Part shown: in pieces, positions 1 to 64,000 of the stretch
Layout of the letters: every line of letters starts with the position of its first letter
Numbering within the stretch: the first letter of the stretch is position 1
Source: Bacteroidia bacterium
Lineage (GTDB): Bacteria; Bacteroidota; Bacteroidia; Flavobacteriales_E; Vicingaceae
Assembly: GCA_030426475.1 (NCBI GenBank)
Contig: JAUHYR010000002.1
Location: forward strand, 1-64,000
DNA length: 64,000 nt
Direction: 5' to 3'
Program-made: the position numbers and the translations under genes
Notes under the pieces: generated by a model
What the model was told of the DNA's origin: nothing
Database searches by the model: none
What the model saw: only the letters and a program-made list of their open reading frames with translations

Positions 1-799
1 TATTTGGAGCAAAAACCTGAGGCATAGTCCAAGAAAAATCGTTAGTAGGAATATTAAATGTTCCTTTGTTTAAAAAGAATCTTGAATAGTTTGCCGTATC
101 TAGAGCAGTATTAGTCCCTCCGTTATATCGAGTGCTTAATGAAAATGCTGTACCTAATGAAGTAACATCTAAACCATACGGATGAAAATTAAATGAATCT
201 GTAATTAAATATGTTTCATCCACATTAGTAGTTCCGTCAAATTTAGAAGAATATCTACCTAAAAATCCCCATTCCGGTGTAGCGTCTAAACATGGTGCAT
301 TTCCAACTACAAATGCATTAGAAGGATTCGAATTAGCGACCGGATTATAAATGGCTAATGACGGATACCTTGCTGCATTAGTAGTAGGACTTGATGTATA
401 TGCAGGATTTAATGAACCTCTATCCAAGTTCCATGTGCTACCTCCATCTGTAGAAACATCAAAATTTAATGTTCCTGAGTTAGTTCCATTTGCTTGGTAG
501 TTTCTGTGTATAAAAGCAACAGCATCTAAATCGTGATTATAAGCCACTTGATTTTGACCATTTAATAAAATAGTATAAATATTAGCTGATTGACCTAAAG
601 GAATAGAGGTTACAGTTGATATTTGATTTCCAACGTTATTATTTGGAATTTCAGGTTTATTGGCAGGGAATGTAAACCCTGGATCAACAAACTCTTGGAT
701 ATTTCCTCTATCTGCTTTTACAGGCTTCAACATATCAGGATGTTGAGCATTAACTGCCATTACCGCAAAAACAGAAGCAAAAAGTAATGTTTTTTTCAT
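1..799 (-). CDS. Partial secreted protein with BNR/Asp-box-like motif (C-terminus outside window)
   Basis: The reading frame runs from an ATG at 799 leftwards past the window edge, giving about 266 residues with no stop. It opens with a signal peptide (MKKHYFFASVFAVMAVNAQ), so the product is exported. About 120 residues in, the string DVSTDGGSTW resembles the Asp-box of sialidase/BNR beta-propellers, and the rest is Asn/Thr/Ser-rich as in Bacteroidota surface proteins. A T9SS sorting domain would be expected at the missing C-terminus, but this is inference. The exact function is unknown; no catalytic site is recognisable. Confidence 0.75.
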   Translation of the reverse strand, partial: MKKTLLFASVFAVMAVNAQHPDMLKPVKADRGNIQEFVDPGFTFPANKPEIPNNNVGNQISTVTSIPLGQSANIYTILLNGQNQVAYNHDLDAVAFIHRNYQANGTNSGTLNFDVSTDGGSTWNLDRGSLNPAYTSSPTTNAARYPSLAIYNPVANSNPSNAFVVGNAPCLDATPEWGFLGRYSSKFDGTTNVDETYLITDSFNFHPYGLDVTSLGTAFSLSTRYNGGTNTALDTANYSRFFLNKGTFNIPTNDFSWTMPQVFAPN

Positions 800-841
800 A
801 ATTATAAATTTTAAGTTATTAAGTGCGATTTAATTGAAAGG

Positions 842-849
842 CGAAGTTA
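842..849 (-). promoter_or_regulatory. Putative -7 box TAACTTCG for the partial secreted gene
   Basis: Read on the minus strand this is TAACTTCG, a variant of the Bacteroidota -7 consensus TAnnTTTG. It lies 43 nt upstream of the ATG at 799. A TTG lies about 21 nt further upstream, a little far for the usual 17-19 spacing. Confidence 0.4.
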
Positions 850-889
850 AGCAATTTGTAGCTTAAACTTCAAGTTTCGTCTATAAAAT

Positions 890-2898
890 TTAGAATAATT
901 CATGAACGGTTGATTCTTCAACAGTAAAGGGTATTGTTACCTTTAAAGTACTTTCAGCTTCCATCGTCCTTTTTATTGTTGACACTGCGCCTTCGTTTCT
1001 TGCCCATGATCTTCTAGCAATACCATTATTTACATCCCAAAACAACATCATTTTTAAACGCTCTTCTGATTCTTTACTTCCATCTAGGAGCATTCCGAAA
1101 CCACCATTAATTACTTCTCCCCATCCTACTCCACCTCCATTGTGAATAGAAACCCAAGTAGCACCTCTGAAAGAATCTCCTATAACATTATGAATAGCCA
1201 TATCAGCAGTAAACTGAGAACCGTCATATATGTTTGACGTTTCTCTATAAGGTGAATCTGTTCCCGAAACATCATGGTGGTCTCTTCCTAAAACAACAGG
1301 GCCAATTTCTCCTTTTTTTATGGCTTCATTAAAAGCTTTTGCGATTTCAATTCTCCCAAAAGCATCTGCATAGAGTATCCTTGCTTGAGAACCCACAACC
1401 AATTGATTTTTCTTAGCTTCTTTAATCCATTTAATATTGTCGCTCATCTGAAGTTTTATATCATCTGGGGCCTCTTGCATTAATTTCTCTAAAACTTCTG
1501 CCGCTAGCTTATCAGTATAATCTAAATCTTCCGGTTTTCCAGAAGTACAAACCCATCTGAAAGGTCCAAAACCATAATCAAAACACATAGGCCCCATGAT
1601 ATCTTGAACATACGAAGGATATTTAAAAGTAATTCCATCTTTATTCATCACATCTGCTCCGGCTCTTGACGCCTCCAAAAGAAATGCATTTCCGTAATCA
1701 AAAAAGTAAGTTCCATTTTCAGCACATTTATTAATTGCTGTGGCTTGTCTTCTAAGTGACTCTTGAACTTCTTCTTTAAATTTAGTCGGATTATTTGCCA
1801 TCAACTCATTTGATTCCTCATAAGTCAATCCCACAGGATAGTACCCGCCCGCCCATGGATTATGAAGAGATGTTTGATCTGAACCAATATCTATTTTAAT
1901 TCCTTTTTCGTAAAACTCTTCCCAAACCGTAACTATATTGCCTAAATAAGCATAAGAACGAACTTCTTTATTCGCAATTGAGGATTTCACTTTTTCACAC
2001 AGTTCATTAATATCCTCAACCACTTCATCTACCCATCCTTGTTCATGCCTTTTATAAGCTGCTTTAGGATTCACTTCGGCAGTAACTGAAATACAGCCGG
2101 CAATATTTCCTGCTTTTGGCTGTGCTCCACTCATTCCGCCTAAACCTGAGGTAACAAATAGTTTTCCTGAAAAATCGGAATAGCCTTTTTTTCTTAACGC
2201 ATTCATTACTGTTATGGTTGTGCCATGTACAATTCCTTGCGGACCAATATACATATATGAACCTGCTGTCATTTGCCCATATTGTGTTACTCCCAAAGCA
2301 TTAAATTTTTCCCAATCATCAGGTTTAGAATAATTAGGAATCATCATGCCATTGGTTACCACAACTCTTGGAGCATTTTTATTAGAAGGAAACAGACCCA
2401 TGGGATGTCCTGAATACATGACTAATGTCTGCTCATCAGTCATTTCAGAAAGATACTTCATCGTTAACCGATACTGAGCCCAATTTTGAAATACCGCACC
2501 ATTTCCTCCGTAGGTAATTAATTCATGAGGATGCTGGGCAACTCTTGAGTCTAAATTATTTTGAATCATTAGCATGATAGATGCTGCTTGTTCACATTTG
2601 GCAGGATACTCATCAATAGGTCTCGCGTACATTTCATAGTCAGGGCGATAACGATACATATAAATTCTACCGTATTGTGTTAGCTCTTCAGCAAACTCTT
2701 TTGCCAGCTCATTATGAAACTCCTGAGGAAAATATCTCAATGCATTTTTAACAGCAAGTATTTTCTCGTCTTTAGATAGTATGTCTTTCCTCTTTGGAGC
2801 ATGACTTACTGTAGCATCGTATTCTTTTTTAGATGGTAGGTAATTAGGAATACCTTCTTGAATTGCTTCTTTAAAACTTAATTTCATAGCTACACTCA

Positions 2899-2899
<1 letters not shown>
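890..2899 (-). CDS. hutU: Urocanate hydratase (urocanase)
   Basis: 669 residues. The enzyme converts urocanate to 4-imidazolone-5-propionate in cytoplasmic histidine breakdown, using tightly bound NAD+. The nucleotide-binding stretch GLGGMSGAQPKAGN and the segments YGGNGAVFQNW, GPQGIVHGTT and DYGFGPFRWVC are typical of the family. At 669 residues it is the long form, about 110 residues more than the Pseudomonas-type enzyme. The start at 2899 is supported because its ATG overlaps the stop of the upstream DUF5522 gene (TAATG), suggesting coupled translation; a second in-frame ATG lies four codons in. No other hut gene (hutH, hutI, hutG) is in the window, so the rest of the pathway must lie elsewhere. 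Confidence 0.95.
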
Positions 2900-3081
<182 letters not shown>

Positions 3082-3092
3082 TTATAATGCTA

Positions 3093-3100
3093 CAAATTTA
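3093..3100 (-). promoter_or_regulatory. Putative -7 box TAAATTTG for the DUF5522-hutU operon
   Basis: The minus strand reads TAAATTTG, an exact match to the Bacteroidota TAnnTTTG element, 14 nt upstream of the DUF5522 ATG. No clear TTG lies at -33. Confidence 0.45.
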
Positions 3101-3145
3101 TAAGAAAGAAAGTTCTTATTCTTATTAAGAAAATTTTAAGCTTAA

Positions 3146-3496
3146 TTATGAGTTCTTAAGCTTCTCTTTTAATTGTTTTATTATTTCCTTTTGATTAGAA
3201 ATAATTTCATTTAGTAACTCATTTTCTCTTTTAAGCTTTTTATTTTCCTCAGAAAAACTTAAATATTTACTATCTGATTCCTTAACCTCAGCCTTTACTG
3301 ATGAGATATCTTCAACAAAGTATGAAATTGGAACATCAAGTGCTGATGCTATTTCAGTCAAAGTAAAGTAATTTACCTTTGAAGTTACTTCAATATGAGA
3401 TATTAGGGCTCTCGTTTTGTTGATAGCCTTCGCAAGATCTTTTTGACTAATTCCCTTTTCAACTCTTAAAACCTTTATTTTTCTTCCTATTTCCAT
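3146..3496 (-). CDS. XRE-family helix-turn-helix regulator with C-terminal coiled coil
   Basis: 116 residues from the ATG at 3496 (a GTG one codon earlier is also possible). Residues about 5-60 form a Cro/C1-type HTH domain: IGRKIKVLRVEKGISQKDLA, then KTRALISHIE and LTEIASALDVPISYF. The last 40 residues are Lys/Glu-rich heptads and should form a coiled coil for dimerisation. It is divergent from a stand-alone receiver gene across about 90 nt that hold an inverted repeat, a natural candidate for its own operator. A phage-type repressor is possible, but no prophage genes are nearby, so a housekeeping DNA-binding role is more likely. Confidence 0.85.
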   Translation of the reverse strand: MEIGRKIKVLRVEKGISQKDLAKAINKTRALISHIEVTSKVNYFTLTEIASALDVPISYFVEDISSVKAEVKESDSKYLSFSEENKKLKRENELLNEIISNQKEIIKQLKEKLKNS

Positions 3497-3535
3497 CACT
3501 ATATCTTAATCAGGTCAATTCTAAGGAATATAATA

Positions 3536-3571
3536 TTGTCTTTTTGATAATTATATTATCTTTGGGATAAT
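3536..3571 (+). promoter_or_regulatory. Promoter with embedded inverted repeat between the regulator and receiver genes
   Basis: TTG (3536-3538), an 18-nt spacer and TATCTTTG (3557-3564) match the Bacteroidota promoter closely and point at the receiver gene starting at 3589. The inverted repeat GATAAT-TAT-ATTATC (3546-3560) sits in the spacer and runs into the -7 box. A third GATAAT follows at 3566-3571, over the expected transcription start. A protein bound here would block this promoter; the divergent XRE regulator is the obvious candidate, by inference. Confidence 0.6.
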
Positions 3572-3588
3572 TTATTATTTTCACTATT

Positions 3589-3951
3589 TTGATACACTTG
3601 CTCTTAGTTGATGATAATCCGACTATCAAATCGCTAATAAAACTTCTATTAAAGGAACAAGAAGAAATAGAAATTATTGGAGATTGTAATGATGGAAGTG
3701 AAATATATTCCTTTATAAAGAATTATCCTATTGATGTTATCTTAATGGACATCATGATGAAAAAAGTGAATGGATTTGAAGCAACTAAACAGGTTAAAGC
3801 AATCAATCCTAATATAAAAATTATAGGGCTTTCATGCTCAGACCATTTACATTATATTACAGAGTTACTGGAAGCAGGTGCTGATGACTTTTTGTCAAAA
3901 TACGAAATCACTGAATCTGCTTTAGTAAACAAAATTAAAGCTGTAGTATAA
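3589..3951 (+). CDS. Stand-alone response-regulator receiver domain
   Basis: 120 residues, a single CheY-like receiver domain with no output domain. The acidic pair is D8-D9, the phosphorylated Asp is D54 (VILMDIMM), the switch Ser is S82 and the conserved Lys is K104. The sequence most resembles NarL/LuxR-type receivers, but the protein ends after the fifth helix with no HTH. The start is TTG at 3589; no ATG exists upstream in frame, and downstream starts would remove beta-1. No histidine kinase gene is near, so it probably takes its phosphate from a kinase elsewhere or from a small donor. It could act through protein contacts, as CheY and Spo0F do. Confidence 0.85.
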   Translation: MIHLLLVDDNPTIKSLIKLLLKEQEEIEIIGDCNDGSEIYSFIKNYPIDVILMDIMMKKVNGFEATKQVKAINPNIKIIGLSCSDHLHYITELLEAGADDFLSKYEITESALVNKIKAVV

Positions 3952-3961
3952 AAGCATCGTT

Positions 3962-3969
3962 TATCTTCG
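3962..3969 (+). promoter_or_regulatory. Putative -7 box TATCTTCG abutting the PLP-enzyme start
   Basis: TATCTTCG (TAnnTTCG variant) ends only 4 nt before the ATG at 3974. With a start site 4-7 nt downstream of the box, transcription would begin at or next to the ATG, giving a leaderless or nearly leaderless message. Confidence 0.4.
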
Positions 3970-3973
3970 CAGT

Positions 3974-4882
3974 ATGTTATGTGAAAACAAAAAAACTGCT
4001 GTTTTAAAAATTTTAAAGTCAACAACAAATCAAAGAAATATTGAACTATCAATCAAAAGAGATGATTTAATTCACCCACAAATATCCGGTAATAAATGGA
4101 GAAAGTTAAAATACAATATTTTTTATGCTAAAGAAAAAGGATATGGTAAGTTAGTAACCTTTGGTGGGGCATATTCTAATCATCTTTATGCATTTGCAAC
4201 AGCATGTAAAAATTTTGGTATAAATGGAACTGTAATTATAAGAGGTGAAAAGTCTAAAAAAATTTCACATACAATTGAGTTTGCAGAAAAATGTGGTTTA
4301 GAACTTATTTATATTTCTAGGGAAGATTACCGAAAAAAAGACACTCAATTAATTAGTTCTATAATTCCTGACAATAATGTTTTCTTGATTCCGGAAGGCG
4401 GTTCAAATGATTTTGCTTTAATGGGATTAAAAGAAATGATGGAAGAAATCAATGAAGAATACGATTTTATTTGTTGCCCAGTTGGAACAGGCGGAACAGT
4501 TTCCGGAATTTTAAAGTATTCTAATCCTTCGACTAAAGTTGTTGGTTTTCCTGTATTAAAAGGTGTCGATTATTTAAAAGACACTATTTCAGAATTATCT
4601 GAATTAAAAAAATTAGATGAAAAATTAATTTGGGCTAGTGAATATCACTTTGGTGGATATGCAAAAGTTAACCAGGATTTAATTGACTTTACTAATAGCT
4701 TTTATCAACAATATCAAATTCCGTTGGACTTAATTTACACTTCAAAAATGATGTATGGAGTTTTAGATATGATTAAAAAAGATATATTTCCTGAAAACAG
4801 TAAAATATTAGCTATTCATACAGGTGGGTTACAAGGCAATATTGGAATGAGGGAAAGGTTAGGAATTGATTTAACCTTTTAG
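3974..4882 (+). CDS. PLP-dependent ACC deaminase / D-cysteine desulfhydrase family enzyme
   Basis: 302 residues, a fold-type II PLP enzyme of the 1-aminocyclopropane-1-carboxylate deaminase / D-cysteine desulfhydrase family. K41 in ISGNKWRKLKY is the expected Schiff-base lysine. GGAYSNHLYA holds the Ser-Asn-His segment of the active site, and PVGTGGTVSG is the phosphate-binding loop. These enzymes deaminate small amino acids or release sulfide from D-cysteine. Sequence alone does not separate the activities; in bacteria without plant hosts, D-cysteine desulfhydrase-type activity is the more usual outcome. It follows the receiver gene by 22 nt but seems to have its own -7 box. Confidence 0.88.
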   Translation: MLCENKKTAVLKILKSTTNQRNIELSIKRDDLIHPQISGNKWRKLKYNIFYAKEKGYGKLVTFGGAYSNHLYAFATACKNFGINGTVIIRGEKSKKISHTIEFAEKCGLELIYISREDYRKKDTQLISSIIPDNNVFLIPEGGSNDFALMGLKEMMEEINEEYDFICCPVGTGGTVSGILKYSNPSTKVVGFPVLKGVDYLKDTISELSELKKLDEKLIWASEYHFGGYAKVNQDLIDFTNSFYQQYQIPLDLIYTSKMMYGVLDMIKKDIFPENSKILAIHTGGLQGNIGMRERLGIDLTF

Positions 4883-4924
4883 GCAATAATATTTGATGTA
4901 ACATCGTTCAAAAAATTCAGTAGA

Positions 4925-4953
4925 AGTGTTGAAAAAGTTAAGTTTTTAACACT
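4925..4953. repeat. Imperfect inverted repeat upstream of the DUF2795 gene
   Basis: AGTGTT-G-AAAAA then GTTAAG then TTTTT-AACACT can form a stem of 11 pairs with one bulged G. It lies between the PLP-enzyme stop and the next promoter. It has no run of T on its 3' side, so it is either a weak terminator or a regulator site overlapping the region upstream of -33. Confidence 0.4.
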
Positions 4954-4967
4954 TAACAACAAAAAAA

Positions 4968-4997
4968 TTGGTTTTATAGGTAGAAATTCTATTTTTG
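4968..4997 (+). promoter_or_regulatory. Strong promoter for the DUF2795 gene
   Basis: TTG (4968-4970), a 19-nt spacer and TATTTTTG (4990-4997) give a near-perfect Bacteroidota promoter. Transcription should begin near 5003, leaving a leader of about 18 nt. Confidence 0.6.
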
Positions 4998-5006
4998 CCG
5001 AAAATT

Positions 5007-5014
5007 AAGGAGAG
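5007..5014 (+). promoter_or_regulatory. Shine-Dalgarno-like site AAGGAGAG
   Basis: AAGGAGAG lies 6 nt before the ATG at 5021. Such purine-rich sites are rare in this window, where most genes start after AT-rich leaders, so this gene may be translated at a high rate. Confidence 0.55.
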
Positions 5015-5020
5015 AAAATT

Positions 5021-5242
5021 ATGTATTGGACACTAGAACTAGCATCCTATTTGGAAGACGCGCCTTGGCCGGCTACCAAAGATGAATTAATAGATTTCGC
5101 AATTAGAACTTGTGCACCATTAGAGGTTGTAGAAAATCTTCAAGAAATTGAAGATGATACTGAGTTATTTGATACTATTGAAGACATTTGGCCGGACTAC
5201 CCTTCAAAAGAAGACTTTTTCTTTAATGAAGATGAGTACTAA
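5021..5242 (+). CDS. Small acidic DUF2795 protein
   Basis: 73 residues, very acidic (many Asp/Glu, especially near the C-terminus), with no signal peptide or membrane segment. The pattern LASYLEDAPWPATKDELIDF followed by PLEVVENLQEIEDD is that of the DUF2795 family, whose members are small and of unknown function. It is a single-gene unit between a good promoter with a Shine-Dalgarno-like site and a strong terminator, which suggests an abundant, independently expressed product. Its closeness to secA probably has no functional meaning because a terminator separates them. Confidence 0.85.
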   Translation: MYWTLELASYLEDAPWPATKDELIDFAIRTCAPLEVVENLQEIEDDTELFDTIEDIWPDYPSKEDFFFNEDEY

Positions 5243-5270
5243 CAAAGTTAAACAGTATTAACAATTTATA

Positions 5271-5298
5271 ACGGAAACTACTATAGTTTCCGTTTTTT
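5271..5298 (+). terminator. Intrinsic terminator after the DUF2795 gene
   Basis: ACGGAAACTA and TAGTTTCCGT form a perfect 10-bp stem with a 3-nt loop, followed by a T run. Confidence 0.85.
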
Positions 5299-5305
5299 AT
5301 TTTAT

Positions 5306-5313
5306 TACATTTG
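5306..5313 (+). promoter_or_regulatory. -7 box TACATTTG for secA
   Basis: An exact TAnnTTTG match, 24 nt before the secA ATG and directly after the terminator T run. The -33 position would fall in the terminator stem, and no clean TTG is seen there. Confidence 0.5.
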
Positions 5314-5337
5314 CAACCCTTATATTAAGATTAAAAC

Positions 5338-8300
5338 ATGATAGGTTCAATAACTAAAACGCTTCAAAAAGTTTTTGGAAATAAGTCGGATAGAGACATC
5401 AAAGAAGTAATGCCTTACGTGACAAAAACAAATGAGTTTTTTGCACAATATCAATCACTTTCAAACGACCAATTAAGAGCTAAAACAACTGAATTTAAAA
5501 ATAGAATTTCTGAATACATAAAAGAAGAAGAAACAAGAATTCAAGAGCTTAAAGACAAGGTAAAGCATAAAGAAACTGAAGCAAGAGAAAAAGAAGAATT
5601 ATTTAAAGAAATTGATAAGCTTGATAAAATAATTCTAGATAAAATTGAAGAAGTTTTATTAAAAGTATTACCAGAAGCTTTTGCAGTTATCAAAGAAACA
5701 TCCAGAAGATTTAAAGAAAATAAACAGCTTGAGGTTACTGCTAATGATTTTGATAGAGACTTGGCAGCTAAAAAAAGTAATGTTACTATTCAAGGAGAAA
5801 AAGCTTTTCATGCGAATACTTGGCTAGCTGCAGGTGGAGAAATTTCCTGGGACATGGTTCATTACGATGTTCAGTTAATCGGTGGGGCTGTTTTACATAC
5901 AGGAAAGATTGCTGAGATGGCAACAGGAGAAGGAAAAACCTTAGTAGCTACACTTCCTATTTATTTGAATGCAATTACAGGAAAAGGAGTTCACGTAGTG
6001 ACGGTTAATGACTATTTAGCACGAAGAGACTCCGAATGGATGGGGCCAATCTTTGAATTTCATGGTCTAACTATTGATTGTATTGATAAGCACGAGCCAA
6101 ATTCTGACGCACGTAAAAAAGCGTACCTAGCTGATATTACCTATGGCACAAACAATGAGTTTGGATTTGATTACTTAAGAGACAATATGGCTCGTAATGC
6201 CGATGAGCTTGTTCAAAGAAAACTGCATTACGCTATTATAGATGAGGTCGATTCCGTTTTAATTGATGATGCAAGAACTCCATTAATTATTTCCGGTCCA
6301 ACTCCAAAAGGAGACCAACATGAATACTACGAGTTAAAACCCAAAATCGAAAAATTAGTTGCTGCTCAACGAAAATACGTTACCACCATTTTAGCCGATG
6401 CTAAAAAAATGCTTACAGCTGAAACAACCGATAAAAAAGAAGCCAAGAAAAATGAAGAAGAAGGTGGAATGGCATTATTAAGAGCTTACAGAGGTTTGCC
6501 AAAAAACAAAGCACTTATTAAATTTTTATCAGAGCCGGGAATTAAAGCTCAGTTACAAAAAACAGAAAATTATTACCTACAAGACCAAGAAAAAGAGATG
6601 CATAAAGTAGATGCAGAACTATTTTTTGTGATTGATGAAAAAAATAATTCCATTGATTTAACCGAAAAAGGTATTGACCTTCTTTCGACTGAAAAAGATA
6701 AAGACTTCTTTATTCTTCCTGACTTAAATATGGAAATGACTAAAATTGAAGAATCCAGTAAGTCAGATAAAGAAAAGTTAACAGCAAAAGATAAGCTCAT
6801 TCAAGATTATACTGTTAAAGCCGAAAGAATTCATACGTTAAATCAGCTATTACGCGCTTACACACTATTTGAAATAGATGTTGAGTACGTTATTATGGAT
6901 GGTAAAATTAAAATTGTAGATGAGCAAACCGGTCGTATTATGGACGGCAGAAGATACTCTGACGGACTTCATCAAGCAATTGAAGCTAAAGAAAATGTAA
7001 AAGTAGAAGCTGCTACCCAAACTTACGCAACTGTTTCCTTACAAAATTACTTTAGAATGTATCACAAGCTTGCCGGTATGACCGGTACAGCCGAAACTGA
7101 AGCACAAGAACTTTGGGACATTTATAAATTGGATGTAGTAACTATTCCTACTAATAAACCAATTGCTAGAAAAGACGAACAAGATAAAGTTTACAAAACC
7201 AATAGAGAAAAATACAATGCAGTTGTTGAAGAAATTGTAGGATTAGTAAATGCCGGAAGACCTGTTTTAGTTGGTACTACTTCAGTAGAAAACTCTGAGT
7301 TGATTAGCAGAATGCTAAAAATGAAAGGCATTAAGCATCAGGTTTTAAATGCAAAACTACACCAAAGAGAAGCAGAAGTTGTTGCAGAAGCAGGTAAAGC
7401 AGGAACGGTTACCATTGCAACTAACATGGCGGGTAGAGGAACTGATATTAAACTTGGACCTGGAGTAAAAGAAGCCGGAGGTTTAGCTATTGTGGGGACA
7501 GAAAGACATGAGTCTAGAAGGGTTGATAGACAGCTAAGAGGTAGAGCAGGAAGACAAGGAGACCCGGGTAGCTCACAGTTTTTCGTTTCACTTGAAGACA
7601 ATTTAATGCGTTTGTTTGGTTCTGAAAGAATTGCCAAAATAATGGACAGACTGGGACTTGAAGAAGGAGAAGTTATTCAGCACTCATTAATTACCAAGTC
7701 AATTGAAAGAGCACAGAAAAAAGTCGAAGAAAACAACTTTGGTATAAGAAAAAGATTGTTGGAGTATGACGATGTAATGAACTCTCAAAGAGAAGTAATT
7801 TACAAGCGTAGAAGAAATGCTCTTATTGGTGAAAGAATGAGTATTGACATCAATAATTTGATTTATGATGTGTGCGAATCGGTAGTTCATGAATACCATG
7901 AGTATGGAGATTTTGAAGGATTTCAGATGGAGCTTATCAGAACTATGGCACTAGAATCTCCTGTAAAAGAAGAAGATTTTGCCAGCACTTCTACTGATGA
8001 ACTGGTAGAGTTAACTTTTGAAAAAGCAATAGAAAGTTACAAACGTAAAAAAGAAGCTATTGCAGCAATGTCTTATCCTGTTATCAAAAATGTTTTTGAA
8101 AATCAATCCACTACATATCAAAACATTGTAGTACCGTTTACTGATGGTAAAAAGACCATTCAAGTAATTGCACCACTTAAAGAAAGTTACGATAGCCAAG
8201 GAGAAGAAGTAGCCAATTCATTTGAAAAAGGAATAATTTTAGCTTTAATTGACAATGATTGGAAAGATCATTTAAGAGAAATGGATGACTTGAGACAATC

Positions 8301-8658
8301 GGTTAGAAATGCCTATTTGGAACAAAAAGATCCATTATTGATTTATAAGTTTGAAGCGTTTAATTTATTTAAACAAGTACTTGAAAAAATAAATAAAGAT
8401 GCAGCTTCATTCCTTATGAAAGGAAATTTGCCTAACCAAGAAAACACTCAGGTAACTCAAGCTCCACAGCACAGCGATTCTGACCTTAAAAAACTACAAG
8501 CTTCAAGAGAAGATGTAACTTCACCTCAACAACAAGGTGCTCCAAATCAGGAAAAACCAAAAATTGTTCAGCCTGTTAGAGTAGAGAAAAAAGTGGGAAG
8601 AAACGAGCCATGCCCTTGTGGAAGCGGCAAAAAATATAAGCAGTGTCACGGTAAGTAA
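5338..8658 (+). CDS. secA: Preprotein translocase ATPase SecA
   Basis: 1106 residues. SecA is the motor that drives unfolded preproteins through SecYEG. The Walker A motif GEGKT is at residues about 197-201, the DEAD-type box [16 protein letters not shown] starts near 300, and the second helicase domain shows [11 protein letters not shown] and [14 protein letters not shown]. The C-terminal zinc-binding tail [13 protein letters not shown] begins at C1092. The protein is about 200 residues longer than E. coli SecA. Much of the extra length is a Lys/Glu-rich stretch around residues 340-500, as is usual in Bacteroidota. All type A and B cargo in this window would need it for the first membrane crossing. 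Confidence 0.97.
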
Positions 8659-8664
8659 TCTTAA

Positions 8665-9879
8665 ATGTCATCTTCTAAAACTGCGTTAACATTCATATTT
8701 GTTACTATTCTTGTTGATGTAATAGGTATTGGAATTATTATACCCGTTGTTCCGTCATTAATAGAAAATCTTACAGGAGAAGGACTAAGTGTAGCTGCAA
8801 AATACGGTGGATACTTAATGGTAGCTTTTGCCGGAATGCAATTTTTCTTCGCGCCAATCATGGGTGAATTGAGTGATAGATATGGAAGAAGACCTATTCT
8901 ATTAATTTCACTATTTGGCTTAGGAGTTGACTATGTTTTCCATGCTTTTGCGCCAACCATAGGGTGGTTATTTGTTGGAAGAATTTTAGCGGGAATTTGC
9001 GGAGCAAGCTTTACCGTTGCCAACGCATATATCGCAGATGTAAGCACTAAAGAAAACAAAGCAAAAAACTTTGGATTAGTAGGTGCAGCATTTGGCTTAG
9101 GGTTTATTATTGGCCCTGTAATTGGAGGAATTGCTGCAAAATGGGGAGTTCAAATGCCATTTTTAGTTGCAGCAGGCTTAACCTTGCTTAACTTTTTATT
9201 TGGGCTTTTATTTGTTCCTGAATCACTCCCAAAAGAAAAAAGAAGACCAATTAATTTCAAAAAAATGATTCCCGGGAAGTCTCTTTTACAATTAGGAACT
9301 TTTGCTGCTCTTGGTGGATTATTATTTGCATTTTTTCTTGCCAACCTTGCAGGACAATCATTACCTGCCACATGGTCTTATTTCACCATGGAAATGTTCG
9401 ACTGGACTGAAGCTGAAGTTGGTTACAGTTTAGGTGTTGTAGGATTATTAGTCGCTATCGTTCAGGCAGGATTAGTAGGTAAAATCGTAAAGAAATTCGG
9501 AACTAAAAAAACGATTTTGGGCGGTTTTGTTTTATGGAGTATAGGCATGGGGTTATACGCAGTTGCCGTTAAAGGTTGGATGTTATATCTATTTACACTT
9601 CCGTATGTGTTAGGAGGAATTGCAGGCCCTACATTACAAGGACTAATGTCCAATCAAGTGGAAGATAATGAACAGGGAATTTTACAAGGTACAATTACAA
9701 GTATGACTAGCATTACAACTATTCTTGGACCACTAATCAGTACAGGGTTATTTTACTATTTCACGGGAAAAAATCAAATTTTCTATTTTCCGGGAGCGCC
9801 TTATGCTATGGGTGCAGTGTTTTTAATTACGGCCTGTTTCTTTGCTTACTTTTCATTAAAAAAGATGCCTAAAGTTTAG
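8665..9879 (+). CDS. MFS drug:H+ antiporter, TetA-like (DHA1 family)
   Basis: 404 residues with about 12 hydrophobic segments. The loop 2-3 signature GELSDRYGRRPILL (near residue 68) and the segment GLGVDYVFHAFAPTIGWLFVGRILAGICGAS match the TCR/Tet branch of the DHA1 family. It would export a small hydrophobic compound in exchange for protons. The substrate cannot be read from the sequence; chromosomal TetA-like pumps often are not tetracycline pumps. It starts 6 nt after the secA stop with no terminator between, so it is probably co-transcribed. Its last 11 nt overlap the convergent mazG-like gene. Confidence 0.9.
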   Translation: MSSSKTALTFIFVTILVDVIGIGIIIPVVPSLIENLTGEGLSVAAKYGGYLMVAFAGMQFFFAPIMGELSDRYGRRPILLISLFGLGVDYVFHAFAPTIGWLFVGRILAGICGASFTVANAYIADVSTKENKAKNFGLVGAAFGLGFIIGPVIGGIAAKWGVQMPFLVAAGLTLLNFLFGLLFVPESLPKEKRRPINFKKMIPGKSLLQLGTFAALGGLLFAFFLANLAGQSLPATWSYFTMEMFDWTEAEVGYSLGVVGLLVAIVQAGLVGKIVKKFGTKKTILGGFVLWSIGMGLYAVAVKGWMLYLFTLPYVLGGIAGPTLQGLMSNQVEDNEQGILQGTITSMTSITTILGPLISTGLFYYFTGKNQIFYFPGAPYAMGAVFLITACFFAYFSLKKMPKV

Positions 9880-10192
9880 GGTTGTTTTTATGTCGGTCGC
9901 TATCTCGCTCGGTTTTATTCAATAGATTTTTAGTTAGTTCCTTTTCTAAATCAATTCCGGTTTGGTTTGCCAAACACATTAGTACAAATAACACATCGGC
10001 CATTTCTTGTCCCAAATCTTTTTGCTTGTCCGATTCTTTTTCGGATTGTTCGCCATATCTCCTTGCAATAATACGAGCTACCTCTCCTACTTCTTCAGTA
10101 AGCATTGCCATATTCGTTAGCTCATTAAAATATCTAACTCCAATTGTTTTTATCCAAATATCTACTTTTTGTTGCGCTTCAGTTATTGTCAT
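9869..10192 (-). CDS. MazG-like nucleotide pyrophosphohydrolase
   Basis: 107 residues. The paired acidic motifs LTEEVGEVARI (EExxE) and LGQEMADVLFVLM (ExxD) are the Mg2+ site of the all-alpha NTP-PPase (MazG/dUTPase-like) superfamily. The length fits single-domain members that hydrolyse non-canonical dNTPs to monophosphates in the cytoplasm. It is the last gene of the rsgA-dtd-lipoprotein-mazG run: its start overlaps the lipoprotein gene by 14 nt, and its stop overlaps the convergent MFS gene. Confidence 0.88.
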   Translation of the reverse strand: MTITEAQQKVDIWIKTIGVRYFNELTNMAMLTEEVGEVARIIARRYGEQSEKESDKQKDLGQEMADVLFVLMCLANQTGIDLEKELTKNLLNKTERDSDRHKNNPKL

Positions 10193-10544
10193 CTTTTACT
10201 AGTTTTTCTTCAATAGTATTAAAATCACAGTCTTGTAATTTATAATGAAAAATTGAATCATTTAATTCTAAAATTTCTAAAGAATAGTCTTTTCCCTTTC
10301 CAAAATCAAAATAGATTGCCTTGCCATCTAAAATAGATTCATAGGTTGTTTTATAACCATTTACATTTATTTTATTTTCTTCAGAAAAAATCAGGTGAAG
10401 TGCGTCAGGGTTATTTTGAAGTTCGCCATTAATCGATCTACTTTCTAATACCCACTTGCCCTGTAGTTTTTCAGAAATACTATTTTTTGTTTTACATGAA
10501 AACAGCATAAAAAATAAGGGTATATATAAAATAATTATTCTCAT
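10179..10544 (-). CDS. Small lipoprotein, lipocalin-like start
   Basis: 121 residues. A short hydrophobic N-terminus ends in the lipobox LFSC, so it is a lipoprotein exported by Sec. The mature part begins KLQGKWVLESRSING, similar to the first strand of lipocalin-like domains of Bacteroidota lipoproteins, followed by alternating strand-like stretches. No ligand or enzyme site is visible. Its ATG overlaps the dtd TGA (ATGA), and its end overlaps the mazG start by 14 nt, so it is embedded in a tightly packed operon of quality-control enzymes although it acts in the envelope. Confidence 0.75.
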   Translation of the reverse strand: MRIIILYIPLFFMLFSCKTKNSISEKLQGKWVLESRSINGELQNNPDALHLIFSEENKINVNGYKTTYESILDGKAIYFDFGKGKDYSLEILELNDSIFHYKLQDCDFNTIEEKLVKDDNN

Positions 10545-10990
10545 TCCTTGTTTTTGGAGTCGATAATAATAGTAACAGGTCCGTCATTTATTAAGCTCAC
10601 CTTCATATCTGCACCAAACTCTCCTGTTTCAACTTTTAGGTTATATTCTTTTATTTTAGTAATAAATTTTTCATACAAAGGAATTGCAATATCCGGCTTA
10701 GCTGCTTTAATAAAAGAAGGTCTGTTGCCCTTTTTAGTAGAAGCATGCAATGTAAATTGGCTAACGATTAACAACTCACCTTTTATATCTAACACGCTCA
10801 AATTCATCAATCCATTTTTATCACTAAAAACTCGCATGTTTAATATCTTGTTTGACAGCCAATCAATGTCGTCCATAGCATCTGATTCTTCAATACCCAG
10901 TAAAATCAGTAAACCATTTCTAATAGAACCAATGATTTTTTCATTTACCTTTACCTTACTTTCTTTTACTCTTTGTATAACAACTCTCAA
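10541..10990 (-). CDS. dtd: D-aminoacyl-tRNA deacylase
   Basis: 149 residues, full length for the family. DTD removes D-amino acids (and glycine misloaded on tRNA-Ala) from tRNA. The chirality-checking motifs SQFTLHAS (near residue 78) and NDGPVTI (near residue 134, the Gly-cisPro site) are both present. The start is TTG at 10990, directly after the rsgA TAA; the family's conserved N-terminus MR(x)VIQRV fits only this start. It is in an operon with rsgA upstream and the small lipoprotein downstream (4-nt overlap). Confidence 0.95.
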   Translation of the reverse strand: MRVVIQRVKESKVKVNEKIIGSIRNGLLILLGIEESDAMDDIDWLSNKILNMRVFSDKNGLMNLSVLDIKGELLIVSQFTLHASTKKGNRPSFIKAAKPDIAIPLYEKFITKIKEYNLKVETGEFGADMKVSLINDGPVTIIIDSKNKE

Positions 10991-11905
10991 TTATCTATAA
11001 TTTTCTTGTTCGTCTAAATAAATGGTTAAGTAATTCTCATATCGAAAAAAAGCAATTTCTCCTTTTTCAACAGCTTCTTTAACAGCACAGTTTGGCTCAT
11101 TAATATGTTTACAATTATGAAATTTACAGTTTACCATGTGTTTTCTAAATTCAGGAAAATAACCCGCCAATTCTTCTTTTTCAATATCATCAATCAAACC
11201 AAACCCTTTAATCCCGGGAGTATCTATAATAAACCCTCCAAAGCTTAAAGGAAACATTTCAGCAAATGTAGTGGTATGTTTTCCGCTTTGATTATAGTCA
11301 GAAATTTCAGATGTTTTCAAGCCTAAACCCGGCTCTATTTTATTAATGAAAGTTGACTTCCCCACACCTGAATTTCCGGTTAAAAGAGATGTTTTATTTT
11401 TCAATAATTTTTTAAAGGTATCTATATCGTCTTTCTCAATATATGTTTCAAAGCATTGGTAGCCTAACTCACTATAAACCGATTTCAATTCATCCAATTG
11501 CTCCATTTCCTTTTTTCCGTAAACATCTATTTTATTAAAAATAATCACTGCCGGAACATGAAACATTTCGGTTGTGAGCAAAAACCTATCAATAAACCGG
11601 GTAAAGGTTTTGGGCTGTTTCAATGTAACTATAATAATTGCCTGATCTAAATTAGAGGCAATTATGTGTTTTCGTTTAGATAAGTTGGTCGATTTTCTAA
11701 CAATATAATTTTTTCGTTCTTCTATTTCCGCAATTACCCATTCACCACCTTTTTCATTAACTTCAACTATATCACCAACTGCCACAGGGTTTGTAGCATC
11801 AATATCATCAAGACGAATTTTCCCCACCACTCTACATTTGAGCATTTCATTATTTGCTAAAACAGTGTACCAACTTCCAGTAGATTTAATTACAACACCT
11901 TTCAT
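10991..11905 (-). CDS. rsgA: Ribosome small-subunit-dependent GTPase A
   Basis: 304 residues. RsgA is a circularly permuted GTPase that checks late 30S maturation. An OB-fold comes first (residues 1-70), then the GTPase motifs in permuted order: NKIDV (G4), LLTGNSGVGKSTFIN (P-loop, G1) and DTPG (G3). The C-terminal zinc site is CKFHNCKHINEPNC. It is the first gene of the rsgA-dtd-lipoprotein-mazG operon. A TATTTTTG box on the minus strand at 11946-11939 is its likely promoter, back to back with that of gldA. Confidence 0.95.
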   Translation of the reverse strand: MKGVVIKSTGSWYTVLANNEMLKCRVVGKIRLDDIDATNPVAVGDIVEVNEKGGEWVIAEIEERKNYIVRKSTNLSKRKHIIASNLDQAIIIVTLKQPKTFTRFIDRFLLTTEMFHVPAVIIFNKIDVYGKKEMEQLDELKSVYSELGYQCFETYIEKDDIDTFKKLLKNKTSLLTGNSGVGKSTFINKIEPGLGLKTSEISDYNQSGKHTTTFAEMFPLSFGGFIIDTPGIKGFGLIDDIEKEELAGYFPEFRKHMVNCKFHNCKHINEPNCAVKEAVEKGEIAFFRYENYLTIYLDEQENYR

Positions 11906-11938
11906 TAAATAGATTACTTTCTAAGAGATTAAAGTTTT

Positions 11939-11956
11939 CAAAAATAACTACATTCG
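11939..11956. promoter_or_regulatory. Back-to-back -7 boxes for rsgA (minus) and gldA (plus)
   Basis: Minus strand 11946-11939 reads TATTTTTG (exact TAnnTTTG) for rsgA. Plus strand 11949-11956 reads TACATTCG for gldA, 18 nt before its ATG. The two boxes are 2 nt apart, so polymerases on the two promoters would exclude each other. Confidence 0.5.
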
Positions 11957-11973
11957 TCACATAAATAAAGATA

Positions 11974-12882
11974 ATGTCTATTTCCGTTAAAAATATTACC
12001 AAAATTTATGGAGAACAAAAAGCTCTAGATAATGTTTCTTTTAGCATAAAAACAGGAGAAATAGTGGGCTTTTTAGGACCTAATGGAGCAGGTAAGTCTA
12101 CCATGATGAAGATTTTGACCGGGTTTATACCTCAAACTGAAGGCGAAGCAGAAGTATGCGGGTTTAATGTGAATACACACTCCATGGACGTTAGAAAAAA
12201 AATCGGTTACTTACCTGAGCATAATCCACTTTACCTAGATATGTTTGTGAAAGAATATCTATCTTTTGTTGCGGGTCTATATAAAACCCCTAATGCTAAT
12301 GATAGAATTCAGGAAATGATTTCAACTGTTGGTCTAGAAATTGAGCAGAATAAAAAGATTGGGCAATTGTCAAAAGGGTATAGACAAAGAGTGGGTTTAG
12401 CCCAAGCATTAATTCATAATCCTGAAGTGTTAATCTTAGATGAGCCTACGACAGGTCTTGACCCTAATCAGTTAAGTGAAATTAGAGAGTTGATTAAAGA
12501 AATTGGTAAAGAAAAAACCATTATGCTATCTACTCACATTATGCAGGAAGTAGAAGCAATATGTGACAGAATTATTATCATCAATAAGGGAAAAATAGCA
12601 GCAGATGAATCAGCCATTAATATTAAACAAAAAACCAGTTCAAAAGCATCTGTAATTACTATTGAATTTGATAAAAAAATAGATTCTTCATTTTTCGACA
12701 GTATATCCAATATAAATGAAATTAAATCTATAGGTGAAAAATCATGGAAAATCATTTGTAAAACAAATGAAGATATACGAAATGAGTTATTTAAAAAAGC
12801 TGTTGAAAATGACCTAACTATATTGACTGTTCAGAAAGAAGAACAAAGACTTGAGGATGTTTTTAAAGATTTAACTAAATAA
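11974..12882 (+). CDS. gldA: Gliding-motility/T9SS-associated ABC transporter ATPase GldA
   Basis: 302 residues. Walker A is GPNGAGKST (residues about 35-43), the signature motif is QLSKGYRQRVGLAQAL, and Walker B is VLILDEPTTGLD. The C-terminal about 80 residues match the extension of GldA-type ATPases. In Flavobacterium, GldA acts with the membrane proteins GldF and GldG and is needed for gliding. The gldF and gldG genes are not next to it, as is common, so the partner is presumed elsewhere. A DrrA/NatA-type ATPase is the alternative, but the opening ISVKNITKIYGEQKALDNVS is GldA-like. Confidence 0.85.
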   Translation: MSISVKNITKIYGEQKALDNVSFSIKTGEIVGFLGPNGAGKSTMMKILTGFIPQTEGEAEVCGFNVNTHSMDVRKKIGYLPEHNPLYLDMFVKEYLSFVAGLYKTPNANDRIQEMISTVGLEIEQNKKIGQLSKGYRQRVGLAQALIHNPEVLILDEPTTGLDPNQLSEIRELIKEIGKEKTIMLSTHIMQEVEAICDRIIIINKGKIAADESAINIKQKTSSKASVITIEFDKKIDSSFFDSISNINEIKSIGEKSWKIICKTNEDIRNELFKKAVENDLTILTVQKEEQRLEDVFKDLTK

Positions 12883-12962
12883 GATTCCAATTATATCATC
12901 TAAAAAAGTAGATTTTTACAGATTTTAATCCTAATATTGTGTTTATAAATAAATCAACCATT

Positions 12963-13964
12963 ATGAAAAAACTATTAATACTCTCATCTGTTGCCATTTT
13001 CTTGGGACTTTTTACACAAAGTTGTAAGAAAGTAAAAGACGGATGTACAGCTCCAACTGCATGTAATTATGATGCATCGGCAAATAATGATGACAGATCT
13101 TGTATGTTTGCCAAAACCTGGTACAGAGACAAAGACGGTGATGGTAAAGGAACGCCAAATGAGTCGGAAGTTTCTTGTACTCAACCTGAAGGTTTTGTAG
13201 ATAACAGAATTGATGATAACGACTTAAATGTTCTTGCTAGACAAAGAGCTGTTATGATTTACAGAGGTGCTACTTGGTGTCCCCCTTGTGGAGCTTACGG
13301 AGACCCCACTAAAGAATATGTACATGGTGCGTATGGAGATGATTGTATTATTCTTTCATCACAATCTAACGATGATATTACCTCTAGTGGTGAATTTGGT
13401 TATACTTTTGGTGGCGAGTACATGACATTTGTTGGTGCTACCGGAATTCCTCACGGATTTTGGCTGGGTGAAAACTTTGCTATGGCTGACAGAGGATTTT
13501 ACACTGACGCAAATGCCAACAATAGTGCAGCAGCAGCAGATATTGATGCTATAATGGGAAATACTCCTACTGTAGGCGTTACTGCTGAAGCTAGAATTGA
13601 AGGTGGTAACATAATCATAGATACAAAGGCTGAATTTTATGCCGCAGCAGGACAAAGATATATTTCAGTATTTGTTACTGAAAATAATGTTCTTGCTGAC
13701 CAAGCACATAGTGTAAACGGAACTGTTCCGGGCATGGCACATAATCATATTATTAGAGCAACTGCAACTACTAGTGCTAGTGCTAGTTTAGGGTTAGAAT
13801 CTATGGGAACTTCTTTTGCAACAGGCGAAGAATTTGTAAACTCTTATTCTATTCCCCTTGGTTCAGGATGGAGTTCAGGAAACTTAGAAGCTGTGGTAAT
13901 GATTTGGAGCTCAACACAGCCTGACGGAATACTTAACGCATTTGTTATTCCTGTTAGTCAATAA
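12963..13964 (+). CDS. Omp28-like lipoprotein with thioredoxin-type CPPC motif
   Basis: 333 residues from the ATG at 12963; a longer frame opens 24 nt earlier but spoils the signal peptide. The N-terminus LLILSSVAIFLGLFTQSC ends in a lipoprotein Cys. Next come a Cys-rich motif (GCTAPTACNYDASANNDDRSC region) common in Bacteroidota surface proteins and a DKDGDGKG calcium-type loop. RGATWCPPCGAYG, near residue 102, is a thioredoxin-fold active site as seen in Omp28-related proteins. The remainder looks like an Ig-like Omp28 C-domain. It could act as an envelope disulfide or cytochrome-related thioredoxin or as a surface protein; the CPPC suggests redox activity. Confidence 0.78.
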   Translation: MKKLLILSSVAIFLGLFTQSCKKVKDGCTAPTACNYDASANNDDRSCMFAKTWYRDKDGDGKGTPNESEVSCTQPEGFVDNRIDDNDLNVLARQRAVMIYRGATWCPPCGAYGDPTKEYVHGAYGDDCIILSSQSNDDITSSGEFGYTFGGEYMTFVGATGIPHGFWLGENFAMADRGFYTDANANNSAAAADIDAIMGNTPTVGVTAEARIEGGNIIIDTKAEFYAAAGQRYISVFVTENNVLADQAHSVNGTVPGMAHNHIIRATATTSASASLGLESMGTSFATGEEFVNSYSIPLGSGWSSGNLEAVVMIWSSTQPDGILNAFVIPVSQ

Positions 13965-13984
13965 AAAACACTTTTTTATTTTAT

Positions 13985-14013
13985 AAAGGGAACTAATTAT
14001 AGTTCCCTTTTTT
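13985..14013 (+). terminator. Intrinsic terminator after the Omp28-like gene
   Basis: AAAGGGAACTA and TAGTTCCCTTT form an 11-bp perfect stem with a 4-nt loop, followed by more T. Confidence 0.85.
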
Positions 14014-14041
14014 ATTTTAAAGTAATTCGCTTTAAAAGTTT

Positions 14042-14068
14042 TTGAAATCTATTTATTTTCTAATTTAG
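14042..14068 (+). promoter_or_regulatory. Putative metK promoter
   Basis: TTG (14042-14044), a 16-nt gap and TAATTTAG (14061-14068). The same TAATTTAGCC box also precedes the secreted gene at 21929, which supports it as a working variant of TAnnTTTG. I see no SAM-riboswitch-like structure in the leader. Confidence 0.4.
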
Positions 14069-14096
14069 CCATCCTAAAATATTTAACACATTTAAT

Positions 14097-15353
14097 ATGT
14101 CATATTACTTCACTTCAGAATCAGTTTCAGAAGGTCATCCCGATAAAGTTGCTGATGCAATTTCAGATTCATTAATTGATAATTTTTTAGCATTTGATGC
14201 AGATTCAAAAGTAGCTTGCGAAACTTTAGTAACTACAGGACAAGTAGTATTGGCAGGAGAAGTAAAATCAAGCGCTTATCTTGATGTACAAAAAATTGCT
14301 AGAGATACCATTAATAAAATTGGTTATACAAAAAGTGAATATATGTTTGACGGAAACTCATGTGGAGTTTTCTCGGCAATTCACGAGCAATCACAAGATA
14401 TCAACCAAGGTGTGGAAAGAAAGAAAAAAGAAGAGCAAGGAGCAGGTGACCAGGGAATGATGTTTGGTTACGCAACAAATGAAACAGACAATTACATGCC
14501 CTTGGCTCTTGACTTATCACATCTACTTTTAAGAGAATTGGCAGCAATCAGAAAAGAAGGAAAACAAATGAAATACCTTCGTCCTGACAGTAAATCTCAG
14601 GTGACTATTGAGTATGGTGACGACAATAAACCTAAAAGTATCGACTCAATAGTTGTTTCAACTCAGCATGATGATTTTGATACTGAGAAAAAAATGCAGC
14701 AAAGAATTGAAAAGGATGTCAAAGAAATTTTAATTCCAAGAGTAAAAAAATTACTTCCTAAGCACATTCAAAAATTATTTACAAGCAAAATCAAATATTA
14801 CATCAACCCTACCGGTAAGTTTGTGATTGGCGGTCCTCATGGAGATACAGGTCTAACAGGAAGAAAAATTATTGTAGATACTTATGGTGGTAAAGGTGCT
14901 CATGGTGGCGGAGCATTTTCTGGAAAAGATCCTTCGAAAGTGGATAGGTCTGCTGCTTATGCAACAAGGCATATTGCTAAAAACTTAGTTGCTGCAGGAG
15001 TTTGCTCTGAAGCATTAGTTCAAGTTGCCTATGCAATTGGTGTTGCTCATCCTATGGGACTTTATGTAAATACTTACGGAACTTCAAATGTAAAAATGAG
15101 TGATGGTGAAATAGCTAAAAAACTATTAAAGCTATTTGACATGAGACCATATTCTATTGAGAAAAGGTTCAATTTAAGAACTCCTATTTATAGTGAAACT
15201 TCTGCTTATGGACACATGGGAAGAACAACAAGAACTGTTACTAAAACTTTTTCCTCTCCGGATGGAAAAACTAAAAAAGTAAAAGTGAAATTATTTCCTT
15301 GGGAAGAATTAGATTATGTTCCTAAAATCAAAAAAGAATTCGGAATTAAATAA
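14097..15353 (+). CDS. metK: S-adenosylmethionine synthetase
   Basis: 418 residues. MetK makes S-adenosylmethionine from methionine and ATP. The motifs are all present: [14 protein letters not shown] (residues 11-24), [12 protein letters not shown] (115-126), [13 protein letters not shown] (245-257) and the P-loop-like [18 protein letters not shown]. It is about 30 residues longer than the E. coli enzyme, with extra Lys-rich segments near residues 180-220 and at the C-terminus. It is monocistronic, with terminators on both sides. Confidence 0.97.
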
Positions 15354-15358
15354 GCTTT

Positions 15359-15386
15359 AAAGCCTTCAAAAATTGAAGGCTTTTTT
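15359..15386. terminator. Bidirectional terminator between metK and the asparaginase gene
   Basis: AAAGCCTTCAA and TTGAAGGCTTT form an 11-bp stem with an AAA loop and a T run to the right for metK. The stop codon of the convergent asparaginase gene lies in the T run, so the hairpin falls after that gene too. Confidence 0.8.
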
Positions 15387-16416
15387 ATTCTTTAAACATT
15401 TTTACAACGATTTTACCACTTTCGGTTACATAACCTCTATACATTCCGGGAGTATTAAATGGCATAGCTATATTTCCTTCTTTATCTATAGCAATTAATC
15501 CTCCAGCCCCTTTTAATTCAACTAACTTTTCATTTACAACATAATTTGCTGCTTTATCTAATGAGTAACCTTTATATTCCATTAAAGCAGATACATCATA
15601 GGCCACTACAGACCTGATAAAGTATTCACCATGCCCGGTACAAGAAACTGCACAAGTTTTATTATTGGCGTAAGTTCCTGAGCCAATTAAAGGCGAATCT
15701 CCTACCCTATTATATTTTTTATTAGTCATGCCTCCGGTTGAAGTTCCTGATGCTAAATTTCCTTTTTTATCCAAAGCTGCTGCACCCACCGTTCCATATT
15801 TTTCATCAGGGTTTGTTTTATTAATATATCCGTCACTCTTAGAATGGTCTAACTCGATTTTTTCAGATTTTTTAACCTCTTTAACCCTTTTTAATCTTTC
15901 TTCAACTTTAAAATACTCCGGGTCAACTATTTCGATTTTTTGTTTTTTGGCAAATGCTTCCGCCCCCTTTCCTGTAAGAAGAACATGCTCTGAATTCTGT
16001 AATACTGATTTGGCAGCACTTATCGGGTTTTTAATATTGGTCACACAAGCAACTGCACCAGCATTTAGTGTTTTCCCATCCATTATAGAAGCATCCATTT
16101 CATTTTTTTCTTCATTAGTAAACACGCTCCCCTTACCAGCATTAAAAAGTGGAGAATCTTCAAGTTCTTTAATAGTTATTTCAACTGCATCTAAAGAGGT
16201 TCCTCCCGAGCTAAGTAAATCATATCCTTTTTGCAAGGCATTTTTTAACGCTTCCGTATATTCGAGTTGCTTTTCTTTAGTAAGATTATCTTCACTAATA
16301 TATCCCGCACCACCATGAATAACTAAAACACATTTTTCCATTTCAATGTTCATATTAAAGGAAGTAAATAAAAGAAAAAACAGAACTAAACTTATAATAA
16401 GTTTAAATTTATACAT
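15385..16416 (-). CDS. Exported isoaspartyl peptidase / L-asparaginase (Ntn hydrolase)
   Basis: 343 residues from the ATG at 16416. A longer open frame reaches 16575 but overlaps the divergent gene and would hide the signal sequence. The N-terminus KFKLIISLVLFFLLFTSF is a signal peptide or anchor. The domain starts with VIHGGAGY and has FNAGKGSVF, EMDASIMDG and the autocleavage site KYGTVGAA with nucleophile T209, then STGGMTNK and TGHGEYF. This is the plant-type (type 2/3) enzyme, which hydrolyses beta-aspartyl dipeptides and asparagine after self-cleavage into two chains. Export puts it in the periplasm or outer envelope, where it could scavenge damaged or dietary peptides. Confidence 0.9.
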   Translation of the reverse strand: MYKFKLIISLVLFFLLFTSFNMNIEMEKCVLVIHGGAGYISEDNLTKEKQLEYTEALKNALQKGYDLLSSGGTSLDAVEITIKELEDSPLFNAGKGSVFTNEEKNEMDASIMDGKTLNAGAVACVTNIKNPISAAKSVLQNSEHVLLTGKGAEAFAKKQKIEIVDPEYFKVEERLKRVKEVKKSEKIELDHSKSDGYINKTNPDEKYGTVGAAALDKKGNLASGTSTGGMTNKKYNRVGDSPLIGSGTYANNKTCAVSCTGHGEYFIRSVVAYDVSALMEYKGYSLDKAANYVVNEKLVELKGAGGLIAIDKEGNIAMPFNTPGMYRGYVTESGKIVVKMFKE

Positions 16417-16448
16417 ATATAGAATTTTATCATCTTTACGGTGAATAA

Positions 16449-17228
16449 ATGAAAAAGTTATTTCACAGAGCATACCATTACCTTTTACATTCCTTTTCTG
16501 CAAAAACATTACACGGAACACATTCTCCTTTTGTATATGATTATTTAGAACAAGTAGTGTATAACCCCTATCCATTTTATGTTTTTGACATAATTGAATC
16601 GCTTAGAGCTCAATTGTTACTTAATCAAAATATCGTATATATAAATGATTTTGGAACAGGAATTTCCAAAAAAAAGAAAGTCTTTACTATTGCCAATAAG
16701 AGCCTAAAGCCGGCTAAGCAAGCCCAACTTCTCTTTAAAACGGTAAATCATTTTAAATCAATTGAAATTATTGAATTAGGAACTTCCTTAGGAATAACAA
16801 GTATGTATTTATCCAAAACCTCAAAAAAATCATTTTTAAATACATTTGAAGGTAGTGAAGAAGTGGCAAAAATTGCCGAACAAAACTTCAGAAAATTTAA
16901 AGAAAATAACATTAATATACATATTGGAAATATAAACGAAACACTTCCTAAATATTTAAACTCAACAGAAAAAATTGATTTCGTATTATTTGATGCCAAT
17001 CATACATATAAAGCCACTTTAAATTACTTCAATTGGTGTTTGAGTAAATCTAATGAAAATACCATTTTTGTGTTTGATGATATTTATTGGTCGCCTGAAA
17101 TGACAAAAGCCTGGAATGAAATTAAAAACAATAGTAAAGTAACTATGAGCATTGATTTTTATCATTTGGGCATTATTTTCTTTAAAACAGTTCATGAAAA
17201 GCAACATTTTAAAATAAAGTTAAAGTGA
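16449..17228 (+). CDS. Class I SAM-dependent methyltransferase (O-methyltransferase-like)
   Basis: 259 residues. [18 protein letters not shown] (residues about 100-117) is the glycine-rich SAM-binding motif [12 protein letters not shown] follows as motif II, and [13 protein letters not shown] as the acidic post-motif. This order is like that of class I O-methyltransferases. The first 80 residues, with [17 protein letters not shown], are shared by a group of Bacteroidota proteins of unknown substrate. It is divergent from the asparaginase gene (32 nt apart), and 22 nt separate it from the ABC ATPase gene downstream. Confidence 0.85.
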
Positions 17229-17250
17229 TTTATTACCTTCACTTCGGATT

Positions 17251-17946
17251 ATGAATGGAATAATTGAAATAGAAAATCTGGTAAAAAATTTTGTTTTAGG
17301 AAAACAAACCATTCATGTGTTAAAAGGCTTAAGCCTATCTATTCAAAAAACAGAATATGTTGCTTTAATGGGGCCTTCCGGTTCAGGAAAATCAACTTTA
17401 ATGAACATTCTAGGCTGTCTCGATACACCTACTTCAGGCAATTATTTCTTAAATAATAAAAATGTTGCGAAGCTTGAAGATAGTGAGCTGGCTGAAATTA
17501 GAAACAAAGAAATAGGCTTTGTTTTTCAAAGCTTCAATTTACTTCCCAGGTCTTCTGCCTTAGATAACGTTTGCTTACCTCTGATTTATGCAGGAAAATC
17601 CAAAAAAGAACGAGAAGAAATAGGAAAATCTATTTTAGATCAAGTGGGATTATCTGATAGAATGGATCATAAACCTAACGAGCTTTCCGGTGGTCAAAAA
17701 CAAAGAGTTGCCATTGCAAGAGCTATGGTAAACAATCCGTCTATCATTTTAGCAGACGAACCCACAGGAAATTTAGACACGGCTACTTCTTATGAAATTA
17801 TGGCGCTTTTCGATAAAATCAACAGTCAAGGAAATACTGTAATACTAGTTACTCATGAGGAAGACATAGCTAATCATGCTAAAAGAGTGGTACGCTTAAG
17901 AGATGGCGTTGTAGAGTCTGACATTAATAATAAACCTTTAGAATGA
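17251..17946 (+). CDS. ABC transporter ATPase, LolD/MacB type
   Basis: 231 residues, the size of a stand-alone LolD-type ATPase. Walker [10 protein letters not shown] is near residues 45-53, the signature is [16 protein letters not shown], and Walker B is [12 protein letters not shown] followed by the H-loop VTHEED. These ATPases power LolCE (lipoprotein release) or MacB/FtsX-type permeases that work without classic transport. No permease gene is adjacent, so the partner is unknown. Its stop overlaps the next start (ATGA). Confidence 0.88.
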
Positions 17947-18491
17947 AAATATACACCAAAAAAGGAGACAGCGGAACTACCCAACTAATTGGAGGAACAA
18001 GAGTTCCAAAACATCATGTAAGAATTGAAGCATATGGTACAGTTGACGAGCTTAATTCTTGGGTTGGACTTTTGCGGGATGAAGCTATTAACAATAATAC
18101 GAAAATTACACTAATAGAAATACAAGACAGACTTTTTACATTGGGTTCGCTTTTGGCAGAAGACAAGGAAAAATCTAAAATGACTTTACCACAGCTTGAA
18201 GAAAAAGACATTGAATTTCTAGAACAACAAATTGACAGAATGAATGAGTCATTGCCTGAAATGAAATCATTTGTCCTTCCCGGAGGAAATACAAAAGTAT
18301 CACATTGCCACATAACAAGATGTGTATGTAGAAGAGCTGAAAGGCTTACTACTCATACCAACGAAATCTTTCCTATTAATCCCATAATTTTAAAATATCT
18401 AAATCGGTTATCAGATTATTTATTTGTACTTTCAAGGCACTTAAACCATGAATTAAAGGGAGAAGAAATTCTATGGAAACCAAGAGTTTAA
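17943..18491 (+). CDS. Cob(I)alamin adenosyltransferase, PduO type
   Basis: 182 residues. This enzyme transfers adenosyl from ATP to cob(I)alamin to make coenzyme B12. The N-terminal ATP site is [46 protein letters not shown] and CRRAER are the other conserved segments of the PduO-type ATR. It is full length. It overlaps the ABC ATPase gene by 4 nt (ATGA), suggesting coupled translation, although a functional link to a LolD-like ATPase is not obvious. It implies that the cell uses a B12-dependent mutase or reductase. Confidence 0.93.
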
Positions 18492-18518
18492 AGGTTTTAT
18501 TTTACTCAAGAAATATTG

Positions 18519-18526
18519 TAACTTTG
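18519..18526 (+). promoter_or_regulatory. -7 box TAACTTTG for the TPR/PD40 gene
   Basis: An exact match to TAnnTTTG, 23 nt before the ATG at 18550. Confidence 0.5.
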
Positions 18527-18549
18527 TCATCCTTTTAATCTAAGTAATT

Positions 18550-20106
18550 ATGAACTTCATCGCGAAAAAACTCTTTTTAATAGGATTTTTAAGTTTTGCT
18601 TTTATCAATCTAAACGCCCAAAAAGGGAATAGTAAATTGGCTAATGAATTATTCAACGCCAATAACTTTATTGATGCACTTGATGAATTTGAGCTTTTGG
18701 TTGCCGAAGAACCTCAAAACACAAAGTATTTATATCAACTGGCTGTTTGTTACTTAAATACAAACGTTGACAAAACTAAAGCAGTAAGTCTTCTTGAAAC
18801 GGTTTTAGAAAAAGAAAAGTCTGACCCAAACACCACTTACCTTTTGGGAAGAGCATATCACTTTGCAGGGAGGTATGATAAAGCAATAAAAAAATATGAA
18901 GAGTTTAAACAAAATGCAAAAGGATCTTCGTTTAATTTAGCTGATGTTGATAAGCAAATTGAACACTGCTACAATGCGAAGGAATTAATTAAATTTCCGG
19001 TAGATGTTACTTTTGAGAACTTAGGACCGGACATTAATTCTACCGCACCGGAATATTTCCCATTTGTTACCTCCAATGAAGAATTCATAGTTTACAACAC
19101 TAAAAAAGATGATGGGAGTAAACCTATGTCCACAGGTCATTATTACTCTCAAGTTTACTTTTCCAAAGTAACGCCTGATGGTCTCTATTCAAAAGGTAAA
19201 AGTCTTTCCGATAAAATAAATACTTTAGATGGAAATGAAGAGATAATTGGAATGTCTTCAGATGGAAAGTTTATGCTATTTTATTATGACAATGAAGAAG
19301 GTTATGGAGATATTTATATTGCCGAGTTTGATGGTAAAAATGTGAACAGATTAAAAAAATTAGATAAAACCATTAACTCAAAACATATTGAAATTGCTGC
19401 CGCAATAAGTACAGACGGAAAAACAATTTACTTTGCTTCCAATAGACCCGGAGGTTATGGCGGAGTAGATTTATATGTTTCAAGACAACTTCCTAACGGA
19501 AAATGGGGTCCTGCCGAAAATTTAGGGTCTGAAATCAATACTAAATATGATGAAGATTTTCCAAACATTTCTGCAGATGGAAAAGTACTTTATTTCAGTT
19601 CGAAAGGACATACAAGCATGGGTGGTTTCGATATTTTTAAAGCAGAATTAGATGAAAATAGTAAAAGCTGGACCAAAGTAAAAAACCTTGGATACCCTGT
19701 AAATACCCCTGAAGATGATATGAATTTTAGAGCTTCTGCAAATGGAAGATATGGTTACATCTCTGCTTTAAGAAAAGAAGGAAAAGGAAATTTAGATATA
19801 TACAGAGTAATATTTAACGAAGTTGAACCAGAATATACTGTAGTAAAAGGATTTGTTACTTCAAAAGACACTGCTAATAAAATTACAGATGTATTTATTT
19901 CAGTTACCGATTTAAATACAAATGATATCTATGGGGAATACTTAACTAACCCTAAAACAGGAAGATATATTATGATTCTACCTCCGGGTAAATATAATTT
20001 GTTAGTAGATGCGACTGGTTATAAAATGTATTCCGAAGATATTGAAATACTTGGAAAAAGCTCTTACCAAACTGAAATTAAAAAAGATATTTTAGTTAAC
20101 GAATAA
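18550..20106 (+). CDS. Exported TPR / PD40 beta-propeller protein, PorE-like but without OmpA domain
   Basis: 518 residues. A signal peptide ends at NLNAQ. Residues about 25-145 are TPR-like helices (ELFNANNFIDALDEFELL, YLLGRAYHFAGRYDKAIKKY). Residues about 155-430 hold PD40 propeller blades of the type IYFASNRPGGYGGVDLYVS and VLYFSSKGHTSMGGFDIF. The last about 85 residues form a carboxypeptidase-regulatory-like fold. This is the PorE domain order (TPR, WD40-like, CRD), but the chain stops where the C-terminal OmpA peptidoglycan-binding domain would be. The full version is at 57389. It may serve as a T9SS accessory or a substrate scaffold. The next gene starts 11 nt later. Confidence 0.82.
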   Translation: MNFIAKKLFLIGFLSFAFINLNAQKGNSKLANELFNANNFIDALDEFELLVAEEPQNTKYLYQLAVCYLNTNVDKTKAVSLLETVLEKEKSDPNTTYLLGRAYHFAGRYDKAIKKYEEFKQNAKGSSFNLADVDKQIEHCYNAKELIKFPVDVTFENLGPDINSTAPEYFPFVTSNEEFIVYNTKKDDGSKPMSTGHYYSQVYFSKVTPDGLYSKGKSLSDKINTLDGNEEIIGMSSDGKFMLFYYDNEEGYGDIYIAEFDGKNVNRLKKLDKTINSKHIEIAAAISTDGKTIYFASNRPGGYGGVDLYVSRQLPNGKWGPAENLGSEINTKYDEDFPNISADGKVLYFSSKGHTSMGGFDIFKAELDENSKSWTKVKNLGYPVNTPEDDMNFRASANGRYGYISALRKEGKGNLDIYRVIFNEVEPEYTVVKGFVTSKDTANKITDVFISVTDLNTNDIYGEYLTNPKTGRYIMILPPGKYNLLVDATGYKMYSEDIEILGKSSYQTEIKKDILVNE

Positions 20107-20117
20107 ATAAAATAAAC

Positions 20118-21128
20118 ATGAAAAAGACACTTCTAATCTTATTAGTTCTTTTAAGCATTTTTAATGTAAATGCTCAAAAAGCAAAAATTGAACTAAACCT
20201 AACGTTAAGAGACGGCAATATCGTAACAGGTACATCTTCAATAAATAGCATTGATTTAGTAACCGATTACGGAAAATTAGTAATACCTATTAAAAATGTT
20301 AGTGCTATTGAAATTGGTATTAGCCCTGACAATTCAAATAAAGACAAAATAATAAAACTTGTTAATGAAATGAATAACGCTGATGAAAAGGTACGACAAG
20401 AGGCCTATTCTTCTGCGCTTGAACTGGGACCGGGAGCCATCCCAATTATTAATAATTATATGTTTAGTGAAAAATATACTCCGTCCGAATATAACGACTT
20501 TACTCCCGAAGGAGTAGTAAGCGAATTAAAAGCTATTCATAATATTTCTGATGCTTTTTCAGAAAAAGATGTAGTAACTATAGATTATGCCTATAGCATG
20601 GGTGGAAGCTATCAATTTGACAAAATAAGTCTCAAAACTCAATATGGTGATTTAACTATACCCAAGAATAAAATCAAAAAAATTGACATCAATTATTTTG
20701 AAGAAGGTAGTGGAAGTGATAAAACCTTCAAATTAATAGCCTCAAAAAACATTAGCTCAAATGCCAATGGAGGTTGGTTAAATACAGGGATTATGGTAAA
20801 AAGCGGGCAATATATTCAAATTGCTGCCAAAGGAGAGGTTACATTAGCCAGCTTATCCGGCAACAAATATAATCCTGATGGTAAAATTGTTGGAGCAAAC
20901 AATGATTATGAAGATGACTATATTGATGACTATTCGTCAAGTACAAGCACTTACCCTCAATACGGAAATGTAGTTTATAAAATTGGTGATAAGGGTACTG
21001 CTACTAGAGCAGGCTCTAATTACAAGGGAGTAGCAAAATCATCAGGTATATTGTTTATCTCTATTTACGAAACAGTATACAATGCTTCTAATTCTGGATT
21101 TTATACGGTTAAATTAAGTGTGAAATAA
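20118..21128 (+). CDS. Exported protein of unknown function with duplicated strand motif and lectin-like C-domain
   Basis: 336 residues with signal peptide MKKTLLILLVLLSIFNVNAQ. I do not recognise a named family. Two copies of a short module are visible: LVTDYGKLVIPIKNVSAIEI (residues about 46-65) and a similar LKTQYGDLTIPKNKIKKIDI (near 175-194). The C-terminal about 130 residues contain GWLNTGIMVKSGQYIQIAAKG, a GNVVYKIG strand and a Gly-rich close, FISIYETVYNASNSGFYTVKL. This resembles the PA-IL (LecA)-like galactose-binding sandwich; the resemblance is inferred from pattern, not shown. It is 11 nt after the TPR/PD40 gene, so probably its partner. Confidence 0.7.
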   Translation: MKKTLLILLVLLSIFNVNAQKAKIELNLTLRDGNIVTGTSSINSIDLVTDYGKLVIPIKNVSAIEIGISPDNSNKDKIIKLVNEMNNADEKVRQEAYSSALELGPGAIPIINNYMFSEKYTPSEYNDFTPEGVVSELKAIHNISDAFSEKDVVTIDYAYSMGGSYQFDKISLKTQYGDLTIPKNKIKKIDINYFEEGSGSDKTFKLIASKNISSNANGGWLNTGIMVKSGQYIQIAAKGEVTLASLSGNKYNPDGKIVGANNDYEDDYIDDYSSSTSTYPQYGNVVYKIGDKGTATRAGSNYKGVAKSSGILFISIYETVYNASNSGFYTVKLSVK

Positions 21129-21151
21129 CACTCCTATTTTAAAATCTTATT

Positions 21152-21805
21152 GTGAAACAAAAAGTTTTTGGGTTAGGGTTTCATAAAACAGGCACTTCTA
21201 CCTTAGCTAGTGCATTAGATAAACTAGGGTATAAAGTCTGTGGGCAACAAAATAATTTGGCCCAAAATTTTGTTAATAATGATATTAAAGTTTTTATTGA
21301 GCTAGCTAAAGACTACGATGCATTTGAAGATGATCCATGGCATCAGTTATATAAGGAAATGGACAAAGCTTTTCCAAATAGTAAATTTATATTAACTGAC
21401 AGAGATGTTAATGATTGGTACAAAAGCTGTCTAAATCATTTCTATGAAGATAGTACTTTGATTAGAGATTTTATCTATGGAGATGGTCGCCCAAAAAATA
21501 ATGAGGAAAACTTTAAAAAAGTGTATATTGAACATAAAAAAAATGTAATTGAATACTTTAAAAATAGACCTGAAGACTTTTTAATTGTTGACTTTACCAA
21601 AGGTGAAAGATGGGGCAAAATATGTGCTTTTTTAGAAGTAGAGATACCTGACTCTCCTTTTCCACATGCTAATAAAGGATTGTATACCAAATCTCCTAAT
21701 AGTATTAAAAAAAAGTTTTGGCTTTTTTATAAAAAATATTTTAGTCTTTTATATCACAATATATACAAGCCAATTTTTAAAAAAAATGTAAATAAGAAAA
21801 ATTAG
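21152..21805 (+). CDS. Sulfotransferase family protein
   Basis: 217 residues with a GTG start at 21152; no better start exists. GFHKTGTSTLASALDKLGYK at the N-terminus is the PAPS 5'-phosphosulfate loop, and LTDRDVNDWYKSC fits the 3'-phosphate-binding strand. FLIVDFTKGERWGKICAFL with PDSPFPHANK closes the fold, as in the Sulfotransfer_4 type. The enzyme would move a sulfo group from PAPS to a sugar, lipid or other acceptor in the cytoplasm. No PAPS synthesis, glycosyltransferase or polysaccharide gene is adjacent, so the acceptor is unknown. It lies between exported-protein genes and may belong to the preceding transcript. Confidence 0.85.
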   Translation: MKQKVFGLGFHKTGTSTLASALDKLGYKVCGQQNNLAQNFVNNDIKVFIELAKDYDAFEDDPWHQLYKEMDKAFPNSKFILTDRDVNDWYKSCLNHFYEDSTLIRDFIYGDGRPKNNEENFKKVYIEHKKNVIEYFKNRPEDFLIVDFTKGERWGKICAFLEVEIPDSPFPHANKGLYTKSPNSIKKKFWLFYKKYFSLLYHNIYKPIFKKNVNKKN

Positions 21806-21876
21806 TTTTTTATTAAATCTAACTGATAAAACTCTACTTTCATAACAACTGTTTAAAAGTTAATATAAATCATATT

Positions 21877-21904
21877 TTGGTTTTATTATTTTAAGTTAAT
21901 TTAG
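21877..21904 (+). promoter_or_regulatory. Putative promoter of the first glycine-rich cargo gene
   Basis: TTG (21877-21879), a 17-nt spacer and TAATTTAG (21897-21904), 24 nt before the ATG. This gene lacks the CAAAATA palindrome that precedes its three downstream relatives. Confidence 0.45.
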
Positions 21905-21928
21905 CCCAAATTCCATAAATAATAAATC

Positions 21929-23407
21929 ATGAAAAAACAATTACTAAAATTATTTCTGATTATTTTATCAGCTCTATCATTTAATTTAAATACTAATGCA
22001 CAGTGCCCGAACATTATTTGTCCAGGTAATATAACTTCATGTGATGCGATTGTATCTTATGCTACGCCAGTTGGCACAGACACATGTCAATCAACCTCAT
22101 TTCAAACAGATACATTTAACTTCACAGGAAATATTCAAAAATTTGTAGTTCCTAGTGGAGTAGATACTATAACTGCATCCGTTTGGGGAGCTCAAGGTGG
22201 AGCAAACTGGGTAAACAATACAAATTATGGTGGTTTTGTAAAAGCTGACATCCCAGTAAATGCTGGCGACACACTATATATTTACGTTGGAGAGCAACCT
22301 AATGGGATAACTGGCGGATGGAACGGTGGAGGAAATGGAGAATCTGCCGGACAAGGTGGTGGTGGTGCTTCAGATATTAGAATAGGAGGAACGACATATA
22401 ATGACAGAATACTTGTTGCCGGTGGTGGCGGTGGTGCAGGATATTGGAGTAGTCAGCATGTAGTTGGTGGATACGGTGGTGGATATAACGGAGGATATGG
22501 TTACAGACAAACACCTTCAACTTTTGGGGGGGATCCAGGGACACAAACCTCTAGCGGAAATGGAACATGTGTTAATTTTAATGTCCCTTCAGTTGCTGGA
22601 GGTTTTGGATTTGGCGGTTCACCATCAGGTTGTGGATGCGAAGGCTATGGCGGTGGCGGTGGCTGGTATGGAGGTGCCGGAAGTGGAAACTGCAGAGGCG
22701 GTGGTGGTGGAAGTGGATATATACTTCCTACCTTACAAAACATTTCTATTGATAGCGGCATTCAGGTTGGTCATGGTCAAGTTATTTTAACTTACGGTAC
22801 AACTCCTGCTCCAACTACAAGTCAAATAGCCGGATTACCAAGTGGAAACTCTTTTCCTGTAGGTGTAACTACAAATGTATTCCTTGTTAGTAATGGAACA
22901 CAATCAGATACTTGTTCATTTACCGTAACAGTTGTAAGTATTGACACATCAGTAACTAGAAATTTATCCACTTTTACTTCTAGTGAAAATGGAGCAACCT
23001 ATCAATGGTTAAACTGTGACAGCAACAATATGGCAATTACTGGAGCAACCAATCAAAGCTATACCGCTACTACTAATGGCTCTTATGCGGTAGTTGTATG
23101 CAAAAACGGTTGCACGGATACTTCGGCTTGTCAGATGATAAACAATGTAGGTATTCAAACCATTGACTTTGGAAACATTACAATTTATCCCAATCCAACA
23201 ACTAATGGATTATTTACAGTTGATTTAGGTAAATCAGTTCAAATCAACTATACTATTACTTCATTAGACGGAAGAATAGTAGCTCAGAAAACAAACATTA
23301 TAGAAAATAAAATCATGATAGATTTAAGTAATGAGAGTAAAGGGGTTTATCTATTAAAACTCTACAACATTAAATCATCAAGCGTATTTAGAGTGACCCG
23401 ATTATAG
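21929..23407 (+). CDS. T9SS type A cargo: HYR domain split by a glycine-rich domain (copy 1)
   Basis: 492 residues. A signal peptide ends near NTNAQ. Residues about 26-53 are the first half of a HYR (hyalin repeat) domain (CPGNITSCDAIVSYATPVGT). Residues about 54-294 are a glycine-rich domain with LYIYVGEQ, repeated GGGG stretches and a closing GHGQVILTYG. The second half of HYR then resumes with SQIAGLPSGNSFPVGVTTN and DTCSFTVTV. An Ig-like segment (TYQWLNCDSN, GSYAVVV) follows. The end, IYPNPTTNGLFTV then GRIVAQK and SKGVYLLKL, is a type A sorting domain, so the protein should be secreted by T9SS. It is probably a surface or matrix protein. Confidence 0.85.
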   Translation: MKKQLLKLFLIILSALSFNLNTNAQCPNIICPGNITSCDAIVSYATPVGTDTCQSTSFQTDTFNFTGNIQKFVVPSGVDTITASVWGAQGGANWVNNTNYGGFVKADIPVNAGDTLYIYVGEQPNGITGGWNGGGNGESAGQGGGGASDIRIGGTTYNDRILVAGGGGGAGYWSSQHVVGGYGGGYNGGYGYRQTPSTFGGDPGTQTSSGNGTCVNFNVPSVAGGFGFGGSPSGCGCEGYGGGGGWYGGAGSGNCRGGGGGSGYILPTLQNISIDSGIQVGHGQVILTYGTTPAPTTSQIAGLPSGNSFPVGVTTNVFLVSNGTQSDTCSFTVTVVSIDTSVTRNLSTFTSSENGATYQWLNCDSNNMAITGATNQSYTATTNGSYAVVVCKNGCTDTSACQMINNVGIQTIDFGNITIYPNPTTNGLFTVDLGKSVQINYTITSLDGRIVAQKTNIIENKIMIDLSNESKGVYLLKLYNIKSSSVFRVTRL

Positions 23408-23434
23408 AAATCAATTTGATAATCAAATAAATTG

Positions 23435-23463
23435 AAAGCCTCATCTAATGATGAGGCTTTTTT
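23435..23463 (+). terminator. Intrinsic terminator after copy 1
   Basis: AAAGCCTCATC, a TAAT loop and GATGAGGCTTT form an 11-bp perfect stem followed by T. It is the first of four near-identical hairpins in this cluster. Confidence 0.88.
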
Positions 23464-23490
23464 GCCTAAAATACTTTCCCATTATTTGCT

Positions 23491-23505
23491 CAAAATAATA
23501 TTTTG
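23491..23505 (+). promoter_or_regulatory. Conserved palindrome CAAAATA-A-TATTTTG before copy 2
   Basis: A perfect 7-bp palindrome around one base, preceded by TTTGCT and followed by TTGTTTCTT. It ends 39 nt before the ATG at 23545. Its right half, ATATTTTG, could act as the -7 element. The same element occurs at 25458 and 26875 with almost the same distance to the start. Confidence 0.65.
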
Positions 23506-23544
23506 TTGTTTCTTCCAGTCTGAAAAACCAACTAAAGACCTATT

Positions 23545-25374
23545 ATGAAAAAACATTTACTCTTAACCTTACCTGCTATTTTACTTTTAATACTAACTGT
23601 TGATTCTTTTTCGCAGCAATGTGTTACTATTAATTGTCAGTCAAATATAACTACCAATGCAGACTCAAATGCTTGCGGTTCAATCATAAATTATAATACG
23701 CCCTTTGGTTTTGATTCTTGTTTAGTTGGCAGCCAGACTTTTAATTATACTGGTCAAATAGATACATTTATAGTTCCTACTGGAGTAACTACTTTAACAA
23801 TTGAAGCTACAGGCGCTGCTGGTGGTAATTCAACATGGGCGACATTGCGTCCGGGTGGAAAAGGCTCTTATATAAAGGGTGATGTATCAGTAAGCTCTGG
23901 TGACACAATTTTAGTATTAGTTGGACAACAAGGAGAAAGTGCTGCTGTTGGTGGTGGTGGTGGTGGGTCTTTCACTGCGCTAATAAACAATACTCCATTA
24001 GTCATTGCCGGAGGAGGTGGAGGAGCTTCTTCTGATCAGTCTGGGGTGAATGCTTCAATTACAAATAACGGTACCAATTGTTCTGGAAATTTAATTCTAG
24101 GAGGAACTTCAGGTAACGGAGGAGCGGCATGTGGTCCAAATGGAAATAGTGGAGGAGCTGGTGGTGGATTTCTTACTGATGGTGCTAGTTCTAATACAAA
24201 TGGACCATCAACAGTAGGAGGTTTTGGTGGAAAGTCGTTTACTAATGGAGGAACCGGTGGCATACCTGGTAGATTAGATAATGCATGTACACAAGATGCA
24301 TTTGGCGGGTTTGGTGGAGGCGGAAGTACCTCATGTAATACCGTTGGCGGAGGCGGAGGCGGAGGCTATTCAGGAGGTGCAGGTGGTCCTCACATCAGCC
24401 AATGTGGTGCTTCACAAAGATTTGGTGGTGGTGGTGGTGGTTCCTTTAATGCGGGAACTAATACTATTGATAGTGTGGGAGTTGGAACTGGTAATGGTTT
24501 AGTCGTAATTACTTGGAATGGAGGAACAATAGCTGCCACTCAAACTTCTGGTTTGCCAAGTGGGTCTTTATTTCCTATCGGTACAACTACAAATTCTTTC
24601 TTTGTCACTAACGGAACGCAATCAGACTCCTGTACTTTTACAGTAACAGTTATTGACAGTATAGTTCCAATATTGGTTTGTCCATCAAATGTTGTAACAT
24701 GTAATTCTATTGTTAATGGAATATCACCAAGTTATAATGATAATTGTAATGTTACTGTAAGCTATACATTATCAGGCGCAACCGTTGGCTCAGGAAATAA
24801 TGATGCTAGTGGAACTACATTTAATTATGGTATTACTACCGTGCAGTATTTGGTGTCAGATTCATCCGGAAATTCAGATACATGTTCCTTTACAGTTACC
24901 AATAATAGTGTTGACACATCAGTTACAAGAAACTTATCTACATTTACATCAAACCAAACTGGCGCTTCATACCAGTGGGTATCATGTCCTTCAGGAACTC
25001 CAATAATTGGAGACACTAATATGGTATTTACTGCTACAACCAATGGTTCTTATGCTGTTATTGTTAGTAATGGCCTTTGTACTGATACCTCCGCTTGCTT
25101 TACAATAAACAATGTAGGCATTCAAACTATTGACTTTGGAAATGTTTCTATTTACCCTAATCCAACCAATGGATTGGTTACGATAGATATGGGAGACTAT
25201 GACGAGACTGTCAACTATACTATTACTTCAATAGATGGAAGAACAGTAGCTCAGAAAACAAATATTGCAGACAACAAAATAACTATTGATTTAGGTAATG
25301 AAAGTAAAGGAGTTTATTTACTTAAACTTTACAACACCAAATCATCTAGTGTATTTAGAATAAATAGACTATAG
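23545..25374 (+). CDS. T9SS type A cargo: HYR/glycine-rich protein with a second HYR domain (copy 2)
   Basis: 609 residues with signal peptide MKKHLLLTLPAILLLILTV. The layout is as in copy 1: the first half of HYR (NITTNADSNACGSIINY), a glycine-rich domain at about residues 60-330 with ILVLVGQQGE and VIAGGGGGASSD, and the HYR closing half (TSGLPSGSLFPIGTTTNSF). An additional complete HYR-type domain follows (PILVCPSNVVTCNSIV through SDTCSFTVT), then the Ig-like segment and the type A sorting domain (IYPNPTNGLVTIDMG). The extra HYR explains its greater length. Long GGA/GGT runs leave other frames open, but those are not genes. Expected location: cell surface. Confidence 0.85.
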   Translation: MKKHLLLTLPAILLLILTVDSFSQQCVTINCQSNITTNADSNACGSIINYNTPFGFDSCLVGSQTFNYTGQIDTFIVPTGVTTLTIEATGAAGGNSTWATLRPGGKGSYIKGDVSVSSGDTILVLVGQQGESAAVGGGGGGSFTALINNTPLVIAGGGGGASSDQSGVNASITNNGTNCSGNLILGGTSGNGGAACGPNGNSGGAGGGFLTDGASSNTNGPSTVGGFGGKSFTNGGTGGIPGRLDNACTQDAFGGFGGGGSTSCNTVGGGGGGGYSGGAGGPHISQCGASQRFGGGGGGSFNAGTNTIDSVGVGTGNGLVVITWNGGTIAATQTSGLPSGSLFPIGTTTNSFFVTNGTQSDSCTFTVTVIDSIVPILVCPSNVVTCNSIVNGISPSYNDNCNVTVSYTLSGATVGSGNNDASGTTFNYGITTVQYLVSDSSGNSDTCSFTVTNNSVDTSVTRNLSTFTSNQTGASYQWVSCPSGTPIIGDTNMVFTATTNGSYAVIVSNGLCTDTSACFTINNVGIQTIDFGNVSIYPNPTNGLVTIDMGDYDETVNYTITSIDGRTVAQKTNIADNKITIDLGNESKGVYLLKLYNTKSSSVFRINRL

Positions 25375-25464
25375 AAATTAATTTTTTAATCTAATTACTC
25401 TAAAGCCTCATCGAAAGATGGGGCTTTCTTGTCTAAAATATATTCTTGTGACTTGCTCAAAATA
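25342..25464 (+). repeat. 123-nt direct repeat, first copy
   Basis: Identical base for base to 26759-26881. It covers the last 11 codons or so of this gene, the stop, the terminator hairpin and the left half of the palindrome. See the second copy. Confidence 0.95.
25402..25430 (+). terminator. Intrinsic terminator after copy 2
   Basis: AAAGCCTCATC, a GAAA loop and GATGGGGCTTT. There is one T-G wobble; a mixed TTTCTT tail follows. Confidence 0.82.
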
Positions 25465-25472
25465 ATATTTTG
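25458..25472 (+). promoter_or_regulatory. Conserved palindrome CAAAATA-A-TATTTTG before the 25511 gene
   Basis: The same 15-mer as at 23491, in the same sequence context (TTGCT before, TTGTTTCTT after), ending 38 nt before the ATG. The shared flanks suggest a common promoter for these cargo genes. Confidence 0.65.
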
Positions 25473-25510
25473 TTGTTTCTTTCCACTCCTAAACCAATTC
25501 AATATATTTT

Positions 25511-26791
25511 ATGAAAAAAATCTATTCTCTATTATTTTTAGGGTTATTGCTATCATTTATAGCAAAATCTCAAACGATTATGTGGACCGACTCATTTATT
25601 AATGGACAAGGTGCCACCCCTGCTCAAGTTACGGCATGGAATAACTTTAGAGCCCAATTAACTCCCAATGTCTGTTATTCTAAAATGGTTATTAAAGGTA
25701 CTTTTGATACTATTGGGCAAGTTTGTACCGACCCAACTATTGTTTCTGCATATGCAAATGCTTTAAATACAGTTACTGCATACACTAGCCCTTTAACAAA
25801 TGGAAACGTCTGGTCATTATGTAATCGATATTCAGGAGAAGTTTGGTTAAATCCTCCTTCTCAATGCAGTGGCTCAAATTGTCCTACGGGATATATTATT
25901 AGACCTGCAATTGGAGGAACTAATCCGAACTGGGGAGGTGTAAATACGGCAACTTGTGGTGCTCCAAATCAAAGAATGACTTTTATATTTTACTTTGGTA
26001 CTTCCTCAACTATAAGTGCTAGTGCATGTAATAGTTATATCTCACCAAGTGGAAATTACACTTGGACTTCTACAGGTATATATATGGACACTGTACCAAA
26101 TTCAAAAAATTGCGATAGTGTTATAACTGTCAATTTAACCATAAATAGTACGACTTCATCAATAAGTCCAACAGCTTGTGCTACCTACACTTCTCCAAGT
26201 GGAAAAGTATTTACTTCAAGCGGAACATATTCAGATACTATTCCAAATGCAGTTAACTGTGATAGTATTATTTCTATAAACTTAACCATTAATCCATTAC
26301 CTATAATCTCTATTACATCGTTAACTAACGATACAGTATGTGTTCAAACAGATAGTATTGCCCTACCAAATGCAAGTCCTTCTGGAGGTTCGTATTCTGG
26401 AACCGGAGTTAGCGGAAACTCATTTTCTCCTTCAAATGCAGGAGTTGGTAGCTATTATATTGTCTACACCTATACTGATAATAATAATTGTACTAATTCT
26501 GATTCAGTTATGATAACAGTTGATGGCTGTGTAGGAATTAATGAATTTGAAAATTATAACATATCTATTTATCCAAATCCAACTAACGGATTGTTTACCA
26601 TAGATATGGGAAGATATAATAGTATAGTTAACTATACTATTACATCAATAGATGGAAGAATAGTAGCGAAAAACTCAAACATTACAGACAACAAGATTAT
26701 GATAGATTTAAGTAATGAAAGTAAAGGAGTTTATTTACTTAAACTTTACAATACAAAGTCATCTAGTGTATTTAGAATAAATAGACTATAG
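25511..26791 (+). CDS. T9SS type A cargo with unique N-domain and two short repeats
   Basis: 426 residues. A signal peptide (SLLFLGLLLSFIAKSQ) comes first. Residues about 20-175 (TIMWTDSFINGQGATPAQV and onwards, with several Cys) match no family I know. Two repeats of about 45 residues follow, ACNSYISPSGNYTWTSTGIY and ACATYTSPSGKVFTSSGTYS, each ending in NCDSxIxxNLTIN, a pattern common in Bacteroidota secreted proteins. The end is a type A sorting domain (SIYPNPTNGLFTIDMGRYN then SKGVYLLKLYN). It lies between HYR/glycine-rich paralogues and shares their C-terminus and promoter palindrome but not their body, so a C-terminal tail and promoter have been joined to a different passenger. Confidence 0.82.
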   Translation: MKKIYSLLFLGLLLSFIAKSQTIMWTDSFINGQGATPAQVTAWNNFRAQLTPNVCYSKMVIKGTFDTIGQVCTDPTIVSAYANALNTVTAYTSPLTNGNVWSLCNRYSGEVWLNPPSQCSGSNCPTGYIIRPAIGGTNPNWGGVNTATCGAPNQRMTFIFYFGTSSTISASACNSYISPSGNYTWTSTGIYMDTVPNSKNCDSVITVNLTINSTTSSISPTACATYTSPSGKVFTSSGTYSDTIPNAVNCDSIISINLTINPLPIISITSLTNDTVCVQTDSIALPNASPSGGSYSGTGVSGNSFSPSNAGVGSYYIVYTYTDNNNCTNSDSVMITVDGCVGINEFENYNISIYPNPTNGLFTIDMGRYNSIVNYTITSIDGRIVAKNSNITDNKIMIDLSNESKGVYLLKLYNTKSSSVFRINRL

Positions 26792-26881
26792 AAATTAATT
26801 TTTTAATCTAATTACTCTAAAGCCTCATCGAAAGATGGGGCTTTCTTGTCTAAAATATATTCTTGTGACTTGCTCAAAATA
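26759..26881 (+). repeat. 123-nt direct repeat, second copy
   Basis: Identical to 25342-25464. Identity includes non-coding sequence and synonymous sites, so the duplication or gene conversion is recent; flanking sequence diverges gradually. Confidence 0.95.
26819..26847 (+). terminator. Intrinsic terminator after the 25511 gene
   Basis: The same hairpin as at 25402 (within the direct repeat): AAAGCCTCATC, GAAA, GATGGGGCTTT. Confidence 0.82.
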
Positions 26882-26889
26882 CTATTTTG
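26875..26889 (+). promoter_or_regulatory. Conserved palindrome CAAAATA-C-TATTTTG before copy 3
   Basis: The same palindrome with a different central base, ending 39 nt before the ATG at 26929. Retention of both arms while the middle base changed supports a functional inverted repeat. Confidence 0.65.
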
Positions 26890-26928
26890 TCGTTCCTTTA
26901 AGTCTGAAAAACCAGCTAAACATTTATT

Positions 26929-28449
26929 ATGAAAAAACAATTACTAAAATTATTTTTTGGCGTTATTGCAATTAGCTTTAGTTTTACTTTAAGTGCGCAA
27001 TGCCCAAGCATAATGTGTCCTTCAAATATTACTGTAAATAGTGACTCAGGGATATGTGGGGCTATAGTAAATTATACAGCACCTGTAGGAACTGATACTT
27101 GTAATGTTAATTCAGATACTCTTTTCTACACTGGTGCAATTGTAAATTGGAATGTACCTGCTGGTGTAACTGCAATTAAAATAGAGGCAAGAGGAGCTGA
27201 AGGTAGTTTTAACACATCATCATCTGTTCAACCTGGAAAGGGTGCTATAATGATAGGTGACTTTACAGTGACATCAGGGCAAACATTAAAAATATTAGTT
27301 GGACAACAATATTCATCATCAGCCGGTAATGGTGGTGGTGGTGGTACATTTGTAACTGACTCGGCAAATAATCCATTAATTGTTGCAGGTGGTGGTGGCG
27401 GCTCATCCCAAACGGTTGATTCACCCGATAAACATGGTCAGGTTGGTACAACTGGTGGAACAGGTGCAGGAGGTGGTGGAACAGGCGGTACGAACGGAAA
27501 TGGAGGAAATATAGGTGCTACTTTTGCTTCGGGAGCTGGAGGAGGATTATTAACTAACGGAGCTACTGGTTGGACAGCTAATACGGGAGGTATTGCTTTT
27601 ATTAATGGAGGTTCTGGAGGTACCGCAAATAATAATGCCCAAGGTGGATTTGGCGGAGGAGGAAGTGGTTCTTCTTATGTAGTAGGTGGCGGAGGCGGAG
27701 GCTACTCAGGTGGTGGTGCCGGTTCAAATAGTGCTGGTGCTGGTGTTGGTGGTGGCGGAGGTTCATTTAATGCCGGGACTAATCAAGTTAATACTGGTGG
27801 TGCTAATTCAGGTCATGGTCAAGTAATAATTTCCTGGACTAGTGATAGTGTTTCCACAACTCAAATAGCCGGTTTATCAAGTGGTTCATTATTTCCTGGC
27901 GGAACGACAACCAATACATTTGTGGTAACAAGCGGTTCATTCTCTGACACCTGTTCATTTACAGTTTATGTAGGAGGCGGAGTTGATACCTCAGTAAGCA
28001 GAAACCTCTCAACTTTTACAGCTAACGAAACCGGAGCTACTTATCAGTGGTTAAATTGTGATAGTAATTACATGGTAATCAGTGGAGCAACAAATCAAGC
28101 TTACACAGCTACAACAAATGGTTCGTATGCAGTTGTGGTAAGTAAAAATGGTTGTACAGATACTTCTGCTTGTCAAATGATAAACAATGTAGGTATTAAT
28201 ACTGTTGACTTTAAAAACATCTCTATTTATCCAAACCCGACAAATGGATTGTTTACATTAGATTTAGGAAATAATAATAAAGCCGTAAACTACACCATAA
28301 CTTCAATAGATGGAAGAATAGTAGAACAAAAAGTAAACATTACAGATAATAAAATCATGATAGATTTAAGTAATGAAAATAAAGGAGTTTATTTACTTAA
28401 ACTTTACAATACAAAGTCATCTAGTGTATTTAGAATAACTAAACTATAA
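26929..28449 (+). CDS. T9SS type A cargo: HYR domain split by a glycine-rich domain (copy 3)
   Basis: 506 residues, closest to copy 1: the first residues MKKQLLKLF are shared, then CPSNITVNSDSGICGAIVNY (first HYR half). A glycine-rich domain spans about residues 60-300 (LKILVGQQYSSSAGNGGGGG, VAGGGGGSSQ, SGHGQVIISW). The HYR end is TQIAGLSSGSLFPGGTTTN. Next come the Ig-like segment with TYQWLNCDSNYMVISGATNQ and a type A sorting domain (SIYPNPTNGLFTLDLG, VYLLKLYNTKSSSVFR). It is the last of the four-gene cluster and is followed by its own hairpin. A surface-structural role is likely; no enzyme motif is seen. Confidence 0.85.
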   Translation: MKKQLLKLFFGVIAISFSFTLSAQCPSIMCPSNITVNSDSGICGAIVNYTAPVGTDTCNVNSDTLFYTGAIVNWNVPAGVTAIKIEARGAEGSFNTSSSVQPGKGAIMIGDFTVTSGQTLKILVGQQYSSSAGNGGGGGTFVTDSANNPLIVAGGGGGSSQTVDSPDKHGQVGTTGGTGAGGGGTGGTNGNGGNIGATFASGAGGGLLTNGATGWTANTGGIAFINGGSGGTANNNAQGGFGGGGSGSSYVVGGGGGGYSGGGAGSNSAGAGVGGGGGSFNAGTNQVNTGGANSGHGQVIISWTSDSVSTTQIAGLSSGSLFPGGTTTNTFVVTSGSFSDTCSFTVYVGGGVDTSVSRNLSTFTANETGATYQWLNCDSNYMVISGATNQAYTATTNGSYAVVVSKNGCTDTSACQMINNVGINTVDFKNISIYPNPTNGLFTLDLGNNNKAVNYTITSIDGRIVEQKVNITDNKIMIDLSNENKGVYLLKLYNTKSSSVFRITKL

Positions 28450-28475
28450 AATTAAACTAGTTTACTCCTCCTATT

Positions 28476-28504
28476 AAAGCCTCATCCAACGATGGGGCTT
28501 TTTA
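28476..28504 (+). terminator. Intrinsic terminator after copy 3
   Basis: AAAGCCTCATC, a CAAC loop and GATGGGGCTTT followed by TT: the fourth member of the cluster's hairpin family. Confidence 0.82.
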
Positions 28505-28612
28505 GTTAAACAATAAATATCAAACTATTGGATAGTAATAAGTCATTTGTTTTCCTGTTACTTTTTTTTGTAGAGGTTAAGCAAAATAAAAGGACAAAAA
28601 TTTACTTCCATC

Positions 28613-28639
28613 AAAAAAGCCTTGCATTTGCAAGGCTTT
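28613..28639 (-). terminator. Terminator of the nqr operon
   Basis: AAAGCCTTGCA and TGCAAGGCTTT form an 11-bp stem with a 2-nt spacer (so the stem top opens to form a loop). On the minus strand it is followed by a T run, placing it 28 nt after the nqrF stop. Confidence 0.82.
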
Positions 28640-28667
28640 ACTTATATTTTTCTATTTGTAATACTAA

Positions 28668-29975
28668 CTATCCTCCAAAGTCATCGAATGATACATTTTC
28701 AGGAGGAACTCCCCAGTCATCACACATTTTTAATACTGCCTGATTCATTAATGGAGGTCCACAGAAATAAAATTCAATATCTTCAGGAGCATCATGCTTA
28801 CTTAAATATTGGTCTATTACAGCTTGATGAACAAAGCCAACAAAACCATCACCTTCCTTATCATCCATGTCTTTTTTCACTTTCCAGTTATCTTCAGGTA
28901 ATGGCTCAGACAATACTACATAAAACCTAAAGTTCGGAAATTCTTTTTCAATTTTCTGAAAATGGTCTAAGTAAAATAATTCTCTTTTAGAACGCCCACC
29001 GTACCAATAGGTAACTTTTCTACCTGTTTTAAGAGTATGAAACAAATGGAATAAATGAGAACGCATTGGAGCCATACCAGCACCACCTCCAATATAAAGC
29101 ATTTCTGCACCGGTTTCTTTAATAAAGAACTCTCCGTAAGGTCCTGAAATAACCACTTTATCTCCCGGCTTACAACCAAATACATAAGAAGAACAAATAC
29201 CAGGGTTTACATCCATCCATTTATTTTTTGCTCTGTCCCAAGGTGGAGTCGCAATACGGATATTCAACATAATAATATTACCTTCTGCAGGGTGATTTGC
29301 CATAGAATAAGCTCTAAAAATTGGCTCATCATTTTTCATTTTTAAATCCCACAGTTGATATTTATCCCATTCCGCTTTAAAGTCCATAGGGTCTCTACCG
29401 TGAATATTCACTAAATCAGGGTGAGCAGTAATATCAATATCTTTAAAATCAACCGTTATAGCCGGCACATCAATCTGGATGTAGCCACCTGCTTCAAAAT
29501 GCATATTTTCTCCTGGAGGAAGTTTTACCACAAATTCTTTAATAAAAGATGCGACATTATAATTAGAAACAACTTCACACTCCCACTTCTTAATACCAAA
29601 AATTTCTTCAGGTATTTTGATTTTCATGTCATTTTTTACTTTCACTTGACATCCCAGTCTCCAGTGATCTTGAATTTCTTTTCTTGAAAAGTAAGGTGCT
29701 TCGGTTGGCAAAATTTCACCACCGCCTTCTAAAACCTGACACTTACACATGGCACAAGTACCTCCACCACCACAAGCAGAAGGTAAAAATATTTTATTAT
29801 TACCAAGTGTATTTAAGATAGTACCACCTGCATCTACCTCAACTATTTGTCCATTAATATCAAGTTTAACAGGACCGGAAGCCGTTAATTTAGCTTTAGC
29901 CCAAAGCAATAATGCAACCAGCAATAAGGTTACTGTTAAAAAAATTGCAATCGTAAGTACTAAGGTTATACCCAT
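28668..29975 (-). CDS. nqrF: Na+-translocating NADH:quinone reductase subunit F
   Basis: 435 residues. NqrF takes electrons from NADH through FAD to a 2Fe-2S centre. One N-terminal membrane helix (residues 4-26) anchors it. The ferredoxin domain has C68, C74 and C77 (SACGGGGTCAMCKC) and a fourth Cys in WRLGC. The FAD site is FRAYSMANHP. The NAD-binding part has MLYIGGGAGMAPMRSHLFH and ends FYFCGPPLMNQAV, with the usual C-terminal SFDDFGG. It is the last gene of nqrABCDEF and is followed by a terminator. It is slightly longer than the Vibrio protein. Confidence 0.97.
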   Translation of the reverse strand: MGITLVLTIAIFLTVTLLLVALLLWAKAKLTASGPVKLDINGQIVEVDAGGTILNTLGNNKIFLPSACGGGGTCAMCKCQVLEGGGEILPTEAPYFSRKEIQDHWRLGCQVKVKNDMKIKIPEEIFGIKKWECEVVSNYNVASFIKEFVVKLPPGENMHFEAGGYIQIDVPAITVDFKDIDITAHPDLVNIHGRDPMDFKAEWDKYQLWDLKMKNDEPIFRAYSMANHPAEGNIIMLNIRIATPPWDRAKNKWMDVNPGICSSYVFGCKPGDKVVISGPYGEFFIKETGAEMLYIGGGAGMAPMRSHLFHLFHTLKTGRKVTYWYGGRSKRELFYLDHFQKIEKEFPNFRFYVVLSEPLPEDNWKVKKDMDDKEGDGFVGFVHQAVIDQYLSKHDAPEDIEFYFCGPPLMNQAVLKMCDDWGVPPENVSFDDFGG

Positions 29976-29993
29976 CTCTAACGTTTTAAAATA

Positions 29994-30611
29994 TTATAAT
30001 TCAACTCCCATAAAGCTCATGAAAGCAATACCCATAAGCCCTGTAATAATAAATGTTATTCCTAATCCTCTAAGCGGAGCAGGAACGTGAGAATATCTGA
30101 TTTTTTCTCTGATAGCTGCAATAGCAACAATTGCCAATAACCAACCTACACCGGAACCAAGTCCGAAAATAGTAGCTTCCCCAATGTTTGGATATTGACG
30201 CTCTTGCATAAACAAAGCACCTCCTAAGATAGAACAGTTAACCGCTATTAATGGTAAAAATATACCTAGCGCACCGTAAAGAGCCGGAGCAAATTTTTCA
30301 ACTGCCATCTCAACTAATTGTACCATTGAAGCAATAACGGCAATAAACATAATGAAGCTTAAAAAGCTTAAATCAAGAGTGGCAAAATCTTCTCCTAACC
30401 AAGCTAGTGCTCCTTCTTTTAGTAAATAATTTTCTAATAAGTAGTTAATTGGAACCGTAATACCCAATACAAATATTACAGCCGCTCCTAAACCAACTGC
30501 TGTTTTTACCGTTTTTGATACAGCAAGGTATGAACACATGCCCAAGAAGTAGGCAAAAATCATGTTCTCAATAAAAATACCTTTTACAAATATGCTAGCT
30601 AAGTTTTCCAT
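29994..30611 (-). CDS. nqrE: Na+-translocating NADH:quinone reductase subunit E
   Basis: 205 residues, six membrane helices. NqrE and NqrD are homologous inverted-topology subunits that share an iron centre in the membrane core. [20 protein letters not shown] carries the first conserved Cys, and [19 protein letters not shown] the second. It lies 2 nt from the nqrD stop and 18 nt from nqrF. Confidence 0.97.
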
Positions 30612-30613
30612 TT

Positions 30614-31288
30614 TTAAGCTTCAATTAGTTTAGTGTTTTTACTTCTTTGCACCCAGATATAAACTCCAACAACTATAAGTGCCATTGGAGGTAAAATCAT
30701 AAGTCCGTTATTTGAATATCCCATATCGTAAAATGATTGTGGAATTAATTGAAAACCCCAAAGCTTTCCTGAGCCCAACAATTCTCTGAAGAATGCTACC
30801 ACAATTAATATTAAACCATATCCTGCTGCATTACCAACAGCATCAAGGAAAGACGGCCAAGGTTTATTAGCTAAAGAAAATGCCTCTATTCTACCCATGA
30901 TAATACAGTTAGTAATAATAAGTCCAACAAATACAGAAAGTTGTTTACTCACATCATAAACAAACGCTTTTAAAACTTGATCAACCAAAATTACCATTGC
31001 CGCAACGATAACAAGTTGAACGATAATTCTAACCCTTGAAGGAATCATATTTCTTAATACCGAAGTAATAAAAGTAGAACCTATTAATACTACTAATACC
31101 GATAACGACATTACAACTGCCTGCTTCACCTGAACGGTAATAGCCAAAGCAGAACAAATACCAAGTACTTGTACTGTAATTGGATTACTATCATCTAATG
31201 GGTCAGTAATCAGCTTTTTATTTTTCTTAGAAAATAAAGGTTCTTTTTTAACCTCTTCTTTTACTTCTTCTGCAACTGCTGTACTCAT
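30614..31288 (-). CDS. nqrD: Na+-translocating NADH:quinone reductase subunit D
   Basis: 224 residues. A Lys/Glu-rich cytoplasmic N-terminus (about 25 residues longer than in Vibrio) comes before six membrane helices. [19 protein letters not shown] and [19 protein letters not shown] hold the two conserved Cys that, with NqrE, bind the membrane iron centre. It overlaps or abuts its neighbours closely, as expected for an operon. Confidence 0.96.
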
Positions 31289-31309
31289 TTTATTTAGAGT
31301 TTAGTTTTG

Positions 31310-32182
31310 TTAAATCTGATTATTTAAGGTATCTACCGGTAAAGAATCAGCAGGAAGTGAATCAGAAACCGGCATTTCTACTTCGGGTTCTTCAACTTTT
31401 ACTTCACTTTTATTTAACGACTTAAAATATGGTTCGTAAATCTTTAATGTTCTATATACCATTTCAGAAACACCGTTACTGGTAATTGTTCCTCCACTTA
31501 TAGCATCTACTCCATGCATATCACCTTCAGGTGCACCACCTTTAACTACTGAAACAGATACGTAATTACCATTTTCATCAAAAAGTGTTTTTCCAACAAA
31601 TGGTGCAGAAAACCAATTCTCTTTAATTTCAGCACCTAATCCAGGAGTTTCTGTTTTATGGTCAAATGTAGCTCCGGCAACAGTATTACCGTCAGAGTTA
31701 ATTGCTATATAACCCCAAATAGGTCCCCAAAGACCTTTACCAACCATTGGAACAATATACTTTTTTGAACCATCATCTCCGCTATAAACAAAAAGTGGAA
31801 AATTTGCTCCATCTTTTCCAAAAGACATCAATTCTTTTCTCATTGCTGCTTCATCATCCTTATTAGCAGAATAGATATTACTCATTCCTGACTTATAGTC
31901 TTTAAGAACATCTACATCAAAAGCTTTTATCTCAGTTTCTTTTACTTCTCCGTTTCCGTTTATAATTATCTGATCAGTAATATACTGGTTAAATTTATCG
32001 CTAGCTTCTTCAGCACTAACAGTAATACCCACAGAAGATAAAATGTTCTGCATTTTTTCTCTCTTCACGTTTTCTGCCTGAAATGGCTTTAAACCTACTG
32101 CGGCAATAGCCAGTAAAGAGCCTACTACTACAACCATTACTGTTGAGAATATAAAGGTGTATTTATTGCTATTAATATCCAT
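31310..32182 (-). CDS. nqrC: Na+-translocating NADH:quinone reductase subunit C
   Basis: 290 residues. One N-terminal helix anchors a periplasmic FMN-binding domain. The flavinylation site is DAISGGTITSNGV, with T232 the expected FMN-phosphoester threonine (the family's SGAT-type motif). Also present are LWGPIWGYIAI and DHKTETPGLGAEI. The last about 30 residues form an unusual Glu/Pro/Asp tail (VKVEEPEVEMPVSDSLPADS) that I do not know from Vibrio NqrC. No apbE (flavin transferase) gene is in the window, so it must be elsewhere for this subunit and NqrB to mature. Confidence 0.96.
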   Translation of the reverse strand: MDINSNKYTFIFSTVMVVVVGSLLAIAAVGLKPFQAENVKREKMQNILSSVGITVSAEEASDKFNQYITDQIIINGNGEVKETEIKAFDVDVLKDYKSGMSNIYSANKDDEAAMRKELMSFGKDGANFPLFVYSGDDGSKKYIVPMVGKGLWGPIWGYIAINSDGNTVAGATFDHKTETPGLGAEIKENWFSAPFVGKTLFDENGNYVSVSVVKGGAPEGDMHGVDAISGGTITSNGVSEMVYRTLKIYEPYFKSLNKSEVKVEEPEVEMPVSDSLPADSLPVDTLNNQI

Positions 32183-32191
32183 AGTTATATG

Positions 32192-33403
32192 TTATGCTGC
32201 TACTTTAACTTGTTTTAATCTACTAATTCTTTTCTTCACATTAGCCTGAAGAACATAATGATCAATTAATGGTGCCATTACATTCATAAATAAGATTGCT
32301 AACATCATTCCCTCAGGGTATGCCGGATTAAACACTCGAATCATAATGGCAAAAAACCCTATAAAAAACCCGTAAATAATTTTTCCGGTAGGTGTCTGTG
32401 ATGCGGTAACAGGATCAGTTGCCATAAATACTAATCCAAATAAAAATCCACCGGCAAGTATTTGGTCAATAGGACTTACTTCCATAAATGGATTTATACC
32501 CACTAGGTTAAATATGTATGACATAGTTAATCCGCCTACAAGCACCGAAGCCATAATTCTAAAACTTCCAATTCCTGTGTAGATAAGTATTAAAGCACCT
32601 ATTAAACAAGCAACCGCAGAAGTTTCTCCAATAGAGCCCGGCATATTACCGATAAACATCTCCATAGTAGAATATGTTTTATCCATAATTCCTTGTACCG
32701 CATCAGGATTATCTTTTACACCAATTGTTTGTGCCCACATTCCTAGCTGAGTTTCTCCGGCTGTAGCATCAGGAAGTTCACTTACCCAAACTTGGTCTCC
32801 ACTCATTTTGGTAGGATAAGCAAAGAATAAAAATGCTCTGGCTGTTAACGCAACATTTAAAATATTCATCCCTGTTCCTCCAAAAACTTCTTTACCAAAT
32901 ATTACTGCAAAAACCGTAGCAACAGCTACCATCCATAGAGGTATATCTACCGGAAGAATTAATGGGATTAACATCCCTGAAACTAAAAACCCTTCTTGAA
33001 TAGAATGTTTTTTAACAATACAAAAGGCAAACTCAACACCCAAACCAACAGCATAAGACACAATAACTATAGGGAGTACTTTCATAGCTCCATATAGAAT
33101 TTTGTCCCACAACATTACATTCCAAGCATCTTCAGGAGAAATTTCGCCATTAAACAAATAATGTTGGTGTCCGGTATTCCAAATTCCAAATAACAAACAT
33201 GGAATTAGGGCAAGGACTACTGTAATCATTGTTCGTTTTAAGTCAATCCCGTCTCTTATGTGAGCTCCTTTATGTGCTGTATGTCCTGGCACAAAAAGAA
33301 AAGTTTCCATACCATCATAAACCGGATATAACTTTTCAAATTTTCCTCCCTTTTCAAAGTGAGGCTTAATTTTTTCGTGAAGAAATTTTTCTAAAAATCT
33401 CAT
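32192..33403 (-). CDS. nqrB: Na+-translocating NADH:quinone reductase subunit B
   Basis: 403 residues, about ten membrane helices. NqrB is the main Na+-pathway subunit and carries a covalent FMN and riboflavin. The PGSIGETSAVACLIGALILI segment (residues about 260-280) is the region where the FMN-bearing Thr lies in the family. The N-terminal HTAHKGAHIRDGIDLKRTMI and later FATDPVTASQTPTGKIIYG are conserved blocks. It lies 17 nt after nqrA and 9 nt before nqrC. Confidence 0.97.
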   Translation of the reverse strand: MRFLEKFLHEKIKPHFEKGGKFEKLYPVYDGMETFLFVPGHTAHKGAHIRDGIDLKRTMITVVLALIPCLLFGIWNTGHQHYLFNGEISPEDAWNVMLWDKILYGAMKVLPIVIVSYAVGLGVEFAFCIVKKHSIQEGFLVSGMLIPLILPVDIPLWMVAVATVFAVIFGKEVFGGTGMNILNVALTARAFLFFAYPTKMSGDQVWVSELPDATAGETQLGMWAQTIGVKDNPDAVQGIMDKTYSTMEMFIGNMPGSIGETSAVACLIGALILIYTGIGSFRIMASVLVGGLTMSYIFNLVGINPFMEVSPIDQILAGGFLFGLVFMATDPVTASQTPTGKIIYGFFIGFFAIMIRVFNPAYPEGMMLAILFMNVMAPLIDHYVLQANVKKRISRLKQVKVAA

Positions 33404-33420
33404 AGTTTAAATACTATATA

Positions 33421-34773
33421 TTAACCGCATTCAGCCCTAACCAAGTCAAGACCTTCTCTTACTATTGATTGAACATTAATTTTTGAAGTACAAGCATACT
33501 CACAAAGAGCAAAATCTTCCGGAGCTACTTCGTAAACTCCTAAATTTTCCATTAATTCAATATCCTTTATTATCATGGCTTTAACCAACTGAACGGGATA
33601 AATGTCAAATGGAAATACTTTTTCATATTGACCTGTCATTACATATGCTCTTTCCTCTCCATTCATATTAGTATTAAGGTCATATTTTTTACCCGACATT
33701 AACCATGAGAAGAAAGTTCTAGATAAACTAAACTTATCAAATCCAGGCGCTATCCATCCAAAAAACTCTCCTTCTCCACCTTCTGGTATTGCAGTAAATT
33801 GGTAATCATAAAAACCTAAATGGCTTTCTTTATTTACCTGAGAACCTGTAAGAGGATTACCGCTGATAAATCTTGTTTTTTCTGTATCTACATTTCCTTC
33901 AATAATAGAAGCAACACTTTGCCCCATTAACATTTTGAAATACTTTGGAGTTTTAACTTGTGAACCACAAACGGCAACTATTCTTGAGGCATCAAACTTT
34001 CCTTCTTTAAATAATCGACCAATGGTTAATACATCTTGTGGTGTTAAATACCACACTTTTTCACCTTTATTTATCGGGTCTATTTTGTGAATTTGCACAC
34101 CCACTAAACCGGCAGGATGCGGTCCGCTAATTTTATTAATTTGAACTCCTCTGGATTTATTAAATACATCAGAGGCTTTTCCTTTTGCATTTATATTCAA
34201 ATGAACTTTACCTTCGGTTAATTTTTTAATTGCATCTAATCCAGTTTGGAATATTTCACCATTTCCATGTAATATAAAATCATTATCTGGCGCTAACGGA
34301 GACGAGTCAAATGCAGAAATAAAAATAGACTTTGGAGTGTCAGCAGGATTAGCAATTACATCATAAGGTCTTTGCTTAATAAACGGCCAACAACCAGATT
34401 TTAAAAGATTTTCAATAATCTGCTCACGGCTCATTGAGTTAGGGTCTCCGGCAGTAAAAGCTTCATATCTTATCTCTTTATCCGCAAGAATAATAACCTC
34501 TAAAATTTTTCTCTTATCTCCTCTTCTAATTTCAGCTATCTCTCCACTTACAGGCGATGTAAATACTATTTTTTCATTCTCTTTGCTATAAAACAATGGA
34601 GTTCCCGCCTTAACTTCAGCTTTTTCTTTTAAAATTAATTTTGGAACTACTCCAGGAAAATCAGTTGGTTTTATAGCTACAGTACTACTGAGAGGTAGAG
34701 ATGCGTGAACTTTTTCAGCTTCGCCTTTAAGCTTAATATTCACACCTCTGCTAATCTTAATGTTTTTAGACAT
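33421..34773 (-). CDS. nqrA: Na+-translocating NADH:quinone reductase subunit A
   Basis: 450 residues, soluble, docking on the cytoplasmic side. The N-terminus KISRGVNIKLKGEAE and the lipoyl-like segment FYSKENEKIVFTSPVSGEIA are family features, as are SGPHPAGLVGVQIHKIDPIN and CEYACTSKINVQSIVREGLD near the end. As first gene of nqrABCDEF it is preceded by a TAATTTTG box on the minus strand. Na+-NQR couples NADH oxidation to Na+ export, which points to a marine or salt-adapted organism. Confidence 0.97.
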   Translation of the reverse strand: MSKNIKISRGVNIKLKGEAEKVHASLPLSSTVAIKPTDFPGVVPKLILKEKAEVKAGTPLFYSKENEKIVFTSPVSGEIAEIRRGDKRKILEVIILADKEIRYEAFTAGDPNSMSREQIIENLLKSGCWPFIKQRPYDVIANPADTPKSIFISAFDSSPLAPDNDFILHGNGEIFQTGLDAIKKLTEGKVHLNINAKGKASDVFNKSRGVQINKISGPHPAGLVGVQIHKIDPINKGEKVWYLTPQDVLTIGRLFKEGKFDASRIVAVCGSQVKTPKYFKMLMGQSVASIIEGNVDTEKTRFISGNPLTGSQVNKESHLGFYDYQFTAIPEGGEGEFFGWIAPGFDKFSLSRTFFSWLMSGKKYDLNTNMNGEERAYVMTGQYEKVFPFDIYPVQLVKAMIIKDIELMENLGVYEVAPEDFALCEYACTSKINVQSIVREGLDLVRAECG

Positions 34774-34797
34774 TTTTGGTGTTTATAAATAGTGGAG

Positions 34798-34805
34798 CAA
34801 AATTA
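34798..34805 (-). promoter_or_regulatory. -7 box TAATTTTG for the nqr operon
   Basis: Exact TAnnTTTG on the minus strand, 24 nt upstream of the nqrA ATG. No clear TTG is seen at -33. Confidence 0.5.
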
Positions 34806-34917
34806 GAATTTCGCTTGTTTTTTGTAAAGAAATAAGGATGTTTAATATAATTTATATTCATTCTAAATAAAATGAATTTGGATTAATTATTGATAGATAG
34901 ATTGAAATCAAAGTTAA

Positions 34918-36219
34918 ATGAATAGTTACCTTAGACGGATGAATTTTTTACTCACTCTTCTTTTCATTTTTGGATTCACTCAATTTGCCTTTTCTCAAGA
35001 TTATTATGATGAAAATATTGGTAAGAATATGGATTATATATATTCTTCTAACATTAAAACTGTTCAACTCTATAATAGTGATTATGATTTATCAGAACCT
35101 ATTATAAAATTAAATAGCGGACAAACACTCACACTTGAATTTGACGAACTTACGAGCAGCTACAAACAATATACTTTCTCCATTCATCACTGTAATTCAG
35201 ACTGGACAATCTCAAATTTATCTCCTGCAGAATACATGACCGGCCCAACTCAAGAATTTATATCTGACTATGATTTATCCTATAATACAGCTATTGCATA
35301 CGTACATTACTCACAAAAAATTCCTTCCTATAACAGTGGTTTTAAAATTGGGGGAAATTATCTAGTAATGGTTCATGAAAATTTCAATGAAGAAAATCCA
35401 ATTTTGGTAAAACGCTTTTTTGTTAATGAAGATATAGTTAAAGTAGATGCTTATTCTACTAAAGCAACACAAGTAAGTAAAATGAACTCCCATCAACAAG
35501 TAAATGTTACGGTAACCATAGATAACGAATCTACTATACAACCCCTAGAACAATTAAAAATTGTTATCCAGCAAAATGGAAGATGGGATAATATTATAGA
35601 GGATATCAAACCTACTTTTATAAGAGGAAATCAAATTATATATGATAATCCAATGAATAAATACTTTGAAGCCGGCAATGAGTTTAGATTCTTAAATATA
35701 AAAGATATGAGATATAAAGACATTAATATTGAAAGTATAACATTTGATGGAAACAATGTGCCAAAAATTATAATTAAACCGGATTTACCTAGAGCAAATC
35801 AACAATACCTAACCTATCAGGATATTAATGGAAAATTATTAATAAAGAACGATAAAGGAAATGATGACGATGTAGAAAGTGATTATTGTAAAGTCAAATT
35901 CATTTTAAAATCTCAAAAAATATCTAATGGAGCTATTTACATATATGGTGAAATCTCAAGCTGGACATATCTTCCTGAATTTGCAATGAATTATAATGAA
36001 GAAACCAATTCTTACGAAAAAGAACTTTTATTAAAGCAGGGTTATTACAATTACTTATACTCTTTTAAGCCCATTGATGAGAATAAAGGAGAAGTTTCAG
36101 TAATAGAAGGCTCATATAAAGAAACAGAAAACACTTACAAGGTTATGATTTACCAAAAAAAACCAAACCAAACAGATGTTTTAATTGGAATTGGGATAGT
36201 AAATTCAGTTAGAAATTAA
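34918..36219 (+). CDS. Type IX secretion system plug protein (DUF5103)
   Basis: 433 residues with a signal peptide ending near FAFSQ (a second possible start is M8). The domain pattern is DUF5103: a beta-rich N-domain (LNSGQTLTLEFDELTSSYKQ, TFSIHHCNSDWTISNLSPAEYM) and a C-terminal beta-sandwich (GAIYIYGEISSWTY, GYYNYLYSF). DUF5103 proteins were identified as the Plug that seals the periplasmic end of the SprA translocon in T9SS. This gene therefore adds a secretion component to a window full of CTD cargo. It shares its stop region (TTAA) with the convergent glycosyltransferase gene. Confidence 0.88.
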   Translation: MNSYLRRMNFLLTLLFIFGFTQFAFSQDYYDENIGKNMDYIYSSNIKTVQLYNSDYDLSEPIIKLNSGQTLTLEFDELTSSYKQYTFSIHHCNSDWTISNLSPAEYMTGPTQEFISDYDLSYNTAIAYVHYSQKIPSYNSGFKIGGNYLVMVHENFNEENPILVKRFFVNEDIVKVDAYSTKATQVSKMNSHQQVNVTVTIDNESTIQPLEQLKIVIQQNGRWDNIIEDIKPTFIRGNQIIYDNPMNKYFEAGNEFRFLNIKDMRYKDINIESITFDGNNVPKIIIKPDLPRANQQYLTYQDINGKLLIKNDKGNDDDVESDYCKVKFILKSQKISNGAIYIYGEISSWTYLPEFAMNYNEETNSYEKELLLKQGYYNYLYSFKPIDENKGEVSVIEGSYKETENTYKVMIYQKKPNQTDVLIGIGIVNSVRN

Positions 36220-37313
36220 GTAAAAATTTCATCAAGTAAAGATTCTTGTTCTTCCCAACAATATTTTTTTGAGGCTATTTTACAATTCTCTTTATATTGC
36301 TTTAGCTTACTTTCATTGTTTAGCATCTCAACTATTTTTGCTGCAACTTCTTTAGGCTTCCTTGAATTTAACACCTCTCCTACTCTACTTTCTAAAACAA
36401 TACTCTTCATTTCGGGTAAATCAGAAACCAAAACCGGAACTTCAGCCATGATGTAATCAAAAAGTTTGTTAGGAAGTGAGTACCTGTAATTCAAGCCTAA
36501 ATCTTCTTCAAGAGAAATCCCCAAATCTGCCTGTAGCGTTATTGATTTAAGTTCATCAGGTAAAATTCTTCCATAAAAAACAACCTTTTCTGCAAGCCTT
36601 AACTTCTCTGCCAACTCTTTCATTTTTTCATACTCATCACCTACCCCAACAATATGCAAAATAGCATCTACATTTTGCATTGATTGAATTGCTAAATTAA
36701 TGCCTCTACCTTTGTTTACAGCACCTTGATAAATTATATTTTTTTTATTTTGACTTAAGACGATAGCTGTATTTTTAGCTTCAGTATTTAAAATCGGATA
36801 ATTATAAACAATCTCCATTGACTTACCAGTAATCGTTTTGTAAAATTCAGCTACTCCCTTTGAAACGGTATAAGCTTTTTTGGTTCTGGAAATCATCCTT
36901 TTTTCCACCCATCTCCAAATCAATTTTTTAAATTTTCTATTAATTAATTCAGGGACTTCGGAAAATGCCTCATGCGCATCAAAAATAATTGGCCGACTAG
37001 TAAATATAGATGCAAAATAATTTGCCGGCAGAGTATCTATATCGTTTGACAGGTAGTAATCAGACTTGTTAAACAGCAAATAAAATAACAACCTTATATT
37101 GTATGTTAAATAAAAAAGGATTCCTTTATTAAACCACAGTTTAAATCGAACTATCCTGTACTTTCTTGTTACTTCATTACTACCAGGTAATTTTCTTCCC
37201 ACTAAAACTACCTCCCAACCCCTTGAATAGAGATAGTTACAAACCTTTTCCACTCTTTGATCAGTAGAAATATCATTAGTGACTGATACTATTATTTTCT
37301 TTTTAATAGTCAT
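36216..37313 (-). CDS. Glycosyltransferase family 4 (GT-B)
   Basis: 365 residues from the ATG at 37313 (a TTG 12 nt earlier is a weaker start). A GT-B fold: the N-domain with SVTNDISTDQRVEKVCNYLY (acceptor side), then IIYQGAVNKGRGINLAIQSM as the start of the nucleotide-sugar domain, GVGDEYEKMKEL, and the conserved acidic region YSLPNKLFDYIMAEVPVLVS with the following SDLPEMK. No membrane span, so it is cytoplasmic or peripheral. Its sugar and acceptor are unknown. The operon context is absent: it overlaps only the convergent plug gene. It may take part in surface polysaccharide or protein glycosylation. Confidence 0.88.
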   Translation of the reverse strand: MTIKKKIIVSVTNDISTDQRVEKVCNYLYSRGWEVVLVGRKLPGSNEVTRKYRIVRFKLWFNKGILFYLTYNIRLLFYLLFNKSDYYLSNDIDTLPANYFASIFTSRPIIFDAHEAFSEVPELINRKFKKLIWRWVEKRMISRTKKAYTVSKGVAEFYKTITGKSMEIVYNYPILNTEAKNTAIVLSQNKKNIIYQGAVNKGRGINLAIQSMQNVDAILHIVGVGDEYEKMKELAEKLRLAEKVVFYGRILPDELKSITLQADLGISLEEDLGLNYRYSLPNKLFDYIMAEVPVLVSDLPEMKSIVLESRVGEVLNSRKPKEVAAKIVEMLNNESKLKQYKENCKIASKKYCWEEQESLLDEIFT

Positions 37314-37376
37314 TCTCAATTGCAAAAATGTATTTTTCTACATAATATTGTTTGGTTTTCAAAGAATACTTTTTTG

Positions 37377-38102
37377 ATGAGTAAGAAATTTCTACTCCTT
37401 TTCTGCCTTATTTTTTCATTTTTCGGTTCAGCCATAGGACAAGAAAAAGACAGTTTAAATACAAATTTATTAAGAGAATTAAATGACCCAAAAAACTGGA
37501 AGTTTGTTTTCTCTTTTGATTCAAGAGCCTCAAGAGTTCTTGACCAAAAAGTGAAGTTCAATGGCTTCAAAATTGGATTTGAATTTAAAGACCGTCATCG
37601 TTTTGGACTTGGCTTTTATGCTTTAAAAAACCCGATAGTTTTACCAAATAACATTATTGTTATTCAAAAACCCGATACGACTGAACAAGAAGTAGATACT
37701 GTTAACTACAACACCAATTTTAATTACACTACCCTGTATTATGAATTTGTTTTTTTTACTAGAAAAAGATGGGAATTTTCCTCAGCTTTTCATTTAGGTA
37801 CAGGAAGAACTACTATTGGCTATACAGATAAATACAAAAGAGACAGTACCTTAATTGATTTTCAAGTACCAATTGGAGCTGTATCAGTTGCGGGACACTA
37901 TAAGGTATTTCCATGGATAGGATTAGGAGCAGGTGTGGGATATAGGTTTGCATTAGTAGGAGATAAAAGGGTAACGGAGGCACTAAATGGTTTTCATACT
38001 ATTTTTAAAGTAAAACTTTTTTTAGGCGATTTATATAGAGGATTTTTTAAAAGAAAAGATGGTTATAGACTAACCTATAAAAAATGTACAGTATGCACAT
38101 AA
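37377..38102 (+). CDS. Putative outer-membrane beta-barrel protein
   Basis: 241 residues from the ATG at 37377; an earlier in-frame ATG at 37320 would bury the signal peptide. KFLLLFCLIFSFFGSAIGQ is a signal peptide. Alternating hydrophobic/aromatic strands follow (NGFKIGFEFKDRHRFGLGFY, TTLYYEFVFFTRKRWEFSSA, GLGAGVGYRFAL), as in small beta-barrels. The C-terminus (LTYKKCTVCT) has two Cys and does not end in a typical aromatic residue. I do not recognise a named family. It is unlinked by terminator to the PKD gene 56 nt downstream. Confidence 0.7.
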   Translation: MSKKFLLLFCLIFSFFGSAIGQEKDSLNTNLLRELNDPKNWKFVFSFDSRASRVLDQKVKFNGFKIGFEFKDRHRFGLGFYALKNPIVLPNNIIVIQKPDTTEQEVDTVNYNTNFNYTTLYYEFVFFTRKRWEFSSAFHLGTGRTTIGYTDKYKRDSTLIDFQVPIGAVSVAGHYKVFPWIGLGAGVGYRFALVGDKRVTEALNGFHTIFKVKLFLGDLYRGFFKRKDGYRLTYKKCTVCT

Positions 38103-38157
38103 TTTAGGCAACCATTTTTTTTATTAACCGTCTTAAGATTTAAAACCACTAACTACT

Positions 38158-41100
38158 ATGCGAAAAATTATATTTAGTCTTATTGCAATTTCTGCATTAT
38201 TCCTTTTTAGCAAATCATCTCATGCTTCCCATATTCCCGGAGCCAATATTTCTTATAAGTGTATTGGTCCAAATCAGTACGAAATAACACTATGGACAAT
38301 TGTGAGATGTCCAAGTTCAAACCCTACCGGAGCATACTTATATATATCAAATGACTGTGGAATTCCTAATACAGGTGTAGTATTTGGAACAGGTTTTACC
38401 ACTACATACACATATGCAAACTATGCTTATGGTTATATACAAAACGATCCGTTACAACATAATGTTAATGTTAGTCAGATATGTAATCAAATGATTAACA
38501 GTACAACCTGTAATGGAGGAACTATTAATGGAGTAAGAATGACCGTATACAAAGGTATTGTTACTTTACCAGGAGGATGTAATTCATGGCACTTTAGTTG
38601 GAACTCTTGTTGTAGAGATAATACTACTAATGTAACAGGACAACCGGGTATTTGGATTGAAACAACAATGAATTCTGCTACCTTCCCTTGCGATAATTCT
38701 CCGTTTATTAATGCTACACCTATTCCATATGCATGTGCAAATCAACAAAACTGTTATAATTTAAATGTTACTGACCCTGATGGAGATAGCCTTAGATTTG
38801 CTTTAGTGGCAGGCCAATCAAGCGCAGGAGGAACGCCCCCAACGGGTACTCCGATACCATACAAAGCCGGTTATTCACCTACTGCGCCAATACCGGGCGT
38901 TACTATTAACCCTAATAACGGTACTATCTGTTTTAATGCAGCTGCGGGAAATTATGTTTTTGCAGTAATGATATACTCCTATGATAAAACTACCGGACAG
39001 CTAAAAGGTACCATGATTTATGATTTTCAAGTGATTTTAATTGCCTGTACTAACAATACCCCTCAGCCACCGTCAGGAGGTGTTAGTAATGCAACAGGAG
39101 GAATGTCTATTGTAAATCCAACTACGGTACAAATTTGTGAAGGTAGTACAGGTTGTTTTGACGTAGTATTTAATGACCCTGATCCCGGGAATACTTTGTA
39201 TGCTTGGTCAACAGCAACTACAGTTCTTCCTGGCATTAATATGACAACTTTAGGAACTAATCCTCTAACAGTAAGATTTTGTTATACTGCTCCTTATGGA
39301 AACACAGGTTTAAACTCCTTTAATATAACTGTTACTGATAGTGTTTGCCCTATTTATGCTCAAACATCATTTGGGGTTGACTTAAGAATAGTTAGTGGTA
39401 TTACTGCAAATGCTGGTCCGGATGTTAATGTCGGATGTAACGGTACAACCAACTTAACAGTTACACCTGGTGGTGGAACCGGTATTTACTCCTATCAATG
39501 GAGTGGGTCAGGATCCGGAACAAATCAATCGTTAAATAATGTTGGACCCGGAACTTATTATATAACAGTTAGTGATAATGGAACTACTTGCTCTGCAACT
39601 GACACTGTTGTTGTAACAGGTGGAATACCTCCTATTCCGGCTTTCAATGCAACCAGCGTTTGTCCGGGAGTTGCAATGCAGTTTAATGATGCTTCAGTAG
39701 CCCAAGGGGCAGCTTTTATTAATGGATGGCAATGGGATATTTTAAATAATGGAACTATTGATTATACAACTCAAAACCCAACCCATACTTTTCCTGCTCC
39801 GGGAACCTATGCGGTTAAATTAATTGTTACTGACAATACCGGCTGTAAAGACTCTATTGTTCAAAATGTTACAGTTTATGACAATCCGAGTGCTAACTTT
39901 AATTCTGTTTCGGTTTGTGCCGGAACTCCTATGAACCTTAACGATGCTTCAAATATTCCTTCGGGAACTATTACAGGATGGCAGTGGGATATTTTAAATG
40001 ACGGAAGCATTGAATATAACACTCAAAATGCATCTCATACTTTTGCTACAGCAGGTAATTATAATGTAAAACTTATTGTAACTAGTGGCAACGGATGTAA
40101 AGACAGCATTGTTTTACCGGTTACTGTCATTAATAACCCTACTGCAAATTTCTCATCTACTACTGTTTGTGAAGGAAGTCCTACTAATTTCAATGATTTA
40201 TCAACCCCTCTAGGAATTAGTAACTGGAGTTGGGACATAAATAATGACGGAACAGTTGAGTATTCTACTCAAAACCCAAATCATACTTTTCCGGCTGCAG
40301 GTAATTATAATGTTGAGTTAGTTGTAAGTGCAGGAGCATGTAAAGACAGTATTGTTATTCCTGTTACTGTTAACCCATTGCCGGCTCCAAGCTTTACATT
40401 TACATCTCAATGTGAAGGTACGGCTATAGCGTTTAATAATACATCTGTTATAGCTAGTGGATCTATTTCAAGTTATACTTGGGACTTTGGAGACAATAGT
40501 CCAACTAGTTCTACAACTAGTCCTAACCACACATATACAGCTTGTGGAAATTACACCGTGAAACTTTATGCTACCTCTACCAACGGATGTACTGACTCTG
40601 TTTCTCAAAACGTACAAGTTTACTGTTTACCAACAGCAGCTTTTACAGCTGACACCGTTTGTATTGGAAATCAAACTTGCTTTTATGATGGATCTAATGT
40701 TATAGGAAGCAACATCACTCAATGGCAATGGAATTTTGGTAACGGAGGAACTTCTGCTATTGGCAGTCCTTGTCATAATTATGCAACAGCTAATGAAATT
40801 CCAGGATATGCAGTTAAGTTGGTAGTTACTTCAAACCAAGGATGTAAGGATTCCATTACTCATTTAACACCTGTTTATTTACAGCCTACTGCAAACTTTA
40901 CAGCAACTAATGAGTGCTTAAATGACTCTGTAGTATTCACAAATACTTCAACAAGTGCAACTAATTATGTATGGTATTATGGAAATGCTAATAATAGTTC
41001 AAATGGACAAGCTACTCATAAATACAAATATAGTTCCGATGGTTCTTACATTGTTAAACTAGTTGCTTCAACAGGAAAAGGTTGTAGTGACTCCATTACT

Positions 41101-42429
41101 AAAACTATTGTGGTTCATCCTATTCCAACAGCTGATTTTAACTTTACAAATGTATGTGACGGACTTTCGCTACCATTAAATGATTTATCATTAGTTAGTA
41201 GCGGAAATATTACCAACTGGGATTGGAATTATGGTGACCTTACTCCAAATGGAAACACCCAAAATACAAGCCACACTTACGGAAACTGTGGTCCATATAA
41301 CGTAACTTTAACTGTTACATCTGATAGCGGATGTACCGATATAATTACAAAACAAGTAGAAGTTTATCCAAATCCTGTTCCCGCATTTACTCCTACAGAT
41401 GTTTGTTTAGGAACTCCTTCACAGTTTACTGATTTAACTACTGTTAATTGTGGAACTACAAACGGAAATATTATTAATTGGAACTGGAATTTTGAAGGTA
41501 CAGGAAATTCGTCTGCTCAAAACCCTAACCATTCATTTAATCAGGCAGGTGTATTTAATACCACATTAATTGTTACTACTTCAAATGGTTGTGTTGATTC
41601 AATTACCAGCCCGGTTACTGTGTATGCTAATCCGGATGTAAACTTTACCTCAGATATTAATGATGGCTGTACTCCGGTTTGTGTTAATTTTATAAACAAC
41701 AGTAATAGCCCTGTTGGCGTTACCACCTATAATTGGGATTTCGGAAATGGTAACGGAACAATAGGAAATAACCCTTCACATTGTTATGACAATAACAGCC
41801 TTTCTGCAAAATCGTTCGATGTTACTGTAATGGCTATTACTAACTACGGTACAAACCAGTGTACCACAGTAGTAAGCCAAGCAAATATGATAAGTGTTTA
41901 TCCTCTTCCGTCAGCTGACTTTACATGGAACCCGGAAATATTAAGCGCAATATATCAACCGGAAGCTAACTTTACAGACTTATCTCAAGGTGCATCCGTT
42001 TGGCTTTGGAATTTTGGTGACGGAGGAACTTCAAATTCACAAAATCCTTCTTATCAGTATGGTGACTCAGGAACCTATGTTATATGGTTGAATATAGAAA
42101 ATCAATATGGATGTAAGGATAGCATATGGAAAACCATAAGAGTTGAGCCTGAATATGCATTATATATTCCTAATACATTTACCCCTGATGGTGATGGGAA
42201 TAATGACTTTTTCTTTACTAAAGGATATGGTATTGAAGAGCAAAGTATGTTGATTTTTGACCGATGGGGAGAAGTTATTTTTGAAGGCTATCAAGTAGAC
42301 TCTAAATGGGACGGAAAAATAAAAGATAAAAGTGTAGGAAAAACTGACGTCTATACATATAAGATAGAAACAAAGGATGTAAAAGGAGAAAGCCATACTT
42401 ACATTGGTAAGGTTACACTACTTAAATAA
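38158..42429 (+). CDS. Giant PKD-repeat adhesin with T9SS type B sorting domain (adhesin 1)
   Basis: 1423 residues. The signal peptide ends near SSHAS. The N-domain (IPGANISYKCIGPNQYEITL onwards, about 300 residues, Cys-rich) is the type seen in Bacteroidota cell-surface proteins of this family. I count ten PKD repeats between about residues 490 and 1340, each with a WxWDF/YGD core and a GCKDSI-type end. The C-terminus NTFTPDGDGNNDFFFTKG, FDRWGEVIFEG and WDGKIK is the gliding-motility-associated type B sorting domain, so it should be secreted and anchored by T9SS. PKD repeats usually act as spacers or binding modules in adhesins. Confidence 0.9.
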   Translation: MRKIIFSLIAISALFLFSKSSHASHIPGANISYKCIGPNQYEITLWTIVRCPSSNPTGAYLYISNDCGIPNTGVVFGTGFTTTYTYANYAYGYIQNDPLQHNVNVSQICNQMINSTTCNGGTINGVRMTVYKGIVTLPGGCNSWHFSWNSCCRDNTTNVTGQPGIWIETTMNSATFPCDNSPFINATPIPYACANQQNCYNLNVTDPDGDSLRFALVAGQSSAGGTPPTGTPIPYKAGYSPTAPIPGVTINPNNGTICFNAAAGNYVFAVMIYSYDKTTGQLKGTMIYDFQVILIACTNNTPQPPSGGVSNATGGMSIVNPTTVQICEGSTGCFDVVFNDPDPGNTLYAWSTATTVLPGINMTTLGTNPLTVRFCYTAPYGNTGLNSFNITVTDSVCPIYAQTSFGVDLRIVSGITANAGPDVNVGCNGTTNLTVTPGGGTGIYSYQWSGSGSGTNQSLNNVGPGTYYITVSDNGTTCSATDTVVVTGGIPPIPAFNATSVCPGVAMQFNDASVAQGAAFINGWQWDILNNGTIDYTTQNPTHTFPAPGTYAVKLIVTDNTGCKDSIVQNVTVYDNPSANFNSVSVCAGTPMNLNDASNIPSGTITGWQWDILNDGSIEYNTQNASHTFATAGNYNVKLIVTSGNGCKDSIVLPVTVINNPTANFSSTTVCEGSPTNFNDLSTPLGISNWSWDINNDGTVEYSTQNPNHTFPAAGNYNVELVVSAGACKDSIVIPVTVNPLPAPSFTFTSQCEGTAIAFNNTSVIASGSISSYTWDFGDNSPTSSTTSPNHTYTACGNYTVKLYATSTNGCTDSVSQNVQVYCLPTAAFTADTVCIGNQTCFYDGSNVIGSNITQWQWNFGNGGTSAIGSPCHNYATANEIPGYAVKLVVTSNQGCKDSITHLTPVYLQPTANFTATNECLNDSVVFTNTSTSATNYVWYYGNANNSSNGQATHKYKYSSDGSYIVKLVASTGKGCSDSITKTIVVHPIPTADFNFTNVCDGLSLPLNDLSLVSSGNITNWDWNYGDLTPNGNTQNTSHTYGNCGPYNVTLTVTSDSGCTDIITKQVEVYPNPVPAFTPTDVCLGTPSQFTDLTTVNCGTTNGNIINWNWNFEGTGNSSAQNPNHSFNQAGVFNTTLIVTTSNGCVDSITSPVTVYANPDVNFTSDINDGCTPVCVNFINNSNSPVGVTTYNWDFGNGNGTIGNNPSHCYDNNSLSAKSFDVTVMAITNYGTNQCTTVVSQANMISVYPLPSADFTWNPEILSAIYQPEANFTDLSQGASVWLWNFGDGGTSNSQNPSYQYGDSGTYVIWLNIENQYGCKDSIWKTIRVEPEYALYIPNTFTPDGDGNNDFFFTKGYGIEEQSMLIFDRWGEVIFEGYQVDSKWDGKIKDKSVGKTDVYTYKIETKDVKGESHTYIGKVTLLK

Positions 42430-42454
42430 TTACAAACTAACTTATTAAAAAAGG

Positions 42455-42478
42455 AAGGTTGCTTCGGCAACCTTTTTT
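42455..42478 (+). terminator. UUCG-loop terminator after adhesin 1
   Basis: AAGGTTGC, TTCG, GCAACCTT then T: an 8-bp stem capped with the extra-stable UUCG tetraloop. Confidence 0.9.
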
Positions 42479-42481
42479 ATA

Positions 42482-42489
42482 TACATTCG
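42482..42489 (+). promoter_or_regulatory. -7 box TACATTCG for adhesin 2
   Basis: The TAnnTTCG variant, 20 nt before the ATG at 42510, starting just after the terminator T run. The same box precedes gldA. Confidence 0.5.
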
Positions 42490-42509
42490 TCTTGCTCTAA
42501 ATCCCTACT

Positions 42510-44996
42510 ATGAGAAAATTTACACTTGCACTTATCTTTTTGTTCATAAATGGGTTAGTTATATGTCAGCAAAATGTATTAGTAATTGATTATAACAATT
42601 CGTTTTCTAGTGACCAACAAAACAATGGAAGCCAAATCTACAATAGATTAGTAGCTACACAAACCAGTGTTACTAGAGTTGCTGCCATTCCGGCTACAAT
42701 AAACCCTGCTACTTATCAGCAAGTTTGGATTTTTGGAAATACAGGACTTCCTGTACCTGCTACAATGAATCCAATTGTAAACTATATGAATGCTGGGGGA
42801 GCTGTTTATTTTCAATCTGAGGTAAGTTGTTGTAATAATCAAGCTGCTTTTTTAGATGCTTTAATTAATAATACCGTAAGTGCTGGAGGTTTAATTACTC
42901 ACAATATTACTCAAGGACCATACTACCAAACTATTTCAAATACGCCATGTAGCCCGCTTACTACTTATGGAGCTGCTGAAAGACCTTTTGTTGGTACGCC
43001 TGCTGTTAACGTTTTATTTCAATTAAATACTTTTTGTAGTGCAACAAATGCCGGAGATGTTGTTGGAGTTCAATTTAGAAATTGTGATATGATTTCCGGT
43101 CAAGGTGCTTTAATTGGTATCGGAGATTTTAATGTTTTCCCTCAATCCGGTGCATGTGGAACAGTGGGGATTTTGGGAACACCAAATAGACTTCCACTTA
43201 TTGATATGATTGCAAATTTGCTTCCAAACCTATTAAACTGCAATACTTCTTCTCAACCCACTTTTGATATTAAAGATACGATAGTTTGTGGTAATCCTAT
43301 TGTTTTTACTTCACCTTTAATAAGTCCTGGATATAACTATTTGTGGTCAAATGGAGCAACAACCAGCTCTACTACCATTAATACTTCAGGAATACATTGG
43401 TTAAGAGTAGAATTAGCGCCCGGATGTTTTGTGACAGATAGTTTTACAATTACCTATAATAGTTCAACTACAATAAACGTTAATGATCCTTCTATTTGTG
43501 CAGGACAAACTGCAACTATATCTGCAACACCCAACCCTACTGGAGGAAGCTATAGTTGGGCTCCAACGGGAGATACAACAGCCACTATTTCAGTTAATCC
43601 AGGAGTTACCACCAATTATATTGTCACCTATTCACTTAATGGCTGTATTGTAAGAGATACTGCTACTGTAAATGTTAACCCACTTCCAAATACTGATTTT
43701 AGTTTTACGAATATGTGTCATGGGTTTGCAATACCTCTAAATGATATATCCAATATTTTATCAGGGGCAATCGTTGGTTGGAATTGGAGTTTTGGGGATG
43801 GTTCTCCAAATGAAAACTTACAAAACTCTAATCATCTTTATAATGGTTGTGGAACATATAATGTTACTTTAACAACAACTTCTGATAGTGGTTGTGCATC
43901 AACAATAACAAAAGCTGTAGAAGTTTTCCCATTACCGCAAGCTAATTTCTCAGCAACTGAAGTTTGTCATGGAACAGCCACACAGTTTACCGATTTAAGT
44001 ACAGTAAGTTGTGGTTCTACAAATGGAACTATTGCGAATTGGGATTGGGATTTTGGTGATGTTAATGCCTCCTCAACGCAAAATCCAACCCATAACTACG
44101 CTACATTTGGAAATTACAATTCAACTCTAGTAGTTACAAGTAACAATGGTTGCAAAGATTCCATTACTCTGCCGATTAATGTTTATGACAATCCTCCTGC
44201 TGATTTTGTATCTGACACGAATGGCGGGTGTGCACCCGTATGTGTAACATTAACTGCAAATGGTGGTGGAACCCCTGTATCCGGAATGTCATATCTATGG
44301 AACTATGGAGACGATTCAAATGGTTCTGGAATTAACTCAACTCATTGCTTTCAAAATACTGGATTAGTTACTAAATATTTCAATGTAACTCTTACTACTA
44401 TTATGAACTATGGTACTAAACAGTGTACAACAGTTACTACTAAAAATAATTTTATTTCTGCTTATCCTCAACCTATTGCAGAATTTGACTGGAGTCCTGC
44501 TTCATTAAATATCTTGTTTTCTCCGGAAGCTAAATTTACCGATAATTCATTAGGAGGTGCCTATCAATGGTATTGGGATTTTGGTGATGGAAGCACATCA
44601 ACCTATCAAAATCCTTCACATTTATATCTTGATTCAGGAAATTATACCGTTTGGTTATATATTGAAACGCAATTTGGTTGCAAAGACAGTATATGGAAAA
44701 AATTAAGAGTTGAGCCTGAATTTGCGATTTATATACCAAATACTTTTACTCCCGATAAAGACGGTGTTAATGATTATTTTACTTTTAAAGGGTTTGGATT
44801 AGAAGAAGCAACTATGATGATTTTTGACCGATGGGGAGAACTAGTTTATGAAGCTGATGGTTTAGATGCTAAATGGGATGGAAAAATAAAAGGACAAGAA
44901 ATCGGTAAAACAGACATTTATATTTATCGTATTGAATTTAAAAATGTAAAAGGCGATTACCAAACATATATTGGTAAAGTTACAATACTTAGATAA
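42510..44996 (+). CDS. PKD adhesin with Rossmann-like N-module, T9SS type B (adhesin 2)
   Basis: 828 residues. The signal peptide ends near LVICQ. Residues about 20-245 form a module beginning QQNVLVIDYNNSFSSDQ, then YQQVWIFGN and MNAGGAVYFQSEVSCCNN, which looks like a GATase/Rossmann-type alpha-beta fold; its activity is unknown. A segment with YLWSNGATTSSTTINTSG and one Ig-like repeat follow, then four PKD repeats. The end is NTFTPDKDGVNDYFTFKG, FDRWGELVYEA and WDGKIKG, a type B sorting domain. The N-module is nearly the same in adhesin 3, and the four PKDs match the last four of adhesin 1. Confidence 0.88.
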   Translation: MRKFTLALIFLFINGLVICQQNVLVIDYNNSFSSDQQNNGSQIYNRLVATQTSVTRVAAIPATINPATYQQVWIFGNTGLPVPATMNPIVNYMNAGGAVYFQSEVSCCNNQAAFLDALINNTVSAGGLITHNITQGPYYQTISNTPCSPLTTYGAAERPFVGTPAVNVLFQLNTFCSATNAGDVVGVQFRNCDMISGQGALIGIGDFNVFPQSGACGTVGILGTPNRLPLIDMIANLLPNLLNCNTSSQPTFDIKDTIVCGNPIVFTSPLISPGYNYLWSNGATTSSTTINTSGIHWLRVELAPGCFVTDSFTITYNSSTTINVNDPSICAGQTATISATPNPTGGSYSWAPTGDTTATISVNPGVTTNYIVTYSLNGCIVRDTATVNVNPLPNTDFSFTNMCHGFAIPLNDISNILSGAIVGWNWSFGDGSPNENLQNSNHLYNGCGTYNVTLTTTSDSGCASTITKAVEVFPLPQANFSATEVCHGTATQFTDLSTVSCGSTNGTIANWDWDFGDVNASSTQNPTHNYATFGNYNSTLVVTSNNGCKDSITLPINVYDNPPADFVSDTNGGCAPVCVTLTANGGGTPVSGMSYLWNYGDDSNGSGINSTHCFQNTGLVTKYFNVTLTTIMNYGTKQCTTVTTKNNFISAYPQPIAEFDWSPASLNILFSPEAKFTDNSLGGAYQWYWDFGDGSTSTYQNPSHLYLDSGNYTVWLYIETQFGCKDSIWKKLRVEPEFAIYIPNTFTPDKDGVNDYFTFKGFGLEEATMMIFDRWGELVYEADGLDAKWDGKIKGQEIGKTDIYIYRIEFKNVKGDYQTYIGKVTILR

Positions 44997-45020
44997 TCAT
45001 AACTTATTAAATATTAGTAC

Positions 45021-45046
45021 AAAAGGTTGCTTCGGCAACCTTTTTT
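45021..45046 (+). terminator. UUCG-loop terminator after adhesin 2
   Basis: AAAAGGTTGC, TTCG, GCAACCTTTT: a 10-bp stem and T run, nearly identical to that after adhesin 1. An earlier in-frame ATG at 45027 for the next gene lies inside this hairpin, which argues for the start at 45081. Confidence 0.9.
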
Positions 45047-45049
45047 GCT

Positions 45050-45057
45050 TAAATTCG
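45050..45057 (+). promoter_or_regulatory. -7 box TAAATTCG for adhesin 3
   Basis: The TAnnTTCG variant, 23 nt before the ATG at 45081, in the same position after a UUCG terminator as the box of adhesin 2. Confidence 0.5.
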
Positions 45058-45080
45058 TCATTCAACTAAACCCCTTATTT

Positions 45081-48000
45081 ATGAGAAAGCTACTTCTTAC
45101 CTATATCTTACTGGCTATAAGTGGATTAATTTTTTGTCAGCAAAATGTATTAGTTATTGACTATAACAATGCATTTTCAAGTGATCAACAAAACAACGGT
45201 AGCCAAATATATAATCGGCTAGTCGCCACTCAAACAAGCGTTACAAGAGTAGCCGCTATACCGGCTACAATAAATCCTGCTACGTACCAGCAAGTTTGGA
45301 TATTTGGTAATATGGGAGCTCCTTCTGCTGCAATTTTAAATCCGGTGGTCAATTACATGAATGCAGGTGGTGCAGTTTATGTTCAATCAGAGGTAAGTTG
45401 TTGTAATAACCAAGCAGCTTATTTAGACGCGCTAATTAATGCTACTGTAACAGCTGGTGGATCAATCACACATAATGTAACTCAAGGACCTTATTATCAA
45501 ACCGTATCTAATACTCCCTGTACTCAAATCACTACTTATGGAGCTGCAGAAAGACCATTCTTAGGTACTCCCGCTGCTAATATTCTATTTCAATTAAATA
45601 ATGTTTGTGGAAATACAAGGGTCGGTGATGTAGTTGGAGTTCAATTTCGAAACTGTGATATGATTTCAGGTCAGGGAGCATTAATCGGGACTGGTGATTT
45701 TAACATTTTTCCTCAATCCGGTGCTTGCGGTACTGTAGGAATTTTAGGAACACCGAATAGACTTCCGCTTATTGATATGATTGCAAACCTACTTCCAAAC
45801 CTTTTAAATTGTAACACTTCTACTCAACCAACATTTGATATTAGAGATACTGTTGTTTGTGGAGGACCTTTAACATATACATCCCCATTAATAAGTCCTG
45901 GATACAACTATTTATGGTCAAATAACGCAACTACAACTTCTACTACTATTAACACATCCGGAAAGCATTGGTTAAGAATAGAAATATCACCCGGGTGTTT
46001 TATTACAGATACTTTTAATATTACTTATAATGGTTCTACTGCCGTAACTGTAAATGATACTGCTGTATGTGCAGGACAGTCAGTTACCCTAACCGCTACT
46101 CCTGCTACAAGTGGTGGTACATATAGTTGGACTCCGGGAGGAGCTACAACTCAAAGTATTACTGTAACACCGGGAGCTACAACAAATTATATAGTCACAT
46201 ACACACTAGGAGGATGTACCGGAACAGATACTGGAACAGTAACCATTAACCCTATTCCAACAGTAAATGTTAATAATACTACTATTTGTCCGGGTCAAAC
46301 TGCCACTTTAACAGCTACTCCAAGCGTTACGGGAGGAACTTATAGTTGGACACCAGGAGGAATGACAACCCAAACAATAAATGTTACTCCAGGCGCTACA
46401 ACCACTTATAATGTTACATATACGCTTAATGGGTGTACAGGGACTGGAAGTGGAACTGTTACAATTAGTCCGGCACCAACCCTTACAGTTAATAACGCTA
46501 CTATTTGTGCAGGGCAGCAAGCAACCATAACAGCAACACCCAGTGTGACCGGTGGCACATATAGTTGGACACCGGGAGGAATGACAACCCAGACAATAAA
46601 TGTTAGCCCATTAAGTACTACTACCTATACTATTACTTATGACCTTAATAGTTGTATAGCTACAGATTCTGGAATTGTAACGGTTAATCCGGTACCAACT
46701 CCCGGATTTACTTTTACTTCACAGTGTCAAGGAACAGCTATTAATTTCACAAATACTTCGGCTATTGCTAGCGGAACAATGAGTTACACATGGGACTTTG
46801 GTGACAATTCTCCAACAAGTTCAAATGTTAATCCAAGTCATATTTATACTACTTGCGGAACTTACTCAGTAAAATTAATTACTACTTCAAATAACGGATG
46901 TATTGACTCTGTTTCGCAAAATGTACAAGTTTACTGTTTACCAACGGCTAATTTTAACTTCACAAGTGTTTGTTTAGGTAATCAAACTTGTTTTACAGAT
47001 AGTTCTTATGTTACTGGCAGCACAATTAATAATTGGAGCTGGAATTTTGGGGATGGAAGCCCTGTCAATAATACCGGAAACCCTTGTCATACATATATTG
47101 CGGCAAATCAAACTCCTGGTTATTCGGTTACATTATCCATTACAACAGCTCAAGGATGTACAGGCAATATAAGTAAAAATGTACCTGTGTATGTTGTTCC
47201 AACAGCCTCTTTTAGTGTATCAAATGAGTGTTTAAACAATGCCGTAAACATTACGGATAACTCTGTAAATGCCGTAAATTATAATTGGGCTTTCGGAGAC
47301 GGAAATACTTCAAATACAACTGGAAATCAATCCCATAACTATAATGCGCCAGGAACATATAATATTCAACTTATACTCAGCTCCGGTACTTGCACCGACA
47401 CTTTTACTGCTCCTGTTACCGTTCATCCTATGCCAACCGCAGACTTTAACTTCACCAATGTATGTGATGGTTTAGTAATGCCTTTAAATGATAATTCAAA
47501 CATATCTGCCGGAAGTATTACTCAGTGGGATTGGAATTATGGTGATGTTACTCCAAATGGAAACACACAAAATACAACACACAGTTATGGAAACTGTGGA
47601 CCCTATAATGTAACATTAACGGTTACTTCTGATAGTGGATGTACTGATGCGGTAACTAAACCCGTTGAAGTTTACCCATTACCACAAGCCAATTATACTA
47701 CAACCGAAACTTGCCTTGGAACTGCAGCCCAGTTTACAGACTTAAGTAGTGTTAACTGCGGAACGACTAATGGAGCTATAACAAATTGGAATTGGACTTT
47801 TGGGGATTCATCTCCTAGCCAAGGAGCACAAAACCCTAGCTATACCTATGGAAGTTCCGGTAATTACAATTCCCAACTTGTGGTTACAAGTTCAAACGGA
47901 TGTAAAGACTCTATGGTAGTCACTGTAAATGTTTATGACAACCCTGACATTAGTTTTTCAGTTGATAAAGAAAGTGGTTGTACTCCGGTTTGTGTTAATT

Positions 48001-48737
48001 TTATTAATAATAGCAACAACCCTATTGGAACTACAACATACACATGGTCTTTAGGGGATGGCACTAATACCTCAGGAAATACACCAAGTCATTGCTACAG
48101 CAATAATAGTTTATCTGCAAAAACATTTGACGTAACTGTTGGAGCTATTACAAATTATGGAACAAAACAGTGTACGTCTAGTTTAACACAAAATGCAATG
48201 GTAACGGTTTACCCTCTTCCTATTGCAGAGTTTGATTTTTCTCCGGTAAATCCTAATGTTTTAAATGCAAATGTTGATTTTATGAATATGTCACAAGGTG
48301 GAAGTGTATGGAGTTGGAATTTTGGTGATGGAGGTACTTCGTCAAATCAAAACCCATCTCACTTATATAAAGATTCTGGAAATTACATTATATGGCTAAA
48401 CATTGAAAACTCTTATGGCTGTAAAGACAGTATTTATAAAACTATTAGAGTTGAACCGGACTTTATGCTTTATATTCCAAATACATTTACGCCTGATGGG
48501 GATAAAAACAACAATTACTTTAGTGTAAAAGGTTATGGCTATAAAAACCTTACTATGTTAATTTTTGATAGATGGGGAGAAGTAATATACGAAGGACACC
48601 AGATGGATTCTAAATGGGATGGAAGCATAAAAGGAGGAGCTATTGGAAAAACAGATGTTTATACCTATAAAATTGAAGTAGAAGATTTAAAAGGAGAAAG
48701 TCATACCTATATCGGAAAAGTGACTCTTCTCAAGTAG
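45081..48737 (+). CDS. Mosaic Ig/PKD adhesin with Rossmann-like N-module, T9SS type B (adhesin 3)
   Basis: 1218 residues from the ATG at 45081, chosen because it starts the signal peptide MRKLLLTYILLAISGLIFCQ and follows a promoter box. The N-module (residues about 20-245) is the same as in adhesin 2. Three Ig-like repeats follow (GTYSWTPGGATTQSITVTPG, TYSWTPGGMTTQTINVTPG and a third copy), then seven PKD repeats that match PKDs 4-10 of adhesin 1 in order. The end is NTFTPDGDKNNNYFSVKG, FDRWGEVIYEG and WDGSIKGG, a type B sorting domain. Expected location: cell surface, as an adhesin or biofilm protein. Confidence 0.88.
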   Translation: MRKLLLTYILLAISGLIFCQQNVLVIDYNNAFSSDQQNNGSQIYNRLVATQTSVTRVAAIPATINPATYQQVWIFGNMGAPSAAILNPVVNYMNAGGAVYVQSEVSCCNNQAAYLDALINATVTAGGSITHNVTQGPYYQTVSNTPCTQITTYGAAERPFLGTPAANILFQLNNVCGNTRVGDVVGVQFRNCDMISGQGALIGTGDFNIFPQSGACGTVGILGTPNRLPLIDMIANLLPNLLNCNTSTQPTFDIRDTVVCGGPLTYTSPLISPGYNYLWSNNATTTSTTINTSGKHWLRIEISPGCFITDTFNITYNGSTAVTVNDTAVCAGQSVTLTATPATSGGTYSWTPGGATTQSITVTPGATTNYIVTYTLGGCTGTDTGTVTINPIPTVNVNNTTICPGQTATLTATPSVTGGTYSWTPGGMTTQTINVTPGATTTYNVTYTLNGCTGTGSGTVTISPAPTLTVNNATICAGQQATITATPSVTGGTYSWTPGGMTTQTINVSPLSTTTYTITYDLNSCIATDSGIVTVNPVPTPGFTFTSQCQGTAINFTNTSAIASGTMSYTWDFGDNSPTSSNVNPSHIYTTCGTYSVKLITTSNNGCIDSVSQNVQVYCLPTANFNFTSVCLGNQTCFTDSSYVTGSTINNWSWNFGDGSPVNNTGNPCHTYIAANQTPGYSVTLSITTAQGCTGNISKNVPVYVVPTASFSVSNECLNNAVNITDNSVNAVNYNWAFGDGNTSNTTGNQSHNYNAPGTYNIQLILSSGTCTDTFTAPVTVHPMPTADFNFTNVCDGLVMPLNDNSNISAGSITQWDWNYGDVTPNGNTQNTTHSYGNCGPYNVTLTVTSDSGCTDAVTKPVEVYPLPQANYTTTETCLGTAAQFTDLSSVNCGTTNGAITNWNWTFGDSSPSQGAQNPSYTYGSSGNYNSQLVVTSSNGCKDSMVVTVNVYDNPDISFSVDKESGCTPVCVNFINNSNNPIGTTTYTWSLGDGTNTSGNTPSHCYSNNSLSAKTFDVTVGAITNYGTKQCTSSLTQNAMVTVYPLPIAEFDFSPVNPNVLNANVDFMNMSQGGSVWSWNFGDGGTSSNQNPSHLYKDSGNYIIWLNIENSYGCKDSIYKTIRVEPDFMLYIPNTFTPDGDKNNNYFSVKGYGYKNLTMLIFDRWGEVIYEGHQMDSKWDGSIKGGAIGKTDVYTYKIEVEDLKGESHTYIGKVTLLK

Positions 48738-48758
48738 CTTTTATTATATAACTAAGTT

Positions 48759-48790
48759 AAAAGGTCGTGAAATTTCATGGCCTTTTTTTT
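48759..48790. terminator. Bidirectional terminator between adhesin 3 and the MBL-fold gene
   Basis: AAAAGGTCGTGAA pairs with TTTCATGGCCTTTT through wobble pairs, followed by T. The MBL-fold stop codon lies at its right edge on the minus strand. Confidence 0.7.
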
Positions 48791-49550
48791 ATAAATCAAC
48801 TTGAAGCCCATCGTAAGCAATTTCAATATTTTTAGGCAATTCTATTGACACATCTTTGTGTTTGCCCATAAGATGACTGATATGAGTTAAATACGTTTTC
48901 TTGGGTTTTATAATGCTTGCCCACTCAATTGCTTCCTTAAGGTTTAAGTGAGATATATGTTCTGTCTTGCGTAATGCATTTAAAACCAAAATATCTAGCC
49001 CTTTTAATTTTTGCAGTTCTATTTCTGAAATGGTTTTAGCATCTGTGATGTAAGCAAAATTATTTATCCGAAATCCGAAAACCTGCATTTTATAGTGCAT
49101 CACCTCAATAGGAGTAATTTTTACTCCGTTAATCTCAAAGTCTTTATTTTCAATTTGATTTATATGCAATTGCGGGACACCGGGATATTTCTCACTTTCA
49201 AAAGCATAATAAAATTCCCGTTTTAATGCTCTAATTACATTATCAGAAGCATAAATCTCCATATCCTTTTTTTGTTTGAAATTAAAAGCCCTTACGTCAT
49301 CCAATCCGGCAATATGATCTTTATGTTCATGTGTAAATAAAACTGCATCTAGCTTTTGAATATTTTCACGAAGCATTTGCTGACGAAAATCAGGACCGGT
49401 ATCTATAACAAAAGTTTGATTGGCTACTTCAACAAGTACAGATGTCCTCAATCTATCATCTTTTTTATCTCCTGATAAACATACTTCACAATTGCATGCA
49501 ATTACAGGAATACCTTGAGAAGTTCCGGTACCTAAAAAAGTTACTTTCAT
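48789..49550 (-). CDS. Metallo-beta-lactamase-fold phosphodiesterase, PhnP-like
   Basis: 253 residues. FLGTGTSQGIP starts the fold, TSVLVEVANQTFVIDTGPDF gives the first metal Asp, and FTHEHKDHIAGLDD is the HxHxDH motif; GFRINNFAYITDAK and YLTHISHLMGKHKD complete the dinuclear site. CNCEVC near the N-terminus is the extra zinc site of the PhnP branch, whose members cleave cyclic phosphodiesters such as 5-phosphoribosyl 1,2-cyclic phosphate. No phosphonate genes are near, so the substrate here may differ. It follows nifS by 33 nt and may be in the same transcript. Confidence 0.85.
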   Translation of the reverse strand: MKVTFLGTGTSQGIPVIACNCEVCLSGDKKDDRLRTSVLVEVANQTFVIDTGPDFRQQMLRENIQKLDAVLFTHEHKDHIAGLDDVRAFNFKQKKDMEIYASDNVIRALKREFYYAFESEKYPGVPQLHINQIENKDFEINGVKITPIEVMHYKMQVFGFRINNFAYITDAKTISEIELQKLKGLDILVLNALRKTEHISHLNLKEAIEWASIIKPKKTYLTHISHLMGKHKDVSIELPKNIEIAYDGLQVDL

Positions 49551-49583
49551 TGATTCAGTTAAAAACTGACTAAAGATAAAAAA

Positions 49584-50714
49584 TTAAGATAGAAGCTTCT
49601 GAAGAACGGAAATAGTATAGTCAATATCGTCCTTTGTATTAAATCGTCCAAAAGAAAAACGAATGTTTAATGCGTCTTTAGGAACACCTATTGCCTCTAA
49701 TACATGACTTCCCTTTGACGCTCCGGAAGAACAAGCACTACCGCCTGAAGCAGCTATTCCGTGAATATCTAAACTATATAAAAAAGTAGCTGCCATTTGG
49801 TTAGCAGGCAATTGAATATTTAGCACTGTATAAAGCGAATCAAACTCACATTTCCCATTAAACTTCACATCAGGAAGCACTCTTTTTAATTCAGATATCA
49901 TGTGTGATTTTAAAGATGAAATATCTTTTTGATGCTCTTCCATATCTCTATGGGCAATTTCCATTGCTTTGGCAAGCCCAACTATTCCATAAACATTTTC
50001 TGTTCCCGCTCTCAATCCTCTCTCTTGACCACCACCCGTAATAAGTGAAGTAAGTTTGTGCTTTTTATTGGCATATAAAAACCCAATCCCTTTTGGCCCA
50101 TGAAATTTATGTGCTGAACAGGAAAGAAAATCTAATCCAATTTCTTTTGTATCAATTTTATAATGACACATTGTTTGAACAGTGTCTGAATGAAATAATG
50201 CATTGTGCTTTTTACAAATATCTGACACTTCTTTTAAAGGAAGTAAGTTGCCGATTTCATTATTAGCATGCATTAAGGTAACTAATGTTTTCTCATTGTT
50301 TTTAGATAAAATATCCTCCAGTTGGTTTAAATCAATACAACCTGTATCATCTAAATCAAGAAGAGTAATTTTAGTATTATGAATTTTTTGGACTTTTTCT
50401 AAGGTATGACCGATTGCATGATGTTCAATACAAGTAGAAACAATATGTTTAACTCTCATTTCACATACAGCTGCATTTACAATCATATTGTCAGCTTCTG
50501 TTCCCCCTGAAGTAAAAATTATTTCCGCAGCTTCTGCATTAATAAACTTAGCTATTTTTCTTCTTGATGTTTCTATTAAAGCTTTCGTTTCACGCCCAAA
50601 TGAATGAATAGATGATGGATTACCATAATTTGATTGTAAAACAGGTATCATAGCCTCAACAACTTCCGGGTCTATTTGTGTAGTAGCAGCGTTATCTAAA
50701 TATACTTTCCTCAT
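49584..50714 (-). CDS. Cysteine desulfurase (NifS/IscS family)
   Basis: 376 residues. This PLP enzyme removes sulfur from cysteine and passes it to Fe-S assembly or tRNA thiolation. SAHKFHGPKG holds the Schiff-base lysine, IEHHAIGHTLEKV the His of the PLP stack, and GGSACSSGASKGSHVL the nucleophile C328. The long catalytic loop and its length fit class I (NifS/IscS). IscU- or SufU-type scaffold genes are not adjacent. A TAATTTTG box ends only 6 nt before the ATG, so the mRNA may have almost no leader. Confidence 0.93.
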   Translation of the reverse strand: MRKVYLDNAATTQIDPEVVEAMIPVLQSNYGNPSSIHSFGRETKALIETSRRKIAKFINAEAAEIIFTSGGTEADNMIVNAAVCEMRVKHIVSTCIEHHAIGHTLEKVQKIHNTKITLLDLDDTGCIDLNQLEDILSKNNEKTLVTLMHANNEIGNLLPLKEVSDICKKHNALFHSDTVQTMCHYKIDTKEIGLDFLSCSAHKFHGPKGIGFLYANKKHKLTSLITGGGQERGLRAGTENVYGIVGLAKAMEIAHRDMEEHQKDISSLKSHMISELKRVLPDVKFNGKCEFDSLYTVLNIQLPANQMAATFLYSLDIHGIAASGGSACSSGASKGSHVLEAIGVPKDALNIRFSFGRFNTKDDIDYTISVLQKLLS

Positions 50715-50720
50715 TGGCTA

Positions 50721-50728
50721 CAAAATTA
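50721..50728 (-). promoter_or_regulatory. -7 box TAATTTTG abutting the cysteine desulfurase start
   Basis: Exact TAnnTTTG on the minus strand, 6 nt before the ATG at 50714. This spacing would put the transcription start at or within a few bases of the ATG. Confidence 0.4.
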
Positions 50729-50777
50729 TCATCCTTATCGTTTAAACCACATTTTATTTTAATCCAAAAAGGTAATC

Positions 50778-52172
50778 CTAATTTTCTTTAATCAATTCTT
50801 TAATGTCACTGATAATTTTCTCCGATAAACTTTCAGCGGTTGATTTCGAAGAACTTTCAGAATAAATTCTAATAATTGGTTCTGTGTTTGACTTTCTCAA
50901 GTGTACCCAATCATTTTCAAATTCAATTTTTACTCCGTCTATCGTATTTATTTTTTCATTGCTATATTTATTCTTAATGCCTTCCAACACCTTTTCTAAA
51001 TCAATTTCAGGTGTCAATTGAACTTTATTTTTGGAAATAATATAGTTGGGATATTTTGCTCTTAACGCTGAACAAGACACATTACTTTTTGCCAAATGAG
51101 TCAAAAATAAAGCTATTCCTACCAATGCATCTCTCCCGTAATGAAGTTTAGGATAAATAATTCCTCCATTTCCCTCTCCACCAATAACAGCATTAGTAGC
51201 TTTCATTTTTTCAACCACATTTACTTCCCCTACTGCACTGGCTTCGTATTTTCCACCAGCTTTTTCCGTCACATCCCTCAATGCTTTGGTTGAAGAAAGG
51301 TTAGAAACAGTATTACCAACATTATTTTTTAAAATATAATCTGCCACCGCAACTAAAGTATATTCTTCTCCAAACATTTCTCCATCTTCACAAACAATAG
51401 CCAGTCGGTCAACATCAGGGTCTACCACAAAACCTAAAAGAGCATTTTTCTTTTTGATTAGCGAAGATATTTCGCTTAAATGTTCAGGCAAAGGCTCAGG
51501 ATTATGAGGGAAATCTCCTGTTGGTTCACAGTATAATGGGATAACTTCTTTAACACCCAAAGCTTTTAATAGTTCAGGAACGTATATTCCACCCGAAGAA
51601 TTTACTGCATCAACAACAATAACAAAGTTTTTACTTTTAATCGCTTCAACATCCACTAGAGGCAAATTCAAAATTTTCTCAATATGAATTTTTAAGTAAC
51701 TGTTGTTTTGAGAATACTTTCCAAGCTGTCTGAATTCAGTAAAATTCAATTCGTCAGACTCAGCTAATTCAAGAACTTTTTTTCCGTCATCACCCGAAAT
51801 AAATTCACCCCTATTATTTAGCAGCTTTAATGCATTCCATTGTGCAGGGTTATGACTAGCCGTTAAAATAATTCCTCCTTGTGCATTTTCCTCCACCACA
51901 GCAACTTCAACGGTTGGCGTAGTGCTTAGTCCTAAATCCACCACATCTATTCCTAAGCCCTGAAGCGTACCACAAACTAAGTTAGAAACCATTGGCCCTG
52001 AAATTCTTGCATCTCTACCTATTACAACTTTATAGTTTTTAGAATTTACTGATTGCTTCAACCAAATACCATAAGCTGAAGTAAATTTTACTATATCGAT
52101 TGGTGTAAGGTTATCGCCTACCTTTCCTCCAATTGTTCCTCTAATTCCTGAAATTGATTTAATTAAACTCAT
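50778..52172 (-). CDS. glmM: Phosphoglucosamine mutase / phosphomannomutase family (GlmM-like)
   Basis: 464 residues from the ATG at 52172 (MSLIKSISGIRGTIGG), a standard family N-terminus. The frame stays open upstream to 52409, but that part is not conserved and runs over the divergent promoter and gene. ILTASHNPAQWNALKL holds the phosphoserine S106, DPDVDRLAIV the Mg2+ loop, EGNGGIIYP the sugar-binding loop, and RKSNTEPIIRIYSES the phosphate-binding loop. The likely reaction is glucosamine-6-P to glucosamine-1-P for peptidoglycan and LPS precursors; phosphomannomutase activity is also possible. It may be transcribed with the desulfurase 63 nt downstream. Confidence 0.9.
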   Translation of the reverse strand: MSLIKSISGIRGTIGGKVGDNLTPIDIVKFTSAYGIWLKQSVNSKNYKVVIGRDARISGPMVSNLVCGTLQGLGIDVVDLGLSTTPTVEVAVVEENAQGGIILTASHNPAQWNALKLLNNRGEFISGDDGKKVLELAESDELNFTEFRQLGKYSQNNSYLKIHIEKILNLPLVDVEAIKSKNFVIVVDAVNSSGGIYVPELLKALGVKEVIPLYCEPTGDFPHNPEPLPEHLSEISSLIKKKNALLGFVVDPDVDRLAIVCEDGEMFGEEYTLVAVADYILKNNVGNTVSNLSSTKALRDVTEKAGGKYEASAVGEVNVVEKMKATNAVIGGEGNGGIIYPKLHYGRDALVGIALFLTHLAKSNVSCSALRAKYPNYIISKNKVQLTPEIDLEKVLEGIKNKYSNEKINTIDGVKIEFENDWVHLRKSNTEPIIRIYSESSSKSTAESLSEKIISDIKELIKEN

Positions 52173-52313
52173 AAAACTTTGAAAATCGGCAGCAAAATAA
52201 AGCATTATAATTAATCCTATCAAATAAAGAATATTCCCGAAAAAAGAGTGCTGAAAATCAAAAAGATAGACAATGCTGTTAAAATAGTTGTTGAAAACCA
52301 ACATTAAGTGGAT

Positions 52314-52342
52314 TAACTTTGCATTTGATTTTCTTACCTTTG
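52314..52342 (+). promoter_or_regulatory. Tandem -7 boxes for the TPR-comA-DUF368-aroE operon
   Basis: TAACTTTG (52314-52321) and TACCTTTG (52335-52342) are both exact TAnnTTTG matches, 13 nt apart, before the GTG at 52361. A TTG at 52291-52293 is 20 nt before the first box. Two start sites may be used. Confidence 0.5.
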
Positions 52343-52360
52343 TTAGAAAGACAAGCTTGA

Positions 52361-53776
52361 GTGGACGATAATTTTTCAGAGCAATACGACAATGATTTTC
52401 AAAATGCACTTAACCGTTTTGAAAAAATGCTTGAAAATAATGAGCAATACTTCTTTGATGTTGAAGAACTTGAAGACTTAGTAACCTATTTCATCGAAAC
52501 AAACGACACCGAAAAAGCTCTCAAAGTAATTGGCTTTGGCACACAACAACATCCATACTCAACCAACTTAATTATAAGACACGCGCAAGTTTTAGCAACT
52601 TCTCACAAACCTGCTGAAGCACTTGAGCTTTTAAACAAAGTAGAAAGTATTGAACCAAGTAACTTTGAATTACTTTACAATAAGGCATGTGTTTATAGCC
52701 AATTAAGGAATCCTAAAAAAGCCATTCAATACTTTGAAAAGGCACTTGTAAATTCTGATTTAGAAGAAAAAGAAGAAATTTTACTTTCTATTGGCTTTGA
52801 ATATGAAACTACTAACGAATACCTAACTGCCATAGATTACTTTAAACAAGCTTTAGAAATTAATCCCGAAAACGAAACGGCTCTCTATGAAATTTCATTC
52901 TGTTTTGATATTTCTGATAAAATAAATGAAGGCATTAATTTTTTCAATCAGTTTATTGATGAGCATCCTTATTCTAGTGTAAGCTGGTATAATTTAGGCA
53001 TGTTTCACAGTAAGCTGGAAAAAAATAATGAGGCAATAATGGCTTATGACTATGCGCTCACTATAAAAGAAGATTTTTCATCCGCTTATTTTGGTAAAGC
53101 AAACGTTTTATTCAATACAGAAAAATATGCTCAAGCACTAAAAGCATACAAAGAGTTTATGCAATATGAAAAAGCCGACTCATTGGTTTACTTTTATGTA
53201 GGAGAATGTTATGAAAATATGGATGATTACGCTAATGCGCTTCCGTATTATCAAAGAGCTGTTAAGCTTGACCCCAATTTTGCTGATGCTTGGCTTGGAA
53301 TGGCAATTGTTTATGGAGAAACCGAAAGGTATCATTCTGCTATTCATTTTGTAAAAAAAGCAATAGAGTTAGATAATGAGCAAGCTCATTACTTTGTTTG
53401 CATGGGAGAGTTTTATAGCAAGGCTTCCAATCACATTGAAGCACTTAAAGCATTTAAAAAAGCAAGTGAATTGGAACCTTCCGATAAAGAAATTTACCTA
53501 GACATTGCTGAAGAATTAATTCACCTTGAAGGAATAAAAAAAGGGATTATTTATCTTGAAGACATTATGAATTTATATCCTGATAACGAATACGCAGCAT
53601 ATAGATTATCCGCTTTATATTTTAAACAAAAAGAAACTAAAAAAGCTAAGGAAGCGCTTAAAACAGCTTTAACTTTAAACTCAAAACTCATTACCGAATT
53701 ATTTGAATACTTACCTGAATTATCTGATAAAAAAGACGTTCAAAAAATAATTCATGAGTTCAACTCAAAAACCTAA
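52361..53776 (+). CDS. Cytoplasmic TPR-repeat protein
   Basis: 471 residues with a GTG start at 52361. No signal peptide, so it is expected in the cytoplasm. From residue about 45 onwards it is made of 34-residue TPR units; clear ones include NFELLYNKACVYSQLRNPKK, SWYNLGMFHSKLEKNNEAIM, FADAWLGMAIVYGETERYHS and QAHYFVCMGEFYSKASNHIE, each with the helix A/B pattern. It probably binds partner proteins, and the partner cannot be named. It is the first gene of an operon with phosphosulfolactate synthase: the TAA and the next ATG overlap (TAATG). Confidence 0.85.
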   Translation: MDDNFSEQYDNDFQNALNRFEKMLENNEQYFFDVEELEDLVTYFIETNDTEKALKVIGFGTQQHPYSTNLIIRHAQVLATSHKPAEALELLNKVESIEPSNFELLYNKACVYSQLRNPKKAIQYFEKALVNSDLEEKEEILLSIGFEYETTNEYLTAIDYFKQALEINPENETALYEISFCFDISDKINEGINFFNQFIDEHPYSSVSWYNLGMFHSKLEKNNEAIMAYDYALTIKEDFSSAYFGKANVLFNTEKYAQALKAYKEFMQYEKADSLVYFYVGECYENMDDYANALPYYQRAVKLDPNFADAWLGMAIVYGETERYHSAIHFVKKAIELDNEQAHYFVCMGEFYSKASNHIEALKAFKKASELEPSDKEIYLDIAEELIHLEGIKKGIIYLEDIMNLYPDNEYAAYRLSALYFKQKETKKAKEALKTALTLNSKLITELFEYLPELSDKKDVQKIIHEFNSKT

Positions 53777-54561
53777 TGTACAACTTTAAACTCACGCACA
53801 TTCCTAAACGCACGGTAAAGCCAAGAGAAAATGGCCTAACCATGATGATGGATAAAGGACTTAGCGTTAGAGAAGTAGAAAACTTTTGTGAGGCAAATGC
53901 AGAACTTACCGATATTGTAAAGTTTGGATTTGGCACATCTTTCGTTACAAAAGACCTTGAAAAAAAATTAAATATCTATAAGCAGGCAGGAATTAAGTGC
54001 TACTTCGGAGGAACTTTATTTGAAGCGTTTATAGCCAGAGGGAGGTTTGATGAATACAGAAAACTTCTCGATAAATTTAAGCTTGAGATGGCAGAAGTGT
54101 CCAATGGTTCAATAACCATGAATATGGATGATAAATGCGAATACATTGCAAAGCTTTCAAAAAATTATACCGTTTTGAGCGAAGTAGGCAGCAAAGAAGA
54201 AGGCATATTAATTAGTCCCGGAAAATGGATTTCATGGATGAATATGGAATTAGAAGCTGGTTCATGGAAAGTAATTGCAGAGGCACGAGAAAGTGGCACA
54301 GTAGGAATATACAGACCAAACGGTACTGCACACGTTGCACTAATTAACAGAATACTTAAAAAAGTTCCCGGAGACAGCATTTTATGGGAAGCACCAAAGA
54401 AAGCGCAACAGGTATATTTTATTAAACTAATTGGAGCTAATGTAAACTTAGGCAACATTGCCCCTAATGAGTTAATTCCACTAGAATGTCTAAGAATAGG
54501 ATTGAGAGGAGACACATTTTTTCAGTTTTTACCTGAAGAATTAGTTAAAGCCAACAAATAA
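53776..54561 (+). CDS. Phosphosulfolactate synthase (ComA family)
   Basis: 261 residues. ComA joins sulfite to phosphoenolpyruvate to give 2-phospho-3-sulfolactate, the first step of coenzyme M synthesis in methanogens, but its role in Bacteroidota is not established. The fold is a TIM barrel. PRENGLTMMMDKGLSVREVE, DIVKFGFGTSFVTKDL, CYFGGTLFEAF, EVSNGSITM and LSEVGSKEE are the conserved blocks of the family. It may provide a sulfonated C3 unit for sulfonolipids or sulfolactate, which is inference. It is coupled to the TPR gene and is followed 3 nt later by the DUF368 gene. Confidence 0.9.
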   Translation: MYNFKLTHIPKRTVKPRENGLTMMMDKGLSVREVENFCEANAELTDIVKFGFGTSFVTKDLEKKLNIYKQAGIKCYFGGTLFEAFIARGRFDEYRKLLDKFKLEMAEVSNGSITMNMDDKCEYIAKLSKNYTVLSEVGSKEEGILISPGKWISWMNMELEAGSWKVIAEARESGTVGIYRPNGTAHVALINRILKKVPGDSILWEAPKKAQQVYFIKLIGANVNLGNIAPNELIPLECLRIGLRGDTFFQFLPEELVKANK

Positions 54562-54564
54562 TTC

Positions 54565-55479
54565 ATGAGAAGCTTAAAAGACTATCTACTCATTAGCCTT
54601 AAAGGTATTGGCATGGGCGCAGCAGACGTAGTGCCGGGAATTTCAGGAGGCACAATAGCTTTTATAACCGGCATCTATGAGGAACTTATTAACTCCATAA
54701 AATCTGTTAATAAAGATGCTATTGTAAAACTTGCAAAAGAAGGCATTGTATCTTTTTGGAAACATATCAACGGCTCTTTTTTAGTTGCTCTTTTTTTAGG
54801 TATTGGTATTAGTATAGTTTCTCTGGCAAAAGGAATTACCTATTTACTTCATCATTACCCGATTTTAGTTTGGGCATTTTTCTTTGGATTAATCGTTGCT
54901 TCAGCAATAGTAGTTGGAAGAAATATTAAAAAATGGAGAATAGCAGAAATTCTTTTTTTATTAATTGGAGGAGGTATTGCTTTTTATATAACTATAGCCA
55001 CTCCCGCAGAAACTCCTGAAACAATATGGTTTATCTTTTTAAGTGGTATGATTGCTATTTGTGCTATGATATTGCCCGGTATATCAGGCTCTTTTATACT
55101 ACTTTTACTAGGGAAATATTCATTTATATTAGCTGCTGTTAGTTCGTTTAACCTCAAAACTATTGGAGTTTTCGCCACAGGATGTATTGTTGGTTTGTTA
55201 AGCTTTTCACATATTCTTTCCTGGATGTTTAAAAAACATTACTCTATTACTATTGCCATACTTACAGGATTTATGGTTGGCTCCTTGAACAAAGTTTGGC
55301 CATGGAAAAAGGTATTGGAATATCGAACCAATTCACACGGTGAATCTGTACCCTTTATTGAACAAAGTATTTCTCCATTCAACTATGATGGAGAACCCCA
55401 ATTGATATTAGCAGTTGTTTTGACAATTGTAGGATTTGGTATTGTCTTTTTAATAGAAAAGATGGGAGCAAAAAAATGA
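54565..55479 (+). CDS. DUF368 membrane protein, undecaprenyl-phosphate translocase (PopT-like)
   Basis: 304 residues, about eight to nine membrane segments. The twin signatures GMGAADVVPGISGGTIAFIT near the N-terminus and CAMILPGISGSFILLLLGKY near residue 175 are typical of DUF368. Members of this family (PopT) recycle the carrier lipid undecaprenyl phosphate across the inner membrane for wall and surface polymer synthesis. It is in an operon with comA and aroE; its stop overlaps the aroE start (ATGA). The assignment as a translocase follows from family knowledge, not from the sequence itself. Confidence 0.88.
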   Translation: MRSLKDYLLISLKGIGMGAADVVPGISGGTIAFITGIYEELINSIKSVNKDAIVKLAKEGIVSFWKHINGSFLVALFLGIGISIVSLAKGITYLLHHYPILVWAFFFGLIVASAIVVGRNIKKWRIAEILFLLIGGGIAFYITIATPAETPETIWFIFLSGMIAICAMILPGISGSFILLLLGKYSFILAAVSSFNLKTIGVFATGCIVGLLSFSHILSWMFKKHYSITIAILTGFMVGSLNKVWPWKKVLEYRTNSHGESVPFIEQSISPFNYDGEPQLILAVVLTIVGFGIVFLIEKMGAKK

Positions 55480-56195
55480 AAACCTACGGCTTAATAGGTT
55501 ATCCTCTCTCCCACTCCTTTTCAAAAAATTATTTTTCTCAAAAATTTTCTCAATTAGGTATTGAAGCAAATTATGAAAACTTTGAAATCAAATCCATTAC
55601 TAAATTTTCAGAAATAATTGAGAACAATGAGTTAAGTGGCTTAAACGTCACCATTCCGTACAAACAAAAAATACTGGAATATCTTCAAGAATTATCTCCT
55701 GAAGCAAAAGAAATTGGTGCAGTGAATACGATAAAAATTGAAGGTAAAAAACTAATTGGGTATAACACAGACTATATTGGATTTACAAAAAGCATTCAGC
55801 CTTTGCTAACAGCAAATCATACGTCTGCATTAGTTTTAGGAAATGGTGGAGCAACAAAAGCCATTATTTACGCATTAAATAAATTAAACATTTCATCTTC
55901 TGTAGTTGCTAGAAGTAATGGTAATTACACTTTTAAAGAAGTAAATGAAAACATTGTTCAACAACATCAAATTATTATTAATTGTACCCCACTTGGCACC
56001 TACCCAAGTATTGACAAAAAGCCACCATTTCCCTATAAATTTTTAACTAGTAATCATTTACTCTATGATTTAGTTTATAATCCTAAACAAACCGCATTTT
56101 TAACAATGGGGAAGGAAAAAGGATGCGCTACCAAGAATGGTTTGGAAATGCTTGAAATTCAAGCTGAAGAAGCTTGGAAAACATGGAACTCTTAA
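55476..56195 (+). CDS. aroE: Shikimate dehydrogenase
   Basis: 239 residues, slightly short for the family. AroE reduces 3-dehydroshikimate to shikimate with NADPH. YPLSHSFSKNYFSQ binds substrate, LNVTIPYKQKI has the catalytic Lys, GAVNTIK and NTDYIGF the Asn/Asp pair, and ALVLGNGGATKAIIYAL is the NADP-binding loop. INCTPLGTYPS and KNGLEMLEIQA complete the domain. It overlaps the DUF368 gene by 4 nt, the last member of the operon. Shikimate is upstream of aromatic amino acids, so the link to comA (which uses PEP, also an aroA and aroG substrate) is only suggestive. Confidence 0.93.
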   Translation: MKTYGLIGYPLSHSFSKNYFSQKFSQLGIEANYENFEIKSITKFSEIIENNELSGLNVTIPYKQKILEYLQELSPEAKEIGAVNTIKIEGKKLIGYNTDYIGFTKSIQPLLTANHTSALVLGNGGATKAIIYALNKLNISSSVVARSNGNYTFKEVNENIVQQHQIIINCTPLGTYPSIDKKPPFPYKFLTSNHLLYDLVYNPKQTAFLTMGKEKGCATKNGLEMLEIQAEEAWKTWNS

Positions 56196-56310
56196 CAAAA
56201 AAAGAAGAATCACATTAAGATACCCTTTTAAGACTTTTTCCATTTAAAAGGAGTGGAAAAAAATACTTAAATTGCACCATATTTGTTTAGCAAACAGAAA
56301 CCAAAAAACT

Positions 56311-57366
56311 ATGAAAAAAATAATAACCATTCTCCTTATTTTGTTTGGCTGCAACTTGTTTTCCCAAGAAGTTGTAGTAGGTGGTGATTCCGCTTTATTA
56401 AACCAAATGAGAGCCAAAGAATTTTTAGCCCAAGGCATAGAACAATTTGAAGCCAAAAATTATAATGCCGCTATTGCATCTTTTGATCAAGCAATAGTTC
56501 TCGACCCTACATCAGACAAATCCTATTTCAACAGAGGTTCAGCCAAAATGCAAATGGGAAACTATAAAGATGCTATTCAAGACTTTAATAAAACCATTGA
56601 GTTAACCTCCGATTTTAAAAATGCACATTATAACCGTGCTAAATCATTTGAAGCAATTAATGATTTGAATTCTGCCCTAAACGATTATAATAAAGCTCTT
56701 GAATTGGATAAAGAAAATTCAACTGCATTTTATCATAGAGGAGGTATTCGCTTTAGAAATAGCAACTATAAAGAAGCAATAGCAGACTATGATAATGCTA
56801 TCTTAAATAACCCCAAATATGCTTATGCTTTTAATGACAGAGGTAGCGCAAAAAAAATGTTAAATGACATTGACGGAGCTATTGTAGATTATAAAAAAGC
56901 AGTGGAGCTTGACCCAAATCTTCCATACTTTTACAACAACTTGGGCAGCGCGCTTAGAACAAAAGGTGAGTTTAAAGAGGCAATAAAAAATTATGACAAA
57001 GCTATTCAGCTTAAAAAGGATTATCACATTGCCTATAATAACAGAGGTTACGCAAAGTTTGAGTTAGGCAACTATTATGAAGCTATTAAAGACTTTAATC
57101 TAGCCATTAACATTCAGTCTGATTATGCATTTGCCTACAACAATCGAGCAGCGGCAAAACATAAACAAAAAGATTACAAAGGAGCAATTGAAGACTGTAA
57201 TAAAGCTATTTCTCTAGATGCAAATTATGGCGGAGCTTATCTTAACAGAGGGATTGCAAAAGAAATGCTAAGAGATGAAGACGGAGCTTGTAAAGATTGG
57301 CAAAAAGCCGCTGACTTAGGTTCTAAAAATGCAAAATCGTTTGTTTCTCAAAGCTGCGAAAATTAA
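56311..57366 (+). CDS. Exported TPR protein
   Basis: 351 residues from the ATG at 56311; an open frame begins 39 nt earlier but lacks a leader. ITILLILFGCNLFSQ is a signal peptide; the Cys at LFGC could be a lipobox but is imperfect. From residue about 35 it has around nine TPR units of the type SYFNRGSAKMQMGNYKDAIQ, YNNRGYAKFELGNYYEAIKD and YLNRGIAKEMLRDEDGACKD. This regular array is typical of envelope scaffold proteins. It is 22 nt upstream of the PorE-like gene, so probably co-transcribed and possibly part of the same envelope assembly. Confidence 0.85.
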   Translation: MKKIITILLILFGCNLFSQEVVVGGDSALLNQMRAKEFLAQGIEQFEAKNYNAAIASFDQAIVLDPTSDKSYFNRGSAKMQMGNYKDAIQDFNKTIELTSDFKNAHYNRAKSFEAINDLNSALNDYNKALELDKENSTAFYHRGGIRFRNSNYKEAIADYDNAILNNPKYAYAFNDRGSAKKMLNDIDGAIVDYKKAVELDPNLPYFYNNLGSALRTKGEFKEAIKNYDKAIQLKKDYHIAYNNRGYAKFELGNYYEAIKDFNLAINIQSDYAFAYNNRAAAKHKQKDYKGAIEDCNKAISLDANYGGAYLNRGIAKEMLRDEDGACKDWQKAADLGSKNAKSFVSQSCEN

Positions 57367-57388
57367 TAACTACTAAGCTACTTATATC

Positions 57389-59485
57389 ATGAAAAATATA
57401 TACACTACTCTCTCTATAGTTTTTGTTTTTATCTCAAGTATTCTGTTTGCTCAACAAGACATTCCTTTTGAGAAAGCATATTTTAAAGATAGAAAAGATG
57501 AGTTTAAGGAAGCCCTTGACCATTACGAAACTGGTGATTCTTATTTCGAACAAGGTCCTATGGCTTACAAAATTGCTCTAGACCATTATTTACAGGCACA
57601 GAAATTTAACCCGAATTACTCCTTACTAAATTATAAAATAGGGAAATGTTACCTGTATTCTATTGACAAAGGAAAAGCTTTAGATTATTTACTAAAAGCA
57701 CAAAAACTACGACCGGATGTAGAAAGTGATGTAAACTTTTTAACCGGGTGGGCATATCAACTTAAGTTAGAATTTGACAAAGCAATAAATGAATTTCGAC
57801 AACAAAAGTTAAAAGCATCAGGAAAAGATGGTGCAGAAATGCTTGAAAAAGTGAACAAACATATTGAAGAATGTGAGTACGGAAAAAAGTTAGTAGCAAA
57901 CCCTGTAAGAGTATTTATTGATAATTTAGGAAGTGCTATTAATACTAAATACCCGGAATACGGGCCGATAATTAATGCTGATAACACGCTTATGCTCTTT
58001 ACCTCCAGAAGACCAAACACTACAGGTGGAGCGAAAGATGAATCTCTACATGAGTATTATGAAGATTTATATTCTTCTACTTATAAAAATGGCAGTTGGA
58101 CAAGCGCAGTTAATATTGGAGAGCCGGCAAACTCTGCTGACCATGATGCAACGGTTGCCCTATCTCCTGACGGACAAAAATTATTAATCTACAAAGATGA
58201 TAAAGGAGATGGTAACCTTTATGAAATTCTTTTAACCGGTGACAAGTGGAGCAAACCCGTAAAACTGGATAAAGCGATTAATACAAAAGACCATGAATCA
58301 TCCGCTGCATATAGCTATGACGGAAAAACACTTTACTTCGTAAGTAGCAGGCAGGATATGGGGCTTGGCGGCAGAGATATTTATGTTTCTAACTGGGATG
58401 ACGAAAAAGGAAAATGGGGCGAACCAAAAAACTTAGGACCTGTTATCAACACTAAATATAATGAAGAAAGTGTATTTATACACCCGGATGGAAAAACCAT
58501 GTATTTCAGCTCTCAGGGTCATCAAACTATGGGAGGATATGATATTTTCAAAACCGAATTAAAAAATGGAAATTGGACTAAACCTGAAAACATTGGTTAT
58601 CCAATCAACACGCCTGATGATGATGTGTTTTTTGTGGTAAATGCAAGTGGAAGATATGGCTACTATTCTTCATTTAAAGAAGACGGAATGGGTGAAAAAG
58701 ATATTTACAAAATAACTTTTTTAGGAGCTGAAAAACCTTTGGCTTTAAGTGGTGAAGACAATCTTTTAGCAAGTATTGCTGCTCCGGTTAAAGAAAAAAT
58801 GATTGAAAAAGACATCTCCGGAATGTCAAAGCAAATTACCATTTTAAAAGGAACTATTAGAGAAATTGGAAGCAACAAACCACTTGAAGCAGAAATTGAA
58901 TTGATTGATGTGGAAGCAAATAAAACATTGGCTACATTTACTTCCAACTCCAGCACTGGTAAGTATTTAGTTAGTTTGCCATCAGGAAAAAATTATGGTA
59001 TTGCGGTTAAAAAAACAGGGTATTTATTCCACTCTGAAAATTTTAATATAGCTGCAAGTTCAGGATATAACGAAGTGGTAATTGACGTTGACTTGAAAAA
59101 GCTGGAAGTGGGAAGCAGAATTATATTAAAAAATATCTTCTATGATTACAATAAATCAACACTCAGAAATGCTTCAATGAATGAGCTTGATAGGTTGAAA
59201 AAATTATTGGATGAAAATCCAACGCTTAAAATTGAGCTTTCTGCACATACCGACAGCAGAGGCGGAGACGCGTATAATAATAAGCTATCCCAAGAAAGAG
59301 CTCAGGCTTGTGTTGATTATTTAACTTCAAAAGGAATTGATAAATCAAGATTAATTGCAAAAGGATATGGAGAGTCTCAATTAATTATGAGTGATGCAGA
59401 AATTGCAAAATTACCAACTGAAGAAGCTAAAGAAGAAGCTCATCAACAAAATAGACGAACAGAATTTAAGATTGTAGCAAAATAA
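57389..59485 (+). CDS. PorE-like T9SS protein (TPR, PD40, CRD, OmpA)
   Basis: 698 residues. The signal peptide ends near LFAQQ. Residues about 40-160 are TPR-like; about 165-455 are PD40 propeller blades (LMLFTSRRPNTTGGAKD, LYFVSSRQDMGLGGRDIYVS, MYFSSQGHQTMGGYDIF). A carboxypeptidase-regulatory-like domain (TILKGTIREIGSNKPLEAEI) covers about 475-570. The C-terminus is OmpA-like (ILKNIFYDYNKSTLR, IELSAHTDSRGGDAYNNKLS, QQNRRTEF) and should bind peptidoglycan. This is the domain order of PorE, a T9SS component thought to tie the secretion or attachment machinery to the wall. The stop overlaps the next start (TAATG). Confidence 0.88.
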   Translation: MKNIYTTLSIVFVFISSILFAQQDIPFEKAYFKDRKDEFKEALDHYETGDSYFEQGPMAYKIALDHYLQAQKFNPNYSLLNYKIGKCYLYSIDKGKALDYLLKAQKLRPDVESDVNFLTGWAYQLKLEFDKAINEFRQQKLKASGKDGAEMLEKVNKHIEECEYGKKLVANPVRVFIDNLGSAINTKYPEYGPIINADNTLMLFTSRRPNTTGGAKDESLHEYYEDLYSSTYKNGSWTSAVNIGEPANSADHDATVALSPDGQKLLIYKDDKGDGNLYEILLTGDKWSKPVKLDKAINTKDHESSAAYSYDGKTLYFVSSRQDMGLGGRDIYVSNWDDEKGKWGEPKNLGPVINTKYNEESVFIHPDGKTMYFSSQGHQTMGGYDIFKTELKNGNWTKPENIGYPINTPDDDVFFVVNASGRYGYYSSFKEDGMGEKDIYKITFLGAEKPLALSGEDNLLASIAAPVKEKMIEKDISGMSKQITILKGTIREIGSNKPLEAEIELIDVEANKTLATFTSNSSTGKYLVSLPSGKNYGIAVKKTGYLFHSENFNIAASSGYNEVVIDVDLKKLEVGSRIILKNIFYDYNKSTLRNASMNELDRLKKLLDENPTLKIELSAHTDSRGGDAYNNKLSQERAQACVDYLTSKGIDKSRLIAKGYGESQLIMSDAEIAKLPTEEAKEEAHQQNRRTEFKIVAK

Positions 59486-61053
59486 TGAAAAAGGTATTTA
59501 TCATATTTTTTAGTGTTCTTTCCCTTGGTTCTTTTGCTCAAAATAAGAACATTTCAAATGGAATTATCTTTGATGGTGAGCCTTATTTAAGTATAAACCC
59601 TGGCAACTCACAACACATGGTTGCTGTTTGGATGGGTTATCAGTTTAACAATCAAATAGTAATAAAAACCAGAGTATCTTTTAATGCCGGTAACACATGG
59701 AGTACAACAAAATATATTCCACACAAAAGTCCAACGTACACATCTGCTGACCCCTCTTTACAATTTGATAATTCCGGTAATTTATTTTTGGCCTATATCG
59801 ACTATAAATTAGCAAGAGACTCTGGAACTGTTTTCGTAACAAAAAGCACGGACGGTGGACTAAACTGGGGAACGCCAGTTAAAGCTATTGATGTTTATGA
59901 CGACATCAACACTAAGTTTTGTATTGATAGACCATGGATGGTTGTTGACCAATCCAACGGTCCAAATCAGGGAACGATTTATGTTACCACTATGAATGGA
60001 GAAGGCGGCTCTCCCGCTCCTTTTAATCCTTATTTGGTAAAATCAACAAATGGCGGTAACTCGTTTTCACCTTACAGATATATTGACTCAACCGGATATT
60101 TAGCCGGAAGTTTAATTCCACAACCAATGCCTACTCCTTCTGTTGGCAGTGACGGAACTTTTTATGCCATATATCCAAGTTACGTAGTTTCTCAAAACCC
60201 ACTTCCGCAGTATTTTATCGCTTCTTCAAACAATACCGGAAACTCGTTTAATTACAATTCTGTATATGCTTCTGCTACTACTTTTAGCGATTCACTGGCT
60301 AAAAAAGGATATTTATTAATTAGCAATCCGGCAAATGCTAATCATTTAGCTTTTTTCTTTTTACATAATCCAAATGGAGACGGAGATGTATATATGATTG
60401 AGAGTTTAAATAAAGGAGCAAGCTGGGGAACTCCACAAAAAATTAATGACGATGCTATAGGAAACGGAAAAATGCAAGACATGGTATGGGCAGATTTTGA
60501 TAATGACGGAGACTTAGTTGTTGCATGGAGGGACAGAAGAAATGCAAGTGGAACAGGTTATCAACAGCCTACAGAAATCTATGCAGCTGTTAGAAAAAAT
60601 GGTTCAGGTTCTTTTGCTCCAAACTTCAAAATATCAGATCAATCAGTTGCTTTTGATACTGTTTTAAATGGTTCAGGCAATGACTTTATGTGCATTAAAT
60701 TAATGGACGATACGCTTAGTGCTGTTTGGGGCGATACCAGAAATGGAAGATTAAATATTTGGTTTCAAAGAATTGGGTTTGACGGAACAATTCTTTCCAC
60801 AAAATCAATCGCTTCAGAGCAACTCCCTGAGATAAATGTTTATCCTAACCCTTCTAAAAACTATTTTTCAATTGAGTCTGATGCTGTAATAACGTCTATT
60901 AAAATAATTGACATTACCGGTAAAGTGGTCAAACAAATAAACATAAATGATAATAATTACACTTGTAACATCAATGATTTACCAAATGGCATATATCAAA
61001 TAGCTACTCATACATCAATGGGAATAGCCATTAAATCTTTAGTTGTTGAGTAA
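59485..61053 (+). CDS. T9SS type A cargo with BNR/sialidase-like propeller
   Basis: 522 residues. The signal peptide ends near SFAQ. The body has Asp-box-like repeats SFNAGNTWST, TKSTDGGLNWGTP, SLNKGASWGTP and VWADFDNDGDLVVAWRDRR, spaced as in a sialidase-type beta-propeller, but no sialidase catalytic triad is clear. The C-terminus INVYPNPSKNYFSIESD, KIIDITGKVVKQI and PNGIYQIATHT is a type A sorting domain, so it should go to the surface. Its start overlaps the stop of the PorE-like gene, an unusually close tie of machinery and cargo. Substrate unknown. Confidence 0.82.
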   Translation: MKKVFIIFFSVLSLGSFAQNKNISNGIIFDGEPYLSINPGNSQHMVAVWMGYQFNNQIVIKTRVSFNAGNTWSTTKYIPHKSPTYTSADPSLQFDNSGNLFLAYIDYKLARDSGTVFVTKSTDGGLNWGTPVKAIDVYDDINTKFCIDRPWMVVDQSNGPNQGTIYVTTMNGEGGSPAPFNPYLVKSTNGGNSFSPYRYIDSTGYLAGSLIPQPMPTPSVGSDGTFYAIYPSYVVSQNPLPQYFIASSNNTGNSFNYNSVYASATTFSDSLAKKGYLLISNPANANHLAFFFLHNPNGDGDVYMIESLNKGASWGTPQKINDDAIGNGKMQDMVWADFDNDGDLVVAWRDRRNASGTGYQQPTEIYAAVRKNGSGSFAPNFKISDQSVAFDTVLNGSGNDFMCIKLMDDTLSAVWGDTRNGRLNIWFQRIGFDGTILSTKSIASEQLPEINVYPNPSKNYFSIESDAVITSIKIIDITGKVVKQININDNNYTCNINDLPNGIYQIATHTSMGIAIKSLVVE

Positions 61054-61093
61054 AGTGGTATAAAAATTGACATCCGATACTTATCATCTTTCG

Positions 61094-61101
61094 TATATTT
61101 G
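61094..61101 (+). promoter_or_regulatory. -7 box TATATTTG for the long TPR/coiled-coil gene
   Basis: Exact TAnnTTTG, 22 nt before the ATG at 61124. No clear TTG is at the ideal distance. Confidence 0.45.
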
Positions 61102-61123
61102 AAATCTAAAAAATTCAACACCA

Positions 61124-63835
61124 ATGAAATACCTTAGTTTTTTATTCGCCCTATTTATCTCCTTATCCTTTTATGCACAAGACGAACCTTTTTTAGAGCT
61201 ATCCGGAATAGTAGCTGATGCTGATAATGGTAAAAAACTTGATGGTGTAAACATTAATATTATTGCTGATGGAGCATCAGAATCTAACTTTTACACAGAC
61301 GGAGGAAAGTATTACTATCAACTAAAGTTTGGAAAAAATTACATGGTAGTTTACTCCAGAACAGGGTATGTTACCAAAAAACTAAACATAAATACCAATG
61401 GTGTTCCTCCTGAAAAACAAAACAAAATAAAAGACCTTGAAATAGAAATGACCTTGTTTGAAAAAATTCAAGGCATGGACTATAGTTTACTAAACCAACC
61501 CATTGGAAAATCAGCTTATAACGGCAAAGATGAAATTGCTTGGGACTTTGCTTACACAAGCCAAATGAATCAAAAAATAGAGGCTTTAATAGCAGAATAC
61601 AAAAAGAAAAAGCTGCAAGAAGAAGCTAAAGAACAAGCTTACAAAGAAGCCATGAGCAACGGAGATATGGCATTATTGAAAAAAGATTTTCCAAATGCTA
61701 AGTCAAACTATGAAAAAGCATTATCGGTAAAACCGGGAGACGAAGCAGCAACAAAAAAACTAGAAACTCTAAAGGCATTTGAAGAAAAAGAAAAGCAAAA
61801 ATTAGCTGAGGCAGAAGCAAAGAAAAAAGCCGAAGAAGAAGCACAGCGTGCAAAAGAAGAAGCAGAAAAAGAAGCGCAACGTCAAGCAGAATTAGCTAAG
61901 CAAAAAGAGCTTGAAGCAATTAACAATAAGTATAAGGAGTTAATTACAAAAGCTGACAATGCATTTAATGGCTCTAAGTACGATGAAGCCATATTACATT
62001 ATAAATCATCGTTAGAAGTAAAGCCGGATGAAACATATCCGAAAGACAAAATTGCTGAAGCAGAAGCTAAAAAAGCCGAATTGGCAGCAAAAGCAGAAGA
62101 ACAAAAAAAGCTAGAAGAACAATACAAAACTATCATTGCTGATGCCGATAAAAAGTTTTTTGCAAACGAATTGAATGAAGCAAAAACTATTTATCAAGAG
62201 GCTTCAAAAGTTAAACCGGATGAAGCGTATCCAAAAAATCAGATTAAAGAAATTGACAACAAACTAGCACAGATAGCAGCTAAAGAACAAGAAGAAAAAG
62301 CCAAAAAAGATAAATACGCTCAACTTATAAAAGACGGAGATTTAGCAATGAACTCAGAAAATTATACTGAAGCTAAAACCAATTATCAAAATGCACTTAG
62401 TCTTTTTGCAAACGAAGCTTATCCAAAAGAAAAAGTATTGGAAATAGATAAAATTTTAGCTGAAAAAGCGGCTAAAGAAAAAGCAGCAGCAGAATTAGAA
62501 GCCAACTATAATAAACTTATTGCAGAAGGTGACAAACTATTTAGCGCAAATGACTTGGTAAAATCTAAGTCTTCATTTCAACAAGCACTTCAATTAAAAC
62601 CCGAAGAAACTTATCCCAAAAACAAGATAGAAGAAATTGATGCAAAACTTTCTGAATTAGCGGTTGATGAAAAGTATAATTCATTGATAAAAGAAGCCGA
62701 CAGATTGCTTGACTCAAAAAATTTAGAAGTAGCCAAACAAAAGTATGAAGAGGCGCTTACTATAAAGCAAGAAGATTACCCTCAATCAAAAATTGAAGAA
62801 ATAAATGCTGAGCTGGAAAAGTTGGCTCAATTAGAAAAAGAAAAAGCCGAACAACAAAAGCAATATAATGATGCTATTGCCAGAGCAGATAAATCATTTG
62901 CCGGAAACAACTTAGAAGATGCTAAATCAGGTTACCAAGAAGCATTAGAAATATTTCCAAAAGAAGCTTATCCAAAACAAAAAATAGCGGAAATTGAAAA
63001 AATAATGGCAGACCAACTTGCTAAAAGTGAAGCCGAAAAAGCTATTAATGAAAAATACAATGCTTTAATTACTCAAGCCGATGAATCTTTTGAAAATAGC
63101 GAGTATCAAAATTCTATTTCAAAATACAAAGAAGCTTTAACGGTTAAGCCAAACGAATCGTATCCAAAATCAAAAATTAATGAAATTGAAAACCTTTTAG
63201 ATGAGATGGCTAAAGAAAAGCTAGCTCAACAAGAGGCAGATGCCGAAGCTAAGCGACTGGCAGAATTAGAAGCTAAGAAAAAAGCTGAAGAAGAAGCTAA
63301 GAAAGCTGCGGAATTGGCTGCAAAAGAAGAAGCCGCAAAAAAAGCTGCCGAACTTGAAGCACAACGAAAAGCCGAAGAAGAAGCCAAAAAAGCTGCCGAA
63401 CTAGCCGCAAACAAAGCTTCTGAACAAGAAAAACAAAAAGCACTAGAAGCGCAAAAAACAAAGTATAACAAATTAGTGGAAGAGGCAGATAACTTTTTTG
63501 CAGAAGAAAATTATACCTCAGCCTCTGATAAATATTGGAAAGCCTTAGAGATATTTCCTGATGAACAATATCCAAAAGACCAAATATTGGTAATTGAACA
63601 AAAGCAAAAAGAGATGGACTTAGCTAAGCAGCAAGCCTTAGAAGAGGAAAAAAGAAAAGCAGACGAAGAAGCTAGGAGATTAGAAGCAGAAGCCCGCAAA
63701 AAAGAGTTAGAAGAAATGGGAGAAGATAAAGGCTTTAGAGTAAACAGTACAGGTGGAAATTCTACCAGCTTAAAAGGTATTGGAAAAGGACAAAAGAAGA
63801 AAGAAAATTCTGTAAAAGTGAAAGTTTCTTTTTAA
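61124..63835 (+). CDS. Long exported TPR/coiled-coil repeat protein with N-terminal CRD-like domain
   Basis: 903 residues. MKYLSFLFALFISLSFYAQ is the signal peptide. Residues about 24-110 form a carboxypeptidase-regulatory-like domain (LELSGIVADADNGKKLDGVN). From about residue 165 there are some nine units of 55-75 residues: a TPR-like helix pair (KYNALITQADESFENSEYQN, then YKEALTVKPNESYPK), the fixed motif YPKxKIxEI, and a charged Ala/Glu/Lys helix. Linkers near residues 215-260 and 690-765 are nearly pure coiled coil. The C-terminus is basic (KGQKKKENSVKVKVSF). A periplasmic rod or scaffold is likely; no catalytic site is visible. Similar proteins are sometimes labelled microtubule-binding, which should be disregarded. 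Confidence 0.85.
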   Translation: MKYLSFLFALFISLSFYAQDEPFLELSGIVADADNGKKLDGVNINIIADGASESNFYTDGGKYYYQLKFGKNYMVVYSRTGYVTKKLNINTNGVPPEKQNKIKDLEIEMTLFEKIQGMDYSLLNQPIGKSAYNGKDEIAWDFAYTSQMNQKIEALIAEYKKKKLQEEAKEQAYKEAMSNGDMALLKKDFPNAKSNYEKALSVKPGDEAATKKLETLKAFEEKEKQKLAEAEAKKKAEEEAQRAKEEAEKEAQRQAELAKQKELEAINNKYKELITKADNAFNGSKYDEAILHYKSSLEVKPDETYPKDKIAEAEAKKAELAAKAEEQKKLEEQYKTIIADADKKFFANELNEAKTIYQEASKVKPDEAYPKNQIKEIDNKLAQIAAKEQEEKAKKDKYAQLIKDGDLAMNSENYTEAKTNYQNALSLFANEAYPKEKVLEIDKILAEKAAKEKAAAELEANYNKLIAEGDKLFSANDLVKSKSSFQQALQLKPEETYPKNKIEEIDAKLSELAVDEKYNSLIKEADRLLDSKNLEVAKQKYEEALTIKQEDYPQSKIEEINAELEKLAQLEKEKAEQQKQYNDAIARADKSFAGNNLEDAKSGYQEALEIFPKEAYPKQKIAEIEKIMADQLAKSEAEKAINEKYNALITQADESFENSEYQNSISKYKEALTVKPNESYPKSKINEIENLLDEMAKEKLAQQEADAEAKRLAELEAKKKAEEEAKKAAELAAKEEAAKKAAELEAQRKAEEEAKKAAELAANKASEQEKQKALEAQKTKYNKLVEEADNFFAEENYTSASDKYWKALEIFPDEQYPKDQILVIEQKQKEMDLAKQQALEEEKRKADEEARRLEAEARKKELEEMGEDKGFRVNSTGGNSTSLKGIGKGQKKKENSVKVKVSF

Positions 63836-64000
63836 CCCAACAACTCTTCCAGTTTTTGATGTAAAGCTTCGCCTCTTACGTTTTTAGCAACTATTTTTCC
63901 TTCTTTATCAATCAAAAAAGTCATAGGAATACCTTGAATATTAAACACAGGCACTACGCTTGAATTCCAACCTTTAAGGTCACTCACATGATTAGGCCAT
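63832..64000 (-). CDS. Partial thioredoxin-like (TlpA/AhpC-type) protein, C-terminus only
   Basis: The minus frame reads from the window edge to a TAA at 63834-63832, giving 55 residues. WPNHVSDLKGWNSSVVPVFN, then IQGIPMTFLIDKEGKIVAKN and a terminal EALHQKLEELLG are the cis-Pro strand and last helix of a TlpA/ResA-type thioredoxin fold. The active-site Cys pair would lie outside the window. It is convergent with the long TPR gene; the two stops share TTAA. Confidence 0.8.
   Translation of the reverse strand, partial: WPNHVSDLKGWNSSVVPVFNIQGIPMTFLIDKEGKIVAKNVRGEALHQKLEELLG

Follow-up and report, generated by a model that had tools for sequence, protein, structure and literature searches.

Three tandem genes of a Bacteroidia bacterium encode T9SS cargo proteins in which an HYR domain is split by a whole second domain, and we propose that this HYR domain is a disulfide-clamped socket that displays exchangeable recognition heads on T9SS proteins. 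We put the probability of this reading, in which binding by the heads is presumed, at roughly 0.6. A broader version is that HYR is a general plug-in socket across the Bacteroidota: one loop would have received unrelated recognition domains time after time, and T9SS surface proteins would change what they bind by exchanging these heads. We rate this broader version at slightly less than even odds. The evidence comes from sequence comparisons, which establish the split, its fixed site, the coupling of two cysteines, the identity and variety of the inserts, and the polyphyly of the inserts. The HYR domain and the inserted glycine-rich domain (GRD) are each already known. As the preliminary description had supposed, we found no description in the open-access literature of a GRD, or of several domain families, nested in one HYR loop.

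The genes lie in a window of 64,000 nucleotides (JAUHYR010000002.1:1-64000, from GCA_030426475.1), and the interval 21929-28449 contains four ORFs, all on the plus strand. A T9SS type A sorting domain forms the C-terminus of all four proteins (TIGR04183 scores of 35.8-41 bits, versus a curated cut-off of 23). Three of them contain a split HYR domain: W1 (21929..23407, 492 amino acids), W2 (23545..25374, 609 amino acids), and W4 (26929..28449, 506 amino acids). The other, W3 (25511..26791), is a type A cargo protein without a split HYR or a GRD; it has its tail and upstream region in common with its neighbors. W1, W2, and W4 begin with a signal peptide, which is followed by the first half of the HYR domain, ending in G[TF]D[TS]C, and then by a glycine-rich stretch. 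After the insert, the HYR motif resumes as TTQIAGLxSGSxFPxGTTTN...C[ST]FTV. In W1, the N-terminal half (residues 24-53, at 21998..22087, ending in GTDTC) is followed by an insert of 243 residues (residues 54-296, at 22088..22816) and by the C-terminal half (residues 297-337, at 22817..22939); an Ig-like region and the sorting domain complete the protein. In W2, the N-terminal half (residues 24-59, at 23614..23721) ends in GFDSC, the insert has 271 residues (residues 60-330, at 23722..24534), and the C-terminal half (residues 331-371, at 24535..24657) precedes a second HYR-type domain (Pfam match at 402-452), an Ig-like region, and the sorting domain. In W4, the corresponding parts are residues 24-58 (26998..27102, ending in GTDTC), an insert of 251 residues (residues 59-309, at 27103..27855), and residues 310-349 (27856..27975). 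With their signal peptides and with sorting domains above the curated cut-off, these proteins resemble known T9SS type A cargo, but their nested N-terminal architecture is outside the definition of TIGR04183. T9SS cargo may be either surface anchored or released, according to PMC10202324.

Several other features of the region are worth recording. An extra cysteine directly follows the signal peptide (A-Q-C) at the mature N-termini of the nested proteins (at 21998, 23614, and 26998 of the window) and in most other N-terminal nested HYR domains: it is present in 26 of 30 GRD-split HYR domains versus 0 of 59 unsplit ones. We rejected lipoprotein anchoring via the N-terminal QC, which, judged by reading only, is not a lipobox. 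Upstream of W2, W3, and W4 there is a conserved stretch of about 125 nucleotides (78-85% identical by BLAST), and an element of about 53 nucleotides is repeated at gene ends and again before the next gene (intergenic, within 21800-28500). An Rfam scan of the region, including these intergenic elements, gave no match, and scans for promoters and terminators gave counts at the level expected by chance.

The two halves of the split HYR domain (PF02494) evidently behave as one domain, as judged from Pfam scores of the joined halves, cysteine covariation, and structural models. When joined, the halves score 22.8 bits (W1), 32.3 bits (W2), and 30.5 bits (W4), as compared to the Pfam cut-off of 21.7, and cover nearly the whole profile. 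Taken singly, they match complementary parts of the profile (about 5-39 and 41-81) with scores of 0 to 22.5 bits, and each half scores less than the joined domain. Domain searches miss split HYR domains because the halves, taken separately, tend to score below the threshold for detection. The GLxSGxxFPxGTTT motif and the full set of four cysteines are retained, as in other HYR domains; but ordinary HYR domains are continuous, whereas these are broken by a whole domain after the third cysteine. The preliminary description was correct that an HYR domain begins, is interrupted by about 240-270 glycine-rich residues, and then resumes, and that the joint is the same in all three paralogs.

To compare split and unsplit forms, we used an alignment of 93 HYR domains: 59 unsplit, 30 with a GRD, and 4 split without a GRD (one of which is probably mispaired). 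The spacing between the halves is bimodal, with 1-32 amino acids in the 59 unsplit domains and 240-281 amino acids in the roughly 30 GRD cases. Cysteines 1 and 4 are both present in 78 domains and both absent from 13, and no domain has just one of them. This holds for the unsplit domains (46 with both, 12 with neither, and none with either one singly; Fisher P = 1e-12) and for the split domains (32 with both, none with either one singly, and one, in locus L073, with neither). Since the insert separates these two cysteines, which are lost only together, the halves evidently pair across it; a bond spanning the insert predicts just this pattern, and we infer from the covariation that the two cysteines would form a disulfide. 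An HYR model built from the unsplit rows only still recovered 10 complementary splits, all around the cysteine 3 joint (the DNC site). AlphaFold2 models of the nested regions of W1 (mean pLDDT 91.9, pTM 0.84) and W4 (mean pLDDT 89.3, pTM 0.83) predict strands in both HYR halves with confidence. The first segment does seem to pair with the later half, as had been proposed. To judge from the list of strands, the joint is probably in the loop that connects main strands two and three of the Ig-like fold.

By its profile and model matches, the insert is an ALK/LTK-type GRD. PF12810 (cut-off 24.5 bits) matches W1 with 92.1 bits (E = 7e-26) and W2 with 23.4 bits; the full-length W4 protein has no listed match, and its nested region alone scores 10.7 bits. 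Across this genome, six of the seven nested regions match PF12810 at E ≤ 1. W4 also matches ALK receptor chains directly (phmmer E = 9e-7). In Foldseek searches, the predicted models match ALK/LTK structures with E = 1.6e-10 and a TM score of about 0.5 (W4) or E = 7.6e-8 and a TM score of about 0.4 (W1), and the next matches of both models are to the fiber of cyanophage Pam3. The expected fold is a TNF-like sandwich with polyglycine-II helices, not a plain sheet. The preliminary description of a sheet-forming glycine-rich insert was therefore partly right: the insert is glycine rich and sheet is part of the picture, but PF12810, phmmer, and Foldseek identify an ALK/LTK-type GRD instead of an unnamed plain sheet.

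Nested GRDs are widespread in the class. Full-length forms are present in 22 sampled genomes with seven family codes (f1, f10, f24, f28, f29, f37, and f41), and the named records include Ulvibacter litoralis and a Fluviicola MAG. The genome of W1, W2, and W4 has four further nested paralogs on contig C79, one of them truncated by the contig end. Chance and a sequencing or assembly fault are both ruled out by these paralogs and by the presence of nested forms in so many genomes; the preliminary description had likewise discounted a sequencing fault. The expectation that split HYR domains with a GRD would be found elsewhere in the Bacteroidota was borne out. Among the sequences that we fetched, no nested form was found outside the Bacteroidota. 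Free GRDs are more common than nested ones and are also found in Pseudomonadota, Myxococcota, Verrucomicrobiota, a Woesearchaeota MAG, and viral contigs (for the last two, see loci L036 and L081-L084). Some GRD matches contain in-frame stops (G288:C27, G311:C1, G073:C20, and G391:C77), which could be either decaying copies or the model running over beyond the gene start.

Close paralogs in the same genome also provide "empty sites," that is, unsplit HYR domains, on contigs C79 and C59 (L016 2573-4501 and L017 319-1875). In the first of these proteins, a free GRD at the N-terminus precedes an unsplit HYR, so that a single protein contains the two domains un-nested. In L094, from another family, an unsplit HYR directly follows a split one. 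In both clusters of this genome, a W3-like, non-nested T9SS cargo gene lies among the nested genes (25511-26791 of the window and L016 8039-9334), and the presence of a W3-type gene in each suggests that the two clusters are old duplicates.

The preliminary description took the shared joint to mean an old, stable insertion. Although the joint is indeed conserved, the inserts do not share a single history. In a tree of 109 GRDs, the nested state requires 13 changes, at least 8 of them on well-supported branches, although the number of events is uncertain because this is a quick tree from a gap-rich, glycine-biased alignment, with many weak branches. Some of the changes from nested to free could be escapes rather than insertions. 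Placing all nested GRDs in one clade is rejected (dlnL 454, AU P = 2e-52), so they are polyphyletic, and a single clade for the six inserts from this genome that are in the tree is also rejected (P = 1e-7). The W1 insert clusters with inserts from Ulvibacter and with other nested inserts; the W4 insert clusters with inserts from another genus and another family, to which it is 72% identical; and the closest sampled relative of the W2 insert is a free GRD of Cocleimonas (support 98). This GRD, from a gammaproteobacterium (L024 2980-3819), is 60% identical to the W2 insert, and horizontal transfer is a possible explanation for the similarity.

The inserts are also discordant with their hosts. 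Within this genome, mean identity is 65% for the HYR domain and 76% for the tail, as compared to 46% for the insert. W4 and the paralog C79c are 88% identical across the HYR domain and 43% identical across the insert, and BLAST homology between them breaks off close to where the insert begins and picks up again near its end. Polyphyly of the inserts, combined with this discordance, makes repeated loading or exchange likelier than a single insertion, and exchange of inserts seems to explain the pattern better than other histories do. Discordance between host and insert could also arise if W1, W2, and W4 represent old nested subfamilies that were inherited as such, with no recent exchange of inserts, while gene conversion homogenized the signal peptide, HYR domain, and tail. 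The recurrence of W1-type and W4-type inserts, in nested form, in other genera and families fits this scenario, as does the conservation of upstream regions and tails among the paralogs. However, nested and free GRDs are mixed within supported branches, as with W2 and the Cocleimonas GRD, and identity in the flanking DNA among W1, W2, and W4, at about 73-81%, is too low for any homogenization to have been recent. Overall, we consider old subfamilies to be a somewhat unlikely explanation.

The same HYR slot accepts other domains in other genomes, so the feature is, by profile matches, broader than glycine-rich inserts. We ran HYR half-models over 164 fetched loci. The halves were separated by less than 20 amino acids in 173 cases, large inserts had 141-281 amino acids, and nothing in between was reliable. 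About 19 of the large inserts were not GRDs, which is not an estimate of their frequency, as the loci were drawn by split-HYR queries. They include FBA in L034 (Pfam E = 1e-36), a C-type lectin (Lectin_C) in L149 (E = 4e-14), a P-domain (P_proprotein) in L133 (E = 6e-10), and Reelin subrepeat B (Reelin-B) in L134 (E = 3e-11) and, more weakly, in L073. The inserts in L153, L154, L155, L138, and L037 have no Pfam name, and NCBIfam profiles gave almost no matches to the non-GRD inserts. In some proteins (L133, L138, L139, L143, and L153), consecutive HYR domains bear different inserts. We left the apparent non-GRD insert of L157 out of the insert types because it is an artifact: a GRD segment, TGAIVNW, mimics the GAIVNY of HYR. 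Two further cases, of 75 amino acids in L034 and 90 amino acids in L089, were also left out of the count, since their halves seem to be mispaired.

What the inserts do may be judged by analogy. The TNF-like and glycine-rich parts, the sequence match, and the whole-model Foldseek match (E = 1e-10) all link the insert to the GRD of the ALK/LTK receptors (PF12810; PDB 7nwz, 7nx1, and 7lrz). However, ALK's GRD is in the ectodomain of a receptor tyrosine kinase, beside an EGF-like domain, while the GRD described here is in a loop of a bacterial HYR domain on T9SS cargo. The TNF-like/glycine-rich fold is also found in phage tips, namely gp24 of Pam3, which our models matched, and gp38 of Salmonella phage S16; these have glycine-rich stems and variable distal loops that are proposed to be receptor-binding sites (PMC9608196, PMC6851490). 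In Pam3, the TNF-like and glycine-rich domain is responsible for host recognition, and its similarity to ALK has been remarked on (PMC9608196); in S16, the tip has polyglycine-II helices, and its variable distal loops are tied to host range (PMC6851490). Unlike the present GRDs, the phage domains belong to trimeric viral fibers or fiber caps and are neither nested in an Ig-like domain nor exported by T9SS. Given these fold relatives and the alternative inserts in the slot, the GRD may bind partners in an insert-dependent way, and a surface-adhesin function for the putative heads is plausible; the preliminary description had suggested a surface fiber or adhesive. Conversely, the glycine-rich composition, the several paralogs per genome, and the T9SS sorting domains would suit a structural or protective element of a surface coat or fiber rather than a recognition head. 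We think that this is unlikely: the insert matches ligand-binding structures of ALK/LTK and a receptor-binding phage fiber, it diverges more than any other part of paralogs that are otherwise alike, and the alternatives in the slot include a C-type lectin and other binding-type folds. That the HYR pieces do not fold together but are unrelated remnants on either side of an ordinary GRD is very improbable: single halves are indeed below or barely at the Pfam cut-off, but two unrelated half domains are contradicted by the perfect coupling of cysteines 1 and 4, and the empty sites in paralogs, the confident AlphaFold2 models, and a joint that is fixed across seven family codes also argue against it.

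If the HYR domain is a socket for recognition heads, then W1, W2, and W4 would be T9SS-exported surface or secreted proteins with the N-terminal HYR (Ig-like) module as the socket. The chain would build the initial HYR strands as far as the third cysteine, exit into a whole separate domain, and re-enter to complete the HYR fold. A disulfide between cysteines 1 and 4, which lie before and after the insert, respectively, would clamp the halves together, with cysteine 3 at the base of the insert. In the TNF-like sandwich with polyglycine-II helices, the connecting loops would be free to vary, as in the receptor-binding tips of phage fibers. The inserted domain would be the recognition head, and the HYR domain, Ig-like region, and T9SS tail would form a conserved chassis. 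This scheme involves export by Sec, formation of the HYR clamp by oxidative folding, surface display via T9SS, and recognition or adhesion by the insert, all of which are presumed. The slot would have been loaded repeatedly, with different lineages of GRDs and, in other Bacteroidota, with C-type lectins, P-domains, FBA, Reelin-B, and unnamed domains.

Among the proteins that these bacteria secrete, HYR modules are common, and they are usually taken to be plain spacers or adhesion modules. If our proposal is true, then ALK-type glycine-rich domains are exchangeable parts of bacterial surface proteins, and the loop offers protein display an insertion site that nature has already tested. Moreover, if one HYR loop is a standard socket, then many proteins that seem to comprise HYR plus a region of unknown function could be reinterpreted as a chassis with a recognition head, and the head could be identified by cutting at the cysteine 3 joint.

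What the first reader, a model, noticed from the sequence alone, without database searches (positions are those of the whole stretch)
38158..48737. Adhesin 3 is a mosaic of adhesins 1 and 2
Its N-module (about 225 residues) matches adhesin 2, while its seven PKD repeats match PKDs 4-10 of adhesin 1 one for one in order (FTFTSQC, NQTCF, NECLN, FNFTNVCDG, QFTDL, CTPVCVNF, terminal SxDF/EFD unit). The last four units plus sorting domain are common to all three. Three Ig-like repeats are new. This is modular recombination building new surface proteins in place.
Basis: partly seen in the sequence, partly recalled or inferred. Interest (0 to 1): 0.65.

Follow-up and report, generated by a model that had tools for sequence, protein, structure and literature searches.

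The report
Mosaic family of secreted surface proteins
Three neighbouring bacterial genes for large secreted surface proteins share and swap modules (interchangeable heads on one old stalk), an ordinary way of building adhesins, and each gene is preceded by the same promoter-like signal as a sigma-factor gene whose partner protein looks like the adhesins' own export tag.

Summary
A3's seven PKD units match A1 units 4-10 by position, and A3's head matches A2's (87%). But the stalk (last four PKDs plus type B sorting domain) is an old family module that relatives carry in register under other heads. A3's stalk is sister to A1 plus a fourth gene (C37), not to A1 alone. Single units disagree: unit 4 goes with A1, unit 8 with A2. 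The Ig repeats are not new; C37 has 14. Plain duplication is disfavoured (A2-A3 relative divergence: head 0.30, stalk 0.66), although a whole-stalk test does not reject it. Silent sites are saturated, so the exchanges are old. Best reading: head swap plus unit-sized conversion among co-regulated paralogues, a known kind of modularity.

A by-product is more novel. GGCAAC-N16-CGTC occurs six times in the genome: before A1, A2, A3, C37, one other secreted-type gene and an ECF sigma gene. That sigma gene is followed, 8 of 8 in this family, by a single-pass membrane protein ending in PKD plus a T9SS sorting domain: a candidate cargo-mimicking anti-sigma factor.

The parts
38107..38132 (+). GGCAAC-N16-CGTC promoter-like site of A1, 25 nt before ATG
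38158..42429 (+). A1, 1423 aa: signal peptide-like start, H1 head, linker, PKD1-10, type B CTD
38221..39387 (+). H1 head (about residues 22-410), shared with C37 (66%) and, more distantly, G011a
39637..40380 (+). A1 PKD1-3, own subgroup in the unit tree together with a C92e unit
40381..42153 (+). A1 PKD4-10 (stalk)
42154..42426 (+). A1 type B CTD (CHU_C, TIGR04131)
42456..42478 (+). 23-bp terminator-like hairpin plus T run; identical to 45024-45046; its 3' arm holds the GGCAACC of the A2 promoter-like site
42466..42491 (+). GGCAAC-N16-CGTC promoter-like site of A2
42510..44996 (+). A2, 828 aa: H2 head, linker, one Ig-like, PKD7-10, CTD
42570..43253 (+). A2 H2 head (residues 21-248)
43686..44720 (+). 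A2 PKD7-10
45024..45046 (+). second copy of the 23-bp terminator-like element
45034..45059 (+). GGCAAC-N16-CGTC promoter-like site of A3
45081..48737 (+). A3, 1218 aa from ATG: H2 head, linker, three Ig-like, PKD4-10, CTD
45141..45824 (+). A3 H2 head, 87% identical to A2
46041..46694 (+). A3 three Ig-like repeats, closest to repeats of C37
46695..46940 (+). A3 PKD4, sister to A1 PKD4 (76%), against the A1+C37 grouping of the other units
47682..47942 (+). A3 PKD8, sister to A2 PKD8 (64%)
47943..48734 (+). A3 PKD9-10 and CTD, sister to A1+C37

Best explanation
A1, A2 and A3 are paralogous type B T9SS cargo proteins, presumably surface adhesins. They belong to a small family in this genome that also includes C37 and the contig-end fragment C92e. 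Each complete member has an exchangeable N-terminal head (H1 or H2), a variable middle (Ig-like or extra PKD repeats) and an old conserved stalk (PKD units in fixed order plus the sorting domain). In this lineage an H2 head became joined to the stalk. A2 and A3 then shared or exchanged that head after their stalks had diverged, and single PKD units were also exchanged or converted between neighbours (unit 4 A1-A3, unit 8 A2-A3). The exchanges are old (silent sites saturated). Shown: module homologies, positional register, conflicting trees, divergence ratio. Inferred: homologous recombination or gene conversion as the mechanism, and that H2-plus-stalk is the derived state. Each of the three genes has its own promoter-like site, signal-like start and sorting domain, so all are probably expressed, probably from an ECF sigma factor whose gene carries the same site.
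For: Unit tree groups by position. Site patterns differ between units: A1/A3/C37 triple, permutation p at the floor of 2000 permutations (0.0005); A1/A3/A2 triple p = 0.001. Reciprocal AU rejections: unit 8 against A3 with A1/C37, p = 0.009; units 9+10+CTD against A3 with A2, p = 0.022. A2-A3 distance relative to outside sequences: head 0.30 (0.21-0.40), stalk 0.66 (0.58-0.76). Ig repeats of A3 nearest to C37. In the proteins compared, 10 H2-headed genes of relatives have other stalks or are cut off, and the full stalk sits under several other heads. Four-fold sites saturated. Shared promoter-like sites.
Against: On the whole of units 7-CTD the A2+A3 grouping is not rejected (AU p = 0.26, 0.225). 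Units 8 and 4 were singled out after seeing the identities, so their p-values are optimistic (unit 8 times five segments is about 0.05). Clustering of site likelihood differences along the stalk is only suggestive (p = 0.077). Units are 80-90 residues long and saturated at silent sites, so no breakpoint can be fixed at DNA level. No congener with the locus was found; flanking genes lie on separate contigs in nearly all relatives.
Confidence: 0.66

Rival explanations
1. Plain tandem duplication: A2 and A3 are whole-gene sisters, A2 lost Ig copies and PKD4-6, and the head simply evolves more slowly than the stalk.
For: Head and upstream DNA of A2 and A3 are alike and both junctions carry the same 23-bp element. 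A2+A3 not rejected on the whole stalk (AU p = 0.26). Heads are generally better conserved between genera (about 60%) than stalks (about 45%).
Against: After scaling each module by its own divergence from outside sequences, head (0.30) and stalk (0.66) still differ with disjoint intervals. Units 9+10+CTD reject A2+A3 (p = 0.022).
Confidence: 0.2
2. The derived mosaics are A1 and C37, not A3: the stalk originally bore H2 and the A1/C37 ancestor acquired H1.
For: On the stalk tree (((A1,C37),A3),(A2,C92e)) one head change suffices.
Against: G011a, of another genus, has H1 on the full stalk (H1 380 bits, stalk 456 bits). No H2-plus-stalk was seen outside this genome among the proteins compared. 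The A2-A3 head split looks younger than the stalk split.
Confidence: 0.15
3. One unequal crossover in the array made A2 from the A3 head and the A1 tail, which would explain its missing PKD4-6 and the repeated terminator.
For: Order of genes, identical 23-bp junction elements, a different 3' flank after A3.
Against: It predicts A2 and A1 stalks as sisters; that is rejected (AU p = 2e-10 on 7-CTD, 2e-4 on 9+10+CTD).
Confidence: 0.04
4. No recombination inside the stalk: each PKD position has its own function, and unit-level conflicts are rate noise or convergence.
For: Positions 8, 9 and 10 keep their identity across genera, so position-specific selection exists. Units are short.
Against: Heterogeneity of site patterns between units and bootstrap support of 99 for A2_8+A3_8 and for A1_4+A3_4.
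Confidence: 0.25

Closest known systems
Gingipain/HagA modular adhesin regions of Porphyromonas gingivalis (PMC5266723; abstract and section 20 read)
   Same: T9SS-exported surface proteins whose adhesin domains are combined differently in paralogous genes; the paper describes combinatorial modularity and a high level of recombination in Kgp.
   Different: There: cleaved adhesin/DUF2436 domains, strain-level exchange, identical repeats. Here: PKD/Ig-like domains, type B CTD, one genome, old divergence.
SprB and other type B CTD proteins of Flavobacterium johnsoniae (PMC9143113, passages read)
   Same: Type B sorting domain on a large repetitive surface adhesin.
   Different: SprB has an adjacent PorP-like partner gene (sprF); no PorP-like gene was recognised among the neighbours scanned with Pfam. 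Motility role untested here.
PorXY-SigP and PorA signalling of P. gingivalis (PMC4800418, PMC7712824; passages read)
   Same: An ECF sigma factor linked to T9SS; a CTD-bearing protein (PorA) acts upstream of it; sigP is reported there as self-regulated.
   Different: SigP acts with PorX and on machinery genes, and its proposed motif is different (C/T-AAA-type). Here the regulon candidates are cargo genes and the CTD-bearing protein is encoded directly after the sigma gene with a membrane span.

Membership tests
Type B T9SS cargo (TIGR04131 / CHU_C) | C-terminal type B sorting domain above the curated cut-off | tested here: met
   A1 48.2, A2 53.6, A3 48.0 bits against a cut-off of 35; PF13585 50.7, 60.8, 52.4 against 27
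Type B T9SS cargo (TIGR04131 / CHU_C) | Signal peptide for export | tested here: inconclusive
   Hydrophobic N-termini seen in the translations; no predictor run
Type B T9SS cargo (TIGR04131 / CHU_C) | Secretion and surface location shown | not testable with these tools
   Draft genome in 139 contigs known only as sequence here; experiment needed
PKD-repeat proteins (PF18911) | PKD_4 matches above cut-off, repeated | tested here: met
   10, 4 and 7 stretches in A1, A2, A3
Mosaic (recombinant) paralogues | Segments of one gene with significantly different nearest relatives | tested here: met
   Unit 8 versus units 9+10+CTD, reciprocal AU rejections; segments chosen after inspection
Mosaic (recombinant) paralogues | Breakpoints or conversion tracts at DNA level | tested here: not met
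   Silent sites saturated; no high-identity tract in any pair
Adhesin | Binding to a surface or ligand | not testable with these tools
   Inference from architecture only
ECF sigma factor (C30 gene) | Sigma-70 regions 2 and 4 and ECF family model above cut-off | tested here: met
   PF04542, PF08281, PF07638 above cut-off; TIGR02937 96.9 against 42.9
Anti-sigma factor (gene after the ECF sigma) | Encoded next to the sigma gene, cytoplasmic N-domain, single membrane span, extracytoplasmic sensor | tested here: met
   8 of 8: start overlaps the sigma stop, one hydrophobic span near residues 43-68; topology inferred from hydropathy
Anti-sigma factor (gene after the ECF sigma) | Match to a curated anti-sigma family | tested here: not met
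   Own copy only: Pfam finds PKD and CHU_C but no anti-sigma domain; NCBIfam none
Anti-sigma factor (gene after the ECF sigma) | Binding and inhibition of the sigma factor | not testable with these tools
   No experiment

The most novel reading that the evidence does not exclude
The adhesin paralogues are target genes of an ECF sigma factor held by an inner-membrane anti-sigma factor whose periplasmic part imitates a T9SS cargo (PKD plus type B sorting domain). The cell would thereby read export capacity or cargo traffic and set adhesin production accordingly, with the sigma gene and the mosaic adhesin genes sharing the promoter GGCAAC-N16-CGTC. The gene pair is widespread in Bacteroidia.
Probability: 0.45. 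Interest if true: 0.78.

Novelty: new member of a known kind. Interest (0 to 1): 0.45.

Why it matters
The mosaic shows how these bacteria diversify large surface proteins: a conserved export stalk is kept while heads and single repeat units are exchanged. The promoter and anti-sigma observation would matter more. How Bacteroidota match production of huge T9SS cargo to export capacity is, to my knowledge (recalled), open, and a membrane protein wearing a cargo-like sorting domain next to the sigma factor of cargo genes would make that directly testable.

Tried and rejected
Synteny: the flanking metallo-beta-lactamase-fold gene and glycosyltransferase gene were sought in 41 genomes each; by their listed places they lie on separate contigs in nearly all relatives (both on C1 in G017, some 360 kb apart), so no syntenic locus was found and module gain or loss could not be dated. 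Recent gene conversion: rejected, silent sites saturated. A2 as a simple A3-A1 crossover product: rejected. Silent-cassette antigenic variation: considered and set aside, because all three genes keep a promoter-like site, a start, a signal-like N-terminus and a sorting domain. Fold of the H2 head: two AlphaFold models from 9 and 13 sequences have mean pLDDT 53 and 52. Foldseek's best match is the IFT52 N-terminal domain at E = 0.008, then ThuA-like and flavodoxin folds, with no sequence match in the PDB. At most this hints at a Rossmann-like first half and I build nothing on it. Named relatives: one genome-contig scan with the H2 head gave 7 loci, all Flavobacteriales/Bacteroidetes MAGs incl. 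Vicingaceae bacterium KA17; no close relative of the window's own genome.
Full report
WHAT IS THERE. The window is contig C112 of a 2.87-Mb genome in 139 contigs. All carry PKD_4 repeats (10, 4 and 7 stretches) and a type B T9SS sorting domain above the curated cut-offs.

THE MODULES. A2 and A3 share head H2: 87% identity over residues 21-248, falling to 78% over 249-312 and 59% over the following Ig-like repeat. DNA similarity ends near codon 332 and the best single change point of protein identity is after residue 299. A1 has another head, H1. The own genome holds further members: C37 (2214 aa; H1 head, 14 Ig-like repeats, PKDs, the same stalk), C92e (a gene cut off by a contig end; PKDs and stalk) and C32 (H2 head, other repeats, other CTD).

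POSITIONAL REGISTER. I cut the PKD units by hand and built one tree of all units of A1, A2, A3, C37 and C92e plus units 7-10 of three genes of other genera. Positions 4, 5, 6, 8, 9 and 10 are each one clade. Positions 8, 9 and 10 include the other genera, so the register is older than these genes. Position 7 is one clade for this genome, without the outside copies. But one-for-one matching of A1 and A3 is what any duplication of such a stalk gives, and is not by itself evidence of mosaicism.

IS IT A MOSAIC? Nearest relatives of A3 by unit (identity): 4 A1 76%, 5 C37 58% (A1 52%), 6 C92e 53% (A1 41%), 7 A1 82%, 8 A2 64% (A1 52%), 9 A1 67% (C37 65%), 10 A1 68%, CTD A1 75%. Site patterns among A1, A3 and C37 differ between units (permutation p 0.0005, the floor): in unit 4 A1=A3 18 against A1=C37 4; over all units 66 against 129. 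For A1, A3 and A2, unit 8 has A3=A2 17 against A1=A3 8; over all units 42 against 89 (p 0.001). Tree tests: for unit 8, A3 with A1+C37 is rejected (AU 0.009); for units 9+10+CTD, A3 with A2 is rejected (0.022); for all of 7-CTD neither is (0.225 for A2+A3; 0.26 with two more outside sequences). A1+A3 without C37 is rejected (0.0098). The segments were chosen after seeing the identities, so these values are optimistic. Separately, the A2-A3 distance divided by the mean distance to outside sequences is 0.30 (0.21-0.40) for the head and 0.66 (0.58-0.76) for the stalk. The outside sets differ, since none of the outside genes compared carries both modules. Plain duplication with a slow head does not explain this unless rates changed within the family.

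AGE. Identity at four-fold sites is 44% against 39% expected for the A2-A3 head; over whole stalks it is 32-44% in all ten pairs. Nothing here is recent.

DIRECTION. With profile models of the two heads and of the stalk, 10 H2-headed genes of relatives were compared: none has the full stalk (two have no stalk match at all, one of them cut by a contig end). The full stalk was found in genes of G003, G011, G016, G023, G031 and G034 under several other heads; one of them, G011a, has an H1 head. These genes were fetched because they matched A2 or carried the promoter-like site, so this is not a census. It favours H2-on-stalk as the derived join in this lineage. The H2 head is uncommon: 7 of 395 class genomes match, own genome included.

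THE IG REPEATS. A3's three are closest to those of C37 (A3 second repeat 85% to C37 third; A3 first 74%, A3 third 74%), while A2's single one is 57-59% to A3's. They are not new.

JUNCTIONS AND PROMOTERS. The A1-A2 and A2-A3 gaps share the 23-bp hairpin AGGTTGCTTCGGCAACCTTTTTT (window: 2 matches, 0 expected); its 16-bp core occurs only there in the genome. Its right arm contains GGCAACC; CGTC follows 16 nt after the GGCAAC. The same GGCAAC-N16-CGTC lies 25, 18 and 21 nt before the ATGs of A1, A2 and A3. Genome-wide it occurs 6 times: A1, A2, A3, C37, C30:29223 (before an ECF sigma gene, ATG 16 nt on) and C6:45601 (before an open ORF whose start, SHLLGGEITW..., resembles H1 heads by eye; no Pfam match). 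That the two boxes resemble ECF promoters is recalled, not computed. C32, C83, C92b and C92a lack even a looser form.

RELATIVES AND CONTROL. Of 41 genomes I took all 55 matches of 10 relatives (chosen because they hold heads or stalks, not at random) plus the own C6 and C30 sites. Of these 57 loci, 51 have an ORF starting within 300 nt, 22 of those end in a type B CTD and 8 are ECF sigma genes (7 relatives and own; the sigma label of the 7 rests on their alignment with the own copy). Some are orthologous pairs and not independent. With spacing 20 instead of 16 the same 11 genomes have 16 matches against 61; 2 of 16 have an ORF start downstream (ATG only, at least 100 aa), none has a CTD or sigma factor.

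THE SIGMA FACTOR'S NEIGHBOUR. In 8 of 8 such sigma loci the next gene overlaps the sigma stop (by 4-20 nt) and encodes 416-434 aa with a conserved N-terminus (..EVPYNEAHWAEM..), one hydrophobic span near residues 43-68 and a type B CTD (Pfam for the own copy: PKD_4 and CHU_C just above cut-off). It has no curated anti-sigma match. The N-domain is found in 126 of 295 class genomes. Of the 30 loci returned, 30 have an ECF-sigma-like ORF on the same strand, 21 have the CTD in the same ORF and 19 have GGCAAC-N15-17-CGTC near the sigma start (no control for the last number). I infer an anti-sigma factor whose periplasmic part imitates cargo. Function is untested.

LITERATURE. Modular exchange of adhesin domains in T9SS proteins is known (PMC5266723, abstract and section 20). 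A CTD protein acting upstream of an ECF sigma factor is known (PorA, PMC7712824, passages), with a different sigma motif and target set (PMC4800418, passages). Searches for an anti-sigma factor with a type B CTD or PKD and for this promoter listed no paper that, by title and start of abstract, describes it; this covers the open PMC library only.

VERDICT. The mosaic observation is largely right and its meaning is more modest and older than claimed: a new member of a known kind. The regulatory arrangement found on the way is the more novel lead.

Noticed in passing
G000:C30 (L191:143-1955): ECF sigma gene preceded by the same GGCAAC-N16-CGTC site as the adhesin genes and followed by a single-pass membrane protein ending in PKD plus type B T9SS sorting domain; conserved 8 of 8 in the family loci examined.
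   Followed up: yes
42456-42478 and 45024-45046: Terminator-like hairpin of one gene overlaps the -35-like box of the next gene's promoter-like site; identical at both junctions, found nowhere else in the genome.
   Followed up: partly
L041 (C37), 4392-11033, minus strand: 14 Ig-like repeats with a three-repeat super-period (73-73-75 residues) in part of the array, i.e. a higher-order tandem array.
   Followed up: partly
L041 about 4350-4391 and L042 about 11225-11266: C37 and C92e share about 43 identical non-coding bases just after the stop, with the palindrome TTATTTATGTTAACATAAATAA that occurs only at these two places, although their silent sites are saturated.
   Followed up: partly
34918-36219: T9SS plug-protein domain gene (PF17116) about 2 kb upstream of the adhesin array.
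   Followed up: no
23545-25374: Secreted protein with HYR domain and type A sorting tail (Por_Secre_tail).
   Followed up: no
L191:2068-4095: Collagen-like GPTGPTGANG repeat protein genes directly downstream of the sigma/anti-sigma-like pair.
   Followed up: no
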